Source of the DNA: Leptolyngbya sp. BC1307
GTDB taxonomy: Bacteria > Cyanobacteriota > Cyanobacteriia > Phormidesmidales > Phormidesmidaceae
DNA: 49,225 nt
Reading direction: 5' to 3'
Assembly: GCF_002286735.1 (NCBI RefSeq)
Contig: NZ_NRTA01000033.1
Span: forward strand, 1-49,225
Shown here: positions 1 to 49,225 of the stretch, one piece after another
How positions within the stretch are numbered: the first letter of the stretch is position 1
How the letters are laid out: each line of letters begins with the position of its first letter
The notes under the pieces: model-generated
Databases searched by the model: none
What the model was told of the DNA's origin: nothing
Seen by the model: the letters and a program-made list of their open reading frames with translations, nothing else
Program-made: the position numbers and the translations under genes

Positions 1-145
1 TCGGAATAACCAGGAATTCTTAAGACAAACACCCATTGAAGCGCTAAGTCTTAGGAAGCTCCGTCTGTACCCGCAGGGTCAGAGGGAGAGACTTCACACC
101 AGTGAGATCGCTACACAAGTATTAGAGTCGGGTTCAACCAAACAT

Positions 146-691
146 ATGGAAGTTTTGCAAGGTCGCTATCTCAAACCGATTGAGTCGGGTAAAGGCAAGC
201 TCAGGGGGGTGCAGCTAGAGACTGATGGAGGGGTGCAAACCGTGTATCTGCCGAAGTCGCTGCGAGCGATCGCCCAACAAGAGCTAATACCAGGCGAACC
301 CGTCCGAATCTGGGCAGATCTAGACGGCAAATCCAAAAAGCAAAAGCTGCTAGCGCGACAGCTGATTCCCCTGACGCCCCGATCTACCGTTCTTGCCGAA
401 CGCCCTGATCGCTCTAAAAGAGCTGACCAGACAAAAGCAAAACAAACTGCCAAAGCCCCGCTAACGGTGCAGCTCTGTCAAAAAAAGAACTGCTGTCAGC
501 GCGGCGGCGATGATCTCTGGCAAGACTTTGAAAAGCGCAGTGCTGACCAGCAAAGCTTTAAACTAGAGGCCATCGGTTGCTTAGGCGGCTGCAAACGAGG
601 GCCTAACATTCGGCTGCTGCCAGATAACGTTAAGTATCGTCACGTTCAGCCAGAAGATATTAACGAAATTTTGCAGCGTCACGGCGCATAG
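146..691 (+). CDS. (2Fe-2S) ferredoxin domain-containing protein
   Basis: The 181-residue protein has two parts. Residues 1-76 form a basic, beta-rich segment that may be a small OB-like or barrel domain. Residues about 105-181 resemble a thioredoxin-like [2Fe-2S] ferredoxin, with cysteines in CQKKNCC and in CLGGCKRGPN as the likely cluster ligands. Proteins of this two-part kind are common in cyanobacteria, but their redox partner is not known to me. A lysine/arginine-rich linker joins the two parts. The ATG start has no clear Shine-Dalgarno sequence. The gene stands alone ahead of the secretion cassette. The ferredoxin-like assignment is fairly secure; the physiological role is open. Confidence 0.8.
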   Translation: MEVLQGRYLKPIESGKGKLRGVQLETDGGVQTVYLPKSLRAIAQQELIPGEPVRIWADLDGKSKKQKLLARQLIPLTPRSTVLAERPDRSKRADQTKAKQTAKAPLTVQLCQKKNCCQRGGDDLWQDFEKRSADQQSFKLEAIGCLGGCKRGPNIRLLPDNVKYRHVQPEDINEILQRHGA

Positions 692-744
692 CGCTCTAGA
701 GCCTTACCTTTGTCTTAACCGGTTCATAATCTTACTGTCCCAAT

Positions 745-786
745 AGCTTCATACACTAAGTGAGCTTTACGCGCCTTAGTGAAGCT
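745..786. terminator. Bulged stem-loop after the ferredoxin-like gene
   Basis: AGCTTCA(TACA)CTAAG at 745-760 can pair with CTTAGTGAAGCT at 775-786, giving 12 base pairs with a 4-nt bulge and a 14-nt loop. It lies 54 bases after the stop codon at 691. There is no long T-run, so it may be a weak terminator or a processing hairpin rather than a canonical intrinsic terminator. Confidence 0.35.
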
Positions 787-922
787 TTCATGCGGATAGG
801 CGTTCGTAGAGCTGTATATCTAATAGGGTTATGTAACTACATATTTTGATAGATGCCAGGGACGATTGGGCTTACTAAGTGAGATTACCAAGCAGTGGCT
901 TTTTACATCAAAAATCAGGGGT

Positions 923-1696
923 ATGGCGACGGTTCTTCAGATTGGTCAGATGGGGCTAGATGGCCCTGCACTCATTGCTAAGCTCAGGCAGTATCAGCTG
1001 ATGCCTAAGCTGGTGCAGGAGATGGTAATTGACGAGGCGATCGCCCCCATTGAATGCGAGGCGCAGATAGCGCTACAGGCTTTTTGTGCCAAGCGCGGCC
1101 TATTTTCTACCGAGCAGCAGCAAGCCTGGTGTGACCAGCAGCAGCAAACCCCCGAGCAGATGACGCTGGCCGCCATCAGAGAATGTAAGCTGCTGAAGTT
1201 CCAGGAAGAAACCTGGGGCGAGCAAATAGAGTCTTACTTTTTGCAGCGCAAAGCCCATCTCGATCAGGTGCGCTACTCGCTGATTCGCACGAAAGATGCG
1301 AGCCTGGCTCAAGAAATCTATTTTCGTATTAATGACGACGGCGCGGCCTTTTCTGAGCTGGCCAGCCAATATTCTGAGGGGCAGGAGGCCAAAACCGGCG
1401 GTCTGATTGGCCCCGTAGAGCTAAATGTGCCGCACCCGATTTTAGCGAGGATGCTGATGATCAGTCAGCCCGGTCAGCTTTGGGCCCCGACGCAAATTGG
1501 CGAGTGGCTGGTGATTACCCGGCACGAGCAGCTGCTTCCGGCCCAATTTGACCCGGCGATGCGCCAGCGGCTGCTGAACGAGCGGTTTCAGGCATGGCTT
1601 CAGCAGCAACTGCAAGACACCGCCGTAATCGAGCCTGAGCCCACTGCATCTGGCACCCCGACGCTGGCAGGTGAAGAACTAACCGCTCACAGCTGA
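923..1696 (+). CDS. Parvulin-type peptidylprolyl isomerase (PpiC-like)
   Basis: A SurA/PpiC-like protein. Its N-terminal helical part (residues about 1-120) precedes a parvulin rotamase domain, visible in the stretch with FSELASQYSEG and TGGLIGPVEL. The family catalyses cis-trans isomerisation of peptidyl-proline bonds. No signal peptide is evident. I take the ATG at 923, which begins MATVLQIG as expected for cyanobacterial relatives; a TTG at 866 would add 19 residues. The gene lies 95 bases upstream of an ABC exporter and its HlyD partner in the same direction. A role in folding secreted substrates, or in assembling the exporter, is an inference from this position. The C-terminal tail is rich in Pro, Thr and Glu and looks disordered. 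Confidence 0.8.
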   Translation: MATVLQIGQMGLDGPALIAKLRQYQLMPKLVQEMVIDEAIAPIECEAQIALQAFCAKRGLFSTEQQQAWCDQQQQTPEQMTLAAIRECKLLKFQEETWGEQIESYFLQRKAHLDQVRYSLIRTKDASLAQEIYFRINDDGAAFSELASQYSEGQEAKTGGLIGPVELNVPHPILARMLMISQPGQLWAPTQIGEWLVITRHEQLLPAQFDPAMRQRLLNERFQAWLQQQLQDTAVIEPEPTASGTPTLAGEELTAHS

Positions 1697-1791
1697 ATGC
1701 TGTCTACAGTTGACTGCCTACTGGCGACTGTTCCCTCACTGCCTGCTCTAACCACCGCCTTGAGCGTCCCGTGCTGCTCCCCTAGTTCGCT

Positions 1792-4700
1792 ATGACCTAC
1801 ACCAAAGTCTCACTTGAACAAAGCCTGGGGGCGACTTTCCCCTTTGACCACCTGCCAGTAGCGGCCCTGGAGGCGATCGCCAGTAGCGGTCAAATGCTTC
1901 GGTATCGCATCGGTCAGCCGATCATGCGCCAAGAGCTAATGCCGCATCAACTGGTGGTCATTTTAGAAGGGCAGGGCAGACTACTGGGCGCTGACCCTTA
2001 CCAAAAGACGCCGATGACGCTGGCGCTATTGCAGCCGGGCGCGGCCTTAGGCTTGGCCGGACTGGTGCGAGGCGTGCCCTGCGAGCAGGCGATCGCCTCT
2101 TCAGAAGTGATCGCGGTGGCCGTGCCGATCACCACCATTCGGCAGCTGATGGGCGAGCACAAGAAATTTTCTGAGGCGATCGCCAGTCGCTGCTATTTGG
2201 CAGAAGTGTTTGATCTGGTGGCTCAGTACTTTAAGACGCAGGCTCGCAGCGTTGGCGACCTGGCTAAAACTGCCCAGCGGCTGCAGACAGAGGCGATCAC
2301 CGCTACCGTCAGCGCCGGGCCGATCAAGCTCACTGACCCCAACCCCCATCATCTGTGGTTCATTAGCTCTGAGACGATATCCAGCCATGCTGCCGGTAGC
2401 TGGCTTCTGCCTGAGATGCTAGATGGCCGCGTTACCTGCCAGCGCAATACCCGGCTCGTGGGTATTGACATGCGTCAGTTGGCTACTCAGCGGACAGAGT
2501 CGGATGGGGGAGCGATCGCGCTAGCCTCATCCACCGATCTTACAAAGGCCGATCTGACACAGACAGAGTCTACTGACGGTCAAAATGGCCATGCGCCGAT
2601 TCCCCCCAGGCATAGCCGCCCGATTAACGACAGCGGTATGCCGGTCCCCCAAGATCCTATTCCCTATGCGCCCGAGCTTTCCTACGGCTCCAACCTGATT
2701 GAGGCCGGTTCAGCCCGGGCCAGGGCGATCAAGTACCCGGTGCTGCGCGGTCGCGGCGAAGTGGGTTCAGCCCTGGCCTGCTTTGCCATGATGGCGCAGC
2801 ACTTAGGCATGCCTTTTAAGCGCGATGTGGTGCAGCGGGTGTTGTCCAACCAGAGCGAGCGATTGGGTCACCTGTCGCTGACGGCCTGCGGCGCAGTGGC
2901 CGACTTGGTGGGGTTAAAGCCGCAGCTTGCCAAAGTACCGGCAAGTGCCGTCGCTCGCCTGCCCAAACTAGCCCTGATCAAATGGCGAGACGGCTTTGCC
3001 GTGATCTACGAAACCTCCGAACGGGAATACGTTATCGGCGTACCCGCTGACAACAAGATTGTGCGCCACTCGCCGCAAGCCTTCGCCGAGATTTGGGGGC
3101 CAGAAGGGGAAATTTTACTGGTCGAAACCACTGAGCAAACGCCGCAGCAAAAGTTTGGGCTGGGCTGGTTTATCCCCTCACTAAAGCGCTATCGAGGCGT
3201 GCTGACAACAGTGCTAGTAGCCTCGTTGTTTGTGCAGGTATTTGGTCTGGCCAATCCGCTAATGGTGCAGGTAATCATCGACAAGGTGATTTTGCAAAAT
3301 AGTACCGATACTTTGCAGGTGCTGGGCATTCTGCTAGTCGTCGTCGCCATCTTTGAGGCGATTCTCACCAGTTTGCGCACCTACCTATTTGTCGATACCA
3401 CCAACCGGATTGACATGGCCCTCGGGGCCGAAATTATTGACCATTTGTTGCGGCTGCCACTGCGCTACTTTGACCGTCGCCCGGTGGGTGAGCTTTCTAG
3501 CCGGGTGAACGAACTTGAAAATATTCGTCAGTTTTTGACCGGTACCGCTCTGACGGTGGTGCTCGATGCGCTGTTTTCGGTGGTTTACATCCTGGTGATG
3601 TTTATCTACAGCGTGAAGCTAACCTTTGTCGCGCTGGCAACCATTCCGCTGTTTATGATTCTCACCTTTTTTGTCTCGCCGATTGTGCGCCGTCAGCTGC
3701 GGACTAAGGCTGAGCGCAATGCCGAGACCCAGTCTTTTTTGGTGGAAGCGCTCTCGGGTGTGCAGACGGTAAAAGCTCAAAATATGGAGCTAAAAACCCG
3801 CTGGAAATGGCAGGAAAAGTACGCTCGCTACGTCAGCGACGGTTTTAAAACCGTGCAGACTTCTACCACTGCCGGATCGGCCAGCGGCTTTCTCAATAAG
3901 CTATCGGGGCTTTTGGTGCTGTGGGTTGGGGCGACGCTGGTATTAGATGGAACGCTGACCTTGGGCGGCCTGATTGCCTTTCGCATTATCTCTGGCTACG
4001 TGACTCAGCCTTTGCTCCGCCTGACTCAGCTCTGGCAAAACTTTCAGGAGACGGCCCTATCGCTAGAGCGGCTGAGCGATATTATTGACTATCCTCAGGA
4101 GCAGGCCCCGGAAGATCGCGCTCAGATCCCGATGCCTGAGATTAGAGGCAATGTGCGCTACGAAAATCTTTCTTTTCGGTTTTCGCCTTCTGGCCCCCTG
4201 CAGCTAGTCAATGTCAACCTGGAATTTGCAGCGGGCGAATTTATCGGCATTGTCGGGCAGAGCGGCTCGGGTAAAAGTACGCTGATGAAGCTGCTGCCGC
4301 GCCTTTACAACGCCGAGTCGGGGCGAATTTTGATCGACAGTTACGACATCAGCAAAGTGGAGCTATATTCGCTGCGTCAGCAGGTGGGCATTGTGCCGCA
4401 AGATAGCTTGCTCTTCGAGGGCAGCATTCAAGAAAATATTGCCCTGACCAATCCGCAGGCCGATACTGACAGCATTGTCACAGCTGCAAAAATTGCCGGG
4501 GCTCATGACTTTATTATGGATCTGCCCAGTGGCTACAATTCCCGAGTGGGCGAACGGGGGGCTTCGCTCTCGGGCGGACAGCGGCAGCGAATTGCGATCG
4601 CCCGCACCGTCTTACAAAATCCTCGGCTGCTAATCTTAGACGAAGCCACCAGTGCCCTTGACTACGATACCGAAGCTCAGGTTTGCCGTAACCTGAAGCA

Positions 4701-4875
4701 GTGGGCCAATGGCCGCACCGTATTTTTTATTACGCACCGTCTGAGCACCATTCGCCAGTCCGACCGGATCTTGGTGATGGAAAAAGGAGCCGTCGTTGAG
4801 CTAGGCACACATGCTGAGCTGATGGCGCTCAAGGGTCGCTACTACTGCCTATCTGAGCAGAAGGGAGAGAACTAA
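1792..4875 (+). CDS. Type I secretion ABC transporter (cNMP-binding + C39-like + ABC)
   Basis: A 1027-residue HlyB-like exporter. Order of parts: a cyclic-nucleotide-binding-like domain (about 20-150), a linker, a C39-peptidase-like domain (about 310-440), a six-helix membrane domain (about 460-740) and a nucleotide-binding domain (about 790-1020). The ABC motifs are complete: Walker A GQSGSGKST near residue 824, signature LSGGQRQR near 926, Walker B LLILDEA near 946 and the H-loop ITHRLS. The C39 domain looks non-catalytic, because GSALACFAMM aligns with the usual DCGPACLAM and has Ser in place of the catalytic Cys. Such C39-like domains dock substrates instead of cutting leaders. The architecture matches cyanobacterial HlyB/HetC-type exporters. 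The HlyD gene follows after 2 bases, so the two are surely co-transcribed. The exported substrate is not identifiable here. Confidence 0.9.
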   Translation: MTYTKVSLEQSLGATFPFDHLPVAALEAIASSGQMLRYRIGQPIMRQELMPHQLVVILEGQGRLLGADPYQKTPMTLALLQPGAALGLAGLVRGVPCEQAIASSEVIAVAVPITTIRQLMGEHKKFSEAIASRCYLAEVFDLVAQYFKTQARSVGDLAKTAQRLQTEAITATVSAGPIKLTDPNPHHLWFISSETISSHAAGSWLLPEMLDGRVTCQRNTRLVGIDMRQLATQRTESDGGAIALASSTDLTKADLTQTESTDGQNGHAPIPPRHSRPINDSGMPVPQDPIPYAPELSYGSNLIEAGSARARAIKYPVLRGRGEVGSALACFAMMAQHLGMPFKRDVVQRVLSNQSERLGHLSLTACGAVADLVGLKPQLAKVPASAVARLPKLALIKWRDGFAVIYETSEREYVIGVPADNKIVRHSPQAFAEIWGPEGEILLVETTEQTPQQKFGLGWFIPSLKRYRGVLTTVLVASLFVQVFGLANPLMVQVIIDKVILQNSTDTLQVLGILLVVVAIFEAILTSLRTYLFVDTTNRIDMALGAEIIDHLLRLPLRYFDRRPVGELSSRVNELENIRQFLTGTALTVVLDALFSVVYILVMFIYSVKLTFVALATIPLFMILTFFVSPIVRRQLRTKAERNAETQSFLVEALSGVQTVKAQNMELKTRWKWQEKYARYVSDGFKTVQTSTTAGSASGFLNKLSGLLVLWVGATLVLDGTLTLGGLIAFRIISGYVTQPLLRLTQLWQNFQETALSLERLSDIIDYPQEQAPEDRAQIPMPEIRGNVRYENLSFRFSPSGPLQLVNVNLEFAAGEFIGIVGQSGSGKSTLMKLLPRLYNAESGRILIDSYDISKVELYSLRQQVGIVPQDSLLFEGSIQENIALTNPQADTDSIVTAAKIAGAHDFIMDLPSGYNSRVGERGASLSGGQRQRIAIARTVLQNPRLLILDEATSALDYDTEAQVCRNLKQWANGRTVFFITHRLSTIRQSDRILVMEKGAVVELGTHAELMALKGRYYCLSEQKGEN

Positions 4876-4877
4876 CG

Positions 4878-6443
4878 ATGACCAGCACTTCTGACCAGCC
4901 TCAGGCTGTCAACGTATCTAGTAATGGCAATGGCAATGGCAGCAAGGCCCTAGTCAACGGCAGCGGCGCAGGGTTGCCCCCCAATGACAACCCGCCGCAG
5001 TTTGACGCTTACATACCGCAGTCATTCGATAAGCCGGTGATCTTAAGGCAGTCGCCGCGCTGGTCGAAGGCGATTGTCTGGGCGATTATGGGCGTAACCT
5101 CAGCCTCAGTGCTGTGGGCCTGCTTAGCTAAAGTCGATGAAGCAATTACCGCTCAGGGCAAGCTCGAACCCGAAGGCGTTGTACAGGTGGTGCAGGCCCC
5201 TGTGGGCGGCGTAGTAGAAGAGATTTTGGTCGAAGAAGGCGAACAGGTAGAGAAAGGTCAGGTAGTTGCCACTCTGGATGAAACCACGACTGCCGCGCAG
5301 CTCAAGTCCAGTGAGGAAATTGCCGAACGGCTGCGGGCCGAAAGTGCCTACTACCGGGCTCAACTCAATGGCTCAGTAGATGCAGTTGCCCCAGAAGGGG
5401 TGTCTACTGACTTGATTCAGCGAGGACGCGATCGCGCCGAACTCGTCGCCAGCAACCGCCTGTACCGGGCCCAAATGGACGGCGGTACAGCGGGCCTTAA
5501 CCCCGAACAGCTAGACCGATTAGAAACCTCTCAGTCTCGGCTAAATTCGCAGCAGCAGATCAACCGCCTGCAAACTGATCAGTTCCGTGAGCAGATCGGC
5601 CAGACCCGCGTGCAGCTCAGCAATGCCAGGAGCGATCTGGCGACCAATCAGGAGATCTTATCCCGGCTAAAGGTGCTCAATGAGCAAGGCGCTGTCGCCG
5701 AACTCTCTTACCTCCAGCAAGAGCAAGAGGTGAATAATAAGCGGACAGAGGTAAATACCCTACAGCAAGAAATTGACCGACTGAGCTTTCAAATCTCTCA
5801 GGCGGAGCAGGAGGTCTCTCGCACCTCTTTTGAATCTCGCGAGAGCCTGCAAGACCGCATTTCAGTCAACGATCAGCGCATTGCCGAGATTGACAGTCAG
5901 CTCACCCAGCGAATTTTAGAAAACGACCAACAGCTCTCAGAGCTCGACGGCCAGCTTGCCGAACTCAATCAAAGCATTAAGTACCAGGAATTGACTGCGC
6001 CTGTGAGCGGCACTGTTTTCAATCTCAAGGCCAACCGAGCGGGCTATGTCGCCAACTCTACCGAGCCGATGATGGAAATCGTCCCTCAAGATGCGCTGGT
6101 GGCCCGCATATTCATCCCTAACAAAGACATTGGCTTTGTAGAAGTCGGCCAAAAAGTAGACGTACGAATTGATGCCTTTTCGTATAGCGAGTTTGGCGAT
6201 ATGGAGGGCACTCTGACGCGCATCGGTACTGACGCGCTCCCGCCGGATGAAGTCTTTCAGTACTACCGTTTTCCTGCGGAAGTAACGCTAGACGCACAGC
6301 AGTTTGTCGCCAATGGCAATGCCCTTAGCCTGCGCTCAGGCATGTCTCTCAATGCCAATATCAAACTGCGTAAGCGCCGGGTGATCACCTTCTTTACCGA
6401 TCTGTTTGTTCGCAAGGTTGACTCTGTCAAGTCTGGCAGCTAA
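4878..6443 (+). CDS. HlyD-family periplasmic adaptor subunit
   Basis: The 521-residue membrane fusion protein bridges the inner-membrane ABC exporter and an outer-membrane TolC-like channel. After a disordered Asn/Gly-rich N-terminus, one transmembrane helix lies at about residues 56-76. A biotinyl-lipoyl half follows (VVQAPVGGVVEEILVEEGE), then a long coiled coil at about 130-340 rich in Gln, Glu and Arg. The second lipoyl half (LTAPVSGTVFNLKA) and a beta-barrel domain close the protein. It starts 2 bases after the exporter stop codon, which fixes the operon. No TolC gene is in the window, so the channel must be encoded elsewhere. Confidence 0.92.
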   Translation: MTSTSDQPQAVNVSSNGNGNGSKALVNGSGAGLPPNDNPPQFDAYIPQSFDKPVILRQSPRWSKAIVWAIMGVTSASVLWACLAKVDEAITAQGKLEPEGVVQVVQAPVGGVVEEILVEEGEQVEKGQVVATLDETTTAAQLKSSEEIAERLRAESAYYRAQLNGSVDAVAPEGVSTDLIQRGRDRAELVASNRLYRAQMDGGTAGLNPEQLDRLETSQSRLNSQQQINRLQTDQFREQIGQTRVQLSNARSDLATNQEILSRLKVLNEQGAVAELSYLQQEQEVNNKRTEVNTLQQEIDRLSFQISQAEQEVSRTSFESRESLQDRISVNDQRIAEIDSQLTQRILENDQQLSELDGQLAELNQSIKYQELTAPVSGTVFNLKANRAGYVANSTEPMMEIVPQDALVARIFIPNKDIGFVEVGQKVDVRIDAFSYSEFGDMEGTLTRIGTDALPPDEVFQYYRFPAEVTLDAQQFVANGNALSLRSGMSLNANIKLRKRRVITFFTDLFVRKVDSVKSGS

Positions 6444-6515
6444 CACCCCTCTAGAGAAAGAGACTACAAATGCTCACCTCTAACCTGAGGCAGAGATTGG
6501 CGTCAAAAGTTGAAT

Positions 6516-6538
6516 TTTTGCATTGTTTTTATGCAAAA
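6516..6538. promoter_or_regulatory. Inverted repeat TTTTGCAT-N7-ATGCAAAA
   Basis: A perfect 8-bp inverted repeat with a T-rich 7-nt loop lies 72 bases after the hlyD-like stop codon and 100 bases before the next small ORF. It could end the secretion operon transcript or be a protein-binding palindrome for the small gene downstream. The sequence alone does not decide. Confidence 0.3.
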
Positions 6539-6637
6539 GCTACATACTTTTTGATGTCTTCATTGCGAAAGGTAAAGGTTGCTACAAATGTCGGTCAGCA
6601 TAGTTGAGATCCTATAAAGGTAGTTTTTACCTGGCTT

Positions 6638-6802
6638 ATGAATAGGCTTATGAATAACTTAGCGCCGCTTATTTTGCCTGCTGTTTTAGGATTATTGGCC
6701 GGTATGGGCCAGGGTGTGGTTACTTACCTAGCAGGTTTACCCGTGCCGCTAGTTGATCAGCTCTCGCAGCCTTTTGAGTCTAATCAGACGCTCAGAGATT
6801 AG
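6638..6802 (+). CDS. Small hydrophobic membrane protein (54 aa)
   Basis: A 54-codon open frame starts with ATG at 6638; a second in-frame ATG at 6650 is an alternative start. The product begins MNRLMNNLAPLILPAVLGLL and carries one apolar helix at about residues 8-33, followed by a polar tail. The composition, the helix-forming stretch and the Pro-bounded turn look protein-like rather than random. I think similar short proteins occur in other cyanobacteria but cannot confirm this here. It sits between the secretion operon and another small membrane protein gene. Function unknown. Confidence 0.5.
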   Translation: MNRLMNNLAPLILPAVLGLLAGMGQGVVTYLAGLPVPLVDQLSQPFESNQTLRD

Positions 6803-6829
6803 TTTGGTACGTTACTGGGTGTGCCAAAA

Positions 6830-6869
6830 CTGTATACGCAAATACAAAATAATTGTAAACAGTATACAG
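6830..6869. promoter_or_regulatory. Paired GTATAC palindromes (candidate operator)
   Basis: CTGTATAC at 6830-6837 and GTATACAG at 6862-6869 form a perfect 8-bp inverted repeat 24 nt apart. Each half contains the palindrome GTATAC, and the palindrome centres are 30 bp apart, close to three helical turns. The element lies 59 bases before the start of the 70-residue ORF at 6928, where an operator would be expected. The regulator is unknown. Confidence 0.4.
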
Positions 6870-6927
6870 CGATACTAAAAAAAGTGAGATCATAGGGAGT
6901 GAAGGCATTACTACAGGCTAAACTCCC

Positions 6928-7140
6928 ATGCGCTACAACCAGTTAAACCACGCTTCTACTGCTGACCGGGCGGTTGCCGGCATCTTTGTGGCAGGCGTAA
7001 CGTTCGTTTTAGGCTACACCATTGTCCGCACTGCTTTAGGGCCAGTGCAGCAGAGCACGTCAGTTGACACTACGACTGATGCAGAAATTGTGATTCCGCA
7101 CGAAGCTACGCTGTGGGCTGATTTTGCTAAGAGCTACTAA
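6928..7140 (+). CDS. Hypothetical single-pass membrane protein (70 aa)
   Basis: The 70-residue product has a short polar N-terminus, one apolar segment at about residues 15-34 (VAGIFVAGVTFVLGYTIV) and a Thr/Asp-rich tail. Nothing catalytic can be seen. The upstream region holds a paired GTATAC element and a purine-rich stretch (CATAGGGAGTGAAGG) that could act as a ribosome-binding region, although it is rather far from the ATG. A stem-loop terminator follows the stop codon directly. The framing by an operator-like element and a terminator suggests a real, independently transcribed small gene. Function unknown. Confidence 0.55.
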   Translation: MRYNQLNHASTADRAVAGIFVAGVTFVLGYTIVRTALGPVQQSTSVDTTTDAEIVIPHEATLWADFAKSY

Positions 7141-7142
7141 AC

Positions 7143-7172
7143 ACTGCTCTCCCAATTTTCAGATAGAGCAGT
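7143..7172. terminator. Stem-loop terminator between converging genes
   Basis: ACTGCTCT at 7143-7150 pairs perfectly with AGAGCAGT at 7165-7172 across a 14-nt loop, and is followed by ATCTTTTA. It lies 2 bases after the stop of the 70-residue gene and 18 bases before the end of the converging glycosylase gene, so it can serve both. Confidence 0.6.
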
Positions 7173-7190
7173 ATCTTTTACGGGCAAAAG

Positions 7191-7820
7191 CTACTGCTTT
7201 GCTTTAGCTGCTTTCTTTGAGATAGCTGGAGACGCTGTGAGATACCAGCGCCAGCAGATATCAGCCCCTTTGGTAAGGCCAATGCGGGTGGTCTGAGTGA
7301 TAGCAGCGGGGTCGGCGGCGAGGTGCTGAGCGACTGCGGGCGATCGCGCTTCTACCCACAGCCCCGAATTTGGGTGGATCTGCGTGCCTCGCCAAGATTC
7401 ATCTAGCTGTAGTGTGCGGCACAGCTTACCTGGCCCGGCGCATACTCTAGAGAGCTTTTCTTTGGCTGGGTCTATCCAGCTCGGGCGCTGTTCTAAATCA
7501 ATTGCTCTAATTAAAATAGTGCTGGCAAAGTCATCGCGATCAGTGACGATGTTGAAGCAGTGATACTGCCGGTAGATCCGATAGATATAGGCGATTCCGG
7601 CTGGCCCAAAGACGACTTCATTTCGCTTTGTTTTTTCCTGATAGGCATACATGGCCGGGTCGCCCGCTTCGTAGGCTTCGGTTTCTACAATGTGGCCGCG
7701 TACCGTCTCGCCGTTAATGTCTCGAACCAGAACGCAGCCGATCAAGTCTACGGCGACTTGCGGTGAAGGGCGGTTGAACCAGTCGGCTGTTAGCGGACGA
7801 GGGGCTGTAGAGTGAGGCAT
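7191..7820 (-). CDS. DNA-3-methyladenine glycosylase (AAG/MPG family)
   Basis: A base-excision repair enzyme that removes alkylated purines such as 3-methyladenine. Family features are clear: the PSPQVAVDLIGCVLVR strand, HIVETEAYEAGDPAMYAYQ with the catalytic Glu, FGPAGIAYIYRIYRQYHCFN, LIRAIDLE, and the GPGKLCRTLQ stretch. The frame stays open to 7913, but I choose the ATG at 7820 (product MPHSTAPRPLTADWF, 209 residues). AATAGGAGAA directly precedes this codon and the length then fits the family. It is transcribed alone, converging on the small-protein gene. DNA repair is its only apparent role. Confidence 0.9.
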   Translation of the reverse strand: MPHSTAPRPLTADWFNRPSPQVAVDLIGCVLVRDINGETVRGHIVETEAYEAGDPAMYAYQEKTKRNEVVFGPAGIAYIYRIYRQYHCFNIVTDRDDFASTILIRAIDLEQRPSWIDPAKEKLSRVCAGPGKLCRTLQLDESWRGTQIHPNSGLWVEARSPAVAQHLAADPAAITQTTRIGLTKGADICWRWYLTASPAISKKAAKAKQ

Positions 7821-8052
7821 TTCTCCTATTAGCTTGACTGCCTGTGAAAATACGCTTATCTTCCTATCTTCTATGGTAGCGATCGCGCTTTCATACCATT
7901 CATGAAGAACCACGTCTAAATCTTCCCAGCCATCAGAGGCGATCGCTGCACTACTGGTATGCCTCAGAGTCTATGGACGTTTTTAGAGAGTAAATTCCGC
8001 ACCAAAAGATTCAAGAAAATGACAGGAGAAAAATTGAAATTTGCAAACAAAT

Positions 8053-8070
8053 AGGAGTTACGCATTGACA
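8053..8070 (+). repeat. Left terminal inverted repeat of the IS
   Basis: AGGAGTTACGCATTGACA. It equals the reverse complement of the right end except at position 5 (G here, C there). Confidence 0.88.
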
Positions 8071-8087
8071 AATACAGTGTGACAATG

Positions 8088-9110
8088 CTAGGCGAAAGCA
8101 GTTTCCTCCACGTTTTCTAGAATAAACTGGCGAATGACCGGCACAAATAGCTGACGCGATATCTCATAGCAGTTGTTGATGATCCCTTTGATGCACATCG
8201 TCTGTAGCTTGCAAAAAGCACGTAGTGCACAAAAAACGTGATTACGAATAGCCTGTTCATCTCGCACATAAAAGCGCTCGATATTACACACCTGTTTAAT
8301 CACTCTATGAAAACATTCAATCTGCCAATGCTCACTATGAACTTGCTTAAAGGTCTCTCGTGAGAGCTGTTTCAAAGCCTCTAAGTCTGGTCGATACAAG
8401 ATGTAATATCGCTGCTCGTTTTTGAACGGCGCACAAAACACTTTGACCCAGCCAAATGCCTTGAGATAGACCATCAAGCCATCAGCTGTAATCTCTAGAG
8501 TCCCTATCTGCACTGACGTTCCACGCTCTACCGAGACCAGCCGATTATTCGCTACCCCAAATAGAAAACCCACTTTCTCGTTTCTGAGAAACTTCAGATT
8601 CTCTAGGCTCGAATACCAACTGTCTCCGGTCACCCACGACGGCTTCAGGCCCCAGGATTGAACCTCTAGCACCATCTCTCTAAAATAGTCGTTCTTCGTC
8701 TTGCCCGCTGCTTTGTCATACAGTCTGAAGTTGACCGGATAAGAATGACCGGAGGGGTCACTGTAGTACAGAGTAATTAGGTTGAGTCCCTTCACCGGTC
8801 GCTTGTGCTTGCCCGAGTAAAAGTAATCCACCAAGGCACTTTTGCTGGGGTCGCGATACGGTTTGTCTTCCACACTATCGTCTACGCTGAGCGTCCCGGA
8901 TTCTAGGTTCAGCTCGCCTTTAACCTCGTCAAAGAGGTCTTTGGGCGTGTAACGTTCGCGTAATAAAAAGCGATTCACGCTATCGTGGCTCAAATCTGCC
9001 AAAATTTCTGAGAGCCGCACGCAGCTCACATACTTCGGCTCTGAGAGCAAAAATAAGGTGTAGAGCGTGCTATCGCACTGGGCTGTAGATGGTTTTGATA
9101 GCTCACGCAT
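8088..9110 (-). CDS. DDE transposase of the 8.05-9.19 kb IS
   Basis: A 340-residue transposase with an RNase H-like core. Candidate catalytic acids are the Asp in LSVDDSVEDKP (about residue 77), the Asp in VTGDSWYSS (about 161) and the Glu in HWQIECFHRVIKQ (about 280). The last motif resembles the Y-R-E-K region of IS4-type enzymes, with the E and K at the right spacing. The sequence looks closest to the IS4/IS701 group; exact family assignment needs a search. The frame is uninterrupted and the length is normal, so the element may still be active. Confidence 0.88.
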   Translation of the reverse strand: MRELSKPSTAQCDSTLYTLFLLSEPKYVSCVRLSEILADLSHDSVNRFLLRERYTPKDLFDEVKGELNLESGTLSVDDSVEDKPYRDPSKSALVDYFYSGKHKRPVKGLNLITLYYSDPSGHSYPVNFRLYDKAAGKTKNDYFREMVLEVQSWGLKPSWVTGDSWYSSLENLKFLRNEKVGFLFGVANNRLVSVERGTSVQIGTLEITADGLMVYLKAFGWVKVFCAPFKNEQRYYILYRPDLEALKQLSRETFKQVHSEHWQIECFHRVIKQVCNIERFYVRDEQAIRNHVFCALRAFCKLQTMCIKGIINNCYEISRQLFVPVIRQFILENVEETAFA

Positions 9111-9167
9111 GGCCTAGCGATCACTCAAAAAGAAGGGGGCTCCTGCCAGCATACAGGCTGGCTACTC

Positions 9168-9185
9168 TGTCAATGCGTAAGTCCT
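9168..9185 (+). repeat. Right terminal inverted repeat of the IS
   Basis: TGTCAATGCGTAAGTCCT, the reverse-complement partner of 8053-8070 with one mismatch. Confidence 0.88.
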
Positions 9186-9216
9186 AATAGTATTACGTTC
9201 CTCTCCTCCTCGAAAG

Positions 9217-9630
9217 ATGACTACTCCTACGGCTCCATCCTCAGAATTCCCAGACCCTGGACCAGATTTTGGCAGCCATGAAATGTCGGCCCTGTCCCCC
9301 ACCGCCCTGGCGCTTGTGGCAGACTTTTTTAAGGTGCTGTCTGAACCCAGCCGTCTTCAAATCCTCTGTGTTTTGAAAGAGGAGTCTAGAAATGTGAGTG
9401 AAATTGTCGAGGCGAGTGGGTTGGGGCAGACCAATGTCTCCAAGCATCTTAAAATACTGGCTCAAGCCGGTATCATATCTCGCCAGAGCTAGGGGGTCAG
9501 TGCTTATTACAGCATTGCGAACCCTTTTATCTTTGAGCTGTGCAACCTGGTTTGTAGCTCTCTGGCAATTCGCATGGAGCAGCAGTCTCAACTCTTAAAA
9601 GAATTTGCAGAGAGCGCTCACAGATCCTGA
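9217..9630 (+). pseudogene. ArsR-family metal-responsive repressor, broken by an in-frame TAG
   Basis: The reading frame from ATG 9217 to TGA 9628-9630 would encode 137 codons, but codon 92 (9490-9492) is TAG. Before it lies a typical ArsR winged-helix core: ALVADFFKVLSEPSRLQILC and the recognition helix region ASGLGQTNVSKHLKILAQAG. After it the same frame continues with GVSAYYSIANPFIFELC, which is exactly the wing and dimer-helix region of this family. TAG probably replaced a CAG (Gln) codon. The 91-residue remnant keeps the helix-turn-helix but lacks the wing and last helix. The IS ends 31 bases upstream, and no good ribosome-binding site is seen. It likely once controlled the neighbouring copper genes; that link is inferred. 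Confidence 0.85.
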
Positions 9631-9719
9631 TTGAATGCCGACCTGCCGATTCTTTCTCAGGAGACGGCGGGTCAGCACGCTATTTGGTTACGTTCTGAGC
9701 TGAGTTCGGCTAACAACAA

Positions 9720-9966
9720 CTATGCTGCTACAGCCACATCAGCCATTTTGCGATAGGCTTCAGCGCAAGCTTTGGCATGAGGAGCAGTGAAGTAAGAGCC
9801 TCGCACCATCAGTGTAGCCAAGCTCCGACAGCCTTCAGCGACACATACGAGCGCATTTTTTCATGTTTGCGGTGCCCATGCAGGCTTCGGCACAGTGCTC
9901 ACACTCCACCATACAAGCCATGAATTTATCGAAGTTAGATTGGTATTCTTCGTGTTGAAGAAGCAT
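9720..9966 (-). pseudogene. Four-helix-bundle copper-binding protein, frameshifted
   Basis: Translation from ATG 9966 gives a Cys-rich start (MLLQHEEYQSNFDKFMACMV, then CEHCAEACMGTANMKKCARMC) and stops soon after. The matching C-terminal half lies in another frame just downstream: AEGCRSLATLMVRGSYFTAP, ending at the TAG at 9720-9722. Together they form a DUF326-like four-helix bundle that binds copper through many cysteines. The total length, 247 bases, is one more than a multiple of three. Comparison with the usual C-x-x-x-C-R-D-C-A-E pattern suggests that about 8 bases were lost at the junction, although a single added base is also possible. It faces the multicopper oxidase gene, which fits a copper-handling cluster. 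Confidence 0.8.
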
Positions 9967-10195
9967 CGTGTTCACCTGTTGTTGGAGGCAAAATAAAGTG
10001 TAACAAAGTTTACTTCTGCCGGCACCCACCCGAAGAGCTAATGACAATCTCTTTCCCTTGAAGTAGGCCGATTTCACGCTGGTTTCATAATTGAGCTGTA
10101 GGCTGTATCGCCAGCGATCGCTTTTCGTATAACGGCCTATATTTTTGTTGTCTTTGTCGAGGTATTCGTTGGCAGATAATCTTTACAGAAAAGGA

Positions 10196-10227
10196 TTGAC
10201 TCTATACCCGGCTGTAGCGTTTACAGT
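10196..10227 (+). promoter_or_regulatory. Candidate MerR-type promoter of the multicopper oxidase
   Basis: TTGACT at 10196-10201 and TACAGT at 10222-10227 resemble -35 and -10 boxes but are 20 bp apart, longer than the normal 17. The spacer carries an imperfect dyad, CTATACCCGGCTGTAG (10202-10217), with 12 of 16 positions symmetric. A long spacer with a central dyad is the hallmark of promoters controlled by MerR-family metal sensors such as CueR. It ends 57 bases before the oxidase start. No MerR gene is in the window. The rest of the 317-base gap from 9967 to 10283 shows nothing clear. Confidence 0.45.
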
Positions 10228-10283
10228 GATTGCTGTGGGGTAATCGCCCCTAAAAAATCTGACTGAGGCTGGCTTCAACATCC

Positions 10284-11780
10284 ATGAGACCGATACAACG
10301 AAGAGACTTTTTGCGGCTGAGTGCAGGCACCACGGCGGCCATACTGCTGTCCCAGTGTTCCAGGTCGCGGCCCCAGTCCACTGCGCCCATCTCTGCGCCC
10401 ATCTCTGCGCCCATCTCTGCGCCCATTCAGTTTCAAAAGCAGACGAGCGAAGGCGGACTGCTCAGCCTGGATTTAGAGGCTAAAGCTCAGATGGTTCAGT
10501 TAGGCAATCGCCGCGCTAACTTGCTCACCTACAATGGTCAAATGCCTGGCCCGCTGCTAGAAGCCAGCCCAGGCGACAGGGTACAAATTCGCTTTACCAA
10601 TCAGCTCGATCAGCCGACGAATCTCCACTATCACGGGCTGCACATTCCACCAACAGGGACAGGTGACAATGTTTTCTTAGAAATTCCTACCGGTGAAAGC
10701 CACACCTACGAATTTGAGATCCCTGAGAACCATCCCGCCGGAACCTTCTGGTACCATCCTCACTACCACGGGCTCGTCGCCGAGCAGCTCTTTGGCGGCT
10801 TAGCCGGACTCTTTATCGTCCGGGGCGCGCTAGACGAAATTCCGGAGATTAAAGCGGCTCAAGAGGAATTCTTAGTGCTTAAAGACTTCGCGCTCGATGA
10901 CGGTGGCAACATTGCCGATACCGGCCATATGGCGGCAATGACTGGGCGAGTGGGCGGATTGCTAACGGCCAGCGGGCAGATCAATCCGGCGATAGCTATG
11001 GCAAAGGGCGGCCTGTTGCGATTGCGATTTTTAAATGCCTCCCCTTCTCGTTTCTTTCGCCTATCGCTAGAAGATCATCCAATGCACCTGATTGCCACAG
11101 ACGGCGGCGCTATCTCGTCACCGGTTGAGTTGAGTGATGTTGTACTAGCCCCTGGCGAGCGGGCTGAGGTATTGGTGCAGGGAAATCAAAAGCCGGGTGA
11201 CTATCGTCTGATCAACCGACCTTTCAATCCTGCGCAAGGCGGCATGATGGGTGGCACGATGGGGGGACAAAATTCAGACCGTGCTGAGACGGTGGCAACG
11301 CTCACTTATGACGGCGAGAGGAGCGAGATTTCTCTACCCAGTCAGCTCATCGCAGTTGAGCCCTTACCGGAACCGCAGACGACCCGGCAGTTCACATTGA
11401 ACCACGGCATGGGCGGCGGTATGATGGGTGGCGGTATGATGGGTGGCGGCATGGTGTTTATGATTAACGGTCGAGCCTTCGATCCCAACCGCATTGATAC
11501 TCAAGTGATGTTGGGCACTGTTGAAGACTGGGAGATTATAAATACGGGCTCAATGGCTCATCCCTTCCACGTTCACACCAACAAGTTCCAAATTGTCAGC
11601 CAGAATGGTCAGCCTATGCCTTATTCGGCATGGAAGGATGTGGTGTCGGTGAGCCCCGGCGAAACTGTTCGGATTCGGATGCCTTTTCGTGACCACACTG
11701 GTAAAACGGTTTACCACTGCCACGTGCTCGACCACGAAGATCGCGGCATGATGGGAATCTTGGAAATACAACAGGCTTAG
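10284..11780 (+). CDS. Multicopper oxidase (Tat-exported, CueO/laccase-like)
   Basis: A 498-residue three-cupredoxin oxidase. The N-terminus has a twin-arginine signal (RRDFLRLSAG) followed by an apolar stretch ending LLSQC, so export in the folded state is expected, possibly with lipid anchoring. All four copper-binding segments are present: HYHGLHIPP (about 115-123), WYHPHYHG (157-163), HPFHVH (426-431) and HCHVLDHEDRGM (478-489), with Cys, His and axial Met for the type 1 site. Met/Gly-rich stretches (GGMMGG repeats at about 320 and 376) recall the copper-binding Met-rich insert of CueO. This points to cuprous-ion oxidation and copper tolerance rather than lignin-type substrates. It is intact while its metal-related neighbours are broken. 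Confidence 0.93.
   Translation: MRPIQRRDFLRLSAGTTAAILLSQCSRSRPQSTAPISAPISAPISAPIQFQKQTSEGGLLSLDLEAKAQMVQLGNRRANLLTYNGQMPGPLLEASPGDRVQIRFTNQLDQPTNLHYHGLHIPPTGTGDNVFLEIPTGESHTYEFEIPENHPAGTFWYHPHYHGLVAEQLFGGLAGLFIVRGALDEIPEIKAAQEEFLVLKDFALDDGGNIADTGHMAAMTGRVGGLLTASGQINPAIAMAKGGLLRLRFLNASPSRFFRLSLEDHPMHLIATDGGAISSPVELSDVVLAPGERAEVLVQGNQKPGDYRLINRPFNPAQGGMMGGTMGGQNSDRAETVATLTYDGERSEISLPSQLIAVEPLPEPQTTRQFTLNHGMGGGMMGGGMMGGGMVFMINGRAFDPNRIDTQVMLGTVEDWEIINTGSMAHPFHVHTNKFQIVSQNGQPMPYSAWKDVVSVSPGETVRIRMPFRDHTGKTVYHCHVLDHEDRGMMGILEIQQA
10381..10426 (+). repeat. 12-bp tandem repeat coding for Ala-Pro-Ile-Ser
   Basis: Three exact copies of CTGCGCCCATCT plus a 10-base partial copy lie just after the signal-peptide region of the multicopper oxidase. 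They keep the frame and encode repeated APIS units as a linker. Copy number is likely to vary between strains by slippage. Confidence 0.85.
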
Positions 11781-11829
11781 AAGCTAGAGATGCTAAGCCA
11801 TGCTACAAAACAGAAATTAAGGAAGACTG

Positions 11830-12091
11830 ATGGAACTTCGCACTGCCCAGCTGATTTTGCCTTTGGGGAAAAACGATGGCGTCGCTCTCAGCTTTCGCGT
11901 GAAAGACGTTGATGAAGCTTGCGAATATCTCGAAGCCAAGACTGTAGAAAGCCAAGACTGTAGAAATCGTTAGTCCACCCTGTAATTTTGCCGATTTGGG
12001 AATTAAAGCAGCGCTAGCTCGCGATCCTGACGGTCATTTGATCGAGCTGACTCAGATGGGCGATATGGTAGGTGCAGACTCCAACGGATAA
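11830..12091 (+). pseudogene. VOC-family (glyoxalase-like) gene remnant
   Basis: The ATG at 11830 opens a frame for the second half of a glyoxalase/VOC domain (NDGVALSFRVKDVDEACEYL). A 16-bp tandem duplication at 11935-11966 shifts the frame and causes an early stop. If one copy is removed, the protein reads on as TVEIVSPPCNFADLGIKAA and ends with RDPDGHLIELTQ, the typical metal-ligand Glu strand of VOC proteins, stopping at 12091. The first half of the domain (about 55 residues) is absent, and the 49 bases between this frame and the oxidase cannot hold it. So the gene is both 5'-truncated and frameshifted. The original substrate cannot be inferred. Confidence 0.82.
11935..11966 (+). repeat. 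Exact 16-bp tandem duplication inside the VOC remnant
   Basis: GCCAAGACTGTAGAAA occurs twice back to back (11935-11950 and 11951-11966). Sixteen is not a multiple of three, so this duplication alone explains the frameshift. Its perfect identity suggests a recent event. Confidence 0.92.
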
Positions 12092-12122
12092 GCAGAAATG
12101 GGATTGAAGGTGCGGAAAAGCG

Positions 12123-12824
12123 ATGGCTAAAAAGAAGCAGCGGCTAAAACTTTTATTGAACAGGCAGAATCTGATTGCGTTGGCCGTTCTACTGCTGTCT
12201 CTGCTAGTTTACGCCTGGGTGTCGACCCAGATAGACGCGAATCTATTAACGCCTGAAGGGTTACAGCAAGCCGTCACCAATGCGGGTATCTGGGGCATAT
12301 TGGTTTATATTGCAGTCATTGCCCTGGCCGTAGTGATGAGTCCTATACCAGGCGCACCTTTGACGATCGCAGCAGGTGCTGTATGGGGCGCTATTCCGGC
12401 TGGTATTTACAGTGTCATTGGTGGGTTTTCAGGCAGCCTGATTGCCTATTTTATTGGGCGATCGCTCGGTCGCTCAGCCGTGAAAGCGCTAACCGGTAAA
12501 ATCATCTACTTTTCAAAAGAGAAAGGAGAATGGCTATTAGGTGGACTCATCTTTGTGACTCGTCTGCTGCCAGTACTGTCTTTTGACTTAATCAGCTATG
12601 GCGCAGGGCTTACGGGGTTATCTCTACCCATATACGCTTCATCAACGCTCCTCGGCATGATTCCATCAACGCTGCTACTGACTTATTTGGGTGAAGCTTT
12701 TACGCTGGGTGCTTGGCCTGCGGTCACGCTCTCCTTATTATTCGTCGCGCTCCTGGTGCTTTTACCCTGGGGCATCCGCCGATACAACTGGTTTGGTTTA
12801 CGAGACATCGTTCGTATCGAGTAG
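12123..12824 (+). CDS. TVP38/TMEM64 (DedA-like, VTT domain) membrane protein
   Basis: A 233-residue integral membrane protein. After a basic N-terminus (MAKKKQRLK) it has a first helix at about 16-34, then the VTT/SNARE-associated core with re-entrant Gly/Pro-rich segments: MSPIPGAPLTIAAGAVWG, the FSGSLIAYFIGRSLGR stretch and FVTRLLPVLSFDLISYGAGL. Relatives in bacteria are linked to membrane homeostasis and phospholipid scrambling. In cyanobacteria they often sit beside metal genes, as here next to the copper cluster, but no metal role is visible in the sequence. It starts 31 bases after the VOC remnant, in the same direction as the oxidase. A terminator-like hairpin follows. Confidence 0.85.
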   Translation: MAKKKQRLKLLLNRQNLIALAVLLLSLLVYAWVSTQIDANLLTPEGLQQAVTNAGIWGILVYIAVIALAVVMSPIPGAPLTIAAGAVWGAIPAGIYSVIGGFSGSLIAYFIGRSLGRSAVKALTGKIIYFSKEKGEWLLGGLIFVTRLLPVLSFDLISYGAGLTGLSLPIYASSTLLGMIPSTLLLTYLGEAFTLGAWPAVTLSLLFVALLVLLPWGIRRYNWFGLRDIVRIE

Positions 12825-12845
12825 TTATCCGCTAAAGAAAAGTTT

Positions 12846-12867
12846 TCAACAATGGGAGCTTTGTTGA
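12846..12867 (+). terminator. Stem-loop after the TVP38-like gene
   Basis: TCAACAA at 12846-12852 pairs with TTGTTGA at 12861-12867 around an 8-nt loop, and TTTTGAT follows. It lies 21 bases past the stop at 12824. The remainder of the 330-base gap up to 13154 shows no gene or clear signal. Confidence 0.5.
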
Positions 12868-13154
12868 TTTTGATGGCAACCATCCAGCAGTTCTGCCTTA
12901 TTCTGTATTCTTTCGACTGACGAACAGCCGAGCTACAGCCTTCAATTACGCTGCGTCCCAAACATAGAGTGAAAATTGATTTGCAACGAAAGCCAACAAA
13001 CTGACAGATAAATATGAAATCAAGATAAAATGGCGCTCTCTCACTTGAAACAATTCATACTTGTTGCAGAGGTGTGGGGCCTATTTCTGGAGAGAGATGA
13101 AGTTCTGAAAACCAGATGGTATATTGCCTTCATGCAAATTTTGAGAGAGCCACC

Positions 13155-13745
13155 GTGAGTGCCAATAAATCAACAACAGTAAAACCTTCCGATAGGCAAG
13201 ACCATAAAGAGATGAAAGGCGGAATGCAGAGCAGCTACGCTCGGTTCTTCGCCATGATAGGCACCTCTATTGTCGTCATGTTCTTTCTTATGTACGTACA
13301 CTCCTATCAGGTTCTTGACCACGCTTGGTTTAGTGAAACCAGAATGTTCATGGCGCTTATCATGGGTGCGGCAATGATGGTAATCATGCTATCGTTCATG
13401 CTCAATATGTACAAAAACAAGAAGGTCAATATCGCGATCTTCTTGAGTGCCATTGTATTGTTTGGGTCGTCTTTGTAGCTAGTGCGCAGTCAGATTACAG
13501 TCAACGACGTAGACTGGATGGAAGGCATGATTCCGCACCACTCGATTGCGATCTTGACGAGCGAGCGAGCCCGGATAGAAGACCCACGCGTCCGCGAGCT
13601 TGCCGACGAAATTATCGAAGGGCAGCGTCGAGAAATTAATGAAATGGAGTGGCTGATCGCTGACATCAACGAGAGCGGGATCGTCAATACACCTGAAGAA
13701 GCCGAAGCCAGGCTGATGCCAGAGTTCTCTTCTCAACCGGAGTAA
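13155..13745 (+). pseudogene. DUF305 membrane protein, split by an in-frame TAG
   Basis: One continuous frame runs from a GTG at 13155 to the stop at 13743-13745, interrupted only by TAG at 13476-13478. The first part holds membrane helices (YARFFAMIGTSIVVMFFLMY, ALIMGAAMMVIMLSFML and a third helix). The second part is the DUF305 core with WMEGMIPHHSIAILTSERA, whose Met and paired His are thought to bind copper. Family members run through this point as LW-LVRSQ, so TAG most likely replaced TGG (Trp). A GTG at 13482 could restart translation, but the product would lack the membrane helices. Neighbouring copper genes fit a metal-tolerance role for the intact ancestor. Confidence 0.85.
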
Positions 13746-13891
13746 TTAGAGTCGTTGCGAAATAACGAAAATAGTCGCTGAAACCATTGACACCACGTAA
13801 CAAAGCGATGATAGATGAATCGATCCTCATAGAATCTTCATATATGTTTTCTACTCTGAAAAGTGTCACTCACTTTTAGGAAACGTAGCCC

Positions 13892-14431
13892 ATGGTTGCC
13901 TCAGCTTTAGCAGCGCAAAGCACAGTTCAAAGTACAGCTCCGTACCGATTTTTAGTCATCGGTCGGGGTAGCGAACTGTGGGGTGATGCGGCGGCGGGGC
14001 CGCAGGTAGCTAGGGCTGTCGCCGATTGGCAGCTGGCGTCGGTCGAGGCGCTAACGGTGCCTCACTTCACCTCGAACTTGGTCGAGGCGATCGCCCAGTC
14101 AGACTACATCCTTTTTGTCGAGGCCTGTGACGACAAGAGCTGCGCCCGTACGGTTCAGCTAGAGCCCATTGTGGGTGAGCCTCAGCCGGCGGGTACGGTG
14201 CTCTCTATGGCCTATCGCTGCGATCCGTGGGTTTTACTCAGCCTCACCCGGCAGCGCTATGGTTACGCGCCGCAGGCCTGGCTGCTGCAAATTCCTACTG
14301 AGCGCTGTGAGTTAGGTGAAGCCCTGTCTTCAACGGCTCAAAGGGGATGCGATCGCGCGCTTAGAACCATTGAACAGTTTTTTCGAACCTATCAGCAGCG
14401 CCCATACATGAGCCAGTCAGCCTGCTTGTAA
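13892..14431 (+). CDS. Hydrogenase-maturation-protease-like protein (HyaD/HycI fold)
   Basis: The 179-residue protein matches the fold of peptidases that trim the large subunit of NiFe hydrogenases. The start VIGRGSELWGDAAAGPQVAR parallels the usual IGxGNxLxxDDGxGP motif, and YILFVEAC parallels the strand that carries the second nickel-binding Asp. However, the conserved Asn is Ser and the second Asp of the DD pair is Ala, so nickel binding may be altered. No hydrogenase gene is in the window. Related orphan proteins occur in other cyanobacteria. It may be a true protease with a remote target or a repurposed family member. The gene is monocistronic and converges on rpiA. Confidence 0.75.
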   Translation: MVASALAAQSTVQSTAPYRFLVIGRGSELWGDAAAGPQVARAVADWQLASVEALTVPHFTSNLVEAIAQSDYILFVEACDDKSCARTVQLEPIVGEPQPAGTVLSMAYRCDPWVLLSLTRQRYGYAPQAWLLQIPTERCELGEALSSTAQRGCDRALRTIEQFFRTYQQRPYMSQSACL

Positions 14432-14447
14432 TCGGTTCGTTAGCACG

Positions 14448-14471
14448 ATTTTGAACTACATTTTGAACTAC
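14448..14471. repeat. 12-bp tandem duplication across the rpiA stop
   Basis: ATTTTGAACTAC occurs twice in a row (14448-14459, 14460-14471). The second copy contains the rpiA stop codon (TAG on the minus strand, 14468-14470), so the duplication lies mostly in the 3' flank and leaves the protein unchanged. Confidence 0.8.
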
Positions 14472-15166
14472 ATACTGCGAACTGTGGCTTCGCCATCTGT
14501 GACTTCGCCGATCAGCACTTCGGTGGCAAGGCCGATAAACAGTCCATTATCCAGTACGCCTGGAATATTGTTGATGTCTTTTTCCATCTCAGCCGGGTTG
14601 TCGATGCCGTTAAAGGTGACATCGAGCACCATATTACCCTGATCGGTGATGACTGGGCCGTCTTTTTTGATGCCCATACGCATTTCTACTTTGCCGCCGA
14701 GCTTTTTTAGGGCGCGAGTGACGGGGGCGATCGCCATCGGAATCGCTTCTACGGGCAGCGCAAAGATCGTGCCAATTTTGTTGCTCAGCTTGGAGCTATC
14801 GACCACCACAATAAATCGCTCAGCGAGCCCATCGATCACTTTTTCACGGGTGTGAGCTGCGCCGCCGCCCTTAATCAGATTCATCTGCGGATCAACTTCA
14901 TCAGCGCCGTCAATAGCAATGTCAATATGATCCACATCGTCTAGCGTGGCCAGCGGAATACCGTGTTGCTTGGCCAATACCGATGCCTGAAAAGAAGTCG
15001 GGATGCCCTTAATATCTTTGAGTTCGCCTGAGGCAATCCGTTCGCCGATGAACTGAATGGCAAAGGCCGTCGTCGAACCAGTGCCCAAGCCTACAACTGT
15101 GCCAGATTTGACCTGCGCAGCAGCGGCGCGACCGACTTCCTGCTTCATCAGCTTGACGGGATCCAT
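14468..15166 (-). CDS. rpiA: Ribose-5-phosphate isomerase A
   Basis: The enzyme interconverts ribose 5-phosphate and ribulose 5-phosphate in the pentose phosphate and Calvin cycles. The 232-residue length is normal. Diagnostic motifs are the phosphate loop [12 protein letters not shown], the catalytic region [31 protein letters not shown] and VVVDSSKL. The ATG at 15166 is preceded on its strand by AGGAGATAAACCCTC, a plausible ribosome-binding region. It is divergent from the alpha/beta hydrolase gene, with a 71-base gap. Everything looks intact. Confidence 0.97.
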
Positions 15167-15237
15167 GAGGGTTTATCTCCTAAAACTGTCTTTGATCTAT
15201 AGCATGGAGGAAAGCGGGTAGCGAGTAAAGTGACTGC

Positions 15238-16182
15238 ATGGAGCCTATTCTCTCTTCTTCAAATCCTGGTACTTTTTCGTTGGGCGAGCAGCGCTTTTGG
15301 CACTGGCGCGGCTGGCGAATTCGCTACACCCATTTAGCCGAGTCGCCTGGCACTCAAAATGAACCCCCCTTTTTGTTGCTACATGGGGCGGGCTCCAGTC
15401 TGGAGCAGTGGCGAGCAAATTTGACCGCTCTGGCTCAAGAGCGGCCAGTCTATGCGCTCGATTTGGTCGGCTTTGGCGGATCTGAAAAGGTCGCTACTGA
15501 GTTAAATACTGACCTGTGGGTGGCGCAGGTGGCCGCTTTTTGGCAGAGCTATCTGCGTCGCCCGATGATTTTAATGGGCCATTCGCTGGGGGCCTTGGTA
15601 GCTTTGCAATCGGCTACAAGTCACCCCGAGCAGGTGGCCAGGTTGATTATGCTGACGCTGCCAGCGGCCCGCCAGGAACTAGGCGGTACGGCGGCGCAGG
15701 TGGGTGCGGTGGTAGAGCGCTGGTTTGCTTCACCCCTACTGCTTCGTCCTTTGTTTAAGCTAGTGCGCCGACCCGGGCTGATTCGCTCGGTGCTGCTGAA
15801 GCTGCATCTGGATGCCAGCCGGGTCGATCAGGTGTTGGTAGATGCGTTTGTGCGGCCCACTCAGGGGCGCGGCGCGGCGCGAACTTTTTGCTATTTGGTG
15901 AAGTCACGGACATCCGACAGCTTTAGTCCGATGACGCGAGATTTGATTCCCCTGGTGCAGGTACCGACACTGCTGCTGTGGGGTAAGCGCGATCGCGTCA
16001 TTCCCATTGCTTGGGGCCAGTATGTCAATACGCTCAGCGCCCAGCTTACCTTCGTAGAAGTCGAGGATGCAGGGCACTTTTTTTACGACGAAAGTGCCGC
16101 TAATCTGCACGATCTAGTTGATCGGTGGTTAGCAGACCAGCTACCAGCGACGAACGAGAACTTGATAGACCCGAAGCCCTGA
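15238..16182 (+). CDS. Alpha/beta hydrolase
   Basis: A 314-residue alpha/beta-fold hydrolase. The oxyanion-hole motif LLLHGAGSS, the nucleophile elbow MGHSLGAL (Ser116), the acid in LLLWGKRDRVIP and the His in VEDAGHFFYDE give a full catalytic triad. A cap domain of about 70 residues lies between the elbow and the acid strand. Such proteins in cyanobacteria are annotated only as hydrolases or haloperoxidase/esterase relatives, and the substrate cannot be read from the sequence. No signal peptide is evident, so it is probably cytoplasmic. It is transcribed away from rpiA and converges on the CHRD gene. Confidence 0.88.
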   Translation: MEPILSSSNPGTFSLGEQRFWHWRGWRIRYTHLAESPGTQNEPPFLLLHGAGSSLEQWRANLTALAQERPVYALDLVGFGGSEKVATELNTDLWVAQVAAFWQSYLRRPMILMGHSLGALVALQSATSHPEQVARLIMLTLPAARQELGGTAAQVGAVVERWFASPLLLRPLFKLVRRPGLIRSVLLKLHLDASRVDQVLVDAFVRPTQGRGAARTFCYLVKSRTSDSFSPMTRDLIPLVQVPTLLLWGKRDRVIPIAWGQYVNTLSAQLTFVEVEDAGHFFYDESAANLHDLVDRWLADQLPATNENLIDPKP

Positions 16183-16231
16183 ACAGACCTGACCAGTGGC
16201 GTTGCAGAAACTCTCGTGCTGACACAACAGC

Positions 16232-16765
16232 CTAACGCATATGACTGCTGGACTGTAGCTGTCCGCGAATGGCGCCGTTAGGATACTGAGGATTATGCAC
16301 ATTCACATAAAAATCTTCAGGGTTGTTGAGAATGCGCTGCACGATGCCCGTTTCGCCAGTCGGAAATTTACCTTCTTCGCCTTCAGTGAGACAGTCAGCG
16401 GCGTTGCCGTCTTCGGGGCCAGCTAGAGCGGCGACGACAGGGCCATTTTCACCCATCGCGCCTTCGTGAATGTGTGCTGCCATCCCTTCACCGACGGGTA
16501 CCGTCTGCACACCCGAGACAAACAGTGAGTAGCACAGCGTGGTTTCATCGCCATCTATGCCAAACACATAGGCTTCGCCCATGCCGTTGGCATCACCAAC
16601 CAACATGCTCAGGTCGCCATCTTCAGCCACTTCTGCGCTGCCATCTAGCATGGTGTGGAGAATGGTATTGGTATGTCCGGCTAGGGCGGGTTGGGTCGTC
16701 CCAACGCCTATAGTTAGCGCTGCCAATCCGAGTGCCCAGCTGAATCCTTGTTGCTTATTCATCAT
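16232..16765 (-). CDS. Secreted CHRD-domain protein
   Basis: The 177-residue protein begins with a signal peptide (ALGLAALTIGVG, cleavage near QPALA-GHT). The rest is one CHRD domain, known from chordin, with AAHIHEGAMGENGPVVAAL and the closing strand FYVNVHNPQYPNGAIRGQL. Two cysteines (CYSLF and ADCLTE) may form a disulfide after export. The function of bacterial CHRD proteins is not established. It is divergent from the ECF sigma gene, so this sigma factor may control it; CHRD genes beside ECF/anti-sigma pairs would make biological sense, but this is inferred from position only. Confidence 0.88.
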   Translation of the reverse strand: MMNKQQGFSWALGLAALTIGVGTTQPALAGHTNTILHTMLDGSAEVAEDGDLSMLVGDANGMGEAYVFGIDGDETTLCYSLFVSGVQTVPVGEGMAAHIHEGAMGENGPVVAALAGPEDGNAADCLTEGEEGKFPTGETGIVQRILNNPEDFYVNVHNPQYPNGAIRGQLQSSSHMR

Positions 16766-16934
16766 ATTCCTTTAATTAAGTATGAGACCTGAGCGGCGGC
16801 AGGCTGTGCCACGGCTCATAATTCAAGTACGCAGCTCCCGTCGATTTGGATGCACCCAGCCTTGATATTGAGTGATTTATCGGCGATCTCTGCCAAAAGA
16901 GAGACCCAGATGCTCTATCAAAATAAGTAGTAGG

Positions 16935-17564
16935 ATGGCCTCATCAGCGATCACTCCGCCCCCTTCATACATGGATTCTGCGCCGCTTAATCAGCCTGAC
17001 TACGCCCCTCAGTCTGACATTGCTCTGTGGTCTGCGCTGCAAGCTGGCCATACCGATGCCCTGGGTCAGCTCTATGATCGCCACGCTAGCCTGGTTTACG
17101 GCATGAGCTTGAAGGTGTTGGGTAATACGCAAGAGGCAGAAGACTTAACCCAGGATATTTTTGTTAAGTTAGCTAAACAAGCGACTTACGATCCTCGACG
17201 AGGATCGCTGCGAACGTTTTTGATGATTTTGACGCGTAGTCGGGCGATTGATCGGGTGCGATCGCGCCAATCTGCTCACCGATCTAAGCAGCGCTGGAAG
17301 GCCGACTACAGCCCGCCGAATCCGAGTCTCCTGGTCGATGATGTGGTCGAAGGCGAACAGTCTCAGAAAGTGAAAGCAGCGCTGGCTCAGCTATCGGCGC
17401 AGCAGCAGCAGATTTTGCATCTGGCCTATTACGAGGGGTTCACTCAGTCTGCCATTGCCGAGCGGCTAGATGCCCCCTTAGGGACTGTGAAAGCGCGGGC
17501 GCGGCGCGGACTGCTGAAGCTAAGAAAAATTTTGCAAGAGACCGGGGAGCAGGCGAATGGATGA
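16935..17564 (+). CDS. ECF-type RNA polymerase sigma factor
   Basis: The product has sigma-70 region 2 (ALGQLYDRHASLVYGMSLKV and AEDLTQDIFVKLAKQ) and region 4 (LSAQQQQILHLAYYEGFTQS, then AIAERLDAPLGTVKARARRG), joined by a short linker and lacking regions 1 and 3. This is the group 4 (ECF) layout. I start at the ATG at 16935, preceded by AGTAGTAGG; a GTG at 16872 would add 21 residues and an ATG at 16971 would remove 12. The anti-sigma gene overlaps its end by 8 bases, so the two are translationally coupled. It resembles the SigK/RskA-type pairs. The stimulus is unknown. Confidence 0.9.
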   Translation: MASSAITPPPSYMDSAPLNQPDYAPQSDIALWSALQAGHTDALGQLYDRHASLVYGMSLKVLGNTQEAEDLTQDIFVKLAKQATYDPRRGSLRTFLMILTRSRAIDRVRSRQSAHRSKQRWKADYSPPNPSLLVDDVVEGEQSQKVKAALAQLSAQQQQILHLAYYEGFTQSAIAERLDAPLGTVKARARRGLLKLRKILQETGEQANG

Positions 17565-18369
17565 AGTAGCCCCATTGGAACAGCAGCTGTTGATTGCCGG
17601 GTATATTCTGGGCGATCTCAGTCAGGCAGAGGCGCGTTTGTTTGAGCAGATAGCGTCGGCCAATCCGGCAGTTTGGAAAGAGGTCGCGCAGCTGCAGCGA
17701 TCGCTAGACTCGGCCTACAGCACTGAAACGCCGCCCCCGCCTGATTTAAAGGCGGCTGTCATGACGGCAACCCGTCCAGTGCAGCCCGACTCGCCTGTGA
17801 TCGCTGCCGCAGACCGTCGCGCCCCGCAGCGATCATCCCCTCGACGTTCATTCCCGCAGTGGGCATTCGGTGGGCTTGGGGCAGCGGCAGCAGCCGTGCT
17901 GATTTTGGCGCTAGGGGTGCAAAACTATACGCTCCGGCAGACCCTTCAAGCCCTACAAGCGTCGCCTGTAGAGCAGCCAAGTACCGAAGTTGCTTTCTCC
18001 TTACCACCGGTTGAAAACAGTCAGCAAGGAACAGTTGAACTGCTGGTAAATCCAGATCAATTAGAAGCTACGCTCAAGGCTGAAGGACTGCCGCCCTTAC
18101 CAGACGAGCAAGTCTACGCCCTGTGGACGGTCGTCGCTGATAACGTATCGGCTACAACTGACAGTAAAAATGCCATTTTGACCGCTGTTTTTACCGTCGA
18201 TGATGCTGGCAATCAGACCCGGCAAATCGCGCTGCCTAGCGTGTTTCGCACTGATGGAACCGCGCCGACAGAGACGGGTAATCCGGTTAAGGCGATCGCC
18301 GTCACTATTGAATCCGCTGCCGCCCCGCAGCGCCACCAGTCGGGGCCAAGCTGGATACAGCGACTCTAG
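17557..18369 (+). CDS. Anti-sigma factor, RskA-like
   Basis: A 270-residue membrane-anchored regulator. The N-terminal cytoplasmic part (IAGYILGDLSQAEARLFEQI) should bind the sigma factor; no Cys/His zinc motif is present, in keeping with the RskA type. A single transmembrane helix lies at about residues 102-122. The outer part is the RskA C-terminal domain, with LPPLPDEQVYALWTVVADN. The 8-base overlap with the sigma gene keeps the two products in step. Signal-driven proteolysis of the anti-sigma factor would release the sigma factor, as known for the family. Confidence 0.88.
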   Translation: MDEVAPLEQQLLIAGYILGDLSQAEARLFEQIASANPAVWKEVAQLQRSLDSAYSTETPPPPDLKAAVMTATRPVQPDSPVIAAADRRAPQRSSPRRSFPQWAFGGLGAAAAAVLILALGVQNYTLRQTLQALQASPVEQPSTEVAFSLPPVENSQQGTVELLVNPDQLEATLKAEGLPPLPDEQVYALWTVVADNVSATTDSKNAILTAVFTVDDAGNQTRQIALPSVFRTDGTAPTETGNPVKAIAVTIESAAAPQRHQSGPSWIQRL

Positions 18370-18546
18370 GCTAATGAGGGCTGCTGAGACCCGGACTATA
18401 AGAACGCTCTCTAGTCGCTGGGGTAAATGATCAAACTGACGGGCGACGCTGCTGCCAGCGATAGATAGCATCGGCCCGACGCTGAGCACGGCTATGGGCA
18501 TTAATCTCAACGTATAGCCCTCGTCGGATGCATTCGTACGACGGTT

Positions 18547-18608
18547 AGCCCCTTAGTTCCCTACATCAGTAATGGCTACAACCGTTGTGTGCTGTGGGCT
18601 AAGGGGCT
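18547..18608. terminator. Long-loop perfect inverted repeat (10 bp, 42-nt loop)
   Basis: AGCCCCTTAG at 18547-18556 is the exact complement of CTAAGGGGCT at 18599-18608. It lies between the converging ends of the anti-sigma gene and the histidine kinase gene. The loop can form other pairings, for example ACGGTT (18541-18546) with AACCGT (18580-18585). It could terminate both transcripts or be part of a small structured RNA. There is no T-run on either strand, so an intrinsic terminator is uncertain. Confidence 0.4.
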
Positions 18609-18642
18609 GAAGCTATAGATGCCTACCGGACTGCTTTGGTCT

Positions 18643-19827
18643 TCATACAGGGGGCTGAATAGGTAAAGAAAAGATAAAGGTACTGCCGGTGCCCAGTTCA
18701 CTATGGGCGGTGATCTGTCCGCCCTGCAGCTCGACCAGACGACGGCAAATAGCTAGGCCCACGCCCGATCCGCCCGAGACGCGATCGCGCGAACGATCTG
18801 CCCGCCAAAACCGCTCAAAGACATGGGGCAAATCTTCTACAGAAATTCCAATGCCCGTATCGATGACCGCTGTCCAGACAAAGCCTGCTTCGGCGTAGAC
18901 CCGAATTTTGACCTCACCTGCGGGCGTGTAGCGTAGGGCATTGCTCAGTAAATTTACCAGCACCTGCTCCACCCGAGCCGGGTCGCCCCAGACCGGCGGT
19001 AAATTTTCGGCCAGGTCAACCGTGATCTTCAGCTTTTCGACGCCTAATAGCTGATCGGCAAAGCGATCGCTCACTTGAGTAATCAGCGGTGCGATCGCCA
19101 TCGAGCGCGCCTCAATCGGCAAATAGCCCGACTCCAGCTTAGAAAGCTCTTGCAAATCGTTGACCAGGCGCTGGAGCCGCTCGGTTTCGCGCACCAGACG
19201 GTTATAGGTATCGGGTGAAGGAGCGATCGCGCCGTCAGCTAACCCTTCTAAATAGCCGCGTATAATCGTCAGCGGTGTCCGCAGCTCATGGCTCAGATCG
19301 CCTACCAGTTCGCGCCGCCGCTGCTCCACGCCTTCTAAGTCATTGGCCATCCGGTTAAAGCTGTAGCCAAGCTGGTCAAACTCCGGAATATCTAAAGGCG
19401 GCACCCGCGAAGAAAAGTCGCCAGCGGCAAATTGCCGGGTAATCGTCTCCATCCGCAGCAGTGGCCGGGTAATCCGCCAGGACAGCCAGTAACTCATCGC
19501 TCCAGCAGCGGCACTCCCTAAAATGATCGACCAGATCATGCCGCGAATCCAGGCGTCTTCAAAGCCTCGCAGTAGCTGCCCTTTCACCTGCTGAATGCGC
19601 ACGCCCTGACGCTCCATCCGCTCCAGCGTCACCACAAAATAGCGCGGCGTATAGAGGCGGCTGACCGAAGCTAGGGCAACGATGGCAACTGCCAAAACAA
19701 CGAGCTGAGAAGTCAGCAGGCGACTGCGCAGATTGGCCTTGGGCTTGCCCCGTCTGGCGCTAGTCGAGCGGGGCTTGGTCGGTTCAGAATGAGCCGAGTG
19801 AGGCGGGGTAGGAGTAGGTTTGACCAT
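18643..19827 (-). CDS. Sensor histidine kinase (HAMP, BaeS-like layout)
   Basis: A 394-residue membrane kinase. It has a basic, Ser/Thr-rich N-terminus, a first helix at about 38-55, a short periplasmic loop of about 40 residues, a second helix at about 95-113, a HAMP domain, the H-box LVGDLSHELRTPLT, and an ATPase domain with N-box VNLLSNALRYTP, G1 IDTGIGIS and G2 SGVGLAICRR. It should autophosphorylate on the H-box His and pass phosphate to the response regulator encoded just upstream. The short sensor loop suggests it senses envelope or membrane state. The ligand is not visible. Confidence 0.92.
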   Translation of the reverse strand: MVKPTPTPPHSAHSEPTKPRSTSARRGKPKANLRSRLLTSQLVVLAVAIVALASVSRLYTPRYFVVTLERMERQGVRIQQVKGQLLRGFEDAWIRGMIWSIILGSAAAGAMSYWLSWRITRPLLRMETITRQFAAGDFSSRVPPLDIPEFDQLGYSFNRMANDLEGVEQRRRELVGDLSHELRTPLTIIRGYLEGLADGAIAPSPDTYNRLVRETERLQRLVNDLQELSKLESGYLPIEARSMAIAPLITQVSDRFADQLLGVEKLKITVDLAENLPPVWGDPARVEQVLVNLLSNALRYTPAGEVKIRVYAEAGFVWTAVIDTGIGISVEDLPHVFERFWRADRSRDRVSGGSGVGLAICRRLVELQGGQITAHSELGTGSTFIFSLPIQPPV

Positions 19828-19842
19828 AAAGATGACGATAGA

Positions 19843-20583
19843 CTACTTGCCCTCATCTTCAAACCGATAGCCGACACCCACTACCGTCTTCACAAACGAG
19901 GGGGCCGACGGGTCTGGCTCAATTTTTTTGCGCAGGCGAGCAATGTGGGCATCGACCACCCGCTCATCGCCGAAAAACTCGCTGCCCCACAGCTTTTCAA
20001 TCAGCTGAGCCCGGTTCCACACCCGTCCCGGATAGCTCATAAAAGTAGACAGCAGGTCAAATTCTAAGGGCGTCAGTTCGAGGTCTATCTTGGGGCTGTT
20101 TGGTTCTACCTGATTTTGGGTACCCTCCGCTCTAAGCTGGCTGGCGACCCGCTGATCGGTGTCTACTGTGAAATGAGCCGTTTGGTAGGTGTGAGAGGCT
20201 GGCTGACCGCCCTCTCTCAGGCTGCGTCGCAAAACGGCGCGCACCCTGGCGACGAGTTCGCGCGGGCTGAAGGGTTTCACCATGTAGTCGTCAGCCCCGG
20301 TCGATAGGCCGATAATGCGATCAATTTCTTCGCCCTTGGCAGTCAGCATCATGATGTAGGGGTCTTTTTTGTCTCGCTGCTGGCGAATTCTAGCGCACAC
20401 TTCTAGCCCGTCAAGGCCGGGCAGCATCAGGTCTAAAATGATCAGATCGGGTTGGATGGCGGCGAAGCGCTCAATCGCGGTGCTACCATCTCGGCAAAGA
20501 TGACAGCTGAACCCCTCTTTAGACAAATAAAGCTGGATCAGCTCAGCAATTTCAGCCTCGTCTTCCACAATTAAGATGTCCAT
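19843..20583 (-). CDS. OmpR/PhoB-family response regulator
   Basis: The 246-residue protein has a receiver domain (acidic pocket VEDE, phospho-acceptor Asp51 in LIILDLMLPG, and Lys in MVKPFSP) followed by a winged-helix DNA-binding domain (LELTPLEFDLLSTF and RVVDAHIARLRKKIEP). Between them sits a linker of about 35 residues that is longer than usual. The kinase gene follows 15 bases downstream in the same direction, so they form an operon. A 13-bp tandem repeat lies 60 bases upstream of its start, in the promoter region, and may be its own binding array. Confidence 0.93.
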   Translation of the reverse strand: MDILIVEDEAEIAELIQLYLSKEGFSCHLCRDGSTAIERFAAIQPDLIILDLMLPGLDGLEVCARIRQQRDKKDPYIMMLTAKGEEIDRIIGLSTGADDYMVKPFSPRELVARVRAVLRRSLREGGQPASHTYQTAHFTVDTDQRVASQLRAEGTQNQVEPNSPKIDLELTPLEFDLLSTFMSYPGRVWNRAQLIEKLWGSEFFGDERVVDAHIARLRKKIEPDPSAPSFVKTVVGVGYRFEDEGK

Positions 20584-20643
20584 GGTTGATTCTGGTTTCT
20601 AGTTGACTGGTTTACAGCGGGGGCTAGCCACCCTCGATCTTAT

Positions 20644-20721
20644 AAAGGGATCTGGCAAAGGGATCTGGCAAAGGGATCTGGCAAAGGGATCTGGCAAAGG
20701 GATTTGGTAAGGAGACCCGGC
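20644..20721. repeat. 13-bp tandem repeat upstream of the response regulator
   Basis: AAAGGGATCTGGC occurs four times exactly (20644-20695), followed by two decayed copies (20696-20721). It occupies the gap between the divergent response regulator (start 20583) and the 950-residue protein gene (20960). The period does not match the 10-11 bp spacing usual for OmpR-type sites, so it may be a slippage-made minisatellite that also happens to sit in a promoter. Apart from it, the 376-base gap shows no gene. Confidence 0.88.
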
Positions 20722-20959
20722 AAAAACTGAGCGATCCTGCCATACCTATCAACTATTATTGATTTTTGGTGAAGACTCAAACAAATACTAGCCGCTTAGC
20801 TTGCCCCAGTTGAGGCGGTAGCCTACTCTCTCTAAAAGGGTAGTGCATCTTCTATCGGTCACCTCTATTAACAGTCTGGCGCACCGGTATCAGCATGTAG
20901 TTAAGCCTTTTGAAGGCAGGCGTTTGACAGACGTTATCCCTTGAGAGCACAAAAGCAAC

Positions 20960-23812
20960 ATGGCGCGCCTAAGTTCCCATCTAGTCAGAATTCCGCTATC
21001 CTATCGCCCATATCTTCGCCCCCATTTTTGGAAGTACCAGCGTTCTAAGCGAATGCTTTCGCCTATGCCTGCACTCACATTTGCCACCCTATCAGCAGAA
21101 CTTGCCCAGGCCCTAGCTGAGCAAATCGATACGCCGCCAGCTACGACCGTGCGCTGCACGCTAGGCCGAGGCCGGGTACTGGTACTGGTTGAGTATCCGC
21201 TTGACAGCGCTCAAGCAGAGATAGCCGCTGAGCAAACGCTCGATTGGCTAGAGCCGTACTTGCGGCACTATTTTGATACGACCGGGCTGCCCGAAGAAAC
21301 CGCCGATCTGGCTGCTGCTGGCGAAGCGGTTTCTGTGCGGCTATATCTGAAGCACTCTAGCGAAGCTAAGCCTTTTACGATGAGGTCGTTTGTCTGGAAG
21401 GTGGCCGATGGCTTTGACGACATTTTCAGCGAGTCTCAGGCGAGCCCGACGGTAGAGACGCGGGTGGTAAGCGATCGCCCCTACACTGACTGGATGGGTC
21501 GCGAGATAGTTTTCCATGCGGCTTCAGAGCCCATTGCTAGAGACCTGCTGCCTGATGCAGATGAGCTAATTCTTGCGGAGCTAGAGGAAGAATATCTCCA
21601 TCTTGATCTAGAGGCAGAGACGGAGCTGGATTTAGATCCCAAGTTAGAGGCTGACTGGGAAGCAACGATTGTGCCTGATGAGCTGCCGATAGAGACAGAT
21701 CCTGATTGGGAAACAGATCTCGATTTACATAAAGCGTATGCGCCGCCAGAGCTATCTGATCTGGATCTGACACCGGTAGATCTGCCGGAAGAACCAGCGG
21801 CTGAGTCCTCAGCAGCCGATTTCTTTAGCTTTGACAGCACTGAGAATGCCGCTGATAGCTCAGTAGCGCAGTCGGATAAGAGTCTGGCCGCAGATTTAGA
21901 AGAGGCACTAGAAAAAGCCTCAAAGCACAATTTTTCGGCCTATGAAGCTACCGATGGGGACAGCCCTGAAGCCACATCACCGGCAGATTTGTTTGATCTA
22001 GAGCAGGTGTTGTCAGATCAGGCAAATCTGTGGGATGGCGATAGTGCGGTTGTAGTAGAGGAAGATGCCGCGCTTGGGCAGCCAGAGGAGGCAGAGGCGC
22101 AGGAGAGCGGAGGCGCCGGAGAGATAGGGGATGCTGATCTGACCGGGAGCGATTTTGTAGATTCTAAATTGGCAGCGGCTGAGGCAGATGATTCGTTAGT
22201 GAGTGCTCAGTCTGGGTATGTTCAGCCGGAGAGTACTCAGGCTGAACATACTATGGACGCAGAGACAGATTATCTGGCAGCGCTGGAGTCGGCAGATTTT
22301 GAGTTGGAAGATTTTGAGTCAGCGGAGTCGGCAGAGAGGACGGATGATGACGCCGACGAGTATGAGCCTGAGGAGTATGGGCCTGAGGAGTATGAGCCTG
22401 AGGATGCGGCTTACTTCTTAGGGCATGGCGGCGATGGCGTTGAGTCGTTTGGATCAGTGGCTTCGGTAGACGAAGGGGAAGTACAGCGGCAGGGCGAACA
22501 GTGGCAGCAGTCTCGGGGCAATGCTCGGATCTTGGTCGGGGCACTGGGATTTGTAGTGGTGGGCGCGCTGGGGTTTGTGCTGACCCGGCCCTGTGTGTTT
22601 GGGCAGTGCGATCGCATTCAGGTGGCTCAAGCTCAGGGAGACGAAGCGATTGAGGATCTGCGTTTGAACGATTCTCTAGCAGGCGTCGATCAGTCCAGGG
22701 CTGAGCTTCAGCGCGCTATTCAACTGCTCAAGCCGATTCCGCCCTGGTCACGGTATCACTCCCAGGCACAGCAGATTTTGCCAGCGTATCAGGATCAAAT
22801 TGGCGCGCTCGACCAGGTGAGTGTGGCTCAGGAAAAGGCATACCAGGCCGCTGTGAATTCTCAGAATCCGCCTCACCTGGTCTCGACCTGGAACCAGGTG
22901 GCCGCTGACTGGCGGACGGCAATCAGCGCGTTAGAGGCTGTCCCGCCTGACAGTCTGGTGCGCGACCTGGCTGAGCGCAAGCTGGTCGAGTACCGGGCTA
23001 ATCTGTCTACGATTAAGCTACGGATCGATGCTGAATCGAAGGCTGAAGAGAGCATGCGTCAGGCGCAGCAGTCCGCTAGTTTGGGCACTCAGCAGGCTGA
23101 GCAGGCCGAGTCTGCAGCAGATTGGGAAGCGGCGCTAGCTTCGTGGGAGTCGGCGGTAAATAGCCTGAGGCAGATTCCTCAGGGGACGCAAGCCTACAGC
23201 GAAGCTCAAACGCTTTTGACTGACTACCAGCAAGCCGTAGAAGCCGTACGCGATCGCACCCAGCAAGCCCGTAGCAACAGCCGCAGCCTATCGCAGGCCA
23301 AACAGCTCGCCGTCGCCGCCCAGCAAGACGAAGCCGCCGAGCAGTGGAGCAGCGCCGCGCAAAACTGGACGGCAGCCGTAGTCCAGCTAAGAGCAGTTTC
23401 CCAGGCTACTGAGCCTCAGGCCGAAGCTCAGGCCCTGCTCAGCCTCTACACCAGCGCCTTGAGCAAAGCCGAAAACAACCTGGCAGTGGCCCTGCGCTTT
23501 CAGCCCGTCGAGCCCCGATTTTTCATGGCCTGTGGCACAACTAATGGCCAAAAATGCACCTACTCTATGCAGGGCGGCAACGTGCGGCTAGACCTTTTCC
23601 AAGGGTATGACAGCGTGATCGATCAGACGATTACCCCGCCCGATCAGCGGGCCGATATTGCTCCGACCGCTCAGATTGTCAGTCAGGCCAATCAGCTGCT
23701 GAAAGAAGTTACCGTGCTGAGTACTCAGGCTCAAGTTCCGCTCAAGCTATACGACGCTAAGGGTGATTTTCTAGCGAGCTATCAGCCAGACTTAAACGGG
23801 TTTGTTCGCTAG
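20960..23812 (+). CDS. Large acidic single-pass membrane protein, function unknown
   Basis: A 950-residue protein I cannot name. Residues about 40-150 form a compact alpha/beta domain (TLGRGRVLVLVEYP, then TLDWLEPYLRHYF). Residues about 150-515 are extremely acidic and low in complexity, including repeats of the type EEYGPEEYEPE. One transmembrane helix lies at about 523-544 (LVGALGFVVVGALGFVL), followed by CVFGQC. Beyond it are Gln/Ala-rich helical repeats (about 560-830) that look like coiled coil, each with a Trp-containing unit, and a C-terminal domain of about 105 residues. By the positive-inside pattern the acidic half is probably cytoplasmic and the helical half periplasmic. The start is uncertain: ATG 21053 or 21065 are alternatives. 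Its stop overlaps the converging FetB gene by 4 bases. Confidence 0.75.
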   Translation: MARLSSHLVRIPLSYRPYLRPHFWKYQRSKRMLSPMPALTFATLSAELAQALAEQIDTPPATTVRCTLGRGRVLVLVEYPLDSAQAEIAAEQTLDWLEPYLRHYFDTTGLPEETADLAAAGEAVSVRLYLKHSSEAKPFTMRSFVWKVADGFDDIFSESQASPTVETRVVSDRPYTDWMGREIVFHAASEPIARDLLPDADELILAELEEEYLHLDLEAETELDLDPKLEADWEATIVPDELPIETDPDWETDLDLHKAYAPPELSDLDLTPVDLPEEPAAESSAADFFSFDSTENAADSSVAQSDKSLAADLEEALEKASKHNFSAYEATDGDSPEATSPADLFDLEQVLSDQANLWDGDSAVVVEEDAALGQPEEAEAQESGGAGEIGDADLTGSDFVDSKLAAAEADDSLVSAQSGYVQPESTQAEHTMDAETDYLAALESADFELEDFESAESAERTDDDADEYEPEEYGPEEYEPEDAAYFLGHGGDGVESFGSVASVDEGEVQRQGEQWQQSRGNARILVGALGFVVVGALGFVLTRPCVFGQCDRIQVAQAQGDEAIEDLRLNDSLAGVDQSRAELQRAIQLLKPIPPWSRYHSQAQQILPAYQDQIGALDQVSVAQEKAYQAAVNSQNPPHLVSTWNQVAADWRTAISALEAVPPDSLVRDLAERKLVEYRANLSTIKLRIDAESKAEESMRQAQQSASLGTQQAEQAESAADWEAALASWESAVNSLRQIPQGTQAYSEAQTLLTDYQQAVEAVRDRTQQARSNSRSLSQAKQLAVAAQQDEAAEQWSSAAQNWTAAVVQLRAVSQATEPQAEAQALLSLYTSALSKAENNLAVALRFQPVEPRFFMACGTTNGQKCTYSMQGGNVRLDLFQGYDSVIDQTITPPDQRADIAPTAQIVSQANQLLKEVTVLSTQAQVPLKLYDAKGDFLASYQPDLNGFVR

Positions 23813-24585
23813 CGCCGGGGATCGGTTAGCTGCATGGCCGGGGTGAAAAACTGCTGCATAATGCCGTAGGTGACGATGAGCGCGGCGATGAGCGTCGCTA
23901 GGGCCAGCATGAACATAATCAACATTTGAAAGAGGGCGGCAACCAGCGGATCGGCTCCTGCCAAAATTTGGCCGGTGATGGCACCCGGCAAGGTGACCAG
24001 ACCCACGACCATCATGGCGTTGACGGTCGGAATCAGCCCGGCTTTGATGGCGGCCCGGCGATAGGTGAGCGCTGCTTGAGCTGGCGTAGCACCCAAACTG
24101 AGATGGGTCTCAATTTCGACGCGATTGTTGCGTAAGGCATTGACCAGGCGCTCTCCGGCAATAGATGAAGCGGTCATGGCATTGCCCAGGACAATCCCCG
24201 TCAGCGGAATCAGATAGCGCGGGTCGTACCAGGGGTCGGGGCGAATCACCAGCACAATCACGTAGGTCATCGTCACCAGGCCGCTAGAGAAAATAGCTAG
24301 CCATACCCAGCGCAGCAGCCGGGGCAGGTCGCGATCAATCCGGCTGCGAGCGACGATAGCGGCAATGGTCGCCATGCCAACGAGCACGGCTAAGACGGCC
24401 AGCGGGCTACGGGTCGCAAAAATCACCGCTAAAAATAGCCCCACGCCCAGTAGCTGAACGATGGTGCGGCCCGTGGCGATCGCCAGCAGTCTCGATAGCC
24501 CCAGCCCCTGCCAGCTCGATAGGGCAATGGCGATCGCCATCATCCCCACGGCCCACAGCATTCCTACCAAGCTCGGTTCAATCAT
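23809..24585 (-). CDS. fetB: FetB-like (UPF0014) ABC permease
   Basis: A 258-residue membrane protein with about seven helices. It has the family motifs GIVLGNAMTASSIAGERL and ETHLSLGATPAQA, and the AIKAGLIPTVNAMMVVGLVT segment followed by LPGAITGQILAG. In E. coli FetB works with the ATPase FetA in iron export. No FetA gene adjoins it here: the neighbours are the acidic membrane protein (converging, 4-base overlap) and a divergent aminotransferase. The ATPase must be encoded elsewhere or shared. The family assignment is strong; iron as the substrate is by analogy. Confidence 0.85.
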   Translation of the reverse strand: MIEPSLVGMLWAVGMMAIAIALSSWQGLGLSRLLAIATGRTIVQLLGVGLFLAVIFATRSPLAVLAVLVGMATIAAIVARSRIDRDLPRLLRWVWLAIFSSGLVTMTYVIVLVIRPDPWYDPRYLIPLTGIVLGNAMTASSIAGERLVNALRNNRVEIETHLSLGATPAQAALTYRRAAIKAGLIPTVNAMMVVGLVTLPGAITGQILAGADPLVAALFQMLIMFMLALATLIAALIVTYGIMQQFFTPAMQLTDPRR

Positions 24586-24786
24586 GGGTTACCCGCTGCA
24601 AATTCCACCTTTGGGCTGACAGTCGTGCGATCGCGCTACAGCTGTCTACAGCAGCGCCTATTCTCTTGCAAAATCACTATAGAATACATCCAGCTTATGC
24701 AAAGCTAGGGCTTCGCCGTCTCAAACCGGCTCATACGCTCAAATTCAGTTCAGTTGTGTCATCGGTGATCCATCTCAGGTATCAAT

Positions 24787-25926
24787 GTGAACCAAGTTAT
24801 CCAACCAGTTCCTCCCCTCGATCTCACCCGCCAGTACGCCACCATTGAGCGCGATGTTAGTGCGGCGGTGATGCAAGTACTGGCTTCCGGGCAGTACATC
24901 AACGGGCCTGTCGTCGAGTCGTTTTCTGAGCAGTTTGGTCAGTATGTGGGGTCTAAGGAATGCATTGTCTGCAACTCTGGCACCGACGCGCTGTATCTGG
25001 CCCTGCGCGCGCTCAATATTGGCCCAGGCGATCAGGTGATCACCTCGCCCTTTACCTTTATTGCGACTGCCGAAGCGATCAGCGCGGTCGGGGCGACCCC
25101 TGTTTTTATTGATATTGAGCTAGAGACTTTTAACTTTGACCCGAGTAAAATCGCTGCTGCTATCACGCCACAGACCAAAGCGATTATGCCGGTACACATC
25201 TTTGGTCAGCCGGTCGATATGGACGCGGTGATGGCCGTTGCGCAGCAGCATCATCTGCCAGTGATTGAAGACTGCGCCCAGGCAACCGGTGCCCGCTGGC
25301 AAGACCAGAAAGTAGGCAGCATCGGTCGGATTGGCTGCTTTAGCTTTTTCCCGACCAAAAATTTGGGCGGCTGCGGCGATGGTGGGGCGCTGACGACTGA
25401 TGACCCTGAGATTGCAGCAACCGCTCGTCTGCTGAGAGACCATGGCAGTAAAGTGCGCTACCAGCATGAGGCAATTGGCATCAACAGCCGGCTAGATGCG
25501 GTACAGGCGGCTATTTTGCAGATTAAGCTGCAGTATCTAGAGCAGTGGAATGCTCAGCGGCAGGCAGTGGCTGATCGCTATCAGCAGTTGCTCAGCCCCA
25601 TTACTGGCGTCCGTCCGCCTGTGGCTACGGTTGGGGGGCACAGCGTTTGGAATCAGTACAGCATTTTAATTGAGGGCGTGACGGCTGAGCAGCGCGATCG
25701 CCTGCGCACCCAAATGCAGGCTCAGGGCATTTCGACCATGGTCTATTACCCGGTGCCGCTGCATCGTCAGCCGGTATATGAAGACTTGGGCTACCAGCCT
25801 GGCTCTCTGCCCAATACCGAACAAGCCGCTGAGCAGGTACTGGCGCTGCCCATGTTTCCAGAGCTGACTGATGAGCAGCAAAACCGGGTGGTGTATGCCC
25901 TGAAAGATGCCCTAACCGCACTTTGA
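24787..25926 (+). CDS. DegT/DnrJ/EryC1/StrS-family sugar aminotransferase
   Basis: A PLP-dependent aminotransferase that normally makes amino sugars on nucleotide-linked keto-sugars for glycans or lipopolysaccharide. The 379-residue chain shows LDLTRQYATIERDV, CNSGTDALYLALRAL, the PLP-binding EDCAQATGAR, the Schiff-base Lys191 in FSFFPTKNLGG, and HGSKVRYQHEAIGINSRLD. The start is GTG at 24787; an ATG two bases earlier is in another frame. No other sugar-biosynthesis gene is near, so the nucleotide sugar cannot be named. Confidence 0.93.
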   Translation: MNQVIQPVPPLDLTRQYATIERDVSAAVMQVLASGQYINGPVVESFSEQFGQYVGSKECIVCNSGTDALYLALRALNIGPGDQVITSPFTFIATAEAISAVGATPVFIDIELETFNFDPSKIAAAITPQTKAIMPVHIFGQPVDMDAVMAVAQQHHLPVIEDCAQATGARWQDQKVGSIGRIGCFSFFPTKNLGGCGDGGALTTDDPEIAATARLLRDHGSKVRYQHEAIGINSRLDAVQAAILQIKLQYLEQWNAQRQAVADRYQQLLSPITGVRPPVATVGGHSVWNQYSILIEGVTAEQRDRLRTQMQAQGISTMVYYPVPLHRQPVYEDLGYQPGSLPNTEQAAEQVLALPMFPELTDEQQNRVVYALKDALTAL

Positions 25927-26209
25927 TCCGCTGTCTGAAATCACATCGGCTAGTCGCTCCCAGCCAGCTATCGGGGCGGAATTCTATCTATGGGTCTGAG
26001 TAGGTTGTAGTTTTGTATACTAAGATGAAGAAACTAATATCGAACAAACTGCGAATGCTGTAACTGCTCGGAAGGTGCGATCAGAGGCAGTATTCCAAGG
26101 CACTCACCCATGGCGGTGTTCGCTTCTCCTAAGTACCTGAAGAGCACCTGGAGTAACCGCTGCCAGCCGGGCTTGCCTGCTGCTCAGGAGAACATATTTC
26201 GCCGACGCT

Positions 26210-27985
26210 ATGACAGACCTCACAACCCCCGAAACAGCCACTAATCCGCATCATATGCGCCGCTATGACTGGCGAGCGATCGCCCGGTACTACCGCTGGC
26301 GTCCGCTCATCATCATCTGGCGCACGCTAGCCGTCTCTTGGATGCTGGGCAGCTTTGGCCTCAGTCTGCTGCTCGACCGACTCTTTAAACGCACTGCCTT
26401 CAATCAAGCTCGCCGGGCCGTTCGGCTGCGGCAGATTCTCACTCAGCTAGGGCCGACTTTTATCAAGGTGGGGCAGGCGCTTTCGACCCGACCTGATCTG
26501 ATTAAACCCAGCTTTTTAGACGAGTTGGTGAAGCTGCAAGATCAGCTACCGCCTTTCTCTAATGAAATTGCGCGTCAGACGATCTACCGCGACCTGGAGC
26601 GCACCCCCGAAGAAGTTTACAGCTTTTTCTCTGCTGAACCAGTGGCGGCGGCTAGCTTGGGCCAGGTGTACAAAGCCCGGCTCTACAGCGGTGAGGAAGT
26701 TGCCGTCAAAGTGCAGCGGCCTAACCTGATGCCGATTATCTGCCGCGATCTCTACATCATGCGGTGGGCCGCTAGCTGGATTGGACCCTGGCTACCGCTC
26801 AACTTAGGGCACGAACTGACGCTAATTGTCGATGAGTTTGGTGGCAAGCTTTTTGAAGAAGTTGACTACCTGAATGAAGGGCGCAACGCCGAAAAGTTTG
26901 CGGCCAATTTTCAAGATGAGCCACTGGTGAAAGTGCCGACGATTTATTGGCGCTACACCAGTGCTCACGTGCTCACCATGGAGTGGATCAACGGCTTTAA
27001 GCTAACCGACACTGAGCAGGTGAAACAGGCGGGATTGGCCACTAATGACCTAGTAGAGATTGGCGTTTCTGCTGGGCTCAGACAGTTGCTAGAGTTTGGC
27101 TTTTTTCACGCGGATCCTCACCCTGGCAACCTGTTTGCTATGCCCGATGGCCGCATGGCCTATATCGACTTTGGCATGACCGACCAGCTCGATCTAGAGA
27201 CCAAAGAAACCCTGGTCGATGCGGTGGTTCATCTGATCAATCGTGACTACACCGATCTGGCTAAAGACTTCGTTAAGCTGGGCTTTTTGACGCCCGATGT
27301 AGATGTCAGGCCGATTGTGCCCGCGTTAGAAACGGTGTTTGCAGACGCGATTGGGGCCAGCGTTGGCGACTTCAACTTTAAGTCAATTACCGATAAATTT
27401 TCGGAAGTGATGTACGAATATCCCTTCCGCGTACCGGCCAAATTTGCGCTGATTATCCGCTCTTTGGTCACTCAAGAAGGGTTGGCGCTGAGCCTCGATC
27501 CTGATTTTAGGATTGTTGAGATCGCTTACCCTTACGTGGCTCGCCGCTTGCTGAGCGCTGAGACGACTTCTCTGCGTCGCCGTTTGATCGAGGTGCTCTT
27601 TAAAGATGGCCGATTTCAGTGGCAGCGGCTGGAAAATCTGCTGCTGATTGCCCGCTCTGACCAGAGTTTTGACATTATTCCGACGGCGGGTTTGGGTTTT
27701 CAGTTTTTAATGTCAGAAGAGGGCCGCTATCTGCGGCGGCAAATGTTGCTGGCGCTAACTGAAGACAATCGCCTGCATACCGAAGAAGTGCAGCGGCTGT
27801 GGCTACTAGTAAAAGACGACTTGCATCCCAATCGACTGCTGGGCGCTGCTTGGGATGCGATCGCTGACTTCTCCAAAGAGCGAGCGGTCTCTTTTGTCCC
27901 GCCTGAACTAGTCGGCGCTTTTCAGCAAACGACCGGCCATCAAACCACCGGCAATCTGCCGAGGGAGCCTCGCGTCCACCTATAA
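26210..27985 (+). CDS. ABC1/AarF/UbiB-family kinase-like protein
   Basis: The 591-residue protein carries the signature motifs of the ABC1 atypical kinase family. These are FIKVGQALSTRPDLI (KxGQ motif), the Ala-rich loop PVAAASLGQVYKA, the Lys in EEVAVKVQRP, the EEVDYLNEG motif, FFHADPHPGNLF in place of HRD, and YIDFGMTDQL in place of DFG. Relatives support quinone or prenyl-lipid metabolism, and in cyanobacteria plastoquinone and tocopherol homeostasis. Apolar stretches near residues 45-60 may attach it to membranes. It is preceded by a 283-base gap with no clear gene and followed 59 bases later by a small membrane protein. Confidence 0.93.
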   Translation: MTDLTTPETATNPHHMRRYDWRAIARYYRWRPLIIIWRTLAVSWMLGSFGLSLLLDRLFKRTAFNQARRAVRLRQILTQLGPTFIKVGQALSTRPDLIKPSFLDELVKLQDQLPPFSNEIARQTIYRDLERTPEEVYSFFSAEPVAAASLGQVYKARLYSGEEVAVKVQRPNLMPIICRDLYIMRWAASWIGPWLPLNLGHELTLIVDEFGGKLFEEVDYLNEGRNAEKFAANFQDEPLVKVPTIYWRYTSAHVLTMEWINGFKLTDTEQVKQAGLATNDLVEIGVSAGLRQLLEFGFFHADPHPGNLFAMPDGRMAYIDFGMTDQLDLETKETLVDAVVHLINRDYTDLAKDFVKLGFLTPDVDVRPIVPALETVFADAIGASVGDFNFKSITDKFSEVMYEYPFRVPAKFALIIRSLVTQEGLALSLDPDFRIVEIAYPYVARRLLSAETTSLRRRLIEVLFKDGRFQWQRLENLLLIARSDQSFDIIPTAGLGFQFLMSEEGRYLRRQMLLALTEDNRLHTEEVQRLWLLVKDDLHPNRLLGAAWDAIADFSKERAVSFVPPELVGAFQQTTGHQTTGNLPREPRVHL

Positions 27986-28044
27986 TGGGTTACTAAAGCG
28001 ATTATTTCCCCTTAGTCTGTCTTCTTTAAGAGCCTTGCGCCGCT

Positions 28045-28413
28045 ATGTACTACCCCCAAACGCCTCCCTACCTTTTACTGGTAGCGGGGCTGCTGATTGC
28101 TATCACCTCTGGCCTGGCTTTTTCCGCCGTGCTCAGAGAATCTGTTGGAGACTGGTATAAAAACCGCTCAACTCGCTCTATCTCAAAGCTTCAGGGCTTC
28201 GATTTGCAGCTTCCGTTTGCCGGTATCTGTTTGGGTAGCTGCGTTTTTCTCGCTTCTGGCATGTCCATTTTTGGGTTTACGGCCAAAATTGCCTATGCGA
28301 TGGCGACGCCGCTAATCTTTTTAAGTGCCGGGCTGGTGTGGTCTCAGCTCAAGAAAAACCTAGCCGCGCTAGAGAGTGGCAACACTCGCGCTTTTGAGCT
28401 AGACGGCTTTTAG
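28045..28413 (+). CDS. Small integral membrane protein (122 aa), unknown
   Basis: Three apolar helices can be seen at about residues 9-29, 55-75 and 79-101, with a basic loop (YKNRSTRSISKLQG) after the first and a polar tail at the C-terminus. The loop charge suggests it faces the cytoplasm. The ATG at 28045 follows the ABC1 kinase gene by 59 bases in the same direction, so they may be co-transcribed. I recognise it only as a cyanobacteria-type conserved hypothetical; no function is evident. It converges on the TPR gene. Confidence 0.7.
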   Translation: MYYPQTPPYLLLVAGLLIAITSGLAFSAVLRESVGDWYKNRSTRSISKLQGFDLQLPFAGICLGSCVFLASGMSIFGFTAKIAYAMATPLIFLSAGLVWSQLKKNLAALESGNTRAFELDGF

Positions 28414-28439
28414 GTACGGCCTTTTTGGCTTTGCCGAAC

Positions 28440-29444
28440 TCACTGCCCAGTTTGTAATTGCCCAGTTTGTAAGCTCGCAATTCGGTTGAGCTGGCGCTGG
28501 GCGAGGTTAGCGGCTTGAGCCTGATCCTGCGAGATGTAGATGTTGATGGCTGCCTGTAGCTGGGTTTTAGCTTCGTCGTAGCGCTGCAAGTCGGCTAGAG
28601 CTAGCGCCTGAGCATAGTAGGCATGTCCAAACGTAGGTGCCAGGTCAAAAGCGCGAGCGAATTCATCAACGGCGGCTTCTAGCTGGGCCTGGCGAACGAG
28701 CGTTACGCCTAGATTGTAATGGGCTTCGGGGTAGTTGTTGTTCAGCGCGATCGCATTTTCGAACGCCTGCTGCGCCTGAGCGTATTCACCTTGTGCCTGA
28801 TAGATTAGGCCAATGTGATAATGAGGATCGGGGGCGGAGGGGCTGGCGGTGATCGCCTGACTGAACGATGCAAACGCCGCTGCCTGGTTACCCTGCTGCT
28901 GCTGAAGCAGTCCTATATTGTATCGGGCAAGTCCCAATTCGGGAGCTAGTTCAATGGCTCGCGTTAAGTAGCTCTCTGCCTGGTCGAGATTTTTGCCTTC
29001 TAGCAGCGCCGCCCCTAAGTTGACATAGGCTAAGGCAAACGTGGGGTCAGCCTGAGTCGCTTGCCAGAAAGCGGTCGCTGCCAACTGAAGCTGACTGTTT
29101 TGCCGTCGGGCCAGTCCTAAGTTGTAGTAGGCGGCGGCTGACTCTGGGTCGAGGGCGACGGCACGTTCAAAGGCTGCTACGGCAGCGTCAATGTCTCCCT
29201 GCCGGACTAAGCCGATGCCTTCTGCGAGGGCGCTATCGGTGGGGCTTAGGGCTTGAGCGGTTACTTGCGCAGTTAAAGGTGGCGTAGGTAGGTCTGCCGG
29301 GAAGGGGGCTTCAGCCATTCGGTGTTCGGCAGCGGCGATCGCTTTGTCTTCGGCAGCGTGAGCAGCCTGCGTTAGCAGGCCAGGGTTGACTCCCATTGAG
29401 AAGAGCAAAGCTAGGCAGGCTTGAGAGTGGGTCAGCCGTTTCAT
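28440..29444 (-). CDS. Exported tetratricopeptide-repeat protein
   Basis: A 334-residue TPR protein with a signal peptide (CLALLFSMGVNPGLLTQAAHA, cleavage near AHA-AED). From about residue 75 it is a run of seven or so 34-residue repeats, for example AAYYNLGLARRQNSQLQLAA, LGAALLEGKNLDQAESYL and AHYNLGVTLVRQAQLEAA. TPR arrays are protein-binding scaffolds, and this one should work in the periplasm. It has no enzymatic domain. The gene lies downstream of the MacB-like ABC genes on the same strand, 114 bases away. Its partner is unknown. Confidence 0.9.
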   Translation of the reverse strand: MKRLTHSQACLALLFSMGVNPGLLTQAAHAAEDKAIAAAEHRMAEAPFPADLPTPPLTAQVTAQALSPTDSALAEGIGLVRQGDIDAAVAAFERAVALDPESAAAYYNLGLARRQNSQLQLAATAFWQATQADPTFALAYVNLGAALLEGKNLDQAESYLTRAIELAPELGLARYNIGLLQQQQGNQAAAFASFSQAITASPSAPDPHYHIGLIYQAQGEYAQAQQAFENAIALNNNYPEAHYNLGVTLVRQAQLEAAVDEFARAFDLAPTFGHAYYAQALALADLQRYDEAKTQLQAAINIYISQDQAQAANLAQRQLNRIASLQTGQLQTGQ

Positions 29445-29558
29445 GGCAGCTATCTTTTGAGACGCTTCCTCTACTGTACTGGTAGGGCGATCGCTACTGA
29501 CGGTTTTTTGTACCAGTTTATACCGCTTAAAGCTGCCTAGCTCGGTGATTCTCCTTTG

Positions 29559-30290
29559 CTAAGCGCCTGCCGCTGCCGGTATGGCGGTGACGCTGGCCAG
29601 ATCAGCCGGCGATAAGTTGGGATTGACAACCTCGCCATCGCGAAACCAAACGACGCGATTGGTCAGGCGAGCGACATCGGGTTCGTGAGTGACCATGACG
29701 ACAGTAATACCGCTTTTGTTGAGGTCCGAAAAGATGTTAATCACGTCTTGAGTGGTCTGAGTGTCGAGAGCACCCGTCGGCTCGTCGGCTAATATGAGCA
29801 GCGGCTGATTGACAATGGCACGGGCGATCGCCACCCGCTGCTGCTGTCCGCCTGAGAGCTGGTTTGGTCGGTTGTTGACCCGATTGCCCAGGCCCACTTG
29901 TTCCAACGCTGCGGCGGCGCGTTTCTTTCGTTCAGCGCTAGGAATGCCGGCGTACATCATCGGCTGCTCGACGTTTTCTAGTGCGCTCAGATGGTTCAGC
30001 AGATGAAACTGCTGAAAGACAAAGCCAATTTTACGATTGCGAATATGGGCAAGGTCGTCTTCGGCGAGCTGAGCCACGTCTTGCCCATCAAACAAATATT
30101 CGCCGCTGGTGGGCTGATCGAGACAGCCGACCATGTTCATCGCTGTCGATTTGCCCGAGCCCGAAGGCCCCATGATTGAGCAGTATTCACCGCGCTCAAT
30201 GGTCATATCGACATTCCACAGGGCACGCACTTCGGTATTGCCGCTGCCGTAAACTTTGGTAATTTGGCGAAATTGGATGAGAGGAGACAT
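29559..30290 (-). CDS. MacB/LolD-type ABC transporter ATP-binding protein
   Basis: A 243-residue ATPase with Walker A GPSGSGKST, Q-loop FVFQQFHLL, signature LSGGQQQR, Walker B LLILADEPTGALD and H-loop VTHEPD. The sequence style (MVGCLDQPTSGEY and RNRKIGFVFQQ) is that of the MacB/LolD/FtsE group, which powers mechanotransmission and not substrate passage through the membrane. Its permease is encoded 54 bases upstream on the same strand. No adaptor (MacA-like) gene adjoins it. Confidence 0.93.
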   Translation of the reverse strand: MSPLIQFRQITKVYGSGNTEVRALWNVDMTIERGEYCSIMGPSGSGKSTAMNMVGCLDQPTSGEYLFDGQDVAQLAEDDLAHIRNRKIGFVFQQFHLLNHLSALENVEQPMMYAGIPSAERKKRAAAALEQVGLGNRVNNRPNQLSGGQQQRVAIARAIVNQPLLILADEPTGALDTQTTQDVINIFSDLNKSGITVVMVTHEPDVARLTNRVVWFRDGEVVNPNLSPADLASVTAIPAAAGA

Positions 30291-30344
30291 GGCTTCGGCT
30301 GCGCTCAGCCAACGAGGTGAGTAGGAGTTGGGAGGTAGATATAA

Positions 30345-31565
30345 TCAGGCGCTGCGAAGGGCGACGATGGGGTCGAGTTTGGCGGCCTGGCGAGCGGGGA
30401 CGACGCCGAAGAAAAGGCCGATGCTGCCGGAGACGCCCACGGCGATGACGACGGCAGAGATAGACACGCCCGCTTCAAAGGGGGAAAAGGCTGCAATGAG
30501 GAAAATGCCGCTTGCACCCAGGGCAGTGCCTACAACGCCGCCAATTGCAGAGAGGATGACGGCCTCTATCAGAAACTGACTGAGAATGTCTTTCTGAGTA
30601 GCTCCAATGGCTTTGCGCAAGCCGATCTCTTGGGTGCGCTCACGCACGGAGACCAGCATGATATTCATAATGCCAATGCCGCCGACGAATAAAGAGATGG
30701 AGGCGATCGCAGCCAGCATCAGCGTCAGCGCACCAGTCACCGTATTGGCAATATTGAGCAGCGTATCCTGGCTTTGAATATAAAAGTCGTCGCTATCGGT
30801 CACCCCGTGTCGCAATCGCAGCAGATTCGTCACCTGAAATTCAGCGGTTTCCATGGCTTCTTGACTGTTAGCCGAGATTGAAATGAAGCTGACATCTACG
30901 CCATAAGGGGAAGTCCGCCCCACGATCCGGCTGGCCAGGGTTGTAATGGGTACCATCACCGAATCGTCATAGTCAAGACCCAGATTAGACCCCTTTTTCT
31001 CCAGTATGCCAACAATCTCAAAGGTGATGCCTTTGACGCGAACTTGTTGACCCAGCGGGCTTTTGTTTTCAAACAAGCGTTCGGCTAGGGTCGCGCCAAC
31101 TACAGCAACCAGACTGTTGGAGCGCTGGTCGAGGTTGTTGAGAAAGCGGCCTTGGGCCACTTCAAAGCTGCGCACGGTGAGAAAGCCTTCGGTCGTCCCG
31201 ACAATGCTGCTGCTGGCATTGCGGCTACCGTAGCTGATGATTCCCTGAGTCGTTTTTTCGGCGGCGACGGCGGTGACAGAGGGCACTTGGGAGGCGATCG
31301 CATCTGCATCTGCCACTACCAGGTTACGCGGCACGTCTAAATCTCCTAGCTGACGAGCCTCCCGGTTACCTGGCACGATAAATAACACGTTCGGCCCCAG
31401 GCTCTGCAACTGGCCGCTAACGTACTTTTGTGCGCCCTCACCAATGCCAATCATGGCGATGACAGAGGCATTGCCGATAATAATGCCGAGCATCGTCAGA
31501 CTGCTGCGTAGCTTGTTAGCACTCAGCGTTTTTGTAGCCATTTTCAGGCTTTCAGTAAAATCCAT
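30345..31565 (-). CDS. MacB-like ABC transporter permease (FtsX domain)
   Basis: A permease of about 406 residues with an N-terminal helix preceded by TKTLSANKLRSSLTMLG, a large periplasmic domain (about 45-275) of the MacB core type, and three helices in the C-terminal FtsX domain. It keeps the family motif RTQEIGLRKAIGATQKDI and ends with PARQAAKLDPIVALR. I prefer the ATG at 31565 (MDFTESLK) to the one at 31577. With its ATPase it should form a four-helix mechanotransmission transporter; substrates of relatives include macrolides, peptides and lipoproteins. It abuts the end of pglZ with a gap of 77 bases. Confidence 0.9.
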   Translation of the reverse strand: MDFTESLKMATKTLSANKLRSSLTMLGIIIGNASVIAMIGIGEGAQKYVSGQLQSLGPNVLFIVPGNREARQLGDLDVPRNLVVADADAIASQVPSVTAVAAEKTTQGIISYGSRNASSSIVGTTEGFLTVRSFEVAQGRFLNNLDQRSNSLVAVVGATLAERLFENKSPLGQQVRVKGITFEIVGILEKKGSNLGLDYDDSVMVPITTLASRIVGRTSPYGVDVSFISISANSQEAMETAEFQVTNLLRLRHGVTDSDDFYIQSQDTLLNIANTVTGALTLMLAAIASISLFVGGIGIMNIMLVSVRERTQEIGLRKAIGATQKDILSQFLIEAVILSAIGGVVGTALGASGIFLIAAFSPFEAGVSISAVVIAVGVSGSIGLFFGVVPARQAAKLDPIVALRSA

Positions 31566-31642
31566 CAGGGGCCACAACTCTGGCAGTACGCCTATAGCCT
31601 AACCAATTCTTTAGTCGCAGTGAGTCGTAGCAGGATAGTTTT

Positions 31643-33985
31643 TTAGAGGTCGTCACTCCCTGTGTAGGTGAAAAGGGGGCCAAAATCATTTTCTGATAGC
31701 GCCTGAGTCTGCTGCGGTTGAGCTAGTTCAGAGAGATCGAGGGGAGATTTCCACCAGTCGGGTAGTGAAACGGCGACTGACGAGCCGCTGAGACTGCTGC
31801 GCGGGGAAGCGAGTATCGCGATAGGAACAATCATTTCCTGCGGATTGATGCCGCCGTGGTAGCCGTGTTTTTTGGCTGGGCTGTAGCGAATTTTTTCTGT
31901 CCAGGGGGCGATCGCCGCAGAGCCTTCTATCAAGACACGCTTTCCTTTGATCTGAAGTTCTTGCTCGCTAGGCTGGTCGCTATTGGTGCGCCAGCGTTCG
32001 CCGCCGTCACCGGGCTGGTACTGGGTGCTGTTGTGGAGGATGTGACCATGATCGCTAGTGAGAATAACCACTCTGCTGGCATTCAGGGCAGATTGGAGGA
32101 TGGGTTTCAGGACTTTAATATGCTCAAACGTCCAGCTTGTGTCTATCTGATCGCCTTTGCTGAGGAGGTCATCGACTGCGTTGATCACCAGCGCCACAAT
32201 CTGGTGCTGGTCTGATTCGATAGCGCTGCGCAGGTCGGCGGCGAGCGTGGGGCTGTCAGTCGATTGGAGGGCGGCTTTGTGAAAAAGCAGCGGCGGGGCG
32301 TCGCGTTTGCAGTACTTAAGCAGGCTGGGATGCGCGGTGAAGCCCTGGGTTTCTTGGGGGGCTTTGCCTGACTGGATCTGACCGCAGAAAAGGCTGGTGC
32401 GAGAGGTCGCAGTGATAGAGGGAATGGTGGCTAGGGCAGGTTGGATGGGGCGGATGAGGTGCCAGGGCTGCTCTAGCGTGGAAAGTAGCTCGTGACAGAC
32501 GGCCAGACTCATGCCGTCGATGACGATGAGCAAAACGGGATCTTTTTCGGCGAGGGGGGCGATGACGGCATCGAGCACATTCTCGATGGGGAGGATTGTT
32601 GTTTGGGTAGAGCCAACTTCAGTCCAGTCTTTGAGGAGATTGGCGAACTGATGGGACTGGGTTTCTCGAATGTGGGTGATGGTGTTGAAGAGCTGGCCAT
32701 AGGCGGCACAAAGGTCTGGGTTGGGTTCGGCCAGTGGCAGGGTGAGTCTGGCCCAGTCGAGGAGGCTACCGGTGTCGGTGTGGTAGGCGATCGCCTCTTC
32801 CAAAGACTGCGGTTCAGATTGGGTTTCAGCAGGGGGGTGCTGGCGATCGCTCACTAACCACTGAGCCAGCCGCAAGGCCATTTCTACGCGCTGAATCCGG
32901 CGGCTCAGCGGCTCTATCTGTTCATGACTTTGAAGGGTTTGGTAGGTCTTCTTGAGTTTGTTTAAGTGAGTGGGGCTGGGCTTTTTCACTAGCGCAGTGA
33001 GCTGTTTGCTGAAGCTCGTGAGGTGCTGGTCAAAGCCTCGCTCTGAGATAGTGCTGAGGTAGGCAAACTCTTGGGCTCCTATTTCAGTGAGAATGGCATC
33101 ACTGCGCTGGATTAGGGCGTACCGCGTTTCTGCCGGTAGGGGTTGCAGGCTTTGGTGAGCGGCTTTGCTCCACCGGCGCATGGTTTCAGGGCTGGGGGAA
33201 TGGCCAGCCAGAAAGCGCTCTTCGAGTTTGCCGATGGCTTTGTCGAGCTTGCCTTGGGCAGCGGGGTGGTAGATGACGGCGGCGGCCAGGCCGAGAGGGA
33301 GGGCATCGGGCTTTTGGCTGTGGGCAGCGCAGTGGAGGATGGTTTTGGCGGTGGAGCCAGCGAGGCCAATAAGCCAGTCGGCGGCGGCGGTGCGAAGGTC
33401 TGGCGAGGTTTGCTGGTAGCGTTCTACATTCTCTGGGTGAGTTGACCAGGCTAGAAGTGCAGGCAAGTCAGGCCGGTTGGCTTGTAGATGAATGTGCTGA
33501 TGCAGCAAAATGGGCCAGACGATTTCGGCATCTAAAAAGCCGCCTAGAACGGGCGGATAGCCGTTGCCTGGAATGGCGTCCATCAGGGCTTCGGGAATCC
33601 AACTGTGCTGAATTAGTCGCGGGTCAATATTGGTGGCGCTGAAGAGAGATTTGACAATTTGCCAGGGGGTGATGGTGAAGAGGCGCTGCTTGGCTAGGCG
33701 CAGGCAAATGTCTGCTTCGATGTCGTCGTCAGATAGGGGGGTGACAATCACCTGGATCAGATTTTGATCAGTGGCGCGTTCCTGGTCGCCCTTTTGGAGG
33801 GCAATCCGCAGTGCCAGAGGGGAGTCGCACTGGTCGATCCGGTAGGGCTGATTGCCGACTTGCTGCTGGCGATCGCCTGTCCACCGGCCCTGAGTGTGAA
33901 TACCGATGACCTGGCTGCGGGGCGATCGCTTCCGAATTGCTTCGACCTGGGCTTTGATTTGGCTGAAGGTAGGGGCGGCGATCAC
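31643..33985 (-). CDS. pglZ: PglZ, alkaline-phosphatase-superfamily protein of BREX type 2
   Basis: The 780-residue protein has a helical N-terminal half (about 1-470) and a PglZ domain in the C-terminal half. Metal-site motifs of the alkaline phosphatase superfamily are present: VLLIVIDGMS (Asp490), ILTSDHGH (Asp645, His646, His648) and KHGYHGGINPQE (His710). PglZ is shared by all BREX types; its enzymatic role is debated, with phosphatase or nuclease activity proposed. The GTG start overlaps the pglY stop by 4 bases (GTGA), showing tight translational coupling. The length is somewhat shorter than actinobacterial PglZ proteins as I recall them. Confidence 0.9.
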   Translation of the reverse strand: MIAAPTFSQIKAQVEAIRKRSPRSQVIGIHTQGRWTGDRQQQVGNQPYRIDQCDSPLALRIALQKGDQERATDQNLIQVIVTPLSDDDIEADICLRLAKQRLFTITPWQIVKSLFSATNIDPRLIQHSWIPEALMDAIPGNGYPPVLGGFLDAEIVWPILLHQHIHLQANRPDLPALLAWSTHPENVERYQQTSPDLRTAAADWLIGLAGSTAKTILHCAAHSQKPDALPLGLAAAVIYHPAAQGKLDKAIGKLEERFLAGHSPSPETMRRWSKAAHQSLQPLPAETRYALIQRSDAILTEIGAQEFAYLSTISERGFDQHLTSFSKQLTALVKKPSPTHLNKLKKTYQTLQSHEQIEPLSRRIQRVEMALRLAQWLVSDRQHPPAETQSEPQSLEEAIAYHTDTGSLLDWARLTLPLAEPNPDLCAAYGQLFNTITHIRETQSHQFANLLKDWTEVGSTQTTILPIENVLDAVIAPLAEKDPVLLIVIDGMSLAVCHELLSTLEQPWHLIRPIQPALATIPSITATSRTSLFCGQIQSGKAPQETQGFTAHPSLLKYCKRDAPPLLFHKAALQSTDSPTLAADLRSAIESDQHQIVALVINAVDDLLSKGDQIDTSWTFEHIKVLKPILQSALNASRVVILTSDHGHILHNSTQYQPGDGGERWRTNSDQPSEQELQIKGKRVLIEGSAAIAPWTEKIRYSPAKKHGYHGGINPQEMIVPIAILASPRSSLSGSSVAVSLPDWWKSPLDLSELAQPQQTQALSENDFGPLFTYTGSDDL

Positions 33986-36900
33986 GAGTTAGCACTCTCC
34001 TCTTGCACGATCCAACGAATGCCGAGGCGGAGAGTTTGCCCCGGTTTGAGGTCTTTGCCTAGCCGGGCCAGTAGCGTTTCAGCTTCAGGTAGGGTGAGAT
34101 CGCTTTGACTGTCTTCGCTGACTGTCCGTCGGATGGGGGTGGTAGAAGCGGTAGTTTCTTCCTTTGTTGTAGTTTCGGGCGGCGTGACGGGTGGCGGTGT
34201 GACGGGTGGCGGCTGTGGTGGCTGGTATGTGAGGAGCCGGACGGCGGCACTGTGGGAGGCTTTGAGCGATGGCCCCAAGGCGACTACATGTTCGTCGCTG
34301 CTGAGAGTGTTAACTAGCGTTGCCAGAAGGTTGCTGGCTTTGGCCTGACGGTCGTCGGTGAGGGCGGTAATGCCTTCAAAGATGTCCCAACTGGTACTGT
34401 TGAGCGTGCCGGTGAGATTGGCGGCTTTTTTCAGGCATTCGGCCATGGCGGATTCGGAGGTGGCGATCGCACAGTCTGCCAGCACCTCAACCACCTCTTC
34501 TGCTTTAGCCGCGCTGAGCTGTTCTACCAGGGCGAGCGTCGTGGTGGCGGTCGTCAGTCGGTCATAGGTCTGATCGAGATTGAGTGTATCTGGCACGTGC
34601 TGCAAAGCCTGCACGTAGCTCTGACAGCTCTCTAGGGCGGCGGTGGCTCTGGTCTGTACTTTAGTCTCCAGGCTGGCGACGGTGCTGGCTTTGCGCAGAG
34701 CCGTGACAGAAATACCGAAAATGTCTCTGGCCCTTTGAATGGCGGTTGCCCACTGGGCTTCGTCAGGGAGCTTTTGTTCTCGCAGCTCGCAGTCACTGGG
34801 AATGTCTTTGATCGTGACATCGAACGGGGTATTGTGGCGGAAGAAGCTGCGTCCGGTTTGTTCGGCGTAGGTGAGGATGATCAGGTTTTGCAGTTCTTTA
34901 GAGAGGCCCATGGCTCGGGGCTGGTCGATCCACTGGCGGATCTGGCTGACCTGAGGAGCGCCGCTAATTTCGGCGATTTTTTTGACGAAGTGGTTTTTCC
35001 AGTGCTGGCCGAGCACAAAATGGGTTTCGGCCATTTCGCCGAGCAGCAGGGGATTGGCAATTTGTTTGAGGAAAGGGCGCATAGGCCGATCTATCTCTAA
35101 TCGACCGTCGGCGGTTTGGGCGGCTGGGCTGATCTGCTCGTAAACCTTTTGCAGCGTGTTGATCCTGCTAACGTCGGTTTCAAAGTCGGGGGCGGCGGGA
35201 AATTCGTGGGCGAGAGCCTGATCTAGCAGATGTTTCAGGCCCTTTTCCAGGTTAGCGGCGGTGGGGGGCTGCAAGTCAAAGCCGGGTTGCAGGGAGACAA
35301 ACTGTTCGTTTAGCTCCAGGCGAGCGGAGGTGCTGATAGCGCTTGGGGATTGGCTGATGCCGTAAGCGGCGTCTAAGTGGTTGCGTACTCTTTGGGTGAG
35401 GACGCTGCGTTGGTTTTCGAGCAGAGATTTGGCAGTTTGGCGATCTTGCAGGGAGAGATAGGTGGCGTATTCGGTGAATCTTTCGCCAGTGAGCACGTGC
35501 TCTAAAATAAGCAGCGTGCCAAGATCTTTTTTGGCGTCATCACTGAAAAAGGAGGGAATCCAGCAGAGGGTTTTGGCCCCACCTTTGTGCTTTCCTTTGA
35601 ATTTTTCGCACTTTTGCCAGTCGTCTTTGGGAGAGCGGTTGGCTTCGTCGAAAGGGTAGTCGATGACTAACTTCCAGCGCTCGTCTAAATTTTCTAAAGA
35701 GGCGTCGGGCAGCTCCCAGATATTGCCAAAGACAACAACGCAAGATCGCTTAGTGTTTTTCCAGGTGAAGTCGTGATATTGCTCGAACTGCTCTTCTCCT
35801 TTAATGTTGAGCTGAGCGTAAACCATGTCGCGAATCAGGCGAATACGGTTGCCGCGATTGTCTTCTCGCTCGGCCTGTTTGAGAATGCTGTCGGTATCTA
35901 CGCCGGAGAGCTGAATGGAGATGGTGGGGTTTGAAGATTCTTCGCCGATGCGGATTTCGCCGATGCTGGCAGCCCAGGTACGACAGCGCTCTAGCACAAG
36001 ATTGCTTTCGCGGCCAGGAATGGGAGACTTGATGGTGCCGTGATTGAGATTGGCGAGGCGTTCGGCGCTGAGATTGCGGAGAGATTCGACTTCGGGGACG
36101 AGGGCTGAGAGCAGGAGCGTTTTGACCAGGCGGTCGTCGTTGCGGAAGGCGAGGCGTTTGGGGTCGGTGGGAATGAGCTGTTCGAGGTCTTCCTGATGAC
36201 CGTGCTTTTTCTCTAGCTCGGGCAGGAGCTTTTGCTGGTAGAGGCGTTTGGCGTTGTTGAAGTGGGTGGCCATTTCGGGGCTAAAGGCTTCGTCACCGTG
36301 GGCGACGACATCGAACAGGTCACCGACGGGGACAATGTCGCCGACTTTGAGGGTGTCGCGGTGGTCTACTAGGAGCTGCATCATCACCTTGAGGGCGGTG
36401 CGCTCCCTTTGGAGCACGCTGGAGACGGCGATCAGAGTTTGTACCAGGGCGGGGCTGAAGGGGTAGACCTTGCGAAACATTTCTCGGTCGCCGGCACTGG
36501 TGAGCAGCGTATTCATCACCGATTCGCGTACCTTTGCGGTGGTTTCAAAGGCGGCATTGAGTTCTTCGCGGGCGGATTGGGTTTTGCATTTGAGGATGCG
36601 CTTTTCGGCGATCGCTGGCAAATTTCGATCTTCCAGCGTAATCCGGTCAAAGCGGCCTTCCCAGTGCTTGAGCGCGTCGCTAAAGTTGAGCCGTTCTGCG
36701 CCGGGGATGGAGTCGCCGATCAGTTCGCTGAGGTCGCGCTGGCGGGCGACAAAGCTGATGATGGGAACGGGGCGATCCGCATTCTGGGCTTCGACAAGTT
36801 TGGAGAGTTTTTGGCCTTCTTGGTGAATGAATTTGAGGTCGGTGGCGCGGCTGGCCAGCCAGAGAATGAGTTCGTCGAGAAAGAGAATGAGGGCGTCGTA

Positions 36901-37671
36901 GCCGAGAGCCCGGGCATGTTTGCTGATGACCGAGAGGCCCTGGTCGAGCGAGACGAAGGCTTCGCCCTGGCCGCTGGTCTGAATATCGTAAGAGTTGAAG
37001 AACTGCTTGATCAGAGCGCTGATCAGTTGGGAGCGTTCTTCTTGGCCGGGAGGGGCGCTGATAGCTGATTCAAATCGGGCGCTGTCCCAGCCGCCTGCAA
37101 GTTCGCCCCAGCCACTGTCGCTGCTAGTGCCTTCGCTGAGTTCGCTGAAAAAACTGTCGTCGCCCATTTTTTGGCGCAGGCTTTGGGCGTCGCTAAAGAG
37201 TCCTTCGGCCAGGTATACGCCGGGAATGGGCGCATCGGGGTGATGCTGGCGAACGAAGTCTACATAGCCGCCGAGAATGCCGGATTCCATGTCGTGTGCG
37301 CCGATCATGTGGTAGGGCACGAGGAGGAATCTTTTGCCGGTCATCCAGTCGTTGTGCTTGGTGATGACGGGGGCGAGTTCGCGGATGCTTTTGGCGGCGG
37401 GGATGCCCTGGAGAATGAGGTTGAGCACGGCCATGAAGTGACTTTTGCCGCTGCCGAAGCTGCCGTGGAGGTAGCTAGCTTTGCTGCTGTTGCTGCTGAG
37501 GGCGCTGCGGATGAAGGTGAGGGCGCTGTCGAAGCAGTCTTTGAGTTCGGGGGTAACGACGTAGTCGCGCAGGGTGGCCTCAGCGCGGGTGACGCCTTCG
37601 GTGAGCTTGAGCACGAAGTCGCCTTTTTGAACGCGCTCGGGGATTTCAATCAGGTCTTTAATAAGAGTCAT
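33982..37671 (-). CDS. pglY: PglY, large P-loop ATPase of BREX type 2
   Basis: The 1229-residue protein opens with the phrase typical for PglY (EIPERVQKGDFVLKLTEGVT and LRDYVVTPELKDCFDSAL). Walker A is GSFGSGKSH at residues 70-78 and Walker B is LILFLDE at 261-267. A conserved block, VPIISFVARQRDLSELIGD, follows. The remainder is mostly helical and ends in a Pro/Thr-rich linker (about 1140-1175) and a small basic C-terminal domain. It is the counterpart of BrxC in type 1 systems and probably drives assembly or DNA remodelling. The start ATG lies 33 bases after the toxin stop. Confidence 0.92.
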   Translation of the reverse strand: MTLIKDLIEIPERVQKGDFVLKLTEGVTRAEATLRDYVVTPELKDCFDSALTFIRSALSSNSSKASYLHGSFGSGKSHFMAVLNLILQGIPAAKSIRELAPVITKHNDWMTGKRFLLVPYHMIGAHDMESGILGGYVDFVRQHHPDAPIPGVYLAEGLFSDAQSLRQKMGDDSFFSELSEGTSSDSGWGELAGGWDSARFESAISAPPGQEERSQLISALIKQFFNSYDIQTSGQGEAFVSLDQGLSVISKHARALGYDALILFLDELILWLASRATDLKFIHQEGQKLSKLVEAQNADRPVPIISFVARQRDLSELIGDSIPGAERLNFSDALKHWEGRFDRITLEDRNLPAIAEKRILKCKTQSAREELNAAFETTAKVRESVMNTLLTSAGDREMFRKVYPFSPALVQTLIAVSSVLQRERTALKVMMQLLVDHRDTLKVGDIVPVGDLFDVVAHGDEAFSPEMATHFNNAKRLYQQKLLPELEKKHGHQEDLEQLIPTDPKRLAFRNDDRLVKTLLLSALVPEVESLRNLSAERLANLNHGTIKSPIPGRESNLVLERCRTWAASIGEIRIGEESSNPTISIQLSGVDTDSILKQAEREDNRGNRIRLIRDMVYAQLNIKGEEQFEQYHDFTWKNTKRSCVVVFGNIWELPDASLENLDERWKLVIDYPFDEANRSPKDDWQKCEKFKGKHKGGAKTLCWIPSFFSDDAKKDLGTLLILEHVLTGERFTEYATYLSLQDRQTAKSLLENQRSVLTQRVRNHLDAAYGISQSPSAISTSARLELNEQFVSLQPGFDLQPPTAANLEKGLKHLLDQALAHEFPAAPDFETDVSRINTLQKVYEQISPAAQTADGRLEIDRPMRPFLKQIANPLLLGEMAETHFVLGQHWKNHFVKKIAEISGAPQVSQIRQWIDQPRAMGLSKELQNLIILTYAEQTGRSFFRHNTPFDVTIKDIPSDCELREQKLPDEAQWATAIQRARDIFGISVTALRKASTVASLETKVQTRATAALESCQSYVQALQHVPDTLNLDQTYDRLTTATTTLALVEQLSAAKAEEVVEVLADCAIATSESAMAECLKKAANLTGTLNSTSWDIFEGITALTDDRQAKASNLLATLVNTLSSDEHVVALGPSLKASHSAAVRLLTYQPPQPPPVTPPPVTPPETTTKEETTASTTPIRRTVSEDSQSDLTLPEAETLLARLGKDLKPGQTLRLGIRWIVQEESANS

Positions 37672-37704
37672 AAGAATAGGCGTGAGGACTTCGTTGTAAA
37701 GCTT

Positions 37705-38058
37705 TTAGCTATCTGCTGCGATAATGGTATCTATAGATATGACAACTTTAGTCATCGTTTGGCTAGAGGCATCGCCTAGCTTCCGGACAAATCGCTGTAG
37801 GGCAATGCTTCGCATCTGTAATGTGTCGGCTGCGGAAACTTTGCTGAGGCCATTGCTGGCGCTGGCGTGCATCTTGATGTGCCACACGTTTTGAGCGAAA
37901 TTGGCTTTCCAATCTGTGATCGGCACAACTAGCTTCACAGGCAGCTTCCCAATTTTATCGGCACTGACGACGATGGCAGGACGGGTCTTTTTTATTTCTG
38001 AACCCAGCGTTGGGTCAAGGTTGACTAGCCAAACTTCGCCGCGTTTTGGAGTCATCAT
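37705..38058 (-). CDS. PemK/MazF-family toxin (endoribonuclease)
   Basis: A 117-residue SH3-like toxin: RGEVWLVNLDPTLGSEIKKT, RPAIVVSADK, LVVPITDW and the closing ISIDTIIA are diagnostic for MazF/PemK mRNA interferases, including the conserved Arg in KTRPAIV. I choose the ATG at 38058, one base after the antitoxin stop; an overlapping TTG at 38070 and an ATG at 38055 are alternatives. Such spacing means the antitoxin is made first and translation then restarts. The pair sits inside the BREX locus in the same direction as the pgl genes. Confidence 0.9.
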   Translation of the reverse strand: MMTPKRGEVWLVNLDPTLGSEIKKTRPAIVVSADKIGKLPVKLVVPITDWKANFAQNVWHIKMHASASNGLSKVSAADTLQMRSIALQRFVRKLGDASSQTMTKVVISIDTIIAADS

Positions 38059-38059
38059 A

Positions 38060-38395
38060 TTAGTACTCAATGATGTCGTCTACTGGCCAATCTTTCCATT
38101 CTGTATTTTGCTCATAATATGCCTGCATTGCTTCTGCCTGTTTAGCAAGGATCTCCCCTCGTTCCTTGGGAGGTTTTCTTAAAATTTCGAGCCGTTCTTC
38201 TATGGTGAGGTCGTCTTCATCGTCTTCGTCCTCGGCAGGCTGCGGTGTTGACTCGATTGGGCTATCGTCAAAAATCGACGGTTGATGGGCGATGCCTTCT
38301 GACTGGAGGAGTTCTTGCACGAGTAGTTGCAGCAACAGTAGCTTGTCTGTGCTGGATAGCTCTTTGACGGTCGGGATCAGTTCGGTGATGGTCAT
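38060..38395 (-). CDS. Antitoxin partner of the PemK/MazF toxin
   Basis: The 111-residue, acidic protein has an N-terminal helical part (LSSTDKLLLLQLLVQELLQS), an Asp/Glu-rich middle (EDEDDEDDL) and a C-terminal segment (YEQNTEWKDWPVDDIIEY). Cyanobacterial PemK antitoxins often end in a similar WxxxxxxDIIxY pattern; this segment likely covers the toxin active site. No MazE-type DNA-binding strand is obvious, so autoregulation may use the N-terminal part. It begins 79 bases after the pglX stop. Confidence 0.82.
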   Translation of the reverse strand: MTITELIPTVKELSSTDKLLLLQLLVQELLQSEGIAHQPSIFDDSPIESTPQPAEDEDDEDDLTIEERLEILRKPPKERGEILAKQAEAMQAYYEQNTEWKDWPVDDIIEY

Positions 38396-38474
38396 GGCTT
38401 GGTAACGATGAGGGTAGGTAGACTACTGTTTTCCGGGCCTGGGGGTTCCTTTTATTGTGTCGTAAAAGTTTGGT

Positions 38475-41400
38475 TTACTGCTTTCGTTTGCTTTTTTTCG
38501 CTTTCTTAGCTTTGGCGGGGGGTTGCCAGGTGCTGATGGCTTCGAGGGTGGTGCTCATGTCTTTGGCTTCGTCCTGGATGAAGGTTTCGTAGAAGTCGCC
38601 CATTTGCAGGCCGTCGAAGTCGGGGTTGGGGGCGTTGTGCCATTGCTTGAGCCAGGGGAGTAGCTCGATCAGGCTGGCCAGGAGGGGCGTGAGGCGGGGG
38701 TCGCCGGTGCCGCCGAAGCGTTCTTTGACATCCATGTAGTAGGTGCTGATGGCTTGGGCGAGCTGTAAGGGGTCGTAGCCTGCCCAGGCAATGACGGGGA
38801 GACCGTCGGGGCCTTCGCAGTGGGGAAAGCTGAGCCAGCGTTCTTTGGGCACGTCGAGTTTGCCGCGTAGTTTCCAGTGGTGGGTTTTGAGGAAGTCGGT
38901 GCTGGTGTATTTGGGGGGGATGGGGATGGGGCCGATTTCTGTTTCTTTGAGGCGGTTGGCGGCAGTGGTGTCTAGATAGTCAGGGTCGGTTGGGGGGAGT
39001 TGGGTGCGGGCGTCAATGGCGTCTTCGTGGCGTTGGCGGTGCCAGGTGTGTTGCCAATCTGCGCGTTTGCGGAGGCCGGTGGGTTTGTAGCGGAAGATGG
39101 GGAGGTGGGGGACGGCGGCTTTGTGGGTGAGATCGTCGATGAGGGTTTGCACTTTGAAGGCGGGGTCGTTGCGGTAAAGTTCGCCGACCTGGAGGAAGTC
39201 GGTGTCCTGGCTGGCGATGTCGGTGAGTTTGGCGGTGGAGATGAGGGTAGGGGTGGTGATGTGGGCGGTGGGCGTAGCGGTGTCGTTGAGGCGGCCATCG
39301 AGGTCGAAGTAGCTTTCGAGGCGGTTGAGAAGCCAGGTTTGGAGGGCTCGCTCTAGCTGGGAGTCCCAGGGTTCGGTATTCCAGCGACGTTTGTATTCGG
39401 GCTGTTCGATCAGGCGGATGTTTTTGTTGGTTTCGATCAGGTGGATGCGGCGTTCGACGAGTTGTTTGTAGTCGTCGGGCCAGTGGGTGGGGAGATCGGT
39501 GATGGGGGTAGAATTGTGGCGGTCAAACCAAGCAGTTTTCAGCTTACCTGCCTGAATTTGTCGAGCCATGATAATCTCAAATGCTCGCTCTCCGAGCTGA
39601 ATCGAGGGTAATTCTTTTCCGTAAGTCAACTCTTCCTCAATAAGGCCATATAGCTTGTAGCAAACCCAATCTAGCTCTTCTTGTTGAGAGATCATTTGAG
39701 ATAATGTTTCTTCCCACTGTTTTAGGCTTGTTGCAATTCTCTCTTGCAAACCATCAATTTTGTCTTGAAGCAAAATTTCAGGCGAGTTCAAGGTCAACGA
39801 GCTAGCTAAGGCATCCAGATGTCTGGCCCTGTCAGTTGGATATTCTTTTGCAACAGGGAAAGACTGTAAGCCAGTTCCCGCAAACTCGTAACGTTCGTCC
39901 CACCAAGTTTTGCGAATACGGGCTCCTTCGCTTCCTACTTGATCCCCTCCCTTAGGGAAGAAAATCTGTTTCATCCAGAAGCAGGCGATCGCACTATTCA
40001 GCAGACCCAGCAAAGCCAGATGATCATCCTCAGTAGCCCCCGCAGGCAGCTTGATTACAGGCGCTGATTGTTTGAAGACTTTGCCACCGCGATCTAGGAC
40101 GAAGTGGTTGTGGGTGGCTACGAAAGCGAAAGGTATCGACATGGGATTTCTAAACCGATGAGTTAGAAAACGATTCCATTCCCACCAAGTGCGGTCTAGT
40201 TCCCGATGATCGCCTCCCAGCTCACGTCTTCGCCAAAGAATTTCTTTTTGCGGCCATAAAAAACGGTGGACAGCTAAGCCATCTTCTTCAGAAACAGGCT
40301 TCAGTTCTTCATTGTACGGAAACAAAACATATTCTGGTTCGTGAAGACCCCAATCCCGAACTTGTTCGCCTTGAACCATAATCAGTTGGTGCGCAGGCTT
40401 TACTCTTTTACGGGAAAGAACGCCGCTTGGCATCAAATAAGTATCATCAGCACGAGTAAGACACAAAGAGCATATAGTCTCGATAACATTTTCCAGCCTT
40501 TTAGGATTTGATTTTTCAATAACAGTTTTGAGTTCAGTTGCTCCACCGCCCCCAATCGACCACGGGTGCTTATGAAATAGATCTCTTTTTGAATCAGCTA
40601 CACTAACAAATTCACTTTCCGATCCTTCTACATCAATCTGTTCAACGATTGCTGACCAAACCAAACCTTTCGCTGCATCCCCCGGCGTACTCGGCTCTCC
40701 CCGTATCCCCATCACTGTACGAATCACACCCGCCATCGGAACCCGCTTCCGCCCGAACAAAATCACCGTCGGCGTCCCATGCCCCGGAATATACGCCCCG
40801 CTCGTATCAATCACATGAGTCAAATCCACCTTCGGAAAAAACTCTTCAATCAGCTTCTTACCAAACTCTCGTTTCATAAAAGAGTTCGCAGTAATTTGCC
40901 CCGTAAACCCTCCTTTAACCGCCAAGCCAAAAATCCGCTCCATAAACGGCACAGCCAGCGAATACTGCCGGTAACAAGTCTCATACCGCTCCCGATAAGC
41001 CGCATTCAAAGCCTTATCTCTCGGCACAATATACGGCGGATTCGCCACCACCGCATGAAAATACCCCGCCTGCAAAATCCCATTCAGCGCCGCCACATCT
41101 TCCGACTGAAAATGATGCGCCATCGGTGCCCACTCCCCCAGCACCAACTGACTCCCCTCCCCATGCAGCAACGAATCCCCACAGGCCAACCGAAACCGAA
41201 ACCCCGGCGCATTCTTTAGCTTATCTATCCCACTCGCCCGCATCGCCGCCAACAGCAGCCGAAACCGCGTAATCGCCACCGCATAAGGATTCACATCCAC
41301 CCCATGCACCGCCTCCAACGCCCGCTGCGCCAGCGCCCTCACATTCGTCCCCGGCTCCCGCCGCAGCCACCGATCCAAAATCCGCTCAAACGCCCCCAGC

Positions 41401-42146
41401 AAAAAATGCCCGCTCCCACAAGCCGGATCAATCATCCGAAAATCCGCCAGCCCATCTGATAACCCGAACGCCTCAATTGCCGGATCAAGCGTCCGATCTA
41501 AAATAAACTCCTCCACAAAAATCGGCGTCTGCAATAGCGCATACTGCTTCCGCGCCGCCGCCGACAAATCTTGATAGAGATCTCCCAAAAACCGCGTATC
41601 CCATCCCGCATCGGCAAAATCATGCACCAGCGCCCCCGTCCCCGGCTCAATCTGCTGAAAAAACCGCAGCAAATCCCCCGCCGCATCTCCACTCAGCCAG
41701 TTCGGCAGCGCAAATATCAAATTCTGCTCTAAGAAAATCGCCCCCATCCCCGGCAGCTTCCCCAGCGCCTCAAACACCGCCAGCAAATACTCCCGATCCG
41801 TCTCAGTCGGATGCGCCCGAAAATATAGCTCATGCTCATCGCGCGCCTGCTGCAACCGATTCTCCGGCTCAGTTGGCCCCGCAAGTCGCGCCGACTCCAC
41901 CAAGCCATTGTCTTCTAAAAACCGGGCAAACACCGCCCCCAGCACCCAGGCCACCGCCACCTGAGTCGCATAGCCACTGCGCCACTGCTCATAGCTCAGC
42001 GCCGTTCGCTCCGCCTTTTGCGCCCGGTCATACTCCACCCGCAAAGCCGCCTTTATCTCCGGCAAATCCCCCCGCTCCGCCAGATCTTTTTCTAGCCGCT
42101 GAAGCAGCTTTTGCAGGTCAGAAAGAAGATGCGATCGCTCAATCAT
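38475..42146 (-). CDS. pglX: PglX, BREX type 2 adenine-specific DNA methyltransferase
   Basis: The 1223-residue enzyme shows the SAM-binding motif DPACGSGHFLL at residues 240-250 and the N6-adenine catalytic motif NPPY at 369-372, followed by the Pgl-type stretch NAAYRERYETCYRQYS. It marks host DNA for self/non-self discrimination in BREX; in Streptomyces Pgl it was proposed to modify phage DNA. Residues about 500-870 (DNA 39530-40650) are more AT-rich and probably contain the target-recognition region. Codon usage on the two sides differs strongly: G-ending codons before, C-ending after. The tail is basic (AKKAKKSKRKQ). The frame is intact, so the protein should be functional. Confidence 0.93.
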   Translation of the reverse strand: MIERSHLLSDLQKLLQRLEKDLAERGDLPEIKAALRVEYDRAQKAERTALSYEQWRSGYATQVAVAWVLGAVFARFLEDNGLVESARLAGPTEPENRLQQARDEHELYFRAHPTETDREYLLAVFEALGKLPGMGAIFLEQNLIFALPNWLSGDAAGDLLRFFQQIEPGTGALVHDFADAGWDTRFLGDLYQDLSAAARKQYALLQTPIFVEEFILDRTLDPAIEAFGLSDGLADFRMIDPACGSGHFLLGAFERILDRWLRREPGTNVRALAQRALEAVHGVDVNPYAVAITRFRLLLAAMRASGIDKLKNAPGFRFRLACGDSLLHGEGSQLVLGEWAPMAHHFQSEDVAALNGILQAGYFHAVVANPPYIVPRDKALNAAYRERYETCYRQYSLAVPFMERIFGLAVKGGFTGQITANSFMKREFGKKLIEEFFPKVDLTHVIDTSGAYIPGHGTPTVILFGRKRVPMAGVIRTVMGIRGEPSTPGDAAKGLVWSAIVEQIDVEGSESEFVSVADSKRDLFHKHPWSIGGGGATELKTVIEKSNPKRLENVIETICSLCLTRADDTYLMPSGVLSRKRVKPAHQLIMVQGEQVRDWGLHEPEYVLFPYNEELKPVSEEDGLAVHRFLWPQKEILWRRRELGGDHRELDRTWWEWNRFLTHRFRNPMSIPFAFVATHNHFVLDRGGKVFKQSAPVIKLPAGATEDDHLALLGLLNSAIACFWMKQIFFPKGGDQVGSEGARIRKTWWDERYEFAGTGLQSFPVAKEYPTDRARHLDALASSLTLNSPEILLQDKIDGLQERIATSLKQWEETLSQMISQQEELDWVCYKLYGLIEEELTYGKELPSIQLGERAFEIIMARQIQAGKLKTAWFDRHNSTPITDLPTHWPDDYKQLVERRIHLIETNKNIRLIEQPEYKRRWNTEPWDSQLERALQTWLLNRLESYFDLDGRLNDTATPTAHITTPTLISTAKLTDIASQDTDFLQVGELYRNDPAFKVQTLIDDLTHKAAVPHLPIFRYKPTGLRKRADWQHTWHRQRHEDAIDARTQLPPTDPDYLDTTAANRLKETEIGPIPIPPKYTSTDFLKTHHWKLRGKLDVPKERWLSFPHCEGPDGLPVIAWAGYDPLQLAQAISTYYMDVKERFGGTGDPRLTPLLASLIELLPWLKQWHNAPNPDFDGLQMGDFYETFIQDEAKDMSTTLEAISTWQPPAKAKKAKKSKRKQ

Positions 42147-42224
42147 AAAAACTCAATAAACAAAACCAACCCACCCATAGATTCCCATAAACCTGTCGGG
42201 CATCTCGAAAAATAGCGACTATTC

Positions 42225-42866
42225 CTAAGGGGCGAGCGATCGCCTCACCGCCTTCACCACCGTCAAATCTGTCCCCGTCTTCCGTAGCCCTACCCATTCA
42301 TTCAACTGCGCCGCACTCACCTCAGGAAATGCCCCGCTCCGCTCCACCTCGGTATAGCCGCCCGCCACCTGTAAGCATAGAATCACCAGCCGCCCATCCC
42401 GATACAGCCACAGCTCCGGCACCCCCATCGCCTGATAAATCTCCATTTTTTGCTCGGAACTGCTGGCAATATCCACCTCGATTGCCAGATCCGGCGGTAG
42501 CGTCGTTGGCCCAGCCATCCCCTGCCCCGCCTCCACACTGCGAATATAAAAACAGCTATCCGGCTCAATTCCCTTCACCAGATCCGGTCGATTCAGCGTC
42601 GCCGACCCCAAACTATTAAAATCGCGATCTAGCGCCTCCGCCAGCGTCAAAACAATCGCCGCCAGCACCCGATTGACCGACTCATGTAGCTGCCCCGGCA
42701 TCCTAATCTCCAAAACACGGTCGCTATAGGCAATTCGCGCCCCTCGATCTTCACCCAGCGTTTGCAGCAGCGCTAAATACGCCTGCCAGGAAATCTCCTT
42801 TAGCCGAATCGCACTGCCCGGAGCCAGCTCTATCTCATGGATCGGTGCGGCCAGCGTTACTGCCAT
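42225..42866 (-). CDS. Uma2-family (DUF820) PD-(D/E)xK nuclease-like protein
   Basis: A 213-residue protein with the Uma2 restriction-endonuclease-like core. Motifs seen are RIAYSDRVLEIRMPG followed by HESVNRVLAAIV, then GIEPDSCFYI with the first acid, LPPDLAIEVDIASSS with the second, and MGVPELWLY. These proteins are greatly expanded in cyanobacteria, and their biological role is unclear; nuclease activity is predicted, not shown. Here it sits between pglW and pglX with gaps of 27 and 78 bases in the same direction, so it is probably transcribed with the defence genes. It may be a passenger or a recruited effector. Confidence 0.88.
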   Translation of the reverse strand: MAVTLAAPIHEIELAPGSAIRLKEISWQAYLALLQTLGEDRGARIAYSDRVLEIRMPGQLHESVNRVLAAIVLTLAEALDRDFNSLGSATLNRPDLVKGIEPDSCFYIRSVEAGQGMAGPTTLPPDLAIEVDIASSSEQKMEIYQAMGVPELWLYRDGRLVILCLQVAGGYTEVERSGAFPEVSAAQLNEWVGLRKTGTDLTVVKAVRRSLAP

Positions 42867-42893
42867 ATCAACTCCCTCATGCTTCCTACCAGT

Positions 42894-45800
42894 TTACGGC
42901 ACAGCTTCTGTCCCCGGCCCCACCCGCTGCCCTTTGCGCAACCACTCATCGGTCACCTTCGCCCGCTGCCCCGGACTCAGCAGCGGCACCGCCTGCCCCT
43001 CGATCATCGCCTGCTGCCCATTGGGCACCAGCACCCACAGCCCCGGCAGCCCATCGGCCTTACCCACCTGCTCCCGCAACCGCTCCAGCAGCGTCATCTG
43101 GTCATAGCGCGCCAGCAGCCCCGGATAAATCAGTAGCACCGTTTGAGTCGCCTGCATGAGCTGGGCCTCCACCAGCGGCATCGCCCGCCCCACCAGCAGC
43201 ATCAGCTTATCCCAGTCACCCTGCCCCGGCGTCGCATCCGTCTTCAAAACCAGATCCCAATTCACCCGCGACTGCTGCGTTACCTGCCGCAGCGACTCAA
43301 TAAACAGCGCCTCATAGTCAATGAGCTGTAGCGGGAAGCGATCGCACAGCGTTTGCCGCGCCTCCGGATAGCGCCTCGGATCGGCCAGCAGCGCCAAAAA
43401 AGCCCCCTCCCGTATGCCCCGCCTCAGCTTATCTTCCAACAGCCGCGCATCCGCCTCCGCTGGCGTGATCTCATGACTACTCGAAGCCGCCCCCGTCATC
43501 AACCGGGCCAAATTTGTCGTACTGCTCAGCGAAAACTGCTCTCGCGCCTGATTGACATAGCAACCCTGCGGGCTATGCCAGACCAAGTTCGGCATAAACT
43601 GCTGCAACAGCCTATCTAATGCCGGTCTTCCGGGCAGCTCAGCCGCCTCCGGATAGCGCCCACTGATGCGATCTCTCACCTGCGCCACCGTCAGCGACTG
43701 CGCCCCGTACAACGCCCCCTGCGACAGCCGCAATGCCCGCTCCGCCTCCATGCCGCTGGGGTACAGCTCCTGACGGCTAGAGAGTGCCGCCTGCTGAGAA
43801 GCCGCCGCCGCTAGCTGCAACAGTCGCCGCTCGGGTAAAGGCGCTGCTGCCGCCGGAGGGTCAATCTCTTGCAGCTCCAAAATCGCCCGCTCTGGAGCTA
43901 CCAGCGGATCTTCCTGCGCCAGCTGATCGGCCTTTTCGCCCAGATTGCGGCCATAGGTAGCCCAGTCGCTATCAGTGGCAATCAAGGTACGGTCGCCGAC
44001 CTGCAAGATTACAAATCTCGGGCTCACCATCGTGCGCTCTACTTCTGTGGCTGAACGGAGAAGGGCGATCGCCTCCCGGGTACGCATTTGCGACTCCTCA
44101 GTTAGCGACCCCCGCTTCAATAGCAGTGCCAGCGCCACTTCTTCGGCAGTCATCACCCCACCTGCCTGCTGCAAAATATCCAGCACGTCATTTCTAAGCT
44201 GAGTCACCGCTGGCGTTTTGGCCCACCGCTTTTGAAACTTGCCCGCTAGCTGACTAATGCGCCCTCGCGATAGGCCAATTTGACTGGCCACAGCCGTATG
44301 GCTAGGCCAAAAGTCATCCACGCTCGTGTCTAACCCAAGCAGCACGGTCAAGGTACGCTGCGCCGACTCGCCGTCTTTACTGCTGGGCTTCGCAATCTGC
44401 TGCACCAGCCGGTCTACACTCAGGCTTCCCGACGCTGCCTGCGCTGCCAGATAGGCTTCTTGAGTGTCACTACCCAAATCGCTGAGGGTAGGGGTGCCGA
44501 GGCGCGATCGCAGTTCCTGAGACACCGCCAAAATCTCTCGCCGGGTCTTATGCCCCACCCCTTTCATCCGCTGCAATCGGTAGCGAGACGTTTTGATCAG
44601 GTCTTTCACCGTCAAAATATTGACCAGATCCAGCGCGTTTGTCGATCTCGCCCCCAGTCCTAGCTCCAAAATAGGGGTCTCAAAAGTCGCACTGGCCAGC
44701 AATTCTTTAAGCGCCGTCTCGTCCTCAGCCTCTAGCAGCGCCCCGGGTTCTTCAATCGCATCAAAGCATCTGCGCCAGGCCCGCAACATTTCTTCTCCAT
44801 TGTCAAATCGTTCCTGAATATCGCGCCGAAAAGCCTGCTCAAAAAACTCTGTTAAGGGCTTTCTCAGCGCCGTCTCAAATCGCTCCGGCTCCAGCACAAT
44901 TTCTGCCTTCAGATAAGACGGATCGCTCACCCCATCGCCCCATACTGGCAGCGTTCCGGTCGTCATCTCATACAGCGTGATACCAACCGCGTAGCGCTCT
45001 GCGTAAGAGTCCCACTGAGCAGGCTGGCGCACACTCAAAAGCGGATCTAAATAGCCGTTTGTTCCCGCCTTGATATTGTCTCTAGGCGCGCGCGATAGCG
45101 AAAAATCAAACAGCATCAAATGCAGCTTGCTCCCCTTCCCGATCTGGCCAATGGCAATGTTATCCGGCTTAATATCCCGGTGACTCACACCCTGCTCTTC
45201 TAAAAAGTTCACTACGCCTAGCAGATCTTCTCCAAACCGCTGAAGCATATCAATTCTCAGCGGCCCTTCTTTACGAATTCGCTGCCCCAACGTCTCAATC
45301 AGATATTTATCGCGCTCTACCAGCACCGGCTGCATCAAAATGCCCAGCCGATTGCCTACTTCCACCGTCTTATAATATTCAACAATATGTGCATGACGCA
45401 GCTGACTCAGCACCTCCGCCTCGTCTTGAAGGCGACGATTGTGCTCCGGATCATTCGCCACCTTCAGCACATAGTCCTTGCCTTCCGCTTCTACCAAAAA
45501 GCCCACCGAGCAGGCTCCCTGCCCCAACCGTTTGCGAATGGGGAAATTACCCCTCAGCACATCGCCCTGCTGAGCATCGTTCGGATTTTCGACCAGATTG
45601 TTTTCTGGCTGAGTCAGAGACTCTTCCACCATGTCCAGCGTCAGCAGCAGATCAGCCACCGTCTCAGTGCGATGCTCCACGTTGGGATTCGTGCTGTCTA
45701 AAATTAAATGCTGCAAACTTTCGGGTGCCCCGTTCAGCACTGAGCTGATTTGTAGCCCGTTGGTTTCCCGCAGCTTTTGGCCAAGCTCTAACCCGTTGGC

Positions 45801-47102
45801 GGCAGGGGGTTGGCCGGAGAAAAGGTAGAAGGCGATCGCCCCCAGCGAAAAAATATCCAATTCCTCGCCGATCACATCCGCATTGCTCAAGGCTTCTGGC
45901 GCTAAATAGGCCGTATTTTCGTTCTCCAGCAATCGATCAATATGAGCCGTCGCGGTCACCTCATAGCTGGCCCCTGCCGAAACTGATCCCGCCCGATAGC
46001 CCAACTGCCAGTTCGTGATCTGCACTTTCGGATGGCCCGCCCGATCTTCTGAAACCAAAATGCTGCTAGGGTTCAGCCCCCGATGAATTACGCGCTGCCC
46101 GTGAGCAAAGCGCATTGCTTCCACCAGCTGACGCATCAGATCTAGCTGCACATCAATGCCCAAAGGCTCCTGCCGCTGCGCCAGATAGTGATCGAGACGC
46201 ACTGCCTGAGGATTGTGCTCCAAAATCAGCGCTGGCCCTAGTTCATGCTCACTTAGCGCATAGGCGCGCAAAATTCCAGGATGCTGCAAAGACTCCAGGA
46301 GCTGAAACTCCCGCTTCGCCGCCCGGCCAATCATCGCCTTATCTTCTACCGAAGCCTCACGCCGCACCAGATAAAATCGCACCCGCCGCTTCATCTTTTC
46401 GACCTGAACATGCGTCGCCGACCAATCCTGATAGCCCGGGCCATCGTCAATAATTTTCTCTAACAGGTAGTCGCTCACCTTCCGCGACTTCTGTGAGGGC
46501 CGAATCCCGGACTGCTCCATCGCCTGACCCACCAGCTTGGAAACGGGTCTACTGTAGGGATTGCTGTATGAGGTGTTGAGCGATCGCACTCCCTCACACT
46601 CCCGCCGCATGATCGCCGCCATAATCCCTGGTCTAGAAGGCCCATCTCTCAGGCACACCTTTTGTCTTGCTTCGAGCGGCAAGCTCAGCGTCAAATTCTT
46701 AGCAGACAAAAAGACCAGCGGCTCCAGAAAGGGCACCTGCTTACCCTTAAACGCTCGCTGCCTTTCTAGCAAAGACTTCAGGCGCTTTGATTTCAAATTT
46801 GTCAGCTTCAGCGGATTATTATTGCTCCGCCTTCTGCCATCTGGAAACTCTACAGTCCAGGTGCCCGCATCGCCCGATACTCGCCCCGGCCAGCTTTTGA
46901 TTTCTATCAGGAAAAAGCCCTGAGGCGTAAACACCAGCAAATCGACTTCGTTAATGCTGCCATCCGACGCGATAAATTCAAAATTTGACCAGGCCCGATA
47001 GGGTTCATGGCCCGGAAACTGGTGACGGATAAATTCCAGCGCCTCCCGCTCATGGTCAAAATTTGACTCAGTGACGGTAATCCAGTTTGTGGATGCGCTC
47101 AT
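42894..47102 (-). CDS. pglW: PglW, NERD plus tandem kinase protein of BREX type 2
   Basis: The 1402-residue protein begins with a nuclease-related NERD domain (Asp54 in NEVDLLVF, Glu67 and Lys69 in LIEIKSW). A first kinase-like domain (about 240-490) has HRG at 340-342 in place of HRD and TNW at 363-365 in place of DFG, so it should be a pseudokinase. The second kinase domain (about 520-800) is complete: LGQGACSVG at 526-534, Lys547, HRDIKPDN at 641-648 and FDFSLS near 666. After it come a helix-hairpin-helix stretch (LQRMKGVGHKTRREILAV), a sigma-like HTH region (VASQIGLSRGRISQLAGKF) and an unnamed C-terminal part. PglW is the Ser/Thr kinase of Pgl/BREX 2. It is the first gene of the locus. 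Confidence 0.93.
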   Translation of the reverse strand: MSASTNWITVTESNFDHEREALEFIRHQFPGHEPYRAWSNFEFIASDGSINEVDLLVFTPQGFFLIEIKSWPGRVSGDAGTWTVEFPDGRRRSNNNPLKLTNLKSKRLKSLLERQRAFKGKQVPFLEPLVFLSAKNLTLSLPLEARQKVCLRDGPSRPGIMAAIMRRECEGVRSLNTSYSNPYSRPVSKLVGQAMEQSGIRPSQKSRKVSDYLLEKIIDDGPGYQDWSATHVQVEKMKRRVRFYLVRREASVEDKAMIGRAAKREFQLLESLQHPGILRAYALSEHELGPALILEHNPQAVRLDHYLAQRQEPLGIDVQLDLMRQLVEAMRFAHGQRVIHRGLNPSSILVSEDRAGHPKVQITNWQLGYRAGSVSAGASYEVTATAHIDRLLENENTAYLAPEALSNADVIGEELDIFSLGAIAFYLFSGQPPAANGLELGQKLRETNGLQISSVLNGAPESLQHLILDSTNPNVEHRTETVADLLLTLDMVEESLTQPENNLVENPNDAQQGDVLRGNFPIRKRLGQGACSVGFLVEAEGKDYVLKVANDPEHNRRLQDEAEVLSQLRHAHIVEYYKTVEVGNRLGILMQPVLVERDKYLIETLGQRIRKEGPLRIDMLQRFGEDLLGVVNFLEEQGVSHRDIKPDNIAIGQIGKGSKLHLMLFDFSLSRAPRDNIKAGTNGYLDPLLSVRQPAQWDSYAERYAVGITLYEMTTGTLPVWGDGVSDPSYLKAEIVLEPERFETALRKPLTEFFEQAFRRDIQERFDNGEEMLRAWRRCFDAIEEPGALLEAEDETALKELLASATFETPILELGLGARSTNALDLVNILTVKDLIKTSRYRLQRMKGVGHKTRREILAVSQELRSRLGTPTLSDLGSDTQEAYLAAQAASGSLSVDRLVQQIAKPSSKDGESAQRTLTVLLGLDTSVDDFWPSHTAVASQIGLSRGRISQLAGKFQKRWAKTPAVTQLRNDVLDILQQAGGVMTAEEVALALLLKRGSLTEESQMRTREAIALLRSATEVERTMVSPRFVILQVGDRTLIATDSDWATYGRNLGEKADQLAQEDPLVAPERAILELQEIDPPAAAAPLPERRLLQLAAAASQQAALSSRQELYPSGMEAERALRLSQGALYGAQSLTVAQVRDRISGRYPEAAELPGRPALDRLLQQFMPNLVWHSPQGCYVNQAREQFSLSSTTNLARLMTGAASSSHEITPAEADARLLEDKLRRGIREGAFLALLADPRRYPEARQTLCDRFPLQLIDYEALFIESLRQVTQQSRVNWDLVLKTDATPGQGDWDKLMLLVGRAMPLVEAQLMQATQTVLLIYPGLLARYDQMTLLERLREQVGKADGLPGLWVLVPNGQQAMIEGQAVPLLSPGQRAKVTDEWLRKGQRVGPGTEAVP

Positions 47103-47131
47103 AGTTCAGTCAGTACGGGTAGGCTGTGCTG

Positions 47132-47168
47132 ATTCTAAATCATGAATACACTTTCAACCACGGTGGTT
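47132..47168 (-). promoter_or_regulatory. Candidate pglW promoter with overlapping palindrome
   Basis: AACCAC-G-GTGGTT (47156-47168) is a perfect 6+1+6 palindrome 54 bases upstream of the pglW start. On the minus strand TGGTTG (47155-47160) lies 17 bp before TAGAAT (47132-47137), which matches the -10 consensus at five of six positions; the -35 match is weak. The palindrome overlaps the -35, where a repressor would block the polymerase. It could also be a processing or termination signal for the Rieske gene. Confidence 0.35.
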
Positions 47169-47206
47169 TGCAGGCTATTTATGAAGCCGTACTGCTGGCA
47201 TATGGG

Positions 47207-48799
47207 CTAACTGGAGATGGATGCTAGCTGCTTAGCCCAGTCTGTGTCGGCTGTCTGAATTTCGCTAGCGGGCAGCATTTTGCGCAGGCGCAGCAGTTCT
47301 GAAATGGCGGCAATGTCGCGATCGCGCCCGATCCCTGAGACAGCCATCACCTGCTCATCTTTGACATAAAAAGCGAGAAAGTCTTTCTCGTCTAAATTGC
47401 CTTGAATAATCGTATCGTCCCAATCTTCAGCATGACCTACGTAGCGCAGCTTCATGTCAAACTGCCCTGTCCAAAAGAAAGGAACGGCGTCAAAGGGGAC
47501 CTTTTGTCCGGCCATATTACAGGCGGCAATTTGCCCGTGCTGCATCGCCAGTCGCCAGTGTTCTATCCGCACGGGCTGACCGGTAATGAAGTGCGGAAAC
47601 TGGGCAATATCGCCAGCGGCATAAATACTGGGCGTCGCTTGCAGATACTGATTAACTAATAGGCTGCCGTCTTTTTCATCCATTAGCAGCCCTTCGATAA
47701 AGTCTGTTGCAGGCTGGACGCCAATGCCTACGACAACTAGATCGGCTTCTAGCTTTTCACCGCTCTCTAGTTCTACCGTTTCGACTTTGTTCTCTCCGTG
47801 AAAAGCCTTTGCCTTTGTCTCTAGCTTGAACTTCACACCTTCAGACTCATGAACCTGGCGAAACAGCTTGCCTACTGATTCTCCTAATACGTTCTTGAAG
47901 GGAATTTTGTGCGATGCGACAATAGTTACGTCCAGTCCTTGCTGTTTTAAGCTAGCGGCTACTTCCATGCCGATGAAGCCATCGCCGATAATCACGGCCT
48001 TTTTTGCGCCTTTGGCCGCTCGTAAGATCTGCTGGGCATCTTCAGCCTGCCGCAGTGTGAATACATTAGATTTATCTGCCCCCTCAATAGGTAGCTGCCG
48101 AACTTGTCCGCCTGTCGCTAGCAAAAGCGCGTCATAGCCCAGCGTGTTGTTACCATAGGTCACTTGCTGTGACTCCACGTCTAGCTTGCTGACCCTGGCG
48201 GAAGTCTCCACTTCGATACCGTACCTTTTATAAAAATCAGCTGAACGAAGCAGGTCCGGGCCTTTGACTTCGTCGCTCTGCAGGTAGGCTTTGCTGAGCT
48301 TGGTGCGGTCGTAAGGTAGCTCACTATCGACAGTGAGCATGACGATGCGGCCTTTGTAGGCTACCTGTCTGAGCATCTGTGCGGCTGCGCTTCCGGCTGC
48401 GCCCCCGCCGACAATGACAAACACTCGCTGGTCGCTTTGCGGATCTGGCTCAGTCAGGTCAGGCATGACGTGCTCTTTGCCGTCTTTTGGCAGCTCGACG
48501 TAGACTGTGCCTGACTCGACTTGAACGGGATATTTTGCTAAGTTATCGCATCCGGGGGGCTCGATTTGGATACCTGATTCGGCATCGTAGCAAGCGTTGT
48601 GCCAGGGGCAGACGATGCGGCCAGCGTGCAATATTCCTTTGGCCAGGGGTGCGCCGTAGTGAGAGCAGTGAGGAGCGATCGCACTAAACCCCGATTCAGA
48701 GCGGATCAGTAGAATCTCTTTCCCAGCAACAGAAAACTGCTGCATATGTCCTACTTCCAGGTCATTGACCTGACATACTGTTTCTCTTTGAGAACTCAT
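47207..48799 (-). CDS. Rieske [2Fe-2S] / FAD-dependent NAD(P)H oxidoreductase (AIF-like)
   Basis: A 530-residue fusion. Residues 1-110 are a Rieske domain with Cys45-x-His47 and Cys64-x-x-His67 (HCSHYGAPL and CPWHNACYD). Residues about 128-430 form a pyridine-nucleotide-disulfide oxidoreductase core with FAD motif VIVGGGAAGSAAA, NAD(P)H motif AVIIGDGFIGMEVAASL and the ATG-like YDALLLATGG. A reductase-type C-terminal domain closes it. This layout is found in mammalian AIFM3 and in bacterial ferredoxin reductases. It could deliver electrons from NADH to a Rieske-dependent oxygenase, but no such oxygenase is nearby. It is not part of the BREX locus as far as can be seen. Confidence 0.92.
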   Translation of the reverse strand: MSSQRETVCQVNDLEVGHMQQFSVAGKEILLIRSESGFSAIAPHCSHYGAPLAKGILHAGRIVCPWHNACYDAESGIQIEPPGCDNLAKYPVQVESGTVYVELPKDGKEHVMPDLTEPDPQSDQRVFVIVGGGAAGSAAAQMLRQVAYKGRIVMLTVDSELPYDRTKLSKAYLQSDEVKGPDLLRSADFYKRYGIEVETSARVSKLDVESQQVTYGNNTLGYDALLLATGGQVRQLPIEGADKSNVFTLRQAEDAQQILRAAKGAKKAVIIGDGFIGMEVAASLKQQGLDVTIVASHKIPFKNVLGESVGKLFRQVHESEGVKFKLETKAKAFHGENKVETVELESGEKLEADLVVVGIGVQPATDFIEGLLMDEKDGSLLVNQYLQATPSIYAAGDIAQFPHFITGQPVRIEHWRLAMQHGQIAACNMAGQKVPFDAVPFFWTGQFDMKLRYVGHAEDWDDTIIQGNLDEKDFLAFYVKDEQVMAVSGIGRDRDIAAISELLRLRKMLPASEIQTADTDWAKQLASISS

Positions 48800-49057
48800 T
48801 GACTGCTCCTTTAGCTTGCCTGCTGCCGCCGATATGCGTGCTATCTGTCACAGTAGTGAAACTCGCTGCCCCAAACATCTCTCATTCGACACAGGCAGTC
48901 CTGACTTTTGTTTTTGCTGACCCCGTTTATTTGCTGCTGCTGTAAGGAGGAAAGCGTTGTTTCTGCCAAGATCTAATTTTCAACAGATATAAAACAATCT
49001 TGTCTCATCGTCTGTGAGCCAGAGACCGACGCTGTGACCCAAGGTGGTTGCGCAGCT

Positions 49058-49162
49058 CTAGTTGCGGCCAAAGGTCAGATTTTCTAGGCTCTGCCCGGGC
49101 GGCAAGTCAATAAACAGCAATTCCAAATTCCAACTAACGGACAGTGCTTGCGAAGAAACGTA
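49058..49162 (-). pseudogene. Possible 3' remnant of a leftward gene
   Basis: On the minus strand a 34-codon open stretch ending at TAG 49058-49060 reads LELLFIDLPPGQSLENLTFG, which looks protein-like (a strand followed by a Pro-Gly turn). An in-frame TGA at 49163-49165 precedes it. Another frame (stop at 49134-49136) is open to the window edge, so a frameshifted gene tail is possible. No family can be named. The rest of 48800-49225 shows no gene. Confidence 0.2.
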
Positions 49163-49225
49163 TCAGCCGTTCAGCGAGAAATGGAGTAAAGTTCACAGCA
49201 GCCCTAATCCGCCAGGACACAGCCG

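Follow-up and report, generated by a model that had tools for sequence, protein, structure and literature searches.

The window analysed here, a stretch of DNA of 49,225 nucleotides, is one contig (C33) of a 4.9 Mb genome assembled in 222 contigs, and its relatives and named matches are cyanobacteria. Between positions 9217 and 13745 lie, from left to right, an ArsR-type gene, a four-helix gene on the minus strand, a multicopper oxidase (MCO), a VOC remnant, a VTT gene and a DUF305 gene. Four of these six (ArsR, four-helix, VOC and DUF305) carry an inactivating change relative to intact homologues and are regarded as probable pseudogenes; the MCO and VTT genes are intact. The features, some of them defined by comparison with homologous loci in other genomes (numbered with L), are as follows.

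8052..9186, minus strand: insertion sequence with terminal inverted repeats and a DDE transposase gene at 8088-9110 (Pfam DDE_Tnp_1); ends set against other copies
9217..9630, plus strand: ArsR/SmtB-type repressor gene, broken by an in-frame TAG at 9490-9492 (Pfam HTH_5, 2.4e-13; above the cut-off of NCBIfam HTH_metalloreg)
9720..9966, minus strand: Csp-like four-helix copper-storage gene, broken by loss of the frame at about 9839/9840 and with a shortened 3' part
10072..10087, no strand: direct repeat TTTCAN6TTTCA upstream of the four-helix gene, a possible response-regulator box
10196..10227, plus strand: predicted promoter-like element upstream of the MCO gene, presumably of MerR type; from a pattern scan, with similar elements upstream of the MCO in L023, L024, L026 and L032
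10284..11780, plus strand: MCO gene, intact (Pfam Cu-oxidase_3, Cu-oxidase_2 and Cu-oxidase, all above cut-offs)
11781..11829, plus strand: site of a DUF2933 gene that is open in L023 between MCO and VOC; here perhaps only its short ends
11830..12091, plus strand: VOC/glyoxalase remnant; N-terminal part absent, frame shifted by a 16-bp tandem duplication at 11933-11964
12123..12824, plus strand: TVP38/TMEM64 (VTT) membrane protein gene, intact (Pfam VTT_dom, 5.6e-23; 91% identity to L023)
13015..13030, no strand: degenerate TTTCA repeat upstream of the DUF305 gene, a putative copy of the repeat upstream of the four-helix gene
13158..13745, plus strand: membrane-anchored DUF305 gene, broken by an in-frame TAG at 13476-13478; start at 13158 probable

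The first-pass annotation had called four genes broken and two intact. Each of the lesions was indeed seen in this one assembly, namely TAG codons in ArsR and DUF305, a frameshift in the four-helix gene and the duplication in VOC, and the MCO (10284-11780) and TVP38-like (12123-12824) frames are open. Elsewhere in the window (31643-47102) lie BREX/Pgl-like defence genes with strong matches to PglZ, BrxC/PglY, PglX and PglW models, whose four long frames run without interruption.

Gene products and open congener copies

Locus L023 (contig C205 of congener G003; also retrieved as L053) of cf. Phormidesmis sp. LEGE 11477, which gives the strongest match among the named genomes, is collinear with the copper part of the window and has open frames. 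In the same orientation it carries genes for a four-helix protein, a Met-rich peptide, MCO, DUF2933, VOC, VTT and DUF305, all of them open. The comparison with close relatives carrying intact versions that the first-pass annotation had proposed thus bears it out for the copper part, which is open and in the same order here, with no ArsR gene present. Between VTT and DUF305, L023 also holds a cytochrome P450-like gene (3776-5146, read from its translation).

Set against L023, the window has lost more than was first noticed. Its DUF2933 gene is absent, as is the N-terminal part of VOC, whose duplication at 11933-11964 is a perfect tandem copy; nothing in window positions 9001-14000 matches the Met-rich peptide. 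An open VOC copy also occurs in genome G005.

Among solved structures, the MCO is best matched by laccases, for example 9cpm and 2xu9. Assignment to the CueO type (249.3 bits; NCBIfam cut-off 525) or the CopA type (copper_res_A, 125.1 bits; cut-off 478.95) was rejected.

According to the alignment, the four-helix gene lacks 8 bases at about 9839/9840 relative to the L023 copy and is shorter in its 3' part. It resembles the Csp1/Csp3 copper-storage proteins in its Cys-rich four-helix sequence, and the open L023 copy matches solved Csp chains (phmmer, best 9.2e-10). It differs in that the window copy is frameshifted and shortened, and in that even the open congener copy falls below the NCBIfam Csp1 cut-off (45.8 against 100 bits). 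Open copies are also found in G007 and in a second island of Oscillatoria sp. CS-180. The TTTCA repeat pattern upstream of this gene is also present six times within the 16-kb L023, and the repeats may therefore have arisen by chance.

In the DUF305 gene, the TAG separates the hydrophobic part from the DUF305 domain, which scores 42.4 bits against a Pfam cut-off of 27. As described in its published account (PMC4335983), CopM of Synechocystis sp. PCC 6803 likewise combines a DUF305 domain with a cyanobacterial copper setting; the window protein differs from CopM as described there in having a hydrophobic part before the domain, in its interruption and in its CopM score. The read-through protein reaches 41.9 bits against the NCBIfam CopM cut-off of 90, and it was not classed as a CopM metallochaperone. 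Open DUF305 copies exist in G001, G005, G007, G016 and G027.

The ArsR-type gene and the adjoining insertion sequence

The TAG of the ArsR-type gene falls directly after the HTH, and the frame continues past it to the normal end. Read through, the protein scores 81.8 bits against NCBIfam HTH_metalloreg (cut-off 55), placing it in the ArsR/SmtB metalloregulator family. A BigR-type sulfur sensor was considered and rejected (38.6 bits; cut-off 155), and the hint of a link to sulfur comes solely from the gene context of some relatives. With names read from translations, YeeE/YedE-like neighbours were recognised beside two of seven ArsR relatives (L148 and L150), a TauE-like neighbour beside one (L149), and neither kind beside the other four; the best-scoring relative in the genus, in congener G002, adjoins YeeE/YedE-like and MBL-fold genes. 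The first-pass annotation had counted ArsR as part of the copper cluster. Its absence from the L023 cluster and the company kept by its best genus relative argue otherwise, and the gene is probably a neighbour, broken separately, rather than a member of the copper module. Control of the copper genes by ArsR was set aside because the gene is missing from the L023 cluster and its best relative stands beside sulfur-type genes.

Only 30 bp separate the start of ArsR from the end of the transposon on its left. This element is multi-copy, with 21 transposase matches in the genome, many of them at contig ends. The target repeats flanking the copy at 8052-9186 are mismatched, and the left one equals the repeat beside the copy that starts contig C28, which suggests either that transposon copies have recombined here or that the assembly was joined here. 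The matching target repeats would fit a former junction of C28 with the left part of the window, but the genes tested from both sides lie far apart in congener G002, where gene order did not decide the matter.

Nature and timing of the lesions

The doubtful join at the transposon, where the left target repeat matches that of the C28 copy, and the fragmentation of the genome into so many contigs would both fit a local sequencing or assembly error, behind which all four genes would really be intact. The join, however, lies outside the four genes. Two of the lesions are in-frame TAG codons and the others a 16-bp tandem duplication and deletions, and the short stretches checked around four of them contain no run of more than five equal bases, the one run of five adjoining the ArsR stop. 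Moreover, the MCO and VTT frames and those of the window's long BREX-like genes are open. Poor local assembly, regarded by the first-pass annotation as the main alternative, is thus unlikely given the kinds of lesion, the lack of long single-base runs and the position of the join.

Both nonsense lesions being TAG, and both frames being conserved beyond the stop, the codon could conceivably be recoded or read through, leaving ArsR and DUF305 functional as they stand. We regard this as highly improbable because TAG is a normal stop here, ending 15 of the 32 window genes, including MCO and VTT. Furthermore, in congeners G001, G003 and G005 the DUF305 gene is free of internal stops (those counted in G003 and G005 fall ahead of its start and at its end), and ARAGORN found no tRNA at all, hence no suppressor, in the window, which was the stretch searched. 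Recoding would also leave the four-helix and VOC lesions unexplained.

Alternatively, the split genes might act as shorter products, in the form of a truncated ArsR and a DUF305 domain re-started at GTG 13482. An 87-aa open frame does begin two codons past the DUF305 stop, and in L028, from another genus of the family, the four-helix gene is kept in frame at a reduced length of about 54 aa. Yet the re-started domain would lack the hydrophobic anchor and presumably be cytosolic, and the truncated ArsR lacks the last part of the protein, which in this family is needed for pairing. With no such rescue seen for the VOC and four-helix frames, shorter products are quite improbable as an explanation. 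Judged from the sequence, the decay is ordinary recent pseudogenization.

Against L023, dN/dS is 0.062 for MCO and 0.074 for VTT, and the readable broken parts are hardly above these intact neighbours, at 0.096 for the four-helix N-part and 0.08 for the VOC C-part, values that come from only 41 and 42 codons. Because the broken parts are so little raised and so short, relaxed selection is inferred from the lesions rather than from substitution rates. The low dN/dS of the readable parts (0.06-0.10) in turn makes the decay appear recent: the broken genes were constrained for most of the time since the split from the L023 species, and the lesions look recent. As dS is saturated for the window's DUF305 and ArsR genes, these two give no date. 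The first-pass suggestion that only the oxidase was kept clashes with its own remark on the TVP38-like gene and does not hold, since VTT is intact as well, sharing 91% identity with the congener copy and showing a similarly low dN/dS.

In a homology control within the same genome, 20 of its stretches (391,578 bases) plus the window were matched against 883 open frames drawn from 60 stretches (1.2 Mb) of congener G002. It yielded 50 comparable genes, 4 of which were flagged as broken: two adjacent ones on L044, which look like wrong start sites, and two on L048. Seven of the 50 lie in the window, none of them flagged. The cluster, with 4 of 6 genes broken, thus stands out from the control (4 of 50; Fisher p = 0.0025), as it does with ArsR left aside (3 of 5; p = 0.012), both p values being optimistic in that the cluster was picked for looking broken and the control is weighted towards conserved genes. 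This control replaced a self-trained coding-potential scan of the 391,578 sampled bases and the window, which was run at three settings and dropped. The strict setting gave no flags and missed the known lesions too; the two looser ones picked up the DUF305 stop but none of the other three known lesions, along with 7 other places in the window and, in the sample, 30 and 42 places, many of them where neighbouring genes meet.

The island in relatives and a plausible cause of its decay

A survey of 58 genomes for the MCO gave a match in 41. The window and 11 near full-length, single-piece matches of at least 72% identity were taken as loci (L023-L032 and L077), with L053-L056 repeating L023, L027, L028 and L030 and counted once. 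Two-piece matches of 68-71% (G007 C1 and G020 C222) and most of the MCOs of still lower identity fell outside the neighbour survey; at 13 named loci with an MCO of about 50-64% (L057-L069), no accessory match was found. The MerR-type-like element of the window, 88 bases upstream of the MCO, was also sought across the 12 loci with a loose pattern within 450 bases upstream. It matched in six (the window, L023, L024, L026, L028 and L032), the L028 match being unlike the rest, and in none of the other six.

The MCO is whole in all 12 loci, whereas traced accessory copies are broken in 3 of 6 cases for the four-helix gene, 3 of 8 for VTT, 2 of 5 for DUF2933 and 2 of 7 for DUF305. Altogether 10 of 26 accessory genes are broken against 0 of 12 MCOs (one-sided p = 0.011), or 8 of 23 against 0 of 11 once the window, selected as a broken case, is set aside (one-sided p = 0.027); these values are to be read in the light of loci having been found via the MCO, which favours whole MCOs, and of related genomes not being independent. 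The counts were made by reading, cover matches of at least 38% identity except the weak L024 DUF305 matches (44%, about 48 residues), which were dropped, and leave out VOC, the window's missing DUF2933 and any gene lost without trace.

Four other genomes (L024, L027, L028 and L032) thus also have broken accessory genes next to an MCO of this clade, and the lesions differ. In Vasconcelosia minhoensis LEGE 07310 (L027) a stop interrupts the four-helix gene, VTT is cut and DUF305 carries a frameshift. In Oscillatoria sp. CS-180 (L028) the four-helix gene is shortened in frame and DUF2933 is fused to VTT, the second island of this strain (L077) being whole; VTT is shortened in frame in L032 (G010), and DUF2933 is cut in L024 (G005). 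At L028 7100-7330 the four-helix gene is cut in frame to about 54 residues, from which a smaller product might still be made, and at 15100-15500 a deletion fuses DUF2933 to the VTT tail. A deletion at L032 1460-1830 joins both VTT ends in frame. More distant MCOs are not always spared, as short or two-frame matches show (e.g., G029 C220, G034 C21 and G005 C28). The pattern of an oxidase kept while its partners erode is suggestive only in these relatives. As a tentative and rather doubtful extension, the MCO might be the sole part of the island under lasting selection across the clade, with storage, binding and membrane partners repeatedly gained alongside it and later lost again, often through deletions that in some cases kept the frame. 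If true, the island would be a unit that is built up and eroded time and again around a single enzyme.

For the window itself, it is likely that a copper-detoxification island is in recent decay after the need for binding and storage was lost, probably through backup copper loci, the broken ArsR being a separate matter. In the intact island, an exported MCO would oxidise Cu(I), the Csp-like protein would store Cu(I), and the DUF305 protein would bind copper on the membrane's outer face. The lineage may then have lost its need for the binding and storage parts, this need probably being covered by a second copper locus on contig C24 and another DUF305 gene on C4. On contig C24 of the own genome, open frames encode a further MCO of 521 aa, a P-type ATPase of 755 aa and a cupredoxin-like protein of 169 aa, the latter two named from their translations and the ATPase also backed by an E1-E2 ATPase search, which gave 7 matches without internal stop in the genome. 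The C4 gene has no internal stop and matches nearly the whole family model. Redundancy is therefore plausible as a reason for relaxed selection; it does not cover the four-helix gene, because a whole-genome search found no second one.

The first-pass proposal of lost selection on most of the module fits in that congener copies are open, the lesions are of distinct kinds and few genes are flagged elsewhere in the genome sample (4 of 50); it went too far in that VTT is kept too and ArsR probably lies outside. Pseudogenization is a familiar fate of bacterial accessory resistance genes, and the present case is alike in its several independent lesions within a small gene group, with no difference in kind; recurrence around one oxidase clade is the sole added point. 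Among the matches listed, as far as titles and abstract openings tell, no published report of this decay was found. It leaves the understanding of copper resistance unchanged, and it shows which parts of a cyanobacterial copper island are dispensable; the partly broken islands form a natural set for testing whether the oxidase alone protects.

A related arrangement is found in the metal-resistance stretch of the Stanieria cyanosphaera plasmid pSTA7437.01, with MCO, DUF2933, ICMT, DUF1622, TVP38, P-type ATPases, MerR and RppA/RppB. It differs in being plasmid-borne and in having no VOC, four-helix or DUF305 gene annotated in the stretch, according to a gene table that is incomplete and omits pseudogenes. 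What the two share is a metal-resistance setting in which an MCO is followed by DUF2933 and a TVP38/VTT gene.
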